Under the pieces are notes generated by a model. The model was not told the DNA's origin. It did no database searches and was given only the letters and a program-made list of their open reading frames with translations. Position numbers and translations under genes: made by a program. A stretch of DNA of 64,000 nt from Adineta ricciae (lineage: Eukaryota > Rotifera > Eurotatoria > Adinetida > Adinetidae): contig CAJNOJ010000077.1 in assembly GCA_905250025.1 (NCBI GenBank), positions 248,001 through 312,000 on the forward strand. Direction: 5' to 3'. Positions 1 to 64,000 of the stretch are shown here, in pieces. How positions within the stretch are numbered: the stretch's first letter is position 1; every line of letters begins with the position of its first letter.

Positions 1-49
1 CTAATTGGATATTATTAATTATCTTCAATCAAAAGCAAATCAAATACAA

Positions 50-1177
50 ATGTCATTCACATGGTCTCTAGCAAGTTCACTAGCAACAACAGAACAAACG
101 CGTATTCAATCAACCGAAACATCAACTCTCAATACAAACATAACTACATTAGTAACAGAAATCCTGACAACACCGAGTGATATCTACGATCCACGCCTAA
201 CACGACCCTTTGCGATCATCTGTTTGTTTATCGGCAGTATTGGAAATTCGCTGTCATTCATCGTTTTCACTCAAAAACAATTGCGAACACATTCAACATT
301 TCGTTATTTAGCGTACCTTTCGATTGTTGATCTAATCGTTATCTACTTAGGCTTAGGCCATTTGATCCTACGAGACTATTTCCACTTAGATATCCGTGAA
401 CGAAGCTTATTTCTTTGTAAATTTCATACATTTCTCACCTATGCTACCACACATCTCTCGTCATGGATACTAACGATTGTTTCGATCGATCGTGCTATCG
501 CATGCACTGTCATCCGATTGAACAAACGCTTCTGTCGTCCAAAATCAGCCGATCGAATATTCGTGGCAATGTGTATAGTCATCGCGTTAATCAACAGTCA
601 TATTCTTTTCTTCATGGGTTCAAAGCAGACAGTTGTTCGTTCAATTAGCAATAACGTCTCTCTACATCAACAAGTTATTGTTTGTACACATAACACATCG
701 GAAGTGTATTTTCACTTTTTCGAAAAGCGGTATAGCATCATTGATCTCTTTTCGTATGTACTGATTCCGTTTCTAATCATGACAGTCTGCGCGGGAATTA
801 TTGCTTATCGTCTCTTTTTTTCTTTGAGTAAAACCCAATTGACAAATGCATCAAAGAAGAAAACTCGCAAGGGCACGCGTCGCGCCAAACAAATCTCTTA
901 TATGTTATTAATATTAAATCTTGTTTTTGTTATTCTTCTCGCGCCTATTGTCGTTGGGCAAGTTTTTCAAGAACTTAATCAAGAACATCATTATCGTTTA
1001 TATAATTCAATCACATTAGTGTTGTCCTATTCAAATCATGCATTGAATTTCGTTCTCTATGGCATTGCTTCACCACAATTCCGTTTAACGCTGCGTCAAC
1101 TGTTAGGCTTGGGAAATACCAATACTATTCAAAGACGTTTTCAAACATTCGGCTTTTTTACTTCAACCGGTTTGTGA
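50..1177 (+). CDS. Rhodopsin-like G-protein-coupled receptor (orphan)
   Basis: A single uninterrupted reading frame encodes a class A seven-transmembrane receptor. Visible landmarks are a Ser/Thr-rich extracellular N-terminus with possible N-glycosylation sites, TM1 with the Gly-Asn-Ser motif (IGNSLSF), TM2 with a conserved Asp (SIVDL), a TM3 end reading SIDRA in place of DRY, a basic third intracellular loop (KKKTRKGTRRAK) and TM7 ending NFVLY, the NPxxY equivalent. A short Arg/Lys tail follows. It resembles the peptide-receptor-like orphan GPCRs common in rotifers, and the ligand cannot be told. The first in-frame ATG in the window is at 50, but the frame is open to the window edge, so the true start may lie upstream. 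Confidence 0.8.
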   Translation: MSFTWSLASSLATTEQTRIQSTETSTLNTNITTLVTEILTTPSDIYDPRLTRPFAIICLFIGSIGNSLSFIVFTQKQLRTHSTFRYLAYLSIVDLIVIYLGLGHLILRDYFHLDIRERSLFLCKFHTFLTYATTHLSSWILTIVSIDRAIACTVIRLNKRFCRPKSADRIFVAMCIVIALINSHILFFMGSKQTVVRSISNNVSLHQQVIVCTHNTSEVYFHFFEKRYSIIDLFSYVLIPFLIMTVCAGIIAYRLFFSLSKTQLTNASKKKTRKGTRRAKQISYMLLILNLVFVILLAPIVVGQVFQELNQEHHYRLYNSITLVLSYSNHALNFVLYGIASPQFRLTLRQLLGLGNTNTIQRRFQTFGFFTSTGL

Positions 1178-1717
1178 ATAGTAGAAAACACATTGAGCAT
1201 CATTGTGAATTTTCTTTTTCTTTCTATAACGAATATAATAATGAATACTTAAGTCTCTTGAAGCGAAACTAACAACAGAATCTGAGTACATCACGATTGT
1301 CTTTCTAGGAATCAAAATGAGGAAAAGATGTGTCGAATGTACTTTTTTCTTTTTCAATAATTGAAATGTAATTTAGAAAAACCGAGCCGATGAGTATGTG
1401 CGTGTTCATTGCTAATCAACGCACAAAAGAAAATGATGAAGATATTCTCTTTCAAATTAACAATGGAAGAGTCATATGAAAAGAATATATTAAAAGAACA
1501 TTTTCAATAAATAACGAGACCTTTTCCTACTTTTTTCCTAGGACAGAGTTTATCATCGGACAGATATTGATTAATTATTTGTAACAAACATTATTAATTG
1601 AGAGTAAGAAGAACTAGAGGTATTAGAGAAATCTGTTCGTTACCAAAGCACTTGCTTCTTTTACTAGAACAAATTATCAAAAACAAAATTTAACAAAAAA
1701 CAAAGAATTTCTGTTAT
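1178..1717. other. Intergenic, GPCR to RCL1 (convergent)
   Basis: AT-rich spacer between the 3' ends of two convergent genes. I see no supported ORF, RNA gene or repeat in it. Confidence 0.5.
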
Positions 1718-3316
1718 TTAAATCAAAGTTTTCGTTAGGTTGTGATAACCAATGCCAATGGCAGTTAGAAGAACTTTCGGACTGCCAGTTTTCAATTCAT
1801 CATCCTCGTCGTCGTCTGATCCACGCATTTCTTCACCATCTTCGTTGTCATCAGTATCTTCCTCTTCATCTTCTTCCATTTTTTCATTCTTCACTCGAGG
1901 AATTTCTTGTGCATTCTCGATTTTGAACATAATTTGAAAAAATTGTTTCAAATATCGAAGATATTGCATTCTAAATCAACGGCTAGACAGTGAAATATTA
2001 TGAACAACTTCAATTAAGTACGTACGAATAGGGATTCAACGGACCGGTGATCACTTTGGATACATCTGCTTGATTGAGTGCCATGAAATGAAAACTCAAT
2101 GCTTGACCGAACGAGTCAACAACGCCTGCCTGAAAATAGCCAGTCGAGCATAATAATCTGTTTCGATTCTTGTCTTCTTACTTTGTAAATTTCATCGAGA
2201 AGTTTGTGCACCGCTTCTTTTGCTAATTCTTCGGGAATAGTAATCGTTGTTGCCGAACCCTCCTCTGCTCGTGGTATCGAACAACTTTCTGCTGCTATAA
2301 CCGAACCATTCTTGGTTTCAGCAGCTAAAGTTAAACCATAACCAGGCGATCTAAGCAGTTGCGTTTTACTACGAATCTGAGATCGGAAAACAGTACTTAC
2401 AAGCCAGCATTCGATCCTTTTTGATGATCAACATAGATGTAAACATCGGGCAGAAATTTCAGTAGTAATCCTTTAGCAGTTTCAATCAAGCGATTGGCTA
2501 AACTTGGCGACACACGCATAGCGTAGCTAAAATCGATGTTGAACTCTAAGTAAAAGAGAATGCGATCGATAGGGATATTCTTACGCAACGCCACGAATTC
2601 GTTTGATTTTTCCTGTGTCTGTCCACTGGCATGGTCGTAACTTCATTTTTGTGGGACAACGAAAAAGTATTTCACCACCACCATTCGGCTTCGCGCCTCG
2701 TTTGTTTATCTATGAAATATCATGAACGATTCAAATATCAGCATAGTCGTGTATGTAGTACAACGTACTTTTAATTCTAAACCGTCATCTGACCCTAAGA
2801 ATCGTTTCATCACCGGTAGTGCGGAATATTTAATTAAATCAACCTAAGTGAAATACGATAGGAGCGTACAAGGAGAGGACTGCGGAAAATTACGTACGGA
2901 AGGATCATCTCGATCGTTCGTAACACCTTGTAAACGGAGTTCTAGAGCCGTTTTCATGAACGGGGCCATATAGAGGACAAGTTCAAGAAAATATCCGATT
3001 CCACGCTGTAATGAACATTGATGTTCAATAGTACCACCAATTAATGCACCAGGAACATAATAGAGCGAAGTGCCAGTCGCATTAATTTCGACTTTACTTC
3101 CATTTGTTAGCTTTTCTAATAAATGTAAGAGATTGATTTCAGAATCTACACGAAAGAGAAGAACAATGAGTGAATCGGTGTAGTAACGATGTTACCGCGC
3201 AGTCCAGGTTCGTTTTCTTGTGATCGGATATTTTTAATCTTGATTGGAGTACAGCTCAGTGTTGATAAAACCAACCGCTGACGAAAATACGCACAACCAT
3301 CGAATTGAAGTGTCAT
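1718..3316 (-). CDS. RCL1: RNA 3'-terminal phosphate cyclase-like protein (RCL1)
   Basis: RCL1 is a nucleolar factor of 18S pre-rRNA processing at the A0-A2 sites and works with BMS1. The start at 3316 reads MTLQFDGCAYFRQRLVLSTL, the family's N-terminus. Later exons give the diagnostic GIGYFLELVLYMAPFMKTAL (about 3000-2920), VTNDRDDPS, NKRGAKPNGGGEILFRCP, MRVSPSLANRLIETAKGLL and VDHQKGSNAG. About seven exons are joined by short introns. The last exon ends KVLLTAIGIGYHNLTKTLI with TAA at 1718-1720. RCL1 rather than the true cyclase RTCA is chosen because these blocks match RCL1 throughout. The last exon carries an extra stretch of about 30 acidic residues (1770-1890) that is not part of the usual family core. 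Confidence 0.9.
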
Positions 3317-3462
3317 TTTTTATGAGAATAGATTCTAGAACTGGGCGATGAAGAGGCGACTTAATCGAATCAAATTTCTCAATCGATATTTCTTGGATTT
3401 TCATCTCAACCAATGTTGATATAACGAGAAATGATCTTCAGTGATCAACAACGCCATCTACG

Positions 3463-4735
3463 TACAGTAGGGTGCAAAAAGAAAGAATTGCGAACGAACT
3501 TATCAACACTTTGTTCACAAAAGCGTGAGATGTTCAAACCTCCTTGTGTTACTATATAGCACAGCCTCTGGGGTGTAGAAATACATCACTCATTAGGAGT
3601 TCTATTCTCTCTGCGTATTTACACGAGATAATACTGTGACCTCCTTAGAAACAGTTGAAAAATTTATAAGTTACAGATGAATTTTTTAATACTTTTTGCA
3701 TCAGAATCTTTTTCGTGCGTTGTAATCTTGATGCTTTTCATTGACATCGGTTGACTAGATAATATAGGCGTACAATTCAACTAATCCGATATCGATGTAA
3801 CTAACTTTTTCAGTTACACCATGCTGAATATAGTACGCTTTTATCATGTTGCATATGTTTTAAATAATATGTGAATGCTACATAATATTGACGTCGTGTT
3901 TCTTCTAAAACCAGTGAGAAGTCCTATAAATGTAGTTATGTAGAATTTGGAATTTCAACGATTTCGTTTTAGGCAGTATATCTTATGCTTTTTCTGGTGC
4001 GCCCTTATCTCATTAGGCCAAGTCAGAGACTTTCGGGACTACCGAAATCTTTCACAAATTTTATAGCTTTCTACATTATTATCCATTAGAAAGCAACCTC
4101 TCGAGGTATCATTGCGAACACTTTCACAATAGTTTTGACTAAATTGTGCCTTATCCCTGTATGCGTCTACGGACATGAAACATCAACCTTGCAGAGAACA
4201 CATGGGCAACATAAAAATGACTTTAAAACTTATCTTAGAATTTATTGTTAAAATAGCAATATTAAACCTAACTCATAGTAAGTCTAAAAGCGTGGACATT
4301 TTCCTTCATCTGGTGAATAGTGAGACTGAAATGATCGAGTACACAAGTAGCAATTTCAGGTAAATAATTATGGCTGGTAAGAACAATTTGTTAGCTTGAC
4401 TACAACACAGTGCTACTCTTCTCGATTCTGAAAATTTCATCATAACTAGTATGAGCAAAGACCGTCGTTATGAAACACTTTAAAAGCTCTTGTATGTGCT
4501 CACTACGTCAATAATGTAATATGATCTATCAGTCACATTACACGCAGCTTGCACTCTGAACATGAGCTATTTTTGCGAAATAATACAATAGAGTTCAATC
4601 AATATCAGCTTCACTGCATACATAAATGTAGTTCCTAGCATTCATACACAACCTCAGAATAATAGCTCGAAGTACGTTGGAAACATCATTAAACAAAGTC
4701 TATGTGATAAACGGCAATTTTTTTGCATCCCTGTA
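3463..4735. mobile_element. Decayed Tc1/mariner-like element with imperfect inverted ends
   Basis: The left end reads TA-CAGTAGGGTGCAAAAAG at 3463-3481. The right end, read on the minus strand from 4735, is TA-CAGGGATGCAAAAAAA. Both continue inward with related sequence (TTGC, then TTATCA..., then CTTTGTT). TA at both outer borders fits the TA target of the Tc1/mariner superfamily, and CAG..GGGTGCAAAA is a common style of Tc1 end. The length, about 1.27 kb, is right for such an element, but I see no intact transposase; the longest ORF inside (4175-4363, 62 codons) is not recognisable. It fills an otherwise gene-free stretch between RCL1 and the ART gene. Confidence 0.5.
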
Positions 4736-4851
4736 TCTCATTTGATAGAGAAAATAGAAAAACAATACTTCCTTATTGATTATGATTATAAAAAAAGAAA
4801 AGAGAATGGTCTCGCCAGAATATATTGCTACAGGATTACGAAGTGAACACA

Positions 4852-6854
4852 TTACAAATGCTTTCTCACATCTGCATAATTCTGCATATACATAAGACGA
4901 ACAGGATGATTTGCTACTAATGATTGTTCTGCAATTTGTACAGCTTTGGCATAGAATGATGCTGCTTTTTGGTAATCTAGTTTACTTTCGTAAAGTACAC
5001 CCATGTTGTTGTAAGTTGCAGCGAGATCAGAATGATCAGAAGGAAGTGATTGTTGCTGTATTGCAAGAGCTTGTTCGTAAGACCTCATTGCCTTCGCGTG
5101 TTCATTCAAATTGCTATATATATTACCAAGAACCGTATGAGATTTCGCCAATTCAGGGTGGTTTGCGGGCAGAGATCGTTGTCGGATGATAAGAGCCTTT
5201 TCATGACAAGCAAGTGCTTTCGAATATTCATTGCTATGGCTTTATGTACGATACCAATGTTACTGTAGGATGCTGCTAAATCTGGATGATCGAGAGGAAG
5301 CAACTGTTGGCGAAGGCTTAGAGCCTTTTCATGATACGAAAGTGCTTTTGAATAATCACATCTACGCAGATATACGTTGCCAATATTATTGTAGGACAAT
5401 GCCACATTGCATTGATTTGGAGAAGATGATTGTTCTCGAATTTTTAAAGCTTTCTTATGAAATTTCAACGCATCGAAATATTCTCCTTGACTATACATGA
5501 TCATACCTAGTTGACTATAGATCGATGCTTTTTCATCATCATCTATTGTTTGGTTAAGTAACACCTGATAGATCTGTTTAGCCTCATTCGATTGTCCCAT
5601 TTTGAATAATATCGCACCTAATCTATACCAGCTCCCATGGGTTGGAAAACTCTCTTTTCGTATATGATCCATCAATACACACAATTCTTTATCATCATCG
5701 GTAGTGAGTGACAAGTTAACTTGATAGAGATCTTCGTTATCAACAAGTGTTTCGATATCGTGAACACGGAAGACCGAATGCATGGAAAAGAGAACTTCGT
5801 CTTCGTGGCTGAAATAACTAACGTCGCGAATGGAAGCAAAGGGCGTTTTTGATTGTAACGGATCGACTTTTATGACGAAGAACACCCCTACAGAATCTGC
5901 TCCCACTGCCGCTTGTCCGGCGAACGACAGAGACACCTCTTGGATCTTACTCGTTGATAAAAAATTGTTGAAGGACATTAATCCACCTTTTGTTGCCAAC
6001 AATTGACCAAAGTGAGCTTTGGTTAAGCCCTGTCCACGGTAAACCGTGAAATTTTGAAGAGAAGATCGGTCAGAATATTGTTCCTTGTGTAAATGTTGAA
6101 TATGCTGATGCAGATCTTTTATGAAAAAGCCCATCTGTACAATAATATCACCGTTCATTGTTCTCAAAGCACGATTGAGCATAGGGTAAAGAAAGCATTC
6201 ATAGCTATACCACCAGATTGGTGATCTTTCAGCATAACTTCGTTCTAGTTGCTTGACTTTTTTCAATTGTGCCTTGCTTTCAGCAAACAATGTACGACAA
6301 TGGTCAATATAGTTTTGAAAATGTTCCCGTTTGAAATCGATCGTTAACAATATTTCTTTGAGAATCTGCGTATACATAAATGAGGGCTCCAACTGGTCCA
6401 ATCGCTTGCCTGACGCTACAAAACTCATCGATACAGCGTTGTGTTCACACTGTTGTGCTGCCTGTTTCAAAGCTTCACAGATAGGTCCTACCGCTGTGAA
6501 GACTTCTTTTATTTTCGACCATGCTCGAGCCCAGTTTTCATATCGTTCCCTATTACCACAAAAAATAAAGATGGAATCCACTTGCGTCATATCATGTACA
6601 CGAGGAACAATATGTTGACCAAGAGAACCTGAAGTAATCATACATATCTTGCGATCGTCGATTGTTTCTATGAATTGAACGCATTGATCAACATCAGTGT
6701 ATATCTCGACGTCGGAAATAATCGCTTGAAGCTTTGCGATCGTATTTTGATACTCTGCTTTAGTCGTATCAATATTACGGTCTAACCATATCAGAATTAT
6801 ATTTTGCGTACTTTCTATGCCGATTCGCTGAGGATCGTGTGTGGTGGCCATCAC
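4852..6854 (-). pseudogene. ADP-ribosyltransferase with TPR repeats, one frameshift
   Basis: This is an intronless gene of the arginine-type mono-ADP-ribosyltransferase family joined to tetratricopeptide repeats, an architecture abundant in bdelloid rotifers. After an N-terminal alpha/beta region (about 1-140), the catalytic domain shows the R-S-E signature: Arg273 in VYRGQG, the Ser-Thr-Ser block FNNFLSTS (about 297-302) and the E-x-E pair Glu351/Glu353 in SHEDEVLF. TPR units follow from about residue 390, each with the 'AL.YH.KAL..R' pattern. The reading frame breaks once inside a TPR, near 5233-5240: the upstream frame stops at 5106, while TPR sequence continues in another frame to a stop at 4852. 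The ART domain is intact, so a shorter enzyme could still be made. A base error in the assembly is the main alternative to a real mutation. Confidence 0.8.
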
Positions 6855-7164
6855 TTCTCTGATATCCAGCCACTAGTGGAGAAGTTCGACTTTAGAATTT
6901 CACTCGCTTTACGTATCTTTCTTTCGCGGCGTGCTCTTATCAAAGTTATGAAAAGTCAACAGATAGACTTCAACTACGAGCATACAAGAATGTCGGTTCT
7001 TTCCAAGACGACTATTTGACACACGCTATTTAGGGCAACTGATAGTATGTGTATCTAATAGCTCCATCTGTTCGTCGTTGTTCTCTTTCGTCAATTTTGT
7101 TTGCTGGTCATAAAAAAAATGTAAAGACACATTCACTTTTTCGGTATCTTTTTCTGCCAGTGTA
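6855..7164. other. Divergent promoter interval, ART-TPR / COMMD5
   Basis: About 310 bases between two divergently transcribed start codons, so it should hold both promoters. I see no clear TATA box or repeated element. Confidence 0.4.
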
Positions 7165-8128
7165 ATGCCAGATCATCGTTCTTATCAAGATCCATTCTAT
7201 GGATGGACGATACCTAAAGCAGTATCTCTCTGTGTTCAAACGCTAAAAGAATGCAGTTCATTGCCATTTCCAGCAATTCAAAAACTTATTGCTCGTAAGG
7301 CGAAGACAGAAGAAGAGTGAATCTCATTTAATCAATATAACATTTCTAGTCAGTGAAAGTCAAATTTTAAATGAACAATCATCAACTACAACACTAGACC
7401 ATCTAACAAAATGTACGAAAAAATATGCTATCGCGTTCGAAAAACTACTCATTATATACAATGGATTTGTTACCGTTCTTCGCCTTGCATTGAAACCGCC
7501 GGCTGCATTTCTTAAACCAGATGTAAACACTATCTTCTCTCGTTTCTTCGTACAATGTTCTGTCGTTTTAGATATTCAAAGATGATCTACGTGACTTAAA
7601 GTGATTTTACTTATATAAGGTTCACTCTTCTGACTCCTTCTCCTTAGATTTTCCGACGAAATTATTGAAGAATTCCATAATATTCTCTTTGGTTCAAAGT
7701 AAGACACTTACTCTTCGTTCGCATGTAAAATTAATCGGATATGTTTAGACGTGATCAATTATATCTTATCGCACAAGAGTCTGATCGACCTCGTTTGTCA
7801 CTATTAAAATCATTTGATTGGAATCTCGATGTTACTCTAACAACCGCGTACGTTGAAAGAAGAGTTTTTTTTCTTCGTAACTACAAAGCACTTCTTGTAG
7901 ATCGTTGTCACGATGTGTAGAACCGTTATTGTTCTTTAAATTTCAAACCACTGGCAATCGAACTTTGACATTCGAAGTAAATAGGAGAACAAGTTTGTCG
8001 TACAACTTCATCAGTTCATTTAGGTACCCATAAAGAAATTCAATGAACTTCGTTATAACACCGCATTACTTCTCAAAGAAATGGAAGAAATCGATGGGAA
8101 GCAAACATTGAAACTACTCGAAACTTAA
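7165..8128 (+). CDS. COMMD5: COMM domain-containing protein 5
   Basis: COMMD proteins form the ten-member Commander ring that, with CCDC22/CCDC93 and Retriever, recycles endosomal cargo. The C-terminal COMM domain is clear: LLKSFDWNLDVTLTT (about 7805-7850), then TGNRTLTFE and, after an intron, VPIKKFNELRYNTALLLKEM. These match the COMMD5 pattern FRWRVDVAIS...FEVPTAKFQELRYSVALVLKEM better than other COMMDs, and upstream LKPPAAFLKPD and EEFHNILFGSK also align with COMMD5. Exons inferred from phase: 7165-7294, 7350-7522, a 29-nt exon 7572-7600, 7648 to about 7697, then three more to the TAA at 8126-8128. The start is the first ATG giving an open first exon. Confidence 0.85.
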
Positions 8129-8209
8129 TCTCTGTTCCGATGACTTTCTTTTTCTGTGATTCACTCAAATAATAACATATGTTTTATTAACAAAGATCTT
8201 CTCGTACAA

Positions 8210-8650
8210 TTAGGATATCAGATAAGTAGAAAAAACATACAGGAATATTTGCCAGTTGATCATTGTTCCAGAGGATGAGGCGATCGAACGCAGATGTTGC
8301 TTGTAGAAGGTTTTATATATCGCCGAAGTAAAACAATAGGTCGGAGTTTCACTCGTCAGATTTTTCTTCACTTTCTTGAGTAAACTTGGCGAACAATTCT
8401 GCGATAGTTTCGGAGACGAACTTAGACATGAATTGAGAATTAAATATGTTTCACATTGATCGAATTGTTGATCATTGTATGATCGATGGTGTTGACGGCG
8501 AAAAAAACACATGAGAACGTAATTTTGACAAAAATAATCATCGATTGACGCGGCAATCGTTAGGGCACGATCGTCAACTTGTGAAGTCGAACGGATCAAT
8601 TGAAAGAAGTTCAACGTCACTAGAATACAAGCTCGGACGTAAACCATTAT
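8210..8650 (-). CDS. Small secreted, possibly GPI-anchored six-cysteine protein
   Basis: I do not recognise the family. Starting at the ATG at 8650, the product is about 146 residues and begins with a good signal peptide (MVYVRACILVTLNFFQLI). The mature part has six cysteines (FC, MC, QC, SC, NC and YC contexts), an even number suited to three disulfides. It ends in a Ser-Ser-Ser-Gly stretch and a hydrophobic C-terminus (INWQIFLYVFSTYLIS) without a basic tail, which is what a GPI-attachment signal looks like. An upstream in-frame ATG at 8713 would put 21 residues before the signal peptide and is less likely. The gene is single-exon and convergent with COMMD5. It could be a chance ORF, but signal, cysteines and tail together argue otherwise. 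Confidence 0.5.
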   Translation of the reverse strand: MMVYVRACILVTLNFFQLIRSTSQVDDRALTIAASIDDYFCQNYVLMCFFRRQHHRSYNDQQFDQCETYLILNSCLSSSPKLSQNCSPSLLKKVKKNLTSETPTYCFTSAIYKTFYKQHLRSIASSSGTMINWQIFLYVFSTYLIS

Positions 8651-9181
8651 GTAAATAGATGAATGAAATCTTGTGCAATAGTTAAAATGAGTCAGTTCAA
8701 TGCGAAGGTTCACTTTCCGTATGGTTCACTCGATGTGGTGTACTGAACCAACAAATAACCATTGTTCTTGAATCTATTAATTATTAAAACTTATATGGAT
8801 GCGACGAGAGATGGAACAATTAGATTGACGTAAAGGGAGAGAAGAAATGTCATACGACTAACATTACTATCATATGCTGGTTAGAGATAAGTGCTGAATT
8901 GATGAATGAATGAATGAATGAATGCAGGAATTTGCTCTATAAATAAGAAGAATAGCGAGTCGTCGTTGCTAATTTCCTGTTTCCGTCGAAGAAAACGGGT
9001 AGTCGTCATAGTTGAAATCGTTATAAACATACTTCAATATTGAACTTCTCTCTATCGTGCGTGCAAATCAGTGCGAAGTTGTCAAGAAAACTATAATCCC
9101 ACTTAGTTTTATTAGCAGAGGAAGACATGCTTAGTGAAATAAATAGAATATACAGAACAAAAGACGAGCAAATGTTCGAGA
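8651..9181. other. Intergenic with short tetranucleotide repeat
   Basis: Spacer upstream of the six-Cys gene. It holds a (TGAA)n microsatellite at about 8901-8924 and a TATA-like CTATAAATA at about 8938. No coding sequence is supported here; the 100-codon plus-strand ORF at 9127-9429 overlaps ENKD1 in antisense and is not a gene. Confidence 0.45.
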
Positions 9182-10607
9182 TTATTCGTTGGTATTCACG
9201 AAGACTTTCGGTTTGGAGAAGATTTCGATGGCTTCGTCTAGTTCGACAAGTTTCTTTTCGATGGCTTCTTTCGTTTGGCGAATTTTTAACGAATCATTAC
9301 GTAGTGGTAGTTGATGAAGTTTTTGCTCGAGATCAGATCGAGTGGATCGAAGTTCCTGTAACTTCGATTGACGTTGTTGATTATCAAGTTTTATATGACC
9401 TCGAGGACATTCCGGATCAGGTGTGTTAGCAAATGCCTCGTCCATATCTTGATCGCGTTTTTCTTTCATTTTCTCAATACTACAAACATGAAATATGTGA
9501 AAAGAATGATTTATACTTAAGAAAATACGATACTGACTAATTTGGCACACGGCCCTTTTGTTTTTCGTGATATTTCTGGAGTCTTTTCTCCTGCTTCTCT
9601 CGAGATTCTTCGACTGCTTCTGCACTAACAGCTTTGCGTGTTTTCGGAAGCGTTGTTACGTAATCTGAATTGATCTTTACAAAGTTTGCCTTTGTTTTAT
9701 TATCAATGGGTGCAGTTTTTGCCTAGAGAGGAAGATAAGTAAGGTAACACTGAGAAGAATTTCAGTTCCTACAAGATTGTCAGACGAATTAGTTTGTTCC
9801 GGACGAACAGCGTTAACCGATTGAGATCGAAGAACTTTCGGTCCTGTATTCTCATGCGCTCGAAGAAAACGGCCCTGCGCTGATTGTGGACGAGAACGTG
9901 GCCGTTCATCATCCTAAATGAGACAAACATCGATCGGTACTATTCTTACAGGAGTTTGAATTTACTTCTTGGAGTCTTTGTTTCACTTTCGATTGAACAT
10001 GATTATACTGTTTAGATTGCCAAAGTTCTTTTGCTGGTATTGGTTTCGATTTTTCTTCCTTTTCCTTGTGTCGTTTTTGTGTTTCGCGCATAATTCGTCG
10101 AAGTCGTTTGACATTTTCATTTAATTGATTTTTCGGTAGGTCTATTGCAATAAGTTTTATATTTCTTTAGTTGCACGAACAATCTCTCTTTCTCGTACCT
10201 CCTGTTCGAGTACAGACCATATTCGGATATCGAATGTTGCAAAGATATGGAGCACCAGCACTTGAAATGGCTCGTTTATAGATAGCCTTTGCGTCTGATC
10301 CACGAAGATGCATAGAAGCACGGAAATCACTAAAGATATAATGACGTTCGAAAGTTATTCCCCCGAATGATATTCTCAATCATACCATCTTGGGCGATCA
10401 TCTGTGCCGAAACCAGGATCTGGTGGAATCGGACTTCGTAGACGAGAAGGTCCTATTTAGAATAGATGCTTAACGAAAGCGGATGACAGAATGCAAACCT
10501 TCAGGATTCTTCGTTTCCTTATCAATGAAACGCCGTTGATCAAAGCTGTTCGTAAGAGAAGGACCGAACTGAGCTGACCACTGAAGTGGGTTTCGAGAGA
10601 ATTCCAT
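9182..10607 (-). CDS. ENKD1: Enkurin domain-containing protein 1
   Basis: ENKD1 is a microtubule- and centriole/cilium-associated protein that ends in an enkurin domain. The start at 10607 reads MEFSRNPLQWSAQFGPSL. Following exons include LRSPIPPDPGFGTDD, DFRASMHLRGSDAKAIYKRA and lysine/glutamate-rich helical parts (KRHKEKEEKSKPIPAKELW, about 10060-9990). The terminal exon gives the enkurin signature: PECPRGHIKLDNQQRQSKL, then LEQKLHQLPLRNDSLKIRQ, then ELDEAIEIFSKPKVFV and a stop at 9182. This 'CP.GH..L....R...L..L......L...L..LP...D.L..' pattern matches vertebrate ENKD1 rather than enkurin itself. About seven short exons. It is divergent from RNF146. Confidence 0.85.
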
Positions 10608-10945
10608 CAGAATCAATCGCAATCACTCTTAGATCGGATTTCTCGCTACTGTTCATTACCATTACCATGCTCATTACTATGGATCGAGAGTCTTAATTTT
10701 CAAAATTGAATTTTTCTCGAAGAAAAACTCTTGTTTCAAGATGAATTGCTGCCAGATTCGAACTATCCCTGAGCTGCATCTTCAGAAAAATCACTATTAT
10801 AGATGGCAGTGTATCAATTTCATTTGTTTCCTATCAGATTGAATTCATCCAATCAGAATGCGCTGAACATTAATTTTTTCCAGTATACTTGATTGATGAT
10901 TGATTGTCTGTCAACAAGACAAAAAAGAAAATCAGAATATCAATT
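10608..10945. other. Divergent promoter interval, ENKD1 / RNF146
   Basis: About 340 bases between head-to-head genes. No clear TATA box or other structured element is visible. Confidence 0.4.
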
Positions 10946-12024
10946 ATGAGTATTAGTTCACATCGTGCCGTTGAATGCAGTGTATGCCTACAACCACTTA
11001 TAAACCCTGTTAAACTACCATGTGGACATTCCTTTTGTTTTCTGTGTGTAAAAGGTGTAGCAAACGTTAGCCATAATTGTGCTCTTTGTCGGTAGGACTC
11101 ATTGTTGTAAAAAAAGAAATCTTAGTTTTTGATAACTTGTTATCTTTTAGAAAACCGTTCTCCCGTGAACTTATTGATAAACCAAATGTGTTAGCAGCTG
11201 AATTACGCGATGACGAATCATTATCACCGAGCGATTCCACTTCACGACACGTATGGTACGATATTCATTTTTCGATCTTGTGCAGCTGCTGCGCTCCGAT
11301 TTCTAAATGAAGATTTTCTTGTGCTCGTTGTAGGTATTATGAAGGACGTAATGGATGGTGGATGTATGATCAGCGAACAAACGACGAAATTGATCAATCA
11401 TTTCGTCGTGGTGATCGACGAGTGGAAATCTTGATCGTGGGCCATCTCTATATTGTTGATTTCGAGAATATGAATCAATATCGTTTAAATGATACACAAC
11501 GTCGTCGTCGGATCAAGTATGACTTAATTTCTGCACCGAAGAAAGGAGTTGCTGGATTGAAACTCGATCTCCAACGAACGACACAGTACAATCCAGCGAA
11601 TGATGAAACACCTGTTGTACCATCTCTAGCTTCGTCAATACCATCAATAATCGCAAATTCCTCTCCGACAGATCAATCTCGATCAAATGCTGATGGAGAA
11701 GAGCCGAATCTAGCATCACCTGCCGCTCTTCCAGTCGATGACACTAATCGAACAGCTATTCGACAACCTGCTGATGGCCTTGGTAATCCGAGTACGACTA
11801 ATCCAAATGCTTGGCGAACAAGTACCAACGTTGACGAACGTCGCTCAGTATCATCGAGTAGTGATGACGACGAAGACGAAGTTCCACGCGCATCTCGACT
11901 TCGACCCGTTTTAATTGGTGGCGAGGACGATACCCATTACAACAACCATTCCACTAATATTCCTATCGATGACAATAATAATACAATATTAACTAATCTT
12001 TCTCTGAACGACTCGAATAATTAA
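10946..12024 (+). CDS. RNF146: RNF146/Iduna-type E3 ubiquitin ligase (RING + WWE)
   Basis: RNF146 ubiquitinates poly-ADP-ribosylated proteins such as axin, together with tankyrase. Exons 10946-11091, 11151-11255 and 11334-12024 join in frame to 313 residues. The C3HC4 RING is complete: Cys11/Cys14, Cys26, His28, Cys31/Cys34 and Cys45/Cys48 (ECSVCLQPL...CGHSFCFLC...CALC). The WWE domain follows (about 80-155: WYYEGRNGWWMYDQRTNDEI, FRRGDRRVEILIVGHLYIVDF). The low-complexity C-terminus holds two sequences, RSNADGEE (Arg200) and RQPADGLG (Arg227), that fit the tankyrase-binding consensus R-x-x-[small]-[D/E]-G. A Ser/Asp-rich patch (SSSSDDDEDE) follows. The start is the in-frame ATG closest to the RING; an upstream ATG at 10904 would add 14 residues. 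Confidence 0.92.
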
Positions 12025-12991
12025 ATCGTGTATTCGCTTTTCGAATTGGGAATTGGTTTATTTCTATACATTATTTGTCGATCTGGAGAGACATTTTCTT
12101 TCTTATCTTGTTTACGGTCTAACTATCTAACGTAAACAATTATATTGATTACATTTGGAAATACGCGAAAGGAAATGACGCAAAGAAACAACTTTTTTTT
12201 TTCTTTTATTCAGTCATCCTTTTTCCGTCGATGTTCGTGACTTCTCTCTTACATAGAACAGATGCTCTCGTACATACATACGCTCTTTCGGGCATCTATT
12301 GAACAGATAAACCCTGAACTTGTCTATTCTTTTTTTTCCAAATATTGTTTAACAATTCAAGTAGAAACACACGAGTGTTGACGAGATAGTCTAATAGTCT
12401 GTTTTGTTTCAAGTACGCAAGACGTAAACTAATGTTGTTATTAAACTATTATATCTCGGCGGTTGGCTTTTGAACGTGACTATATAAATACTATTTTCTT
12501 TTGTTTTTCAGAATTGTCTTGTTTCTTGAAGGTTATGAATGATATCGAATATACAAATCGGCAAATTGATATTCCTCACAATCCGTTATCGACAAGTACA
12601 AGACCTCGGTAAGAGACGACTGGGCGTGCTGCTAAATATCACAAAAACGGCTTTTTTTGCTTGTTTAACTAAATTTGTCAGACTTCGAAAGAAAATTTTT
12701 ACGAAAGAATGTCGCTACCCCTTTTTTTTCTTTTTTCGATGTTCGCATAAAGTACTACAGTCAGCTGACTCATAGACATTGTTCTGCTCCTCTTTCGTCA
12801 TTATGAATAGTCCATCGTTGACTAATGATGGCGTTAAGATATTTTTTTTCTGTTGACAATCGACTGTGTTAGTCACTTGAAGTCAATAGAAAAGTTTTTC
12901 TTTCGTTCTTTTTCCTCCACTTTAAATAGGGTGAAAGTAAAGACATTTTTTAAAAAAACATAGAGCAGTCTTGTCCGTACATAGTTAATAG
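12025..12991. other. Intergenic, RNF146 to TMCC
   Basis: AT-rich spacer with many T-tracts, holding the 3' end of RNF146 and the promoter of the TMCC gene. The one ORF (12539-12775) has no recognisable content. Confidence 0.45.
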
Positions 12992-15078
12992 ATGATCTCC
13001 TCGCGACAAACTTCAAATGGACGATTTTCCTTCAGGTATTCAAAACAATTCCGTTAATCATTGAATTCCTTTCACTAATATTGAACATTGAACAATTCAT
13101 GCCTTGATTTGATTTAGACGATCACACCGCAAACGAGTTAGTCCCAGTCTCGAACCTCCATCCCTGACAACTATAGTCGATTCGAAGTCTCAATCGACGG
13201 CTGTTGATCAAGCAATTATGATCAACAATCAACTTTTGACACCAAATATTGTTGCTCAACAAAAACTCGGCCTGTCCGACAGTGTAAATAAACGCGAATG
13301 TTTCGTATGGATTCTTGAGAGCTTGCTTTTTCTTCTTCCGTTTAGTTGAACAATGCTAGTTCAGATACTGATGCATCGTCGTCGAACTTCTCCTATAAGA
13401 AGAATCATTCGACGTCCGATCTCGATCCGTTCGAACGCCGCAAACAAGCAGCCTTGCTTAAAGCGGAAGCTAAATTAGAAAAAGCCAAACGTCTGCATCA
13501 GATTGCTCAACAAAATGTTGATCGAATGGTAGATGAACTTCTCCGTCAAACAACAATTCCCGGAGGTTCACACGACTCGAAAACGTCAAAAGATTCATTT
13601 GATAAATGTGTCAGTAAATTAGAAGACACAAAAAAGCAATTGGCAAAGAAAATCTCAGACTATCAAAGCGACATCGCTCGTATCCGTGCTGGTGATATAC
13701 CTAAACGTTATGTGCCAAACGATATTCTAAGTTCTCTGAAGAGCAAAGTCTCCAACGATAGTATCGAACATCATTCAACAAATGAGACATCAACACCGAT
13801 CGCCAACGAACACTCCAGTTCAACACAGCATTTAGACACTGATAATCAGACATTGCTTCCATTGTCATCGATAAGTCAGAATACACCAACTGCGAACAAT
13901 CTCACCAACCAAAATCAGAATTTATTATCGTTGAGTCAAAATAGTAACACACTGGAACCATTTCGATCCTCTCCATCAAGTTCCATATCCAATGAAATTG
14001 GAAATTCACAATTCTATATCGATTTCAACCGTAAATCTTTCACGCAAATTATCCTTCATACTATCTCATCTTTGTTTTTTGTTTCTTTGTAGCTGAGGGC
14101 CACGACACAGATAAATCACCTTTCACCAGACGACGTTACACGTTCGTACCAACTCTTGTTTAATTTCGAATATGAAACCTCTTTTCATTTAGTGATAATT
14201 CAAATGCTGAATCGAATGATCGAATCTCCGATCATTCCAGTGACGAACGCTTTATCAGCCAAAATTCATCCAAACGAAATACTATGGTAAACAGAATCTG
14301 TTGCTTTTGATTTTCTCTTCTGTAAACCTGACCATTTTTAGTCCACAATTGAATGTCATCAGCTGATATTGAAGATTGATTTGATGCAGAAGACAGTCGA
14401 TCGTTATGAGAATCGAATGACGGAATTGCAAAAGCAAATAGATTCACTGATTGATTTGAACGAAAACCAACGTCGACAGAACGAACACTTAAGTAACGAA
14501 CTCACAGACTTAACAGCTCTACATCAACATGAAATGCCTACTGTGAAAAGCGATTTGAAGAAATTAGAGGAGAAACTTCTATACAATTTCAATGAATACT
14601 GGTCGGAAATGGTCGAGAAATTAGATAAACTTGAAACACGAGTAAGTGTTGGAACGATTATGAATCTAATTTCACTTTTGTACACGACGTTTTTAGACGA
14701 CGAAAGTTGAACAAACTCAGGCACATTCGCTTGAAACCGAAGAAAACACCCATCGATTGATTAGTAAATTTGTCAACATTCTCCTGACAGTTTTTGCCAT
14801 TATTCTTCTTTTATTATCCACAATTAAAAATCTTGTCCAATCACGGTGAGAAAAACCTGCTCTTCTCCAACAAATTATTTCATATTCTTCTTTTCTTCAG
14901 TGTACATGCAGTCATTCTATTTATCCTCGTTTCTATCTGGATCACATGCCATTATCTACCTGAGAATTATTTCCAACGGTCCTACTTTCGAGGTAAACAT
15001 CTCTTATTCAATTTGCACGTCCTTTTTCACCGATCTTTCCTTCTAGAATTACCCAATATCTTCAAACGAACGTCATAA
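12992..15078 (+). CDS. TMCC-family transmembrane and coiled-coil protein
   Basis: TMCC1-3 are ER-anchored coiled-coil proteins; TMCC1 acts at ER-endosome contact sites. The start at 12992 (MISSRQTSNGRFSF) is chosen because its exon ends in the phase needed for the next exon (13118-13283); the ATG at 13017 would hit a stop. The long exon from 13346 has FERRKQAALLKAEAKLEKAK, then the family core CVSKLEDTKKQLAKKISDYQ...GDIPKRYVPNDILSSLKSKV. A Ser/Asn/Gln-rich linker follows, then a second coiled coil (HQLILKIDLMQKTVDRYENR; ELTDLTALHQHEMPTVKSDL), and finally two membrane segments near the C-terminus (KFVNILLTVFAIILLLLSTI; VHAVILFILVSIWITC). The gene ends at TAA 15076-15078, with an AATAAA at 15396-15401. 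Confidence 0.88.
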
Positions 15079-15719
15079 AATTCAACTACTTCACCCCAGT
15101 GATACCACTTCATGCCTTATTCTCTTGTCTTTTTTTTGTGAAGATACAAATTGGCTTGGCTCTTATCTTTCTTTCGTGTGTGCGTGTGCGTGTTGTAGTT
15201 TTAGATCGAAAAAAAAAGAAAACAAACTTCTCATCAGAGCATTATTTCATATCATTTTCGTCTATTCTAGCTGAAATTGTCAAGTTTTTTCTTCTTCCTT
15301 CTCTTCTCTTCACATCTAGTCGTTCGATAACTTTGTCAATGATGCTCAACAATGCGAAAAGAACATTTATGTATAAAATTATATGATGAAAATTCAATAA
15401 AACGAAGGTCTCTCTTTCTCCCATTCTCTTCGTCGCGTAATTCATGTAAAAATGTCGCTATCAACCGGTGTTCAACATATTCTCCGTTCGCTATTGGTTA
15501 CTTGAAAATATAAAAGAAATAACTAACAACCTACACAAAGACAGCTGACTGACTATGAAAAGGAAAGAAAAAAATTAATTTAGGTTGTCATCGAGTTTGT
15601 ATATCAAATAGGCGAGATGTGATACAATAAAGATATCATTAAGATATCTAGCTGATGATATATATATATTCGCTCTTAATATACGACTTCATCTTTTTAG
15701 ATTTTCAAACCGAACTGTC
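15079..15719. other. Intergenic, TMCC to REEP
   Basis: Holds the TMCC 3'UTR, with AATAAA at 15396-15401, and the REEP promoter, including a short TA run near 15657-15668. No gene is seen. Confidence 0.45.
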
Positions 15720-17310
15720 ATGGTATCAAGTCTACTTGCTCGTTGCATCATGTATGTATCATCGCTTGGAAATCTCTTCGTGATGAAGGTCCTTTTCGTT
15801 TCTTCTCTAGCGTAACAATCGGTACACTTTATCCAGGTTATCGATCGTACAAATCGCTAATTACTTCAGATTTACGTGCAGTGGTACGAATGAGAATGTG
15901 AATTTTGAATACAATGAAATCTTCTTCTAGGTTGATTGTCTTCGATATTGGATTGTTTTTTCCATATTTATCGCATGTGAAACAGTTACTGATATTGTTC
16001 TTTCATGGTAATTCGTTTGAAGAATTGGTCGAATTGAAGTTAACGATTTCCTTAGGTTTCCGTTCTATTATTGGATTAAAATCGCAATCGTCTTTTGGAT
16101 TGTTTCACCGGCAGGCTCAACATTTTTGTATAAACGTTTTATTCAACCATTACTTAAAGAACGCGAACAAGTAAGAGCGAAAACGACAAAGATGTACTTT
16201 CAAGGTAGCAAATGTTCTGCATGGTCAGAAAAAAGAAACTTTAGACTTCATAACTGATCGATTCGGTTGTTAAAAATTAGTTTAAACGATAAAATATACA
16301 GTTACCTAGGCGATGATTACATAAATAAGTTACTTCATCACGTTCGTTCGGTGACATAAGACAGTTCTTTTTTAATCAAGTGTGAAATATGAACATGCGA
16401 CTTCTTTTTTCTCTTTCGAATTTCTAGGAAATCGATCAATTGATTGAACATACGAGACAAAAAAGCTATTCGGCAATCCTTGATCTGACAAATAAAGGTT
16501 TTCGATATGCATCAAATGTATTTTTAAATACTGCTGTATTGGTAAAGGATGTCCTTGAAAGGTTAATGCATTCGATTCGATTTTCCATTCAATAGGGCCA
16601 GACGTATCTTGGCGAACATCTCAAACGATCATTGAGTACAAGTGATATTAGCAATAGCGGGGCAAAGAATGCCAACAATCCACCCGCAACATTGTACGAA
16701 GAAAGTGAAGAAGGTTAGTTGCGATTACTTCGGATGACAAACATGTTCTTTTCGTTTGCTTTTGAAATAGATGTAGAATTTACTAGTCGATTGAAAGAAG
16801 ATCAAAAATATCTTTCCAAGGGAACAAATCGCAAACCATTATCGCGTAAATATTCTTTCACAAACAGTCCCAATGATTCAATTCGATGTTTAGATTATCA
16901 AGAGAAACCAGATGAGTTTTCCGACAATCCATTAGACGAATATGAAATGTCAAAGGTTATGGCTCGTCGAGGACGATCAGCAAATAAAACAAATTCTAAT
17001 GAAGTAAGTAACTTAATCGGTTTTTCGTCAAATCGATGGTCTTCTTTTTCTCTCGCATAGAACGAAAGGTAATTAAATCTGTGTTCTTTTGTGAATCTTT
17101 CTATAGCATGTTTTCTTTCTATTGATTTCATCCAATTGAGTCGCTTTATTTGTTTAGAACCACGTCGAAACTACTTCTAAACGGCAAGTAAAACAAACCA
17201 GCACAACGAAACGATCAGCCGCCGCGAAAACAGGCGCTTCACTTGAACGTGCTGTGAACAGTTCCAATGATACTGACGACGAAGTCGATAATATGCGCAA
17301 AAGAACTTAA
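15720..17310 (+). CDS. Receptor expression-enhancing protein, REEP1-4 type
   Basis: REEP1-4 proteins insert hairpins in the ER membrane, bend tubules and bind microtubules. Exons read MVSSLLARCIM, VTIGTLYPGYRSYKSLITSD, then CLRYWIVFSIFIACETVTDI and LSWFPFYYWIKIAIVFWIVS followed by a third block ending LYKRFIQPLLKEREQ. This is the TB2/DP1/HVA22 domain with the diagnostic GTLYP, ETVTDI and WFPFYY motifs. The next exon, EIDQLIEHTRQKSYSAILDL, aligns with the REEP1-4 helix after the domain, which REEP5/6 lack. The C-terminus is basic and Ser/Thr-rich, as in the microtubule-binding tails. The gene has about eight short introns. Stop TAA at 17308-17310. Confidence 0.9.
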
Positions 17311-19117
17311 AAATCATTTCTCTGGCTAAAATCGGATCGGCGTCACTTCATTTCTTTTTCTTTCGTTTTTTTTTATTTCAAAAAGTTATATCTATCGTCT
17401 CGCTCATTTTGTATATTTCTTGAAAATATGTTTCATTTACGAAGAAAACCAAGTTTTATATATATATATGAAAGTTCCTACTAGATTTCGATTATTTAAA
17501 CGATATTCTTTTTCCTTCTTTCAAAGACAACCGAGAAGTTCAAGAAAATATTGCTTTAACATTCAGTGAACAGCAACTCTGAGCAAAGAATATCTCTCGG
17601 CTTAGATAAAACTATACTTATCGAAAGAAATGTTACCATTTCCATGCAACGAACAGATAAAATACTGATCTTTTCTGTGCATTCCAATGTACTTATGTCC
17701 ATTAGATTATTATCATTTGTCTGAATGTGCGGTTGTTGATCATTAAGCAGTAAAGGTCAAATAAGCTCATTCGATTAGCGAACGTTTTGTTGAAGAAAGT
17801 TTTCTGTTCAAGATTATTNATATATATGTGTATACCGAAGTAGGAAGTATTTTCGGCAAAGAGAGAAAGGACAACACCAATAGAATGATGCTTTCCTTTT
17901 TCTTTCTTGCTCTTTCTCTTTCCTCTTTTTCTCTTCTTCTCGATAAGGAAGAAAGGAATAACACACCAGAAAAGAAAAGGAAATGATGAACAAACAATGA
18001 TAACTGAACAGAAATAGATGCAGAAGTGCATATCATTGCCAGAATAAGAAACGATGTTGTTTATAGAACATCATTATTGTTCATATTTGTACGTACCATT
18101 TCTAGCTTGACCGACATAGAACAAGAAAAAGAATCCTCTTAGCGGGAGACAGCAATCAGATCATCCTTCTTTGCTTCTTATTTCATCTCAGTCTGCCAGC
18201 TGGTTAACATCGAACATGCTGATCGTCATACCTCATCAATGTTGCCACTGTGTGCAAGCATTCTCATCTCTACAACGAAAGAAACTAATTCATCTTTGAT
18301 TTATATATTCGTCGATGACGAAAGGGTTGTCTTGGCCAGTTCAATGTATTCGTTGTGCTAAAACGTAGAAAAACAAACCATCTGCTTCGATATTTTGTAT
18401 ACGTTGCTAGAAAAAATGCACGCGTAGACACACAGACTGTCTGTTTTTCTTCTTCTGTATCGGAGTTGATTGAACTAGTGTAAGAAAGAAAAAGGAAGAA
18501 CAGAAAATGCGTTATTGACTCGTCTTGTTCTTCGCGTCGGTTCTAAATAAATTAGTCTCATCCTCGTTTTTTCTCTTAACACAACAGACTGTTCATTTAG
18601 TATCGGTTTTTTTTTGAACATGTGGTGGTCAACATTTTCTACAATTCTTTTTCATCGTTTTTTCTCTTTCTGTTCTTCTCGCTATCAGCGATCCTCAAGT
18701 GAAAATATTGTTCGGTCAAAAGACACATACATATGCAAGGTAACCAGATCTGAAGAAAAGCGAACCTTTTCTTGGTCAATATACTATTAAAAAAGTAGGA
18801 GAAGATGGTCTCCAGCTGAGTTATTTGATAAATCGCTTGTTTTTCTCGTTGGCAAATTGCTGTTAGTTTTGTTATCATTATTCTTTTTCTCGTCCCCCTT
18901 CTTCATTTGGATAAATACAGAAGCGCTACAAAAAAAGATATCGTTCGTATAAACAAGATAGATTGATATTAATAGGTCTTTTCTCGACGTTCGCAAAGTC
19001 CACATTGACTAATAGTTTTTAATTATTGATCTCTTCTTTTATGTAGAAATTTTCGAACTGTATTCTATAACAAAAGGAAGAGTCCGTAACAAGAATAATC
19101 GACATCTAGATGGTATT
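17311..19117. other. Long intergenic region with an ambiguous base
   Basis: About 1.8 kb between REEP and the STAT-like array. It contains one undetermined base (n at 17819), next to a short TA run, and a long purine/pyrimidine-biased tract (about 17877-17980) that creates spurious minus-strand Lys/Arg/Glu-rich ORFs. No gene or RNA is supported. Confidence 0.5.
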
Positions 19118-22100
19118 TTAATTTGGAGAAGCCAAAAATTCATCAAAGTTTATTAGATCTTCATCAATTGACATCGATGGTGTCTAAAAATAAAAAGCAA
19201 AAAAAAATATAGATGACTAATTTCCAAAGCATGGAAAACATTTGGAAAGAACAGGTCGAGGATACGAATGGATATAAATATATTTAACCTTGCCCGAGCA
19301 GATGAATAGAAAAGTTATTTATTTGTATATTTTAGTAACTGTACGAAGAATGAAAGCGGGAGAAGATGTCTAGAGATAATTCGATGAGTTTGTCGATGTA
19401 GTACTGATCAAGAAAACTTCTGACACTGGTAAAACGATTAGCACATCTCAAGAATCTCATAGATTCTCCTTAGAGTCAATTTGTTTTACTTGATGTGTCA
19501 TTGATTGATTTGAAATGGTCTCCGGTGCTGGATGTAATTGAGCGCAGGTTGCGTTTGATTGTACACGATTTTGTAGATTAGGAATAATAGGTGATTGTTG
19601 GTATTGGCCATAGGTTCTCTCGTGTCCCGGTTGATTTGGAAAAGACGTAGATTGTAACTGTTGCTGGGATTGAGTCTGGATATTCACATGACGTAAGATT
19701 TCTGTCAGAAGCTCAGGTTGAGAGAGTGTGTACTGTAAGAGATACTCATGACTTAAGGGTTGACTGTGTTGCGAATTCGATGGCGAACTGATATTTTCCA
19801 TCAAGGAGTTGGATTGAGCAATGGATGCTGTAGAATAATCTCGAGTAGGAGATGCATAAGCCATCTGCGAAGAAAATCAAAATGAAGTCTACAGTGCAAG
19901 TCGAGTTTAACGAAAAACTTACATGATCATAAATGGAAGGAGGAGTAGCTGAGGGCGGAATTGAATCTGTACAGTTATCGAATTTCAATTGAATGTTTTT
20001 GAGAAAAAAATCTCTCTTACATGGATTATCAGCAAACATTTCTGCTAGGTCGGTGTGTGGTGTACTAGAAACAAGATGATCATTACTAGCACCAACAGCA
20101 GAACCATCACCAGGATCATCTCCATTCTCCACACTAGCATAGAAGAATACAAATCGAGCTGACTAGAAGTTTCATCGTACTTTAGAATGAAATTCGTGAT
20201 CGGTTTGTATTTTTCATTTGTTCTATAGATTTCATGCAATCGTTCGTCTAAAAATAACAAAATCAACCAAATTCCCACGAAATTTCAAAGTTCTTTCTGT
20301 TTACGGTAATATTCATCGAAATCCGTGAATAATCGATAGTTTTTCATACTGTTACTATTATCAATGTTGGCCAGAACTCGAATGTGACTGGCTCTTTCTG
20401 CATGAGCTGTGGTGACAAATTTCACAATATCATTTGACAAATTATTCGTATCAAATGTTCGATATTGAAATTTGTTCGTACGTTCTAAAAGAATCAATCC
20501 GTAGACTTAAACACAACTGAAAGCAAAGCACATCTCAACCAACTATTATAAATATCCACGCGAACAGCACATAAATACGGCTTGACGGATCTATTTGCAG
20601 CGGGAGACGAAGCAATTGATTTATACTCAATTTTAATCGAGTTCATACGTAAATCAACGATCGGTGCGTGAAGATCGGACGAGTTGATCATACACTCGGC
20701 AGCTCGATCGCTATTGCAAATACCAAGAAAGAGACTGTTGAAGAGAAACATAGAACAAGAAATCATGGCTAAAATATTCATATATGATAATATTTTACCC
20801 ATCGGCGTAGAACATGGAAAGAATTGGATGTTTGGCCATGAATTCAACTTGGTGAACGAATGGAACGACAAAATCCTATCGAGTCAAAACCGATAAGAAT
20901 GTGAACGTGTAGAAGAAAATGAAGTTTCTTACGAGAAAAACATCTTCTAACGTGTGAAAGCTTCTTCTTTCATCTACAAAGATCAGTTTCAATACTAACA
21001 GAGATCAATCATGATTTTCTTACTCTGTGCTCGTTTCAGTTCGTATTCAAGGTAGTTTTTCAGGCATTCGGCTGGTACCACACCTGTCCGCTGTTTGAAA
21101 TATCGCAACAAAAAGTTCTTTATCGTATTGACATCGATCGTTGTTGTCTGAATCGACAAGTATCCAAGGATAAATCTCGCGAAGCAATTATTTATTTACC
21201 TTGGAAAAGCGTCGAATATCATCAAGGATAACTCTTGATAACATGTGTGGTATATGATTATGATGAGAAGTAATAACAAATGACGATGATTCTAATGGAA
21301 TTTGATAGATTTGAGAGTACTTGTATTCGTTTAAATGTACCTAAACGAACAAAATCAGAAGAAAAGCTTCGATCGGAAGAATCTTTACATGAACTTTAAT
21401 AGCGAATTTCAGTGAATGTAGGGTTTCACTGAAGTGCATACGAGGATTATTTTTATTAGACGGTAGAATTGTCACAGAAGTTAATTCAGCGTATTGAATC
21501 ATTCGTGGTTTATCATCGGGGGAGATTTGTATTTGGCATGTTTTCCATGGCAATGTTTGAGATTCGTCAAGCTTATAATGAGTTGACAATGGCCATAAAC
21601 TCAACTCTGCAAAGATTTTGATGACGAAAAAGTCAATTTGAACTGATTCGGCTTACCTATATCATATAAATCGATGAAATTAGGATGCGACTGGATAAAA
21701 TCATGTAATAGCGAGACTATTGTGACTGATACTCTCACTGTATATTCAGCAGAGCCTGGTTTGCGATCATAGATAACAACAGGATTCGCACCGAAACGAG
21801 GCTGTGAAACAATTATAAACGAACTAGAAAAACAAATAGATATCGATAATGTTTGAGTCGTTCGAATTCAAAAGTTGATGATTACTTGCTCAGTATGTTG
21901 GGCAGTTCGCTGATACCAGTTTCGCGAAACTTCAGATCATTTCGCATTTTGTAATCGGTGATATAGGTAAGGTGTTCCGTTACTCTAATGAATTAAGTAA
22001 TGCTCAATGAGTGACTTTCAAGTTGTTGCCAGATACACGTACCTGTTTTGCAAATGAATTAAACTGGGTGGTTCTTTAGCTTCTTGATGGCTAATATAGA

Positions 22101-22800
22101 ATAAACGTCGCATATCTTGAGCCGTTCTCCGACGATTAAAGTCTAGTTCTCGTTGTCGAAAATCCTAGACAAATCCGAACGATTGATATGATGCTTGAGG
22201 ACGTTCACTCAACCTTACATTGGGATATGTGACTGTTTGATTTGGCGACTGATCTATTATTTTGAGTTTCATATCGAGACGAATATCAGAAATAAGTGGA
22301 AGAAACGTTGCAGTGTTCTACAATGAAAGCGTCGCTATCGTAGATTTGATCATAAGTGATGAGGACAAACCTGATTTATATATGCAATCAGACGATTTAG
22401 CATCAAACATTTCTCAACAGATGCTTCGATCATTGGAAGACTCAGTCGTTTCTCTTCTAAAGCTTTTGCATAATCCAAAGGTATCCTTCAACAATCACAG
22501 AGCTAGATCAACAAGTACACATCGAAAGCTTTTACCCTGATTGAGTGCGTCGTTCAATTTCATCCATGATTGATGAAAAATTGATTTCACCCACCGAATT
22601 GCGAATGAGAAATGCAAGCAAGCCGAATGTTTTATCAGAATATTCATTCGGGGCAAGAAATTCATAACATTGAAAAAGGCCCGTTTGAGTGATCTAAAAT
22701 ATTTTTTTTAGTCGACGTCTCTCATTCCTATTTGCTTTCGTCATCGACTCACCAATGGAAAGGCAGCTGACGGTGGCGAGGAAGCTAAATGGAATAACAT
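19118..22800 (-). CDS. STAT-like transcription factor 1 of a five-gene array
   Basis: STATs are cytoplasmic factors that dimerise through SH2-phosphotyrosine contacts and enter the nucleus to bind DNA. This multi-exon gene starts MLFHLASSPPSAAFPL, then has an N-terminal block (TGLFQCYEFLAPNEYSDKTF) and helical segments (DFRQRELDFNRRRTAQDMRR). The DNA-binding region opens with SSFIIVSQPRFG and contains MHFSETLHSLKFAIKVHV, like the STAT 'TEELH.L.FET' strand. The linker ends VEFMAKHPILSMFYADG, which runs into the SH2 domain (LFLGICNSDRAAEC). The SH2 Arg is in DLRMNS (codon 20647-20649), and the post-SH2 tyrosine is in NEKYKPI (20207-20209). The tail is Gln/Ser-rich and ends in an acidic motif, SIDEDLINFDEFL. 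Sequence is far from textbook STATs, so the family call rests on domain order and motifs. Confidence 0.7.
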
Positions 22801-24200
22801 CGATAGATCGATCAATATCTAGACAAATGAACACTTACATCTTGATGCTGGCCTTTTTTTATTCGATTTCATTGAAAACATGATGATTTCTCTTCCGAAC
22901 AAAAAGAGAATTTTATCTGAAAGGGGAGATCGAATCGAGTACTATTTCGTCAGCCATAGATTTCTGTCGAATGCAAAACACTGTAGTCGCACGTGGTCTA
23001 AATAACCTCAACAGTACTTATACGTGTCTCCTAAAGGAGAAATCCGAATCGGTGAAAGTTTCCCATTATTTTACATCATCTGTTTCAATATGAATATGTA
23101 GATTAAGACATTTTCCGCGGTAAAACATGAAAGAGCAAGAAAGGAGAGCGAGATTTTTGAAAACTTCGCCGAATAAATGGTTCTTTCTTCGAATGAATAT
23201 CCATCGAGCAATTACACACGCACTTAAAATGATATAAAAAGATATTTCGGATAAGTGATACTGGCATCTCATACTTACCTGTAAGCCCTAGAGTAATAAC
23301 AAAATTTCCTAGTAGTCTGAATAATTCGAGCGCAACGCTCGACGACAAACCTACAACGCGCCTTGAAGTATTCAAATTTGTCGACTGCGTCAGAAGAAAA
23401 GTTTTATCTATTCATTTTGCAACTGTATTCTTTATCTATACGATGAATAATCATGACTCATTCGATGTGGATTTGTAATCACGACAGTGTAAATATAAAT
23501 TTCAAGTTGATATGCTTGGCGTGGAGTATTCGCCAAATGCGTCTTAAACTGGAAAGTACTTTTTTCTTACCTTGGGGTTCACAGTGGTTATTCTTCGAAG
23601 AAATAACTCACTATGAGTTCGGCCACATACATTTACATGTACTGATGAAAGTTTTTATTTTCATAAATAAATTTCGACGTGTTCTATTTCGATTTTTGTC
23701 TGCAAAATTTTGTTCTTATTAAATGACTCGATAAATAGAACAAAGCAAATAAAAAAAAAAAAGGAAGGTTATACGATGAAAACTTTCTTTCTGTCGCATA
23801 CGAACAACGCACAAAGAGAAAGAAAAGAATAAAAATATAGAAATGTCGCGTTTTAAACTCATACAGTCAATATTGAATAGACGGTCTGATTTTCTCGGAA
23901 AGATGGAGTAGGAAATAGAGTATTGACATATTTTAAACAAGTAATAGTTTGAAATGTTTTTTTTTCGGTTTTCTATGCACATGACGAGATGAACGTTGAC
24001 GCGGAAAACATGTTAAAATGAATTATTCATTAAAAACGATACACGCTGATAGTTTTGTTTTAAAAAAAGTCAAGAATAGATGCATATTCACAGACTCTAT
24101 GTTAGACATTGTATAACGCAAATAATTGTCAAACAGGCTCTGGGCATAAATATTGGTCAAATTCACTTTTCGGTATCTAAAATGACAAGGAATCACGAAG
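22801..24200. other. Intergenic, STAT-like 1 to STAT-like 2
   Basis: 1.4 kb of AT-rich spacer carrying the promoter of gene 1 and the 3' end of gene 2. Several short ORFs exist (for example 23103-23375 and 23453-23722), but none resembles a protein or shows coding periodicity that I can see. Confidence 0.4.
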
Positions 24201-27200
24201 TTATGTTATGTTGGAAGGAAAGTGGGAAAAAACCTTTACCGATTCTATGTCGAGTACCGGCAAGTGGTCCATTTCATCGATTGCTGGGAAATCAACAGCA
24301 TCTTTCGAACAGAATACACTAGTATACGGAAGACCGTCCATTACATGAACTTGTACCGGCTCCGGTCGAGTCGTTTCCACGAGCGGTTGTTGCTGTTGGT
24401 GTGAAATATGAGGATAAAGCAATGAGTGTCCTCTGTACTCTTGAGTTGGTTGCAATGAAGGATTGTGATAAAAATGTTGTGCGTCTGGTTGTAAATTGTA
24501 ATAATCGACTTGAGGCTGAGTTGTATCACTACAATGCACAGATTGTGACGTAGCTGATAAATGTTGAGAGGACATCTGCGATGCTTGTGCTTGATTTGTC
24601 ATGTTCCATGCTGACGGCAAGATACTTAATTTGTACAACAATTTGCGCATCGAATCCTCGTTGCCAACAACGGATTCAATAAGTTTATCAACTAATTCTT
24701 CATTATCTATCGAAGTAATCGCATCATCTAAATACAACAAAATAGATAAGCTTGTGTAGGCTTCTTCATGTTACTCGGATTGTCACGATTGATTTTGTCA
24801 ACACTATTTTAGATTAGTGAGATATGCATTTCATTATATTTACATAATTGAACTTACGCATCAATGATATTATCAAGAGGTTTATAAGGTTCGATCGATG
24901 TACACATCGTAGTCAATTGTTCACCTAAAGACATCGCTGCAGTGACTTCTTGATGTATCTATGAGACTCACCGTAATATTTTCTACATTCATTCATTCGA
25001 ATACCAACAGGAGTTCGATCAATACTTGAGAGGAGAAACGTCTCGCTGGCTTTTTCTTTCGTAGTAGTGTAGATAAGACTGTTGAGTTCTGATATGAATT
25101 TAGTAGGATCCAGTGTAAAATGGTCGGGCAAGTTCTTCTTATCTAAGTAATTGAATAATCGTTATGAGAAGACGGTAAAGATATGATCTTTACGACATAC
25201 GATTAAAAATATCCACGCGAAATGCACACCCTGGAGGTTCGATAACCCTACCGACGATGCTTTTTTCTCCAATAGCGTTGTAATCAATCCTGATTGAATT
25301 CAAGCGAAATGCAACTAACAATGGGTGCGTCTTGGATAATTTTTCCAAACCGCTTTTCACTCGTTCACTATCACAAATGCCAAGAAATACTCTAGTAAAA
25401 GAACTCTATAGTATCATTCGTAATCAGTAGACCTCCTTACTTCGTATTGTAAAACATAGCTAATACAGGATGTCTGACCATGAATTCCACTTGATGCACA
25501 TATGATGCAAGAAAATCCTATTTGAAAAAAAGACGAGTAGACTATACGCATCCAATTATCAACGCTCAATTAACGAATGAATAATGAACAACATAGCAGT
25601 CTTATATCACATTGCACAACTTACCGTAAAACGTTCTTCATCTGTAGTAAAGTTTGACCTTTTGTCTAGAATTGAACCAATCGATTTGCCAATAATATTG
25701 ACTATGCGTATCGCTCACCTTTTGCTTCGTTTAATCCTGATTGAAGAAAATCCAAACTATGCTGTGTGATTAAGACACCGGTGCGATGAGCAAAGTATCT
25801 TGACAAGTAGGAAACGATCTTTTCGATGCTGGCTGATTGGTCCTAAAACCAAAGACATCCTATTTGATTTCTCCAATAAAAGCGAATCATACTCTGCAAT
25901 ATCTTCGTATATCGCACAGCAGAATACCGGCTAATAAGCGTGGAATTTGAGACGTGCGCTGTGCAATGGCAAATGGCAACGAAGTCAATGTTACTGAATG
26001 TGTTTTGTAGAAATTGTACTCTTTGCAATTGATCTGCAATTGAATAAACGTAGATTTTGAATGAACTGATCTTCGTACACTTACCTGGACGTCGATGGTG
26101 AGCTGAATTTGATGCAACTTCTGCGCGAATTGCACGGATGTATCATCTTCATTTGTTTGAACAATGCAAATAGACGGTAACTTAGCGTAATACATTCTTG
26201 TTGAATGATTTTTTGGATGTCCTTGCAGTTCACAGATCTCCCAAGATATTTCTTTCGGTTTTTTTAATTTGTAAGTATCCGCTGTTGGCAGTAAACTGAT
26301 TTCTATACGAATATTTCCTATTAGATCAAACTATCAGAGATAAACACTCGATATACTGATATCTTTTAATGTGAGGACATTCGGGTGCATTTTCATAAAA
26401 TCATGTAGCAAGGAAACAACTGTCATTGTCAATTTTGCATTGTATTCAGGTTCTGTTTTCTTATAGATGACTATTGGAATAGATCCATTGCAAGGATGTA
26501 CTGTGATCATAAATGAACTAGCAGAAATAAAAGAAGATGCTCGGCTTGCTTCGATCAAGAATAATATTACTTGTCAATAATACTCAACAACTCTTTGATG
26601 CCAATATCTTGAGATTTCGAACCGTTTAGTGCTCTTGCTTGGATGAAATAATTCAAATGTTCTGTCGTTCTGAAGAACTGAAATAGTATACATATCGTTT
26701 GACCTACGAAATACGACATACCGATTTTGTAAGTGAATTAAACTTGGCGGTCTTTGAGCCTCTGAGTGACTAAGGTAGAACAGACGTCGGAAATCTTGAG
26801 CGTGTTTACGACGAGCAAAATCTGATTCTCGTTGTCGGAAATCCTATAAAGAAATTCTATCCGCTGAAAATCATCGATTAGGCAAAGCTTACGTCTGGAT
26901 AACGAATCGTTTGATCATTTGCTTTGTCACTCATTTTATCTGTCATGTCTTCTTTAATTTGGTTGACAGTTGCAAGAAATGCTGCAGGATCCTGTAAAAA
27001 GTTTGCTTCCAATACGATTTCTAAAATGAACAGATGCTGAAATTTACTTGGTTGATCTGCGAAATCCATCGATTCATCATCAAGCATTTCTCAAGTGAGA
27101 TCTCCTTGCATTCTCGATATTCTCGTCCTAGTTCCCGTTCCAATACTTGCGAGTAAGCACACACGTTTCTTTTAAAACACACCGGCATCGAACTTATTAA

Positions 27201-27563
27201 GTGTAAATTCCGTTTAATCTTACTCGCGCTGACCGCGTCTTTCGACTTCGTCTATGATCGACGAAAAATTGATTTCGCCAACCGAATTTCGTACGAGCCA
27301 TGCAAGTACACCAAATGTTCTCTCGGAATATTCATTCGGAGCGAGAAATTCATAACAATTGAAGAGACCAGATCGTACTTCCTATCGAAAATATTTTACC
27401 AATCTGGTGTTTCATATTTCCAAAATAATAGAAAACCGTTACCTGTGGCGATTGTGACGATACTAGAAGAAGTCGGAAAATTTTACGTAAAATAGTCAGC
27501 AAAGAAGAACTACATACAATCTGCTATCGATCTTGGCCGTTTACTTGACTTTCTCTCTGACAT
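24201..27563 (-). CDS. STAT-like transcription factor 2 of the array
   Basis: Closest relative of gene 1: its N-terminal block reads SGLFNCYEFLAPNEYSERTF followed by WLVRNSVGEINFSSII, and the helix reads DFRQRESDFARRKHAQDFRR. The inferred first exon (MSERKSSKRPRSIAD, ATG at 27563) is basic and NLS-like. The DNA-binding region begins SSFMITVHPCNGSIPIVIYK and includes FAQKLHQIQLTIDVQ. The SH2 Arg is in FRLNSIRIDY (codon 25304-25306), and the candidate tyrosine is in SIEPYKPLDNI (24884-24886). The tail is Gln/His/Ser-rich with a Tyr-Asn-Leu-Gln (YxxQ) motif and an acidic end (DFPAIDEMDHLPVLDIE). Its tail sequence differs from gene 1. The stop is at 24201-24203. Exon borders near the start are inferred from phase. 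Confidence 0.7.
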
Positions 27564-28183
27564 TAGCGCGACTTTCAGAGAAGAAAAAACAAACTGTTTT
27601 GACGCGAAACGAGGTAGTAAAAAGTCCCGTGAGACGAAAGATATATCACGAATAAAACGGCTGTTGGTTGAAGTGGTAATATTCAGCAGCTGCAGTCGAA
27701 TCACTTTCTTTTCCTTTCCAAGCACATTTATACTCTTATGTGATTCACGAGTATGAATTTGGTCACCAGTGACTCAAAACAATAGAAACCTGTGATATTT
27801 CTTTGCCTACAGAACGAACAATTTTTTTTTTCAAAAGAAAAAAGGCTTTCCTGTACTTTTTTTCGTTGCCAATGTCAATATTGCAGCGTTTGCTTCGAAT
27901 TCGACGAAGGAGAAACGTACGCAACACGTCATTAAATCAACTGGAATATTCCTACATTCAACGTTCACGAAACACTTCAGAAATAACTAATTTCTCAATG
28001 ACGATATGTACTCCGCATATGCAGAAGAATTAACCCCACAGCTGTGACGAAGATTAATAACTACTTCATGAGATTTATTTCGCAGTTCGAAAAGATAAGG
28101 TTCACACAATTAAACAAAACCTATTTGTATGCACACTCGTGTATTCACATCTTGACTATTCGAAGTGTTGTACAAGCTTCTTT
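27564..28183. other. Intergenic, STAT-like 2 to STAT-like 3
   Basis: About 620 bases; promoter side of gene 2 and 3' side of gene 3. No gene supported. Confidence 0.4.
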
Positions 28184-31100
28184 TTAATTATCCGATGAAG
28201 TACTACACGGCGAGCTGTTCGAATTCGATGAAGGCGTTGATGTCTAAACGAAAAAGATTTATTGAATGATTAGGATTTGATCCGATTCACACCTGAGTTG
28301 AAGCTTCGCTACATTTGTGTAATTGCAAACATTCGGATAAGATCTTGGCCAAAAGCTCTTTTTGATTAGTCTCCGTTAAACTCAAGAGATGCATAGATGC
28401 TTCAGCAGCAGATGATTTAGTAGATTTCATCAACAAATCAATGAATTTGTCCACTACACGACAAATGACTGTGTCAGTTCGTGCAACCATCTTTTCAGTT
28501 GTTTGTAAAAATTGATGATTAGTGACCAATGGATGAGAAATGTCAACTAGATATATAGAAGGTAGTTTTTATGTAAAAAAAGACAAGGGTGTTGAGTTCT
28601 TACTTTCCATGGCAGATACTTTACTATGGCTCATATCGACCGGTTGAGGTTCTAGTTGCAGCGTATGACAAACTAAAGGTAAGAAGAGTTAACTAGAAGA
28701 AAGCTGTATTTAAAAGTACCAGATTGTTCTTCCTTAGGATCGCCATTTGTCCTCCTAAATATATAAAAATGAAATAACAATATTCAAGCGAATGTGTTAA
28801 TTTACATCGTATTCCAAAGGATTGGTATGAATGGTTGATAAGCATCTTTCAACGGTGCTGCAGCTGTATCAAGTCGAAACAATTCATTGTCTAGAATGAT
28901 TGATCAGAATTTTGCTTAGTGTATGAAACAGTCACTCTCTCACCGAAATAGGTAATGAAATCGTGGAAAGTGCGATTGTTTTCATAAGAGAAGACACGTA
29001 TTTGTTTTGCTTTTTCCAAATTTGCTTCGCTGATCATTCGACACATTTCATCGACAAATGCCTTTCCGTGAAAAGTCGCTCTTATCAATTGACCTAGATG
29101 AACGCTTGATTGTTAACAAGAACTGCTAAATGCTGTACAAACCATTATGAACGATGAATCGAACGGATGCATGCTGAACTGGTTGATGTGTGGCTAACGT
29201 ATTCAAGCGAAGTAGAATGTGTGGTTCTTCACCAGTACCGCGTAGGCACTGATCCACAGCACTATTGCAGATGCCAAGAAATAAACTAAAGACAAAGAGT
29301 TGACTCTTAAAAGTCTAGGAAACGTTTTTCTGATACCCGTCGTGATACATCATGGAAAGAAAAGGATGATCTATGAAGACTTCCATTTGACTAATTATCT
29401 GAGCTAAGACATCCTGCAGAAAACAACAATAAGACAATGGGTTTGAACATATCTCGTGATACCGACTTCATAGATACTAAAGGGCGCTGCTAATTGCCCG
29501 TCTTTTCGTCCTTCTAAACAAAAAAAAACCGTTCATTTCGATCCAAACTATGGATTTTCGTCTCTCATACCATAAGCTAATCGCAAAACGTGTTCGATAT
29601 ATTCATAGGTATGTTGTTTCATTGCTACACCTGAAATTTTCCCATAATATCGAGCCACATAGCCTGTGATCAGAGCAGATGGAATCGATGATTCTTTCTA
29701 AAGAAACAATTATATGAATTTCCAGTCTAAGCTCCTCAAAACAGTGCTCGTTTCATACAGGTTGCACTTGTTGTGCCACTTGATAGAGAATCGCTTTAGC
29801 CACATATTCTGGATAATACTGAGCATGTGAACAGAGCCCAAACGGTTCAGACAGATAAGTTAGATTTTGCTCGATATTATAAGTTTTTGTCTATAGAAAT
29901 CGATTGATAAACACATATTGAATATCAAATGAAGCACTTACCCTGATTCTGCTATGAAATTGTATTTGACAAAGTTTAGCACTGTATAACGGTCTAGTAT
30001 TTCGAATATCCAATTTTTGCAGCATGATCGAATCGAGTTCTGCATAGAGGAAAGTGATTTTTTGATCGTTCGCATCTGTCACTTCTCTTTGACACCACTT
30101 CAAGGTCGGCTGACTTTCCCCGAATCCGTCGATCTTTCGATCGAATGGGAAAAGTGTCACATCTTGAAAACAAAAAAACAAGATTGATTGTCAAGGTTAT
30201 TGTAATCCTTACTAATATCATCAAGGTAGAAATGCGTGGCAATCAGCTCAGGATCGAGAAGGCATATTACTCTCGAATATAGTTTCGCTACATATTTGTC
30301 GTTGGTTTTTTCATATTTCGTCGCCGCGACACATTCAGGAATCGATGGTTGAGTAACAATGATAAACGAACTAAACATATCAAGTCGATTCGATAGGTCC
30401 GATAAGAAGAAACATATTTGTATACTAGTGAAGCAATTTTTTCAGATGATTCTGATTTTCTTCTGTTGGATTGACACGATATGAGTTTAGATACTGACCA
30501 CAAAGTTTATTAACACTAAATAAAGAGAGATATATATTGCAAAACCAAAGGAGACTGTGGTTGAAATGAAATTTACAATTGATATAGAGTTAATAGACTC
30601 TCTAGGCGAGTAACTTCACCATAATGCATATTAAATAAACGCCGTTGGCATTGTAAACGTCGCCAAAGGAGTACTTGATTATAAAAGTCCTCACCTGACT
30701 AGAAAACAACGATTCTGTCTTTTCATTCGAATCAAATTTCACTCGATGAATTACCCATGTTGAGAAAGATGCTGTCGTCATACGTTTCTTGATTTCTTCA
30801 TACAATTCTCCAGTGAGTTGAGCAAATTTACAAGGATCCTGCAAAAGAATCAGCTGATTGTAATAATGTTAATGAAGATCAGACGTACCTTTGTACATTC
30901 GGAGATCAATCGATTAAGCATAAAACATTTTTCAACGGAATGAACATTAGATTTGAGATTTCGTCGTTCCCGGGTTAATAAACTTGACCAACTAATTTTC
31001 AGGCTAAACTTAAACAAGATGAACATCTATCGACATGAATTATCCTAATCACCTCCGTTGGTATAAAGTTGAAAAGGATAAGTTAATCAATCGTTTCGTT

Positions 31101-31346
31101 GCCAGAAAAGAAATCAAACCAACCGTTTGACTATTGATTTCATTCGAGACTAAAAAGTCTTGATCATTTGACATGTCCGATGTAGTTAGATGATTGAAAT
31201 TATTCGTAGTCACTCCTTCCATATAAACTGGTGAATTTGACGCTAGATGATTTAGTGTATATATAGAGAGAGAGAAGATAAATCGAATTATTAAGCTTAC
31301 CAGATCGCTTCTTTCCTCGTCTGGGTGTTGAGTTTTCGGTCGTCAT
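28184..31346 (-). CDS. STAT-like transcription factor 3 of the array
   Basis: This is the gene whose exons I traced most fully, about 17 to 18 with tiny introns. It starts with a basic exon, MTTENSTPRRGKKRSG, then VGLISFLATKRLINLSFSTL and helices such as WRRLQCQRRLFNMHYGEV. The DNA-binding region opens YSFIIVTQPSIPECVAATKY, and the block FGLCSHAQYYPEYVAKAILY matches the STAT 'LPVVVISN...WASILWYN' region. The SH2 entry is MMYHDG-LFLGICNSAVDQC and the SH2 core EEPHILLRLNTLA (Arg codon 29217-29219), close to the STAT 'PGTFLLRFSES'. The candidate tyrosine is in LKDAYQPFIPILW (28838-28840). The tail has a helical block and a Ser/Thr/Asn-rich end. Stop at 28184-28186. Confidence 0.75.
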
Positions 31347-31781
31347 ATTAACTTTCTCTTTATCTTACTGACATGATCGTTCGTTGAAAGGCGTCGATTA
31401 AATACTTGCTTCCAATTCATTTTTTCCTGGATATATTCGTTTCTCCATGAGCTGAGATAAAACAATCACTATACTGGTGATTGTAGAGTGAAGAAATTTG
31501 ATATTTCAGAGAAATTCTCTTCATTCTGACTAAGGCCGCTTGCCTTTCGCCGAAAAAGAAAAGTGTAACTTCTTTTTATTTGTTTTCAGAAAGAAAAGAG
31601 AACCGCTTATATTTGTTCCTATTTAATAAGAAAGAAACCAACACAATCGTCCTTGTCAACATAGTTGAAGGGTCACATGTGAGAAGAGGAAAAGACATGA
31701 AATGCTGATATATATTGTTCAAGGCTACTGAACACGTTTATTTTTTTTAATATTTTAGAACATTAATTCAATTGAAGACAT
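31347..31781. other. Intergenic, STAT-like 3 to STAT-like 4
   Basis: About 435 AT-rich bases between tandem genes, holding the promoter of gene 3. Nothing else is seen. Confidence 0.4.
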
Positions 31782-34472
31782 TCATAGATGATCTGAGCAA
31801 TCGTGCTCGCCAAAAAGTCCAATATCATCATCGGAAAGAAAAAAAGTATCCCTCAAAATATCGAGTTCATCTGTATATGGTTTGATCGCGCTGGGAGCAA
31901 CGGTACCGCTGATTTGATACTTTTCACACAGATCCGTGACGTATCTTCTCAAATCAGTCATTGCTTGTGTCACCGAGGTAAAGTTTCCGTTAAACTCTCC
32001 CGTAAAGTAACATGTTGATGAAGCATTCTGCTCGTCAGATATTGGAGACTGATCTGATCTGAAAATCAAACAAATCATTACGGTAAACAAAACGACCATC
32101 TTTATTTACGCAGTATTGGGCGTGAGGATGTTTGCTGAATGAAAAATACTATTGTTATTCGATTGCATCAAATGACTACGACTCAATCCACTATCTATGA
32201 AAGTAAAGTGAAGGTGAGATTTTGTAAGAAAACAAAATTTAGAGTATTACCATAGTATAAATTAAACGTCGAGAAAGGAAGAAGTTGATCCTCAGCGAAG
32301 ATTTGTAGGGAATTATCGGTTATTTCATCACAATATCGACAAATATCATTGAGTAGGTATTCAAAGCTGATACGTGATGTCGACAGGGTGTCTAAAGAAG
32401 TCTTGCTAGTATTTGAATACAAAGTTCTTCTACAAACCATCGAATTTCACCACGATGAAGTCGGGATAGTTTTTCGGATCTTGTAAAGTAAAATTCTCGA
32501 AACGTATTAGTATTTTCGTCGAAGTTGATTCCGTCTTTTCCAGTTCTTTATCGTAGATTTCACTCGTTATTCCGCGACAAAGACTAAAAGAACGAGTTAG
32601 CGAGAAAATTATGAAGAGCAAAAGAAAATTGAAATCTTACTTGTCATGATACATTAACGCTAGACATGGTTGATTATCTAAGAAACGAATTTGACTGAAT
32701 AGGTTTGCCATAAAATCCTAATCAATAAAAAACAAATTCTAGTCGAATCAAATTGGAAAAAATGTATATCCGACTTCGTAGATGTTCAAAGAAACGATTA
32801 GGACAGGAGCCGTTGGAGACGCTGCACGTTTCTCGCACAATTCATAAAACCTGTGCATTTGATCGACTAGAAACGACAGCGTATGTAGTTTGATGTCCAC
32901 TCCAGTGACACGTTTATAAAACTTTGCGATATATTCTTTTAAAATGTTGGCATGAAACGTAGGATTTATCTAAAGAGAAACCAAGTAAGGAAAACAGTTG
33001 AGACACGTTTGCTTACATGTCGATGCATCTCTTCGACTTCATTTAGAAACACTTTTGCTAAATATTTCGGATAATATTTCGCGTGAGAACATAGTCCGAA
33101 GAGTTTCGAAGTATAGATAACAGGATATGCATAGAAAATTTCGTTTATCTTCACCCGGAATACCGTTTGAAACCTAAGTTTGCACAGCATTTTGTTAAAG
33201 GAAGGTTTGCCATTGTCATTCAATTTTGTTAATTTTAAACACTCGGTCTCCTTCAGTTCGTAATAACCAAATATTCGCTCGGTGTTTTCTTTCGTCATGA
33301 TTGTTCGCGTTTTATACACGAGAGCCGCTTGTAGATCGCCGTCGGCCTCATCTCCTTCTCTTTGAAGTGTCATCTCTGTTCACAAGAACAATATATTTTC
33401 AATCAGCACATCGAATGACAAGGCACTCTACCTGTATTTGATAGGGTTAAGTATTCTTGTGTGCGAATGGGGTCCAAAAGACAGAGAATCCTTGTCTTTA
33501 ATTTTGCAACAAAATTATTCGCTTCTTTTTCGTATTTAGTTGCTGCTATACAATCCGTCCCACATGGCTGTACGACAATCAGCAATGAACTAAATGTATG
33601 GGTTGAGAAATTAACCGAAGTGATCGAAGAAAAAAGACGTACTGTTGAAATAATTCGAGAAGAATTTGTTCCTGAAAAGAATGAGAATTTTGCTGGAATG
33701 AATGCATCACATTGAGAAATTGATCTGTCATCCTAGGAAATGGTCAATTGCATAAGTAACAACAAGAAAACAACAACAACAACATACAATCGCTGCAGTG
33801 TAAGTAGATTGCAGGGTTGAACACACTCTTCGAAGAACAAGCGCCGTCGACATTGAATCTGTCTCCATGCCTGTACTGTTCCATATAATTGTGACGGAGT
33901 ATAAAACATTGGTTCACAGGGTATTGTATCTGAAAGTTGATTCTGGATTGATTCGATCAATTGTGAAATCTGTTGATTCATGTGATTGTTATTCTAAATA
34001 GAAGCAAAAGTGACATTGAAGTCTTTGTTTCAAGCCATTATACTTCAGCATATGCGTGAATTAATCGATTGATCACAAATCGCTTCGGCTTGGCTTTATC
34101 ATCTAGTTTTAATCTACTTCGCTCGTCGATTAGTAATTGTCTTCGTTCATTCTCATCACTAACAAAAAAAGAATTTAACTGAAAAATATATCACACTATT
34201 TATATATATATATATATATATATCTACCTTTTCTCAAATAAATTCCAAAATGAATGGTGCATCACTCGACCGGATAATAGTATCCATAGAAATGGATCCT
34301 GAACATTGATGGGTCCTGTAAGAAATTCGAAATCACTTGTGAAACTTCGTGATTTGGTTCGGTTGAGAAGTCGTGATATGTCTAAGTATTGAAATTATTT
34401 CCGAGATGATCTATTCGAAGAAAATCAATTACTGTGTTTCCTTCGTTTATTTGTTTTGCATACTTTCGACAT
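31782..34472 (-). CDS. STAT-like transcription factor 4 of the array (no post-SH2 Tyr motif)
   Basis: Same architecture as genes 3 and 5 but the shortest. The inferred first exon is basic (MSKVCKTNKRRKH, ATG at 34472), followed by VQDPFLWILLSGRVMHHSFW and a helix WRQIQCRRRLFFEECV. The DNA-binding region starts SSLLIVVQPCGTDCIAATKY and includes LFGLCSHAKYYPKYLAKVFL. The linker ends FLDNQPCLALMYHDK, and the SH2 core is TKILIRFENFT (Arg codon 32502-32504). The exon after the SH2 domain reads SGLSRSHLMQSNNNSIFHS and has no Tyr-x-Pro, unlike the other four genes. The tail is short and acidic (FFLSDDDIGLFGEHDCSDHL). A protein able to bind phosphotyrosine but lacking its own site could act as a decoy or regulator; that is inference. 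Confidence 0.7.
34201..34223. repeat. (TA)n microsatellite in an intron of STAT-like 4
   Basis: A run of about eleven TA dinucleotides lies between two N-terminal exons of STAT-like gene 4. Confidence 0.85.
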
Positions 34473-36252
34473 CCTTCTCTGTTTTCGACGAATCCTAAAA
34501 CATTGAATTACTCATCTTCAATTCACGACATATAATCTTCGAAAATTTTTTTGTCGCAGAAAGAATGAATTCAACACAAGTGGAGAAATAACACCTTTTT
34601 TTCTTTTCATCCTCCTTTTATTTCGAAGACATAAGAGTAAATAAGTGTGCCTACTAACATTAAACTACGTTTCTATGCTGCAGATCGCTGTTTGTTTTCT
34701 ATTTGAGGTGGAATTACTTACTTCGTACTGAAATGGAGTTGTTATCTCTTTCTAAGTTGATGTTAAAGTTACCAGGTCGACTTTTTAGAAGAGAGCGTTT
34801 GGATTATACGAAAATTATCTAAAAGATTCGCTCGTAAGCTTAATTTGCCGTGGAAGATATCACGAATAAGAGATAAATAGATAGAGTTGATTCAATTCTT
34901 GACTTATTTATGGCTGATGATGATTTAAGTGGGAAAATTGTGTTTGATATTTCGGGATTATTTGCAATCATCGAAGTTTGGAACACTGAAGAAATCTGAT
35001 GTAGTACAATAGCTGCGAAGACTATAAAGGAAAATTCAATTAAGATACACAGATGATTAGTCTTACTTGAAGAATCCATTTGATTTTTGAATTCGAATTT
35101 GAGTAAACTTGTTTCTTATATTTACAAAATATCTGTCTTTGTCAGATATGTACACTGGAAGACAAATCTTACATACTTTCCACAAGATGAAAGTCGCCAA
35201 ACCTTCTCCTAAACAGATCTACAAATGATAATTCAATTGCTTATAGAGTAATGGTTGACAGAGTCGGTATCTGGTTTGAGTATATAAAGAAGTGCACAAA
35301 TGCTTGTACATTTTCAATTAGAAGTCAGCGACACTATTCTTTTGCTACTCTATTATCAATTAACGCTGTTATGGAGGCAACTCGATCAAAACAATGACAA
35401 AAGATTAATTCTTCAAACTTTTATATTTGCTTTTGCTTAGCTTGGGTTTTTGCCAACCTTAATGTTGGTAACACTTTCTTCCATTCTGATTACGAACATC
35501 AGCTACTACCGTCAACGCAAAATCATGTATTTACATTGTCATTAGCCAAGATCATTCTGAAAATGCTGTCACATTTCGTAAGTGTCTGTCATAGTAGAAA
35601 ATTCGAGAAATCAAGACTATTGCATCAAACAACATTCTTTTAAATAGTTAATCTCTACTCGAAAATTATTGACTAGATAGAGAAGTTATCATGTGGCCAA
35701 CGTAGACTTTCATACTTGAAGAACGCGACATGGATCGTTATCGTATAGGTAGTCGTAAATTGCACGACATATAATAAAGCGAGTCAGATATGGCTATCAT
35801 CGATTCGCGTTGTCTGAAAGTTCTCCGCTTCGTCAAAGCAACGTACATAACTTATGAAGTTTTGATAGATGGCCTAAACGGTAAATTTTATTTTTGAATG
35901 GATTTCATCATGTTTCTGGAATGTACCATGTAAGTTAGTATTCATTGTTGTTTGTCCTTCATTTATACAATACATTTATTTGTAGTAGAACTCTCATCTA
36001 ACCTTTGCTTCTTTCAAACGGTCAATTTGACATGAGCAAAAGTAAGTGCATAGATTTAGATTTTTAGCATAAAGGATAGAGACACTTCTTTTTGTCCGAA
36101 TCGGTAGAAGTGTAACGAGAAAATTTCGGACGCGATTGATATACTGTTGATGTACTCTTAGATTTTCGGCAAAATAATCAATCATTGGATGATTTAGTTC
36201 TCAATTAAAAATAAAAGATTTCTTTCTGATAAAAAGATATTAAAAAATCACT
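34473..36252. other. Gap in the STAT array, possible minor or relic genes
   Basis: This 1.8 kb stretch separates STAT-like 4 and 5. It has a plus-strand TATA-like box (TATATAAAG at about 35280) with no long ORF after it. On the minus strand, two short frames occur: 34840-35079 (about 65 residues if a 40-nt intron is removed, MDSSIFAAIVLHQISS...) and 35994-36185 (MIDYFAENLRVHQQYINRVR...). Neither shows a STAT motif. They could be small unknown genes or relics, and I cannot tell which. Confidence 0.3.
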
Positions 36253-39200
36253 TTAGGGCACGATGATTCTGCTGGATACAGTTTCGTAGGCAAAATCATA
36301 AGGCTCGTCTTTGATTTTGATTGATTCTACTGAGTCATCACTTCGTGTTTGTAAATCCGTTTTCGACAGCTATGAAATAGAAACTCTTGAAGAATGCGTA
36401 ACGTCTTTGTAATGACTTACTTCCGACGAAGAATCCGAATCATCAGGTGACTGCTCGGTAGGTGAAGTTATTCGTTGCGAACTGTGCAAGTATTTTAAAT
36501 CTGTCATCGATAGGATGGACGGTTCAGGTCGAATAAAATAACTCGATGGTACAGCTTCGTTTTGATTATTGATTACTGTGGATAATTTTTCACTTAAATA
36601 TCGAAATATCACATCGGGAGAGATGTTGATATCAGTTGGCATCTCGATTAACCATTGGCATTTCTTTTTCACATCTTGAGAATCGGTCGTTGATTGAATT
36701 TGTTCGGTAGTTTTTGATGATTTTTCAGATGCTGAAAACGAATGTTGTCAAGTAATCTATTCTTAGAAATACATCATCGCTTACTGGAATCAGAGCTTTG
36801 GCTCTGAGGACTATTAATGTGCAGGACGATATTCACTGGAATTGGTAGGTTTTCCGATGCAACGGAGTCGATGGTTGGAAATGAATCAGAACGTGATCGT
36901 TTGTTTCGTGGCAGTCTCTCGTTTAAGAGTAGATGTCTGTCGGAAGTATATTGATCATCATTTTTTCTCCTGAAACGAAAAACAAAATGGACCATTTTGA
37001 GAAAAGTCCATCGAGTGAATGAAATCTTTACATTGTCATCCAGAGAATTGGCAGTAAAGGATCATAGGCATCACTATTCGGTGGCGACATTTTATTCAAT
37101 CGATACAATTCATCATCTAAATCGAATACAACAAGTTGAATTTTTATTTCAAGATTGCCGGCGTTACTTACGAAAATACCATTGGAAATTTGTGAAATAT
37201 CGTGGCGAAATGGTAGATAGCACAAGTGCTTGTTTAGTTTTTAGATTCACAGATTCACAGATCAATCGACAGAGTTCGTTCACAAATGATTTCGAATCAA
37301 AAGTTGCTCGTCTTAGTTCTCCTACATATTAAACGAATTTCTTACTGATTGGCAAACAAAAATGTTCAAGAGATTTCTTTACCGTCATGAATTATAAATC
37401 GTACAACAGCATTACTGTTCCATTGATGTTTGACAAGTGTATTAAAACGTAGTAGCAGTTGAGGTTGTTCACGAGTACCTTCTAACGATCGATCAACGTC
37501 AAGGCTATCGCATATACCCAGAAACAGTCTACATGAGTCAATATGAGGCAAGTCCTTTGTATGGAATCATTTCTTACCCATCATCGTATAACAACAAAAG
37601 AACTGGATGTAAAACCAAATAATCGATCTGGCTGATGATTTTGGTTAAAATATCCTATTTTAAGGATAAGAAGATCAATTTGAACGATGTGAAACTTCTC
37701 CTACTTCGAATACGTGATCCAAAGTGTTGACGGAATGTTTGTTTTTCATATCTAAGCATGGAGAAAGTGTATCGAATAGAGAAGTGTTCTGAATAGAGCG
37801 ATTTTACCATTAATGGCTTGTGTGAACACATTGCAAATGTATCGACTCGTGTGATCGGTTAATTCGAAGCCAGTGGTTCGTGTATAATATCGTCGAACGA
37901 AATCCGTGATGACATTCGGATCAGTGTGCAGTCTTTGCTAAGATTGAATAAAAATCGAAATAAATTCTCAAGAAAAAAAACGCACTTTTCTGCTTACGTC
38001 CTTGACAATTTGTTTCATTTCGTAGAGAAATATTTGTGCAACAAATTTGGGAAAATATTGAGCATGAGAGCAAATGCCAAATGGTTGAGAAGTGAGAACA
38101 ATATTTTCTTCAAAATCGAAATCTACGGCCTAGTGGTATTCATCAGTGGATCATCAGTCAATGGGTGATGAAAATGAATTACTTTGACTTTGAATCGAAA
38201 TTCCAATTGGCAAAGTGTTGAATTCAATGAAAGACGTTTACTATCCGAATCATTCTTTCCCAATTTCAGCGTGTGAAATTCGGCACAGAGCAATGAAACG
38301 GAATTACCTTCAGCATCCATCACTTTTCTTACTTCCCATTTGATAGACATTTGCTTCTCTTTTTTATCATTGCCTTCTCGAAGCAGTGGATAAAGTGTCA
38401 CATCTAACAATAGACATTCAAACATTCGAAAATCGTCAATCGAAATGTTTATACCGATATCGGAAAGTGTGATCAAATTTTGAAGGATCACAGGGTCCAA
38501 TAGACAAACAATACGCGTATTCATTCTAGCAAAATGTCCAGTGCTACTTTTAATATACTGAGTTGCAGCTGCACCTTCCGATCCAGTTGGTTGCGCGACA
38601 ATAATAAACGAACTGTTGCAATTATCAAGCAAGCTATTCATAGAAAAATACTTCGAATATAACTTACTGTTGAAAGTGCTCTGAACAACGCGGACGACCT
38701 TCTGTTTGCCATAGGTTCTTATTCTCTCGATAGTAATTTGTTAAACAATGACACCAATTTGTCGCCCTACAAGGTTCATTGTTTATTTCAGAATATTTTT
38801 AATCGGAAATACATACGCTTTTTGTAACATCAATAAACCCGGTAGTTGTACTAATTCCTCGTGATTGAAATAAAACAAACGTCGACGGCATTGAAAATCT
38901 CTCCAACGTCGAACTTCTTGAAATAAATCTTGCGAAGTCTAGATCATACGCGATTGGACCTCTTCACTACACGATACTCGACTTACCCATGATGGAAAAT
39001 TAGTTGTCATACGAGCTTTCACTTCATTGTACAACGTTTGTGTTCTCTGAACGAATATTTGTGGATTCTAAAAACATTCATACATCATGCTTCTGAGAAG
39101 TATCATTTTTCACTCGAAGAAAAAACATATATGAGTCAACTATGGCAACGGATGTTCTTTCACTATCGATCAAATGAAAAATAAATCAATTGCACTCGAC

Positions 39201-39756
39201 CGTTCTTTTCTCATGGGCGGATAATGTCCTTGATTAGTGCTTTCTATTGCACTTCAAAATACTGAGTTATCAATACATTTATGACAACAAACCGAACTTG
39301 GTGTACCCTTACCTGTAGATATTCGTGCAACAGCCGATCTATGACCATACATTTCGAAACTGATATTTCATTAGGTTTGAGTTTCTGTCGATCTTGTGCA
39401 AGTACTTTCTCCCATCCTATTTTTGAACTGGATACAAGAAAAAAAATCATAATACGATCGAGACAATTCTTCTGTTTACCTTGATTGATACAATTTGGAA
39501 AAGGAGACATCGTTTATATGCTGATTAGTCAGAATGGAAAGCGAGCCAATACTGCTCGCAGGTATTTCATACGGCGCAATGAATTTGTGATCAGTAAATA
39601 AGTCGTACAAGTCCTGATGATTGTTTGTTGGATGTATGTCAATATTACCTAAGAAAATCAATAAAAAATTTCTCTAAGAAACGATGAAATATTCATTTTT
39701 ACGTGTTTTATCTAATTTGATTGTCGTCATCGACTTTTCCGCTTTGTTTTTTGTCA
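36253..39756 (-). CDS. STAT-like transcription factor 5 of the array
   Basis: It begins MTKNKAEKSMTTIKLDKT and continues with IGSLSILTNQHINDVSFSKL, aligning with genes 3 and 4. Helices include VRRWRDFQCRRRLFYFNHEE. The DNA-binding region opens NSSFIIVAQPTGSEGAAATQ and contains LNSTLCQLEFRFKVKV. The SH2 entry is LFLGICDSLDVDR and the SH2 core QPQLLLRFNTLVKHQ (Arg codon 37447-37449), the most STAT-like of the five. The post-SH2 tyrosine is in NSDAYDPLLPILW (37064-37066), near-identical to gene 3. The C-terminus is Ser/Asp-rich and ends with SVESIKIKDEPYDFAYE, where IKDE fits the SUMO-acceptor consensus and lies beside further tyrosines. The stop is at 36253-36255. Confidence 0.75.
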
Positions 39757-43377
<3,621 letters not shown>

Positions 43378-43854
43378 AAAAAGTATACATATATCTATTT
43401 TCACTTTGTGTGAATGAAGGATCATGTGCAATTGTTTTCTATTTTCCTCGATGTTGTTCTTGTGCGATACAGACACATATGATTCGTTCTATTTTGCAAA
43501 TAAAAAAGGCTCGACGTACTTTTTCTTACTCTCGAACTTTTGTGTACATTTACTATAGTAGCTGGCCGGTGTTCGGATGTTTAAATCATGGTATCATCCA
43601 AACAAGCGCTGTTTGTTGTGCTGTAGCTATTTTATCGAAATCAAGACAATACTTATGCTAGCTTTTCCTTCCCGTCTGCCGGCTGTTGCAGAAAATAGAC
43701 CGGCTTTTTCTGAAAGTACTTCATCACATGAGCTAACTGTCACACGATTCTCAGAATTTGCTTGTTTATCTTAAATTTCATTTGAAATCAATTTATTCAA
43801 TGCATCTACGATAGAAAACATAACGGGTTAACCATTCTATTCTACATCGATGTC
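43378..43854. other. Intergenic between convergent genes
   Basis: Holds the 3'UTR of the GH13 gene (AATAAA at 43499-43504) and the 3' flank of the repeat-protein gene. Nothing else supported. Confidence 0.45.
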
Positions 43855-45347
43855 TTAAACATCGGAGAGTCCGTACGAGGCGTAGGTGTACTGATAAGGA
43901 GAAACATATTGATTATCGAATTCAAGATGTCGAAAAGCGACAGGTGAGATTATTGATCGATCGTCAACGCCATCACGATCGGAATAATTATTATTATATT
44001 TCGAGCGACTTTGTCCACCTTCTAAATGACGAAATGCTTCCGTATTAATATAAGATTTGGTTTCGATTGCTGGACCCATGGATGAATGTATAGATTTATT
44101 TCTCGAATTTGATCCAAAACCTTCAATATAGCGAAAGGCGTTTGGATTCACGTATGATCGTTCGTCAATGCCACTTTCGACGTTATTTCGTTTTTCGACA
44201 CGATGTTCGACGTAACGAAAAGCATTTGGATTAACATACGATCGTTCGTCGATGTCAGGTCCATCGAAAACTTGACGTCTGGTTTGCTTTCCTTCGACCC
44301 ATTTAAATGCTTCTGGATTGACGATAGGCCGATCGTCAATCGATGATTGGGCTGTTGGCTTTTTCGCCAATGTGCGATTTTCAATATACTGAAAAGCTTT
44401 CGGATTAACAATTGCCCTTCTATCCACACCTGGTTGAATATCACGATGAATAGGAAAGGAGTTTTTCTCCAAATAACGAAATGCATTTGGATTCACAATT
44501 GGTTCACTGTCGATTCCACTTTCGACGGTCTTTTTCGGCGATATTCTGTGTTTTTCTATAAATCGAAATGCATCTGGATTGATAATTGGCCGCGTGTCAA
44601 TCGACGGTTCGTTCGATTGATTGATGGGTACTTTCTGACGTCGACCATCGATATATCTACAAAAGAAAACAAATAGATCAAATAAAAAAACATGACTAAT
44701 TACTTGAAGGCATCAGGATTTGTAATTGGTCTATCGTCGATTCCACTGGTCACGTTTTGGCCTTGTTTATTCACTTTATTTGTTCTTCCTTCGACGTACC
44801 GAAAGGCATTGGCATCGACGATTGATCGCTCATCGATGCCTCCTTTGGGTCCATCGTCACCGCGTAGGCGATTGTTTTTTTCTATTTGTTGCTGGCGCCG
44901 ACGTTCTAATTGTACCACAGCATCAAGGTTAATAATTGGCCGAGAATCAATTCCACTCTCCATACCATCGGAGTCCGGTTTCTTCTTTCCTTTTCGTTCA
45001 TTTGAATTCAAATATTGAAAAGCGCGAGGATCAATTATTGGTGAATCATCAATTTCAGCACGGTTGTTTCTCTGAGAAAAATTCAAATGCTGTGCTTGTT
45101 GTTTTCCATGAGTAACATAGAACGGTCTTGGGTGATTAGTATTCGCTGATAAAGCCGGATTAACGCGGCGCGTAGGCGTCGGGGGAAGATTGCTTCTGAT
45201 GGGAGATGTCGGTTGATAATGTTGAGCATGAAATGTTCGATTGTTCTGTTGTTGTTGATGATGATAATTATTATTACTATATGGAGCAGGCGTCGGTGAA
45301 GGTGATGAATAATGATAACCGCTAGTAAAACTACGTATGGGATACAT
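43855..45347 (-). CDS. Protein of twelve ~30-residue '[GS]IDxRxIVNPxAFRYIE' repeats
   Basis: I do not recognise this family. Two exons separated by a 47-nt intron (44657-44703) encode about 480 residues. The first ~100 residues are Ser/Pro/Asn/Gln-rich. After that come twelve tandem units whose core is [G/S]-[I/V]-D-x-R-x-[I/Y]-[V/I]-N-P-x-A-F-[R/Q/K]-[Y/F/H]-[I/V/L]-E, spaced by basic, variable 12-20-residue linkers (for example GIDERSYVNPNAFRYVE). Units 9 and 10 are almost identical in the core, unit 2 is the most degenerate, and units 11-12 drift. There are no cysteines and no membrane segment, so it is probably intracellular. The start is taken at the ATG at 45347; an in-frame ATG at 45425 would add a mildly hydrophobic 26-residue leader. 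The regular short motif suggests a scaffold with many identical binding sites. Confidence 0.8.
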
Positions 45348-46876
45348 CGTTGCAGTGTGTACAGAAACAGTGAAAGAAGCAGAAACAATAATAGATGATG
45401 AAACGAGATTTACAGAAAAAGACACTCTCCATACATTTTCTCCTTCTCTACGTATAGATATATCTTTCTTTTCCCCTTTCTTCCCTTATTTACTAAGTGA
45501 GTGTTACAGAAGCAAGGCATCAAATTAGTCTTACTGAGGATACCAAAAATAAGGCGAAACAGTAGTTTTCTACTCCTGTGTATATTGACATCCTGTTTAT
45601 GCGCTGAAAAAACATCGAAGAGAAATAGAAGTTCGACATTTTTTGCTTTGCCTTGTTGATATTGATGGGTCTCGTCCTATCACACATATCCGATCGTTAT
45701 TCTTGTATTTGTTAACGATATACTAAAGAAGGAAAGCGATTAAACTCATGCTTATCTGACGCTTCTCATTAATAATCTTTCCTGTCAGTTATCAAATTGG
45801 TTCGACTATTAAGACAGATTTCTCAGCAACATTTGCTCTACACGGATCAAATCCGTTCGAAATTCACACATCTCGCAAACTTTCTTTTCTCGAGAGAAAG
45901 AACATAATGAGAGTGCTTGTATTGTAGACGGAAATCCCTACTATTTGTTATCATAAGCAGGATATGTTACTCTTGATTTTATATAGATTCAATAATGTGC
46001 TGTAATCTAGATCAAATTCTTTGCAATAGAATATCGAAATCCAGTTGTATTTGTTTATTTCGAAGACTCACTCTCAGTCGTACAAGGTGACATGTTTTGA
46101 CATAGACGTTTCTCGCATATCAGCAAATTGACGAGTTGCAGAAGCGATGGTCAATTATTTTGTTACAGAAGATATTCATCATCAAACAGATCTAAACACG
46201 ATAGATGTCAATTTTCAAGAAAGAATTATTGTATGCAACTTCTTATTGACTACTATTTTAATGTTATTCTTGTCAATTCAGTATGGAGACAGAATAGGTA
46301 AAACGAAGAAAGTATTGCACATTTGTGATTGTATATCTGTACCTATAACGGATGACAATGACGTCATCAAAGATTGAAGTTTGAGAATTACTTATGTATT
46401 CCATAAACTCTTGTGCTGATTTAGTGAAGTCGGTATCAAAGTTCGAAAATATCTTGAGGGTATCCGTGATCCAAAACAAGAACCATCGAAAACGCTTCAA
46501 GCGTAAAATTTCTTCTGAAGCCTCATATTTTCCAAGACTTTACTTCCTACACACTGATGTACATTCTAGTCAATTGTTCTTTCACAAAAATTCACCGGGT
46601 AGACCGTTCATCACGAAAGAAAGTTTCATTTATTATTGCATTTTATTTCAATATACGTTTTCATCTTAGAATTAGAAGAACTACACAATTTCTATATGAT
46701 ATTGTTGAATAGAGAACATACATCTTTGACGGTTACATGGAAACAAATCAATTATTGTAGCTTGAACAACCCGTACACAATAAACAACGAAGAGAAAAGA
46801 AACAAAACTAGGTGAGAAACAATGTACAAGAATTTGTTTTTGAATGAATGCGGACGCGTTTGTTATTGTCTTCTTA
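45348..46876. other. Intergenic, repeat-protein gene to H2A.Z
   Basis: About 1.5 kb. ORFs at 46147-46377 (+) and 46394-46669 (+) were inspected; neither has recognisable content. No RNA gene seen. Confidence 0.4.
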
Positions 46877-47514
46877 TTATGCGGCACCTTTGGCAGCTGG
46901 TTGAGGTAAACTTCCTTGAACTGGTGTTTTCTTGCCAATAAGTGACTAGAAACAACAGAAAATGTCCATTTGCTGATCATCGTTTTGAAAAAACAAACCT
47001 TATGGATGTGTGGAATGACACCACCACCAGCAATGGTTGCTTTAATCAATGTATCCAATTCTTCATCACCACGAATGGCCAATTGTAAATGACGTGGGTT
47101 GATACGTTTTACTTTGAGATCCTTTGATGCATTACCTAGATTAGATTTAGAATTGCTGAATAAGTTCGACTCGAGTCGCTCGTAAGTTTCTTACCGGCAA
47201 GTTCGAGAACTTCAGCAGTTAAATATTCAAGAATAGCAGCAGTGTAGACAGCAGCGGTTGCACCAACACGACCGTGCGATGTCGTACGTGACTTTAAATG
47301 ACGATGAATACGACCTGATTAATGGGAAGTTTATCTCGAAGAAATTCAAGGCATCGTTATCACTTACCGACAGGAAATTGAAGACCTGCACGAGCACTTC
47401 GTGAAACAGCTTTGGCCTTTGTTTTGCCATGATCTTTACCTAAATAAAAGCCGTCAGATTTTACAAAGAACATACAAAAAACCTGTCAGACATACCAGCT
47501 TTACCACCAGGCAT
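46877..47514 (-). CDS. Histone H2A.Z
   Basis: H2A.Z replaces H2A in nucleosomes near promoters. Five short exons give [20 protein letters not shown], the alpha1-L1 region [79 protein letters not shown] and PHIHKSLIGKK. The [18 protein letters not shown] and PHIHKSLIGKK features are H2A.Z-specific and separate it from canonical H2A. The C-terminus continues [16 protein letters not shown], longer than the vertebrate tail and without an SQ phosphorylation motif. Having introns also fits a replication-independent variant gene. Confidence 0.95.
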
Positions 47515-48103
47515 TGTAACGAATGAATTGAGTTAATTGGAAAATCTACAAATATATGAGAAATATAAAAATGCTGAAGAAAAAGTCGAACGACTACATT
47601 TCTCAAAATTTCGCTCGAAAATGATCATGAACGTGCGCATAGCTATCATTAGGCCAGCGAACAAAGAACATGCATCACACAAAGACAATGACAGTCCGAT
47701 TCTGTTCTCTTTCTCACTATTGCCAAGCAGCAAGTTGGCCGTAATATAGGTCCAGACTTCTCTCTTTTCTCTCCTTAGAATACAGAGAAGAGGAGAAAAG
47801 GAAAGAGAAAAATACGAACGCACGCGTCTGTGGTCATCATGTAATGAATAATACACGACCGCGCCTTTCTTCTTTGCATTCTTCCTCGGTCAAAGTCTAT
47901 GAAACAAGAAGAGAAAAAAGGAAATGCGTGGCAATAACTGATGTGAGCGCAATATTGAATAGGATTTTAGATTTCCGTGGAATATGAATTAACAGAGATT
48001 ACATATCGAAGCATATTCGCATAAGAATAAAAAAGAAAAGAGAAAAAATATGAAAAATTTTCAACGAAATTTATTAGTTGAACGAACAAACAAAAATTTA
48101 CAA
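47515..48103. other. Intergenic, H2A.Z to RNF113A
   Basis: About 590 bases; promoter of H2A.Z and 3' flank of RNF113A. Short ORFs on both strands have no recognisable content. Confidence 0.4.
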
Positions 48104-49474
<1,371 letters not shown>

Positions 49475-50034
49475 GATCTGAAATGAAAAGGAAGACAAGG
49501 TGTCAGTGCGAGTCATAGATCGATGACATTTAGATGTCGTGAAAAACAAACACATTTGAATAGTGTTTTATTATTACTTCCAAAGTTCAAGGTTGTAACG
49601 ACGTAAATGTGAAAACAAATGGGAATGGATTGTTGTGAATATTTATTTATAGGAGGAGTAATTGAATTGTGGAAAAAGAAAGAGAAAGCGTGCGCTGATG
49701 AGCTCATTACAGAGTAAAAGAAAAAAAAATCAATGAGATGTATTGAGTGTTGCTAGATCTGAAGATAAGGAACAAAAAGAAGCCAAAACGTACACAAATA
49801 AAGTACATTCTAAAAAATAGTGGTAGTAAGTAAGAGTGAGAATCATTCGTGTGTGCACATCTATCTGACATTTGTTCTCGGAAGATGATTGAAATGAACA
49901 AACCTGAGAAGAAAGTGAAGCTGAACAAGAAAAACATGTGCATGGAAGAGATTATTGCATAGAATATATATCTATCTAACAAAGTAAACCATTGCCGAGA
50001 ACAAATGTGATGAAGAAGAACAACCAGACAGCAT
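49475..50034. other. Intergenic, RNF113A to septin
   Basis: About 560 AT-rich bases; no gene supported. Confidence 0.4.
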
Positions 50035-51513
50035 CTATTTCTTCTTTGTGCCTTTCTTCATCGTTTCCATGTTGGCACGTTTGCGTTGTTCGAACAAGTT
50101 GACCTCTTGTTCGAGTATACGCCATTTTTCGTCACATTTATCCTTCTGATCTTTGTATTGTTTCTTGATGTTCGTCAATTGTTCGTTGATCTAATAGGAA
50201 ATTCACACACAAATCCAGATGAGCCACGAACAAAGCAGCTGAGAGTCTACCTGTTTTTCCGTTTCTTTCAGTTCCGCTTCTTTATCTTTCACTTTTTGAA
50301 TAAACGCTTCTTTCAATTGTTGTTCACGTTGTTCGAGCTCTTGACGAAGTTCATTTCGCTTCATGTCCAACGTATCACTAATCGACATTTGTTTTCCATC
50401 GATATTATCAGCCAAACCAAGTTCCGTAAGACGATTACGTCGAAACATTTCATAATGTTTCGAATGTGTTGTTTCGATTAAATCCAACATATTCTTTTCG
50501 ATGAGACTATCGCGTAATTTTTTAAAATCACAATGATTTTCATTCTCAACTAGAAACGATACGAACATGAGAAAACAAACACATTCATTGTCGAACACGA
50601 TCCTACCTTGAACAACACCCCATGGATATTGCCGAGCGCGCACGTATTGATTTCCAACTTTGACTGTTTCATTGCTGCCAACAACCGCCAATGGAAGAAG
50701 ATTCTAAACAAAAGTTACGAAATTTTCAAAGCAATAACTAAACTTACGTTGGCTTTAAGATTCTCTTCTGCTAATGTTTCGTCATCAGTTGGAAAACGAT
50801 AGATTTTCACCGCAGCTGTATTCAGCTCATTGAGAATATTTTGCTTAAAGCGTTGTAACTCATTCTTTGATATCGTATCCGACTTTGCGATGATCGGAAT
50901 GATGTTCACTTTACTATCTAAATGTTTCATTGTCACTAAATCCAGCGCTTTCAATGAATGGCCTGTCGGATTGATAAAGTACAAACAAACATGAATGCGT
51001 GTATCATGATAGTTCGATAAATTCCGTTTGATTTTCAATTCTTCATCGAGATACAACTGAAATTGTGCGTCGATGAAATCTCCGATGACTTTGAATGAGT
51101 CATCTTTGTTAATTTGATCACCAAAACCAGCTGTTTCGACAACAGTTAACTTTAACCGTATCTCACGTTCGAATAGATCATAAGTATTTTTACGTAGAAA
51201 TACTCGAGGAATATCGTGTGTTGATGGCGTCGAATCCAAGCGTGTGTTAAATAAACTATCGAGCAAGGACGACTTTCCACAAGCTGTTTCACCAACACAA
51301 AGAATATTAAACACAAAACCATCCGATATGGCTTTAGCCATGATTTGATTTGGTAAATTGTTGATGCCACATTCCTCTTTCAATTCGAATGTTCGAATTG
51401 ATGGCGCCTAGAGAAATGAAAGGCAACGATAGAAAGGACAGAACTCGGAAAGTTTTTTGACATACCGGAGGTTTTAACGCCGTAGGATCAGTTGAACGTG
51501 GTATGTCTTTCAT
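50035..51513 (-). CDS. Septin, SEPT6/8/10/11 group
   Basis: Septins are filament-forming GTPases of the cortex and cytokinetic furrow. The start at 51513 reads [16 protein letters not shown], then a polybasic-poor lead ([20 protein letters not shown]). The P-loop is GETACGKSS, the switch II region [14 protein letters not shown] (canonical DTVG is ETAG here) and the G4 motif AKSD. The septin unique element includes [20 protein letters not shown]. The C-terminal coiled coil ([40 protein letters not shown]) ends in a Lys-rich tail. The [12 protein letters not shown] block and a long coiled coil place it in the SEPT6 group, whose members often bind GTP without hydrolysing it. The G1 and G3 changes are unusual for the group. 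Five exons. Confidence 0.92.
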
Positions 51514-52095
51514 TGTGCTTTGTATCTATGTGAGAATCTTCACACGATGAACAAGGGAATGAGTGATCGATGATGAATCCATTGGCATTTCGCAAGATAT
51601 ATCTGAATGAGCCAATGAGAAATCAACGAATGTGCTCTCTCTTTGTATCTATTGTGATTGCTGCTCGACAGTATACGACATCTATCAGTTTTGCTTTTCA
51701 ACTCTAGAAGGTTGCGCTAATCCTTCAACACCTTGATTATATTTTGAAATATCAACACAACAACAGCAAAAACCATGAATTTTCTTTAGAGGCCTCTTTT
51801 GTGTCGATCTGACGTTTTTATTCTAATTCTGTTATACAACGTTGTAAATACTATTACAAAGAACTTTTGCTGGACGATAAATTTGAAAAGAAAGTTATTG
51901 TAAATTGATAATACAGAACGTTAAATTTATCTGGCTCTTTTTCTCTATTGACATTACATGTCGCCTTCATTCTTATCCTTGAAATAGGTATCTGCATTCG
52001 CGTACTCTTTTCCTATTTCAAATAGAGAAAGAGAAGAATCGAAAGAAACACGAAAGCTAACCGCATCGTGTCTCAACCGTAATCGGCAACAAAAA
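51514..52095. other. Divergent interval, septin / innexin
   Basis: About 580 bases between head-to-head genes. No distinct element seen. Confidence 0.4.
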
Positions 52096-53302
52096 ATGGA
52101 AGCATTTATTAAAGAATTATGGAAATGGCCGTGGGCTCTTCGTCTTCGAACACCGAATAATGATGACGAACATGTCGATAGACTCAATCATCGAATAACA
52201 GTTGGCATCATACTCTGTTGCGTTCTTGTTACAACAACAAGTTCATTCGTATTTAGTCGAATGTCATGTTGGGTACCTGCCGAACTTCGGCGAGATAGCT
52301 ATGGAAAATATATAGAAGACTATTGCTGGATAAGTAACACATATTACATTCATTCGAATGTTACACCGCCTCATTCAGCCGATGATAGGCGAGCTTCACA
52401 AATAAGTAATGTCAATATTACCTTTCAAATTGACTGGAGTACACAATGCATTTTTTTCGTTTCCTATAGGTTATTACCAATGGGTACCTATCATTTTATT
52501 GTTGTTGGCATTGGGCTTTTATGCTCCGCGATTGTTTTGGCGTTCGTTCAATGCTCATTGTGGTATTGATATCCAAAACTTAATCAACAAAAGCCAAATA
52601 GCCTCTAAAGACTCGACGAAAGCAGCAACGAAACTACTCGATTACTATTGTCATACGTTTAAATCACAACGTGCACGACTTTCGATTAATCTTACCGCCT
52701 ATACTCGCCACAATAAACATCGAGGAAATTATCTCAATTCTCTCTATGTTCTCACTCGTTTGATGTACCTTATTAATTCGATACTTCAATTAGTTCTACT
52801 CAATCTTTTACTCGGTCATCGCGGTAATGCGTGGTTTCTCGATATTGACATCATGAAATCGATCTTACGCTATGGTAATCCATTACTTGATTCATCGTAT
52901 TTTCCTCGTGTGACGCTCTGCGATGTACCCATACGTGAAATAGCCGAAATTCATCGATATACCGTTCAATGTGCATTGCCCGTGAATATCCTGAATGAAA
53001 AAATCTTTCTCGCACTGTCGTTCTGGTTTAGTTATGTCATTCTTCATAATATCGTGAGTTTTGTTATCTTGATCTCTCAACAGTTCCGACGGCGACAAAT
53101 TCAATTTATCAGACATTTAATCGAACTATCGCGAGAAACGAAATCGACTGAGATGGAACGCTATGTGTTCAACTTTCTAACCTACGATGGAATCTTCCTA
53201 CTTCGACTCATCAGTCATAACTCAAGCGAATTGCAAGCAATGAAAATTCTACAAATGATCGTCGATGACTATAGAAAATCTAAAGAACATGCAGACGAAT
53301 GA
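52096..53302 (+). CDS. Innexin gap-junction/hemichannel subunit
   Basis: Two exons, 52096-52405 and 52470-53302, give 380 residues, a normal innexin size. The join is chosen because it restores the innexin hallmark YYQWVPIILLLLALGFYAPR in frame. TM1 is about residues 33-53. Extracellular loop 1 holds the conserved Cys pair (SCWVP; DYCWISNTYYIH), and loop 2 shows FPRVTLCDVPI and EIHRYTVQCALPVNILNEKI, with the second Cys pair. TM3 (LINSILQLVLLNLLL) and TM4 (FLALSFWFSYVILHNIVSFV) are clear. There are four membrane segments in total with cytoplasmic ends. The donor at 52406 is preferred to one at 52437, because the latter would leave an intron of about 33 nt. Confidence 0.93.
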
Positions 53303-54395
53303 GAGCTGAGCTGATTAATAGACATCCGTTTCTGTCCAGTATTTACAGTAAATAATAATAGAAGAGGCAAAATTTCCGGTAGCGACACATCTTTGAAGTA
53401 CCGTGTCGAGACGTTATTAACTACTGCTTTCGATATATAAAAGGGTGTCAAAACATCAATTGACACAAGATAATTCGTTCTCTTGTTTGGAATAATAATA
53501 TTCCGAAGCATTCGCAGAATCTGATACGCCATCCGATAGAAATTAATCTCCCATATTTAATCTGTACATATAATTGACTCTCCATGGAATCTGTAGGTGC
53601 TTTGTAATGATTCACTTGTGTTAATCATCTTTATTCTATGGTATTACGGCATTCATTTAACAGTTTTCACAATGAATGTCTAAGAAAGGAACGTCTAAGG
53701 ATCAGATTTTCCGATCACTGTCGAGTAACATTTGTCTGACGGATTAGATTCGAGTAAATTGATCAATAGATGTCAAAAGAAGAAGAAGACAAATTGATTG
53801 TCAATGACAAACGAAGAATCTTTCCGACACAAGGTCTTGCATTTGTTTGACAAAGAGACGTTCTTCACCGAAAGAGAAAATTTTTCTAGATCATCAATGG
53901 AAATTTGCTTTGTTTTTAGAGAAATGACATTATTCGTATGTTAGTTGAACTTAATCATCAACCAAGACAAAAATCTAACAGCTTAGCTTCTTTTTCCGTA
54001 AAGAAAAGACAAATGATTTATCATAGATGCAATCACAAGAAGAAAAATGCATATTTGATGATTTAAATTAGTTTTATTGATAATTTTGTTTTCATGAGAA
54101 GAAGAAGGAAGAAGAAGAAGAAGGAATCTGATGGTCAATTTTCTTCTCTTTTCTTCATTTCTATTCTCTTCCTTCTCTCCTCACTCTCGTCTGTTCATCA
54201 CTAGTGCTTCTCTCCCTTGCACATATCGCACGGTTGGTTCCGCGCACACACATACACTCAAACACAGAAAAAAAGAGAGTATCATTCTTTCCAATCGAAA
54301 ATCGATTACATCATAGGTATATTAGGGATAATGATGACGGCAATTTGCTGTTCTTTTATATATTAAAGATTGTTTCAATCGAACGCGACATACAC
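53303..54395. other. Intergenic, innexin to neuroligin-like gene
   Basis: About 1.1 kb. It holds a GAA/GGA-rich purine run at about 54095-54126, followed directly by a pyrimidine-rich run (about 54138-54185), and the promoter of the next gene. No gene supported. Confidence 0.45.
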
Positions 54396-57300
54396 ATGTT
54401 CTATTCACTGATCGTTCTCATCTATTACTCGCACCACCTGTTGTTACTCGTATCAGCTTCACCCTTATTATTTACACTTAATGATGTCCGATATTCGTTA
54501 TCTGATCGCGTATTAAGCATTCCGAAATTAGGTTCGATACGTGGCATTCATATTGACTATGAAAATAACTATTCTCTCAAATATAATCTTGTTAATACCG
54601 AAGCATTTCTTGGGATACAATATGGTTTGTACCATGGACGATTTGAACCTTCGAAAGAACGATTCAACATACATCCAAGTACAAAAGTCACCAAGCAGAT
54701 CGAATTCGGTTCTGCATGTCCACAATATCTCTGGAAAAACGCGAGCGAACTAAGTCGAATACGGCCAAAATATTTCGCTGAAGAATATTATCCAAAATTA
54801 CTCAAATACATCTCCCGACAAAACGAAGGTCAATGTCTGTACATGAATATATATCAACCACAAATCAAAAACTTGAAAGGTAAGTTTCTCGCGATTGATC
54901 ATTAATGGCAAGAGTTATTAGATATGATCGATGGACTCGCCGTCTCGATTTTCACATTGACCAGGCACGTTAATAGAGATGACATTGTTGACACGCGTTT
55001 GATCTTTTCTCTATGCATATTATGTGATACAATTCGATTGTCATGACAGTTTTCATCTCGTATAGATTGATCATCCTAATCTCGTACACAATAGCGAAGA
55101 TATTCAATCTATGTCTACTATTTTTCTTTTGTCATCTTAGAACGTCTTCCTGTGCTCTTGTTTGTTCATGGTGATGGGTACGACATGGGTACGGGCGCTG
55201 CTTTCGATGGAGCCATTTTGGCAAGTTATACAAGAACAATTGTCGTTACGATCAACTATCGTCTTGGGCCATTCGGTAAGAGAGAGTGAGAGAGAGAAAC
55301 ATGATTTATCATTGAGATGGGGAAAGGATGTCGACTTGATCAAGGTTCGATCGTTCGTGTTGCGATTGGCATTTCCGCTCATTCGATGTAGACTGGTCTC
55401 ATTTCAGCGGGAGGCAATTATTGTTGATTAACTCACATTCGTCGTTCATCAGGCAAACAGTGTCTAGTAGATTTTGTCTCTGTCTCCCTTTCTCTTCGTC
55501 TATTAAAAATGATTATTCTACTGGATGAATGAACCCATCGGTGACATGGTCATTAATCTCATGTAAATGAGACGAGATGAAATCGAGAGAAGCTCTTCGA
55601 ACTTATCTATTTATTTTTCTTAGTAAAATTCAATGAAAAATTTCAATTAAAATAAGAAGGCGTTGTTTTTCCTCTTTCGATGATGTAACTTCAGATGTAT
55701 CTCATCAGAATTTGTTTTATAACCGGATGGATAGCAATGTTTGGATAGTAGAATCAGAACAGATTAATGAAAAAGGATAATCGAACCATCAAGATTCATC
55801 AATCAAACATTGTTATTCTTGACGAAGGAAAGACAAATCAATATTTGTGTACAATAACAGCAGACTTTTGTTCGATTCTCTAGCGAGATTTCGATACTAT
55901 CTTCTTTGGCATGCAATCTCTATGCCCAATGACGAATTCGATGTCATTGTTCGGTTAGACTTGCTAAGTAGACGCGAAGAATGTTTACATACCCTCAATC
56001 AGTAGTTGTCTGATGTTCATCTGTTAATTTCTGCTCGCAATGATTCGCACTTTTGAACAGAACAAAAGAGGAAGAAAGCAGGACCACCTCCCGATTTAGT
56101 AAACATGCCGAAAATTTGATCTCTTAAATGTCAGATATATGATTAAAGTTCATCAGTCAAGTATTTTCGAAGTGTTGTTTGTGTCAATAGGCTTTCTCTA
56201 CGTGTCACGTGAACACAAAGGTGATTACGCATTACAAGATATTTATACAGCGTTACATTGGCTGAAGAATTACGTGACAAATTTTAACGGAGACCCTGAT
56301 CGAATTACTCTATACGGAACAGGAACTGGAGCTGTCTTAGCTAGTCTTGTTGTTATGCTTGAAACTGTCAATGGTTTGTAATTTGATTTGGAAAATGACG
56401 TACGAAAGTTATTTATCTGTCTAGGTGGTACAGGAGCAGTCAAACGACGAAAATCTCTTGTTCATCGTTTAATTTTAAATGACCAAACCTTCCTCTCTCC
56501 GCATATGACTTCAACATTGCAGGAAATCTCTTCGTATCAAACGAATCTTCTTTCTCAGTTATCATGTTCGACAACGCAGTGTCTTCGAAATCAAACTTTA
56601 ATCACTACAAACGATTTACTTCAATTGAATTCCTATGAAGATTTCAATTATATCTGCCCGTTAGAGAATCCATTTCCATTCTATTATTCGCCCATAGTCA
56701 GTAATGACTATACAAATCCTTTACGTTCGAGATTTTTTCAACAATCTCAAACGTTACTACCTGAAAATCTTCGAATTTTATTAACCACAAGTCAGTCGAC
56801 ATTGCCATTGAAGCTGGAGAAGAAACCTTCAGATATAAACAATACCATCGAATATTTATTGAATTACGCTTATACAAAATGGAATAAAAAAATGAAACAA
56901 GTCGATTTCGACGAACAATTATTACATTATCATCAGCAAATCATCGCTCCATTACTTCAATATGCAAACTATCTTTCCGATCAAACCCGAATCCATGTTT
57001 TAGAGCAACATTCAAGGAAATATCATTCTGAACTACCGCTAACATTAGGATACGTTCTCGCACCATCGATGAGTGTCTATAATGATACATATCTGACGGC
57101 CAATGAAAATGATCGTATGGAGAGTATGCGTATGATGGATCTATTTGCTAATTTGATACATAATGGGTAAGTCAATCAGATTTGTTTTGATAAAACACAA
57201 ACGTTCTTTTTCTTTGCTAATCGATAGTGATATCAGTCGAAGATCAGCGTATGGAAGAGAATTGAAAGAAGAACAACACGACGAATGGCATCCAGTTTTT

Positions 57301-58145
57301 CCGGATTTGAATTTTCTTCTGCTGAAAGGTGAGTCGGCGCTGTTAGACATGAGTGACGACCTTCGCATACAATTATGAATCCTCAAAACAGAAACTTGCG
57401 TGATACGTTGAGATGCTTTTCGAGAGCTTTTCAAAATTCATCAGTCTTTTGTCACGAGAGTTTTTCGTTAAAAATAGACAGATTCTAATTAAAATAGATG
57501 ATTAAAGTTGACAACTAATTATCATCTACATCGCTTCTTGGATATTTAGATGGAAAACTAGCTCAACAGTCTGGCTACTATGCTCAGGTTCATTATCTTT
57601 TCAATAATCTGATTCCGAATCTTTCCAAACGTCCACCGCATTTCGATCTTATCAACACCTGGATTTCATTGTATAAAATATCGCATCAACAAAATCTGTC
57701 TACTCAGCATTCGCCAACCGTGCGAACTTCATTTCTATCTCGCTCTATCTATTCAGAAACGAAGCATCCAAAGTTTGTCTTTGCTATTACTTTCTGTGTG
57801 TTTCTTATGCTGTTGATCAACTTCATTCTTTGTGCTACTTTGACCAAACGTGGACGCTGTCTCCGGAAACGTGAATATAACTGTCTCAATGGACACGCAC
57901 AATTAGATATTGGAAAAGCGCAACAACAACTGCATGGTGGTTCATCCCCATCAAGTACAAATAGTAACGGAACACTGATTCAACAATTAGTTGTTAACAC
58001 GAATTGCACGACGACAACGAATAGTAGTCTCAGTAGCACACCACCTGTGGATATTTTACATCCGATTAATGTCATGAAGAAGAATGGTATATTACGCAGT
58101 TCAACGAAGTATAAACCGCCGATATTATCCGAAGCGATTGTATAG
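54396..58145 (+). CDS. Neuroligin-like type-B carboxylesterase-fold adhesion protein
   Basis: Neuroligins are single-pass synaptic adhesion proteins with a catalytically dead esterase domain. The start at 54396 opens a signal peptide (MFYSLIVLIYYSHHLLLLVS). Exons then give YNLVNTEAFLGIQYGLYHGR, the GSACPQYLW and GQCLYMNIYQP blocks, LPVLLFVHGDGYDMGTGAAF (oxyanion region), VVTINYRLGPFGFL, DYALQDIYTALHWLKNYVTN, FNGDPDRITLYGTGTGAVLA and, later, QQSGYYAQVHYLFNNLIPNL. The nucleophile elbow GESAG is GTGTG, so the Ser is lost. One transmembrane helix (FVFAITFCVFLMLLINFILC) precedes a cytoplasmic tail of about 110 residues ending SEAIV, a possible PDZ ligand. About six exons; one intron is about 0.9 kb. 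A poly(A) signal lies at 58178-58183. It could be another dead cholinesterase-like adhesion protein. Confidence 0.82.
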
Positions 58146-58321
58146 TATTTCTTGTTCGTTCGTTTTTTTATTTCTTTAATAAATAACTTGTTTGGAATAA
58201 TGAAAATAGAACCAACTGCAGTGTCTGTAACAAAAATAATTAACAGAGAGACAAACTAACATATAAATACGCAAGAATAGAAGTCAAGCATTCGTCAACA
58301 GCAAAAGGCACCGATTTTCCT

Positions 58322-60100
58322 TTAGATATTGTCGATATCAATAATTTCGCCATTGTGTTCAATCTTGTCTTCTACCACATCCTTAGTTACTGGTTCCTTT
58401 ATAACTTCGATGCCACCACCAGCTCTGTGAGTGAAATCAATCTAAACAGCAACAACATTCATTTCCCAATCCACTTCCTCCGTGTCGTTCTCCTACCTCG
58501 GGCTCAGCATGACCATCACTATTCTCGTTGTCATCATCGTCGTCACTCGACTCTTCAGCGGTCTTCAGCCATTGAATGAACTCGTTCGCCATCTCACGTA
58601 TTTCTTTCGCTGTCACTTTATCTGTGTATCGCTTCGATGCCTTTTCATGCCATCGATAGAATGTCTCTTCTTCAACCAGATCTTCATCGTAGAACTTCAG
58701 CAAGATCTTCGACATGGTCTTTTTGTTGTAAATCTTGGCGCGGACATCAGCTCGTTCACCAATCAGTGCTTCGACGGCATGCAACAGATACTTTTGGCCC
58801 TTGGTATTCTTTGTGCACAACTAAAACACGATAAGCGAACAACGAGATGGCGATCAAGCTCAGCCGCACCGAGACAATGTGATTACCTTGGAGAGTAGCA
58901 CTTTGTATTCGTCGATCTCTTTGATGATGTTCTCTGTGAATATGCATTGTGCAACAACAAACGGTGCTTGTTCCATGATTTCGAGTCGTTCGGCTTCAGC
59001 AACGATATCTTTGATGGTCTCGATCTGGTTCAGCTGCTTGTCCTTTTTCTTCTTCTACATAAATAAGGGTCAGCGAGGACAAGGGTAAGGCGAGATGCGA
59101 CATACCTCGACGAGACGGTTGAACTGGTCACATCGCTCGTTCAATGGCTTATCGAGATCGTTGGTCTGTATCATGCCTTTGATCTGTGAAGTGAGATCGT
59201 CGACGGCTGGTGTAAGATCATCGCCCCAGTCTTCATCGTCGTCTTCTTCGTCACCGCCTTGATCTTTCGAGTGGCCATTCTAAGTGAGAAAAGTAGAAAA
59301 GCGGTGGACGATGATGTAAGGGTGATGATCTTACTGATTTGGTTGCATGTTCATTTGGACTGCCTTCATCGGAATCTCTGGTGTTGCCGGATGAGTGTGC
59401 ATTTTTCTTGCTGCCTTTCGATTTGCCTTTGACTTTTGTTTCTGCAGGCGTATCGGTTTTGCTTTCCTGTAAAAAGCGGGATGAGTATAGAGAAGAGAGC
59501 GGAAGGGGGATAATGAGGTTGACTTACAGCGTCTGGTGGATTTTTAGCGATATAGGTGGTGAGTTTGTGTGAAGCCATGTTGATGGTGCCTTGATAGCCA
59601 CATGCAGCACACACCTGATGAATTTCACCACCATTCCGCTTACGAAAACTCTAATAATATATCGGACGTATGAAGAAAGAAAGTAGTAAGTCCCACTTAC
59701 CAATTGGGTTTCCGGATTATCGCAGTTTGGACAAAGAACAAATCGTTTGATGAAACCATCAAGAAGATTCTGAAGTTTTTCGCAGTCGTGTGATCCGTTT
59801 ACAATGTATCGATCTTCTTTTGCATTCATCTGAACTTGGGCACCAAGTTCACAACCAAAGAACTTGGTCACATCTATTGATCAGAGAGAAAAATAATGGA
59901 AAATTACTGTTTGGAGAAGAGGAAAAAGCAGGTTTAGTCTCACAAGTTGTGGGACGATTCAGAGCTTTAGCAATTGCAGTAGCGTTGACCACAACAGTTT
60001 TGATACCATTCCCAGTGCCTTCAACTTTAGCTATAAGTTTCGGCATCTTATAGCGATAGAACATATCATTTGTTTGACGATTAACATTGATCATAGCCAT
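58322..60100 (-). CDS. EIF5: Eukaryotic translation initiation factor 5, copy 1
   Basis: eIF5 is the GTPase-activating protein for eIF2 in the 43S/48S complex. The start at 60100 ([20 protein letters not shown]) is followed by [20 protein letters not shown], with the arginine-finger-bearing N-terminus, then [20 protein letters not shown] and a C2C2 zinc ribbon ([12 protein letters not shown] ... CAACGYQG). A Lys/Ser/Asp-rich linker ([12 protein letters not shown]) leads to the C-terminal W2/HEAT domain ([60 protein letters not shown]), which holds the acidic/aromatic boxes for eIF2beta and eIF3c. The gene ends [12 protein letters not shown] at 58322. It is almost identical, introns included, to the copy starting at 62369. 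Confidence 0.95.
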
Positions 60101-61028
60101 GATTGTCGAAAATTATTGATCATTACGTGGTGACGATGTTACTACTCTTTCGTCGTTTGCATATCAAAAGAAAATCGGTGCAAACACCAATCAACGATTA
60201 TGTGCATCTAACCAATAACAGAAACAATATAGAATATAGTAATAAATCCATAAAGTACCACCGATATCTGTCCGTCCATTCATGTAAGTGTTCATTCAGT
60301 ACAGGCCTACACATGTCTAACTAAAAAATGAATTTTACAAGATTGATAAATGCGATCCAGTGACTTGGACTTCTTGTGATGTGCTATAAGTATATGGCTT
60401 TTACTGAGTAAAATTTTTGTGGCGAAATAATATTAGTGCAAAAAAAATCTTTCCAGACACGGAAAAGCGTCAGATAATCGTCGGATATTGATTGATGACA
60501 GAGGGAGTTGACAAAATTTAGTGCGGTGGTTCATTATTTCCTTGAAGAACTTCAACATTTCCTTCTGAACAGAATTACATAGGACACATGTTTGAGCACG
60601 GTACAATTGACATGTTCTGACTGATAGTTGCTGAACGAAATCCTATCCAGATGTTCTGTCGTCATCATACATCAAACAACGTGGTGCTTTGACATGATCT
60701 CAACAGTTCGCACTTCTCTGAGGTACTCGACTCAATCGTTGTAAGTTATATGGACTTTCGATGCGCCGCACAAATTACATCCAGGAAAAAAATTAATATT
60801 CATCGGAAAATGAAAGACAGATTGAAAAAGCTTCATATTTTATCACAAAAACTTTTTATATCTATATTCAGTTCCGAGACTTTAAAAGCAACAAATCGTG
60901 CTGAACAACTAATTTGCTAGTTAAATAGGACTCTTCGACCGAGAAAATGGCATCGATTGAAAGTGGCATACATCTATTTAAGAAAGAGACATTTTGCTTT
61001 GTTATGAACATTTCTACTCAGATTCATC
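60101..61028. other. Divergent interval, eIF5 copy 1 / GPCR
   Basis: About 930 bases upstream of both neighbours. No repeat, RNA gene or convincing ORF is visible. Confidence 0.4.
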
Positions 61029-62071
61029 ATGTCATCTTCTTCGGAAACATCTTACACACTCGCAGCAGAGCAAATAACTATCTATGGTAGTTTTCTGCTA
61101 TTCGTCCTGGGTGTAGTAGGCTCACTACTCAATATTCTTGTTTTTCTTACTCTTCGCACTTTCCGACAAAGCTCATGTGCTTTTTATCTGACTGCCATGT
61201 CTGGCGTTAACTTAGGATACTTACTAAGTTCCGTATTACCTCGCGTTCTGTTAGCGCTGTATGATAATGACGGAACCGAAAATTCGTTATTTTATTGCCG
61301 GTTTCGAAACTACTTATCCACAGTGTGTTCAATCTTATCTTTAACATGTTTTTGCTTAGCTACCATGGATCAATATTTCGCTACATGTACTCGATCTCGA
61401 TTTCATCGATGGTGTAATATCAAAGTAGCTCAACGCTTGGTCATAATTTTTAGTGTTGTATGGATTCTACATAGTCTCCCATATTTTTTTCTCTTTAATC
61501 ATGTTCGTTCGCCAATTTCTCAAAAAAACAGCTGTGTCATGACAAACACCTTCTATATCCAATATCGTGCCTACTGCATTGTTATTGTTCTCATGGGCGT
61601 TTTACCTATGTCCATCACAATTATATTCGGCTCAATGGCTTATCATAACGTTCAACAATTAGCATATCGGACAGTTCCGATCGTTCGACAACAATTAGAT
61701 AAACAACTGACAGTGATGGTCCTAACACACGTTGTTCTCGATTGTTTTGCTATAATACCATTCACTGTTTCGTATATTGTTCAATTGAATACAAAGCAAA
61801 TAAACAATGCAGCGGTGACAACAGCAATTCATCTTGTTTACAATACTGCCGTCGTCGTCAGTTATTTGCATTTTTCAGTAAATATGATTTAGTCAGAATC
61901 CCTGGATGAGAATTCTGTTTGTATTCTTTATTTTAGAGCCCATTCTATATTTATATTTGCGTGTCCGAAAGATTCCGTCGACAATTACTTCGCGTCTTGC
62001 AGAATATTCATTTTAAACTATTCAAACCAAAACCAAAAATAGATATCAACCGGGTGGCGCCTACAGATTAA
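61029..62071 (+). CDS. Rhodopsin-like GPCR (orphan), two exons
   Basis: Exons 61029-61877 and 61937-62071 give 327 residues. TM1 is FLLFVLGVVGSLLNILVFLT with Gly-Ser-x-x-Asn. TM3 is anchored by Cys (YCRFRNYLS) and ends MDQYFAT, where DRY is changed to DQY. TM4, TM5 and TM6 are clear (VVWILHSLPYFF; IVLMGVLPMSITIIFGSMAY; THVVLDCFAIIPFTVSYIVQ). The splice joins YLHFS to SPFYIYICVSERFRRQLLRV, restoring the TM7-helix 8 motif; without it the frame stops in TM7. A basic tail follows. It is only distantly similar to the GPCR at the window start and sits between the two eIF5 copies. A poly(A) signal lies at 62176-62181. Confidence 0.88.
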
Positions 62072-62368
62072 CGTCAAACTAATCATTCGAGCATACTTGT
62101 TCTAGTTTCTGTCGTGCGTATAAATGATGTTCAAATGAATCTATTCAAAATCCGTTCTTTGCGTTTATTTTCATGAATAAATAATCTGTTTGTAACAGTG
62201 GGAAAAGGAATAGAGTGGAGTACGTAGAATAGACAACAGCACTGATAGAGATAATGAGGAAAGAATAAATGAAGGCAAAGAAAATGAACAAGAATGGCAA
62301 TCTAAATGAAGCGACACAAGAAGCAACTGATCAGCAGAAAAAGAAAAGAAAAGAAATAAAGTAAACTC

Positions 62369-64000
62369 TCAGATATTGTCGATATCAATAATTTCGCCAT
62401 TGTGTTCAATCTTGTCTTCTACCACATCCTTAGTTACTGGCTCCTTTATAACTTCGATGCCACCACCAGCTCTGTGAGTGAAATCAATCTAAACAGCAAC
62501 AACATTCATTTCCCAATCCACTTCCTCCGTGTCGTTCTCCTACCTCGGGCTCAGCATGACCATCACTATTCTCGTTGTCATCATCGTCGTCACTCGACTC
62601 TTCAGCGGTCTTCAGCCATTGAATGAACTCGTTTGCCATCTCACGTATTTCTTTCGCTGTCACTTTGTCTGTGTATCGCTTCGACGCCTTTTCATGCCAT
62701 CGATAGAATGTCTCTTCTTCAACCAGATCTTCATCGTAGAACTTCAGCAAGATCTTCGACATGGTCTTTTTGTTGTAAATCTTGGCGCGAACATCAGCTC
62801 GTTCACCAATCAGTGCTTCGACGGCATGCAACAGATACTTTTGGCCCTTGGTATTCTTTGTGCACAACTAAAACACGATAAGCGAACAGCGAGATGGCGA
62901 TCAAGCTCAGCCGCACCGAGACAATGTGATTACCTTGGAGAGTAGCACTTTGTATTCGTCAATCTCTTTGATGATGTTCTCTGTGAATATGCATTGTGCA
63001 ACAACAAACGGTGCTTGTTCCATGATTTCGAGTCGTTCGGCTTCGGCAACGATATCTTTGATGGTCTCGATCTGGTTCAGCTGCTTGTCCTTTTTCTTCT
63101 TCTACATAAACAAGGGTCAGCGAGGACAAGGGTAAGGCGAGATGCGACATACCTCGACGAGACGGTTGAACTGGTCACATCGCTCGTTCAATGGCTTATC
63201 GAGATCGTTGGTCTGTATCATGCCTTTGATCTGTGAAGTGAGATCGTCGACGGCTGGTGTAAGATCATCGCCCCAGTCTTCATCGTCGTCTTCTTCGTCA
63301 CCGCCTTGATCTTTCGAGTGGCCATTCTAAGTGAGAAAAGTAGAAAAGCGGTGGACGATGATGTAAGGGTGATGATCTTACTGATTTGGTTGCATGTTCA
63401 TTTGGACTGCCTTCATCGGAATCTCTGGTGTTGCCGGATGAGTGTGCATTTTTCTTGCTGCCTTTCGATTTGCCTTTGACTTTTGTGTCTGTAGGCGTGT
63501 CAGTTTTGCTTTCCTGTAGAAAGTGGGATGAGTATAGAGAAGAGAGCGGAAAGGGGATAATGGGGTTGACTTACAGCGTCTGGTGGATTTTTGGCGATAT
63601 AGGTGGTGAGTTTGTGTGAAGCCATGTTGATGGTGCCTTGATAGCCACATGCAGCACACACCTGATGAATATCACCACCATTTCGTTTACTACTGAAACT
63701 CTAAAGAGCAGAAAAGTATTGTAAGTGAAAACAGATTTGACTCGAATATCTAATATGAGAATTAAGATTATGTGTGTGTAGAGATACACCAGTGTAAAGC
63801 AGATTTGCGCCTCACATTCTTGAATGTTATGGCGACACTGATAAATTCCAGCGGATAGGAAATTTTTTCAACATTCCGATTTCGTTAGATAGTAGGGTCA
63901 AACGTACCAATTTTGTCTCTGGATTATCGCAGTTTGGACAAAGAACAAATCGTTTGATGAAACCATCAAGAAGATTCTGAAGTTTTTCGCAGTCGTGTGA
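62369..64000 (-). CDS. EIF5: Eukaryotic translation initiation factor 5, copy 2 (partial)
   Basis: Second eIF5 gene. The window ends inside its N-terminal half, so the start codon is outside. The W2-domain exon (62484-62867) encodes exactly the same 127-codon frame as copy 1. From the stop codon to about 63690 the two copies keep a constant spacing of 4,047 bases, introns included. The intron that follows (about 63703-63907) is about 160 bases longer and unrelated to copy 1; beyond it exon similarity resumes (CNKL versus CNQL-type changes around the zinc ribbon). The stop is TGA (62369-62371) instead of TAA. The 3' flanks differ as soon as coding sequence ends. Confidence 0.93.

What the first reader, a model, noticed from the sequence alone, without database searches (positions are those of the whole stretch)
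19118..39756. Five consecutive divergent STAT-like genes in one tandem array
Five minus-strand, intron-rich genes in 20.6 kb share one domain order and aligned motifs: a basic N-terminus in most, a helical region, a 'SF[IM]I(V/T)..P' DNA-binding start, a linker, an SH2 core and a variable tail. The motifs FLGIC, [L/I/F]R[L/F/M][N/E], WASILWY-like FGLCSHA..YP.Y.AK and ETLHSL-like strands fit STATs (seen plus family knowledge). Many invertebrates have one or two STATs, so a linked set of five divergent ones would be a marked expansion of cytokine/JAK-type or immune-type signalling in this lineage (inference). I know of no description of such an array.
Basis: partly seen in the sequence, partly recalled or inferred. 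Interest (0 to 1): 0.9.

Follow-up and report, generated by a model that had tools for sequence, protein, structure and literature searches.

The report
Hidden STAT gene array in bdelloids
A microscopic bdelloid rotifer carries five neighbouring genes whose proteins are predicted to fold like STATs, the animal proteins that carry signals from the cell surface to genes, although ordinary sequence searches do not recognise them.

The parts
36253..39757 (-). gene A, 799 aa, 18 exons, divergent STAT
   Evidence: gene model; best relative A. vaga I4U23_025500 at 71%; aligned with the folded C; no fold of A itself was made
31782..34472 (-). gene B, 680 aa, 13 exons, longest branch in the tree; F at the tail-tyrosine position
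   Evidence: tree; SH2 Arg kept (alignment); no fold of B itself was made
28184..31346 (-). gene C, 734 aa, 19 exons; AF2 model matches STATs
   Evidence: identical to P0001; AF2; Foldseek; VIA
24129..27563 (-). gene D, 806 aa, 19 exons; Arg instead of His at the predicted base-contact position
   Evidence: identical to P0051; no fold of D itself was made
19118..22881 (-). gene E, 823 aa, 20 exons (last exon 19183-19118 tentative)
   Evidence: 98% identical to P0034 (804 aa), whose AF2 model matches STATs
29143..29285 (-). gene C exon with the linker/SH2 joint (FLGIC) and the SH2 beta-B arginine (R496, aligned to STAT1 R602)
   Evidence: exon; hhalign; conservation
23165..23602 (.). four TTCN3GAA (STAT-type) sites upstream of gene E, starting at 23165, 23185, 23591, 23594 (last two overlap)
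27574..28232 (.). three TTCN3GAA sites upstream of gene D, starting at 27574, 27900, 28224 (the last lies inside gene C's last exon)
31380..31554 (.). three TTCN3GAA sites upstream of gene C, starting at 31380, 31505, 31546
34484..34492 (.). TTCN3GAA site upstream of gene B
39894..40307 (.). two TTCN3GAA sites upstream of gene A, starting at 39894 and 40299

Best explanation
The array encodes five paralogous, highly divergent STAT transcription factors of a bdelloid-specific family. Each has, in order, a short basic N-terminus, a helical region shorter than in STAT1, a STAT DNA-binding barrel, a STAT linker, an SH2 domain with the phosphate-binding arginine, and a variable tail that may activate transcription. 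Proposed working, with the status of each step. (1) A tyrosine kinase, not a recognisable JAK, phosphorylates a tyrosine just after the SH2 domain (Y585 of C) in A, C, D and E: inferred. (2) The SH2 domain of one subunit binds that phosphotyrosine of another, giving homo- or heterodimers among the paralogues: inferred from fold and from Arg and Tyr conservation. (3) Dimers bind TTCN3GAA-type sites: supported by the STAT fold and by site enrichment, not measured. (4) Such sites in front of the array genes make the family regulate its own expression: supported by statistics only. (5) Trigger and other targets are unknown; a stress or immune role is plausible and untested. B, which has F at the tyrosine position, would act as a modifier in heterodimers or by another route: inferred.
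Against: No sequence profile recognises STAT or SH2 in any of 42 members, and profile A1 did not beat shuffles (9 of 120 reached its score); the A2 E-value is weak (0.014). The phosphate pocket is only partly STAT-like: at the position of STAT1 K584 there is S in 29, N in 6, K in 3 and D in 3 of 41 rows, and two residues after the arginine there is N in 37 of 41 (STAT1: S). From the SH2 arginine to the tail tyrosine there are 105-113 residues in 20 bdelloid rows, more than the 76-99 of the three STATs compared (19 rows have 79-90). Other C-type proteins do have 1-3 later tyrosines. The P0034 model is below pLDDT 50 in part of its barrel, 231-251. The site enrichment was sought after the fold was known and rests on five linked promoters; TTCGAA without spacer is also over-represented (10 against 3.75); one N3 site lies inside a coding exon and two overlap. 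No expression, phosphorylation or binding data were available.
Confidence: 0.8

Rival explanations
1. The proteins are STAT-fold factors that no longer use phosphotyrosine: constitutive or unphosphorylated STAT-like DNA-binding proteins whose SH2 domain is only a structural or protein-binding module.
For: The lysine and serine positions of the phosphate pocket are mostly replaced; no JAK FERM domain was found; gene B and two of three B relatives in A2 have F at the tail tyrosine.
Against: The arginine is kept in 41 of 41 rows across otherwise very divergent proteins and the tyrosine in 39 of 41, which is hard to explain without phosphate binding.
Confidence: 0.25
2. The proteins are not STATs by descent but another Ig-fold DNA-binding family (velvet, T-box, Rel/NFAT, p53 or CudA-like) joined to an SH2-like domain.
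For: Velvet and T-box barrels appear among lower VIA matches of C; no Pfam STAT match.
Confidence: 0.04
3. The array was gained by horizontal transfer from a protist with Dictyostelium- or choanoflagellate-type STATs rather than by divergence of the animal STAT.
For: Bdelloid genomes show elevated horizontal transfer (abstract start of PMC11258130); no canonical animal STAT was found beside the array; all 54 relatives found are bdelloid.
Confidence: 0.12
4. The TTCN3GAA excess is a composition effect or a site for another factor, and there is no autoregulation.
For: TTCGAA (spacer 0) is also in excess, 10 against 3.75; the five promoters are linked and were tested after the fact.
Against: Dinucleotide shuffles of the same DNA never reached 13 in 1000; heat-shock spacing (N2) is at expectation (2 against 2.1); half-sites are kept on C8, in two cases with altered spacers.
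Confidence: 0.35

Closest known systems
Metazoan STAT family (STAT1, STAT3, STAT5, STAT6)
   Same: Order of barrel, linker and SH2; SH2 arginine; F..Y motif with a following tyrosine; TTCN3GAA sites upstream of the genes
   Different: 11-15% identity in the significant Foldseek hits of C, no Pfam match, 216 residues before the barrel in C against about 315 in STAT1, pocket residues changed, five linked genes
STAT5/STAT6
   Different: Five of six D-type rows carry arginine there; upstream sites favour N3, not the N4 spacing of STAT6
Dictyostelium STATa
   Same: STAT core fold; [quoted passage not shown]
C. elegans STA-1/STA-2
   Same: STAT-like genes in an animal described without a JAK homologue (PMC13203501, passages)
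   Different: Not compared by sequence here; not described there as an array of five

Membership tests
STAT | STAT core fold: beta-barrel DNA-binding domain, helical linker and SH2 in this order | tested here: met
   C; E type, P0034; A, B and D by alignment only
STAT | SH2 beta-B arginine (STAT1 R602) | tested here: met
   41 of 41 rows with a letter; alignment to R602 by hhalign
STAT | A tyrosine shortly after the SH2 domain that is phosphorylated | tested here: inconclusive
   Y in 39 of 41 rows; spacing from the F..Y motif fits, from the arginine only partly; F in B; phosphorylation not testable here
STAT | Match to curated STAT profiles | tested here: not met
   0 of 5 window proteins and 0 of 42 relatives with a STAT or SH2 match; control STAT1 fragment matches STAT_bind at 4e-46. 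Profile detection is a matter of sensitivity and does not define the family by descent
STAT | Long four-helix coiled coil and separate N-terminal domain | tested here: inconclusive
STAT | Binding to TTCN3/4GAA as a dimer | tested here: inconclusive
   Site enrichment and conservation upstream of the genes; no binding data
JAK-STAT pathway | A JAK with FERM-SH2-pseudokinase-kinase in the genome | tested here: inconclusive
   PF17887 no match, PF18377 one hit at E 2.07 below the cut-off, exon-wise and without a positive-control genome; kinase domains were not searched

The most novel reading that the evidence does not exclude
Bdelloid rotifers have no canonical STAT or JAK and instead run a rebuilt, self-regulating STAT network: an old array of five paralogues, present on two contigs of this genome and shared in large part by Adineta and Rotaria, whose members can form many dimer pairs, one of them without the activating tyrosine, driven by a kinase other than JAK.
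Probability: 0.35. Interest if true: 0.85.

Novelty: new variant of a known kind. Interest (0 to 1): 0.72.

Why it matters
A 2026 survey of the pathway in animals reports no STAT in flatworms and nematodes and holds the word rotifer nowhere in its main text (PMC13203501, passages and term counts). Here are proteins with the STAT fold that the curated profiles do not see at all, so reported absences may be failures of detection (inference). Bdelloids are attacked by fungi, and the study of their antifungal response says it focused on horizontally acquired genes and did not closely explore the animal genes (PMC11258130, passages). The array gives candidate regulators with explicit residues (R496, Y585, H364 of C) and promoter sites to test.

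Tried and rejected
Pfam STAT searches of the own genome: STAT_bind and STAT_linker nothing at E<=0.001. At E<=10 STAT_bind gave one hit, on C325, a glutamine-rich low-complexity stretch, and STAT_alpha gave four; the one on C169 was read and lies in a protein that looks Pex14-like to me (recalled, no search), its near twin on C207 and the hits on C9 and C42 were not read. The human STAT1 stretch gave nothing at E<=10. No animal control genome was available, so none of this proves absence. None of the 72 SH2 matches of the genome lies inside the window.

Weak Pfam names on single proteins (RA_2, GPR128_GAIN, Pas_Saposin and others) lie below their cut-offs or are scattered, and were dismissed. 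NCBIfam gave only scattered bacterial names. PDB sequence searches with E, A1 and A3 gave no STAT. Non-STAT rows of the VIA lists (velvet, TRAP, T-box; Spt6, SHP2, SYK and other SH2 domains) score far lower.

I first took FLGIC for the SH2 arginine strand with its arginine lost; the alignment shows it is the linker/SH2 joint, and the arginine lies about 20 residues later. I also first took Y585 for a tyrosine inside the SH2 domain; its spacing from the F..Y motif fits the tail tyrosine better, but this assignment is mine and not settled.

Literature: ten searches. Those on rotifer or bdelloid STATs listed no paper that describes them as far as titles, abstract starts and, for PMC8878817, passages show (STAT and JAK only in a cited title). 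One search listed 12 of 57 papers, none with Brachionus. Only the open-licence library was searched. Passages, not whole papers, were seen of PMC11258130, PMC13203501, PMC3296744, PMC5359187 and PMC8878817.

Full report
What is there. The window lies on contig C77 of a 130-Mb genome. Two full-length identical protein records name the species as the bdelloid rotifer Adineta ricciae. Five genes on the minus strand follow each other; the gaps between them were not searched for other genes. A home-made exon chainer that demands GT..AG introns, plus hand correction of boundaries against the paralogues, gave models with 18, 13, 19, 19 and 20 exons. Of 84 introns 82 are 46-107 bases. Models C and D agree with database proteins over their whole length and E at 98%, so the splicing is borne out by independent annotation for these three. 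A and B have no identical record among the 53 proteins compared.

Sequence searches do not see what it is. Pfam finds no STAT and no SH2 in the five proteins at E<=10 nor in 42 relatives at E<=1. The same library recognises a STAT1 fragment at 4e-46, 1e-27 and 1.9e-8 for its three domains. PDB sequence searches with one protein and two profiles give no STAT.

Register. A local hhalign of profile A2 with a STAT1 stretch aligned C 217-499 with STAT1 from SFVVERQP to LLRFSE, including PFGLCSHAQYYP with PVVVISNVSQLP and DGLFLGICNS with DGCIMGFISK. The E-value is weak (0.014), but none of 120 shuffles reached the score; the same holds for A3, not for A1, where 9 of 120 did.

Functional residues (A2 rows). 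R496 of C, aligned to R602 of STAT1, is arginine in 41 of 41 rows. Y585 is tyrosine in 39 of 41 and phenylalanine in two B-type rows; P587 follows in 38 of 40. Y585 stands 18 or 22 residues after a conserved F..Y motif; in STAT5A, STAT6 and STAT1 the tail tyrosine stands 15, 16 and 24 after theirs (that these are the phosphorylated ones is recalled). From the arginine the distance is 79-90 in 19 rows, 105-113 in 20 rows, and 76, 79, 99 in the three STATs, so the fit is partial. The window's gene C has no later tyrosine, other C-type proteins up to three. H364, aligned to STAT1 N460, is His in 35 of 40 rows and Arg in five, all D-type. In STAT6 the matching residue H415 is described as directly contacting DNA, and STAT5 has H471 (PMC5359187, passages). 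Against a fully standard pocket: the K584 position is S in 29, N in 6, K in 3 and D in 3 of 41 rows, and the S604 position is N in 37 of 41.

Relatives and age. Three searches of 5.8 billion proteins returned 33, 24 and 34 hits, 54 different proteins, all from Adineta, Rotaria or Didymodactylos. The method needs shared five-residue words, so more distant animals could be missed. A quick tree (45 of the 53 proteins then in hand plus the five models; eight near-duplicates or odd models left out) separates A/B/C from D/E with SH-aLRT 100. The B, C and E groups hold both Adineta and Rotaria rows, A and D only Adineta rows, and a further group is seen in A. steineri and Rotaria. The tool warns that the long A and B branches meet, so the order within A/B/C is unsure. 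A. vaga locus tags 025500, 025503, 025504 and 025505 belong to A, C, D and E, which suggests that the array is kept there.

Copies in this genome. A search with C hits the window array, C8 and a lone C-like gene on C7, 987.7-990.1 kb. All five genes have a C8 counterpart: exons matched 18/18, 13/13, 19/19, 17/19 (exons under 30 bases not tried) and 20/20, dS 0.12-0.17, dN/dS 0.27-0.39. Whether C8 is the allelic or a homoeologous copy was not decided. C8 is 1,031,924 bases long, the contig length given for P0002, P0035 and P0050. Unlinked D/E-type copies were not counted because that search did not complete.

No canonical STAT or JAK seen. STAT_bind, STAT_linker and STAT_alpha profiles and the STAT1 stretch gave nothing credible; two JAK FERM-region profiles likewise. 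These searches work exon by exon, and no animal genome with a known STAT was available as a positive control, so absence is not shown.

Promoters. I counted TTCN3GAA and TTCN4GAA, the two spacings described for STATs (PMC5359187), in the 800 bases upstream of each start codon. N3: 2, 1, 3, 3, 4 for A-E, 13 in all, against 3.4 at the window rate (0 of 2000 random placements reach it) and 3.1 in dinucleotide shuffles (0 of 1000, maximum 12). N4: 5 against 3.0, reached by 192 of 1000 shuffles. Spacers 0 to 10 in both orders were then scanned as control: N3 is the largest; spacer 0 is also raised, 10 against 3.75, and so is spacer 9, 7 against 2.75; spacer 2 (heat-shock type, recalled) is not. On C8 the same regions hold 14 N3 sites against 5.1 at the local rate. 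Of the 13 window sites 12 keep both half-sites at the aligned place, against 104 of 165 other dyads in the same regions (one-sided Fisher 0.026), and in two kept sites the spacer changed. The lone C7 gene has two sites 35 bases apart upstream. This was an after-the-fact test on linked promoters, one site lies in gene C's last exon and two overlap, so I treat it as support, not proof.

Verdict. Two members are STATs by predicted fold, and all five share the order and the key residues of that core; that they work by phosphotyrosine-driven dimerisation is likely but inferred. In print, fly has one STAT, sea squirt two, and mammals seven with up to three adjacent (PMC3296744, passages); an array of five that profile searches cannot see is a new variant of a known kind.

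Noticed in passing
window 40704-43377 +: Alpha-glucosidase-like gene next to the array (alpha-amylase domain 6.4e-56 on 41274-42056; gene ends read by eye); a bacterial origin is only a guess.
   Followed up: no
window 5106-6872 -: Single open frame with an ADP-ribosyltransferase-like domain and TPR repeats.
   Followed up: no
window 43857-45485 -: Open frames with many copies of a short motif like IDERSYVNPNAFRYVE; no family search was made on them.
   Followed up: no
window 5-1174 + and 61008-61889 +: Rhodopsin-type receptor domains (7tm_1) near both ends of the window.
   Followed up: no
G000 C77:230870-230992 and C8:76141-76260: SH2 matches lie near both copies of the array, outside the window.
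   Followed up: no
G000 C325:63760-63966, C169:62574-62738: Weak STAT profile hits; the first is a glutamine-rich stretch, the second lies in a protein that looks unrelated to STATs.
   Followed up: partly
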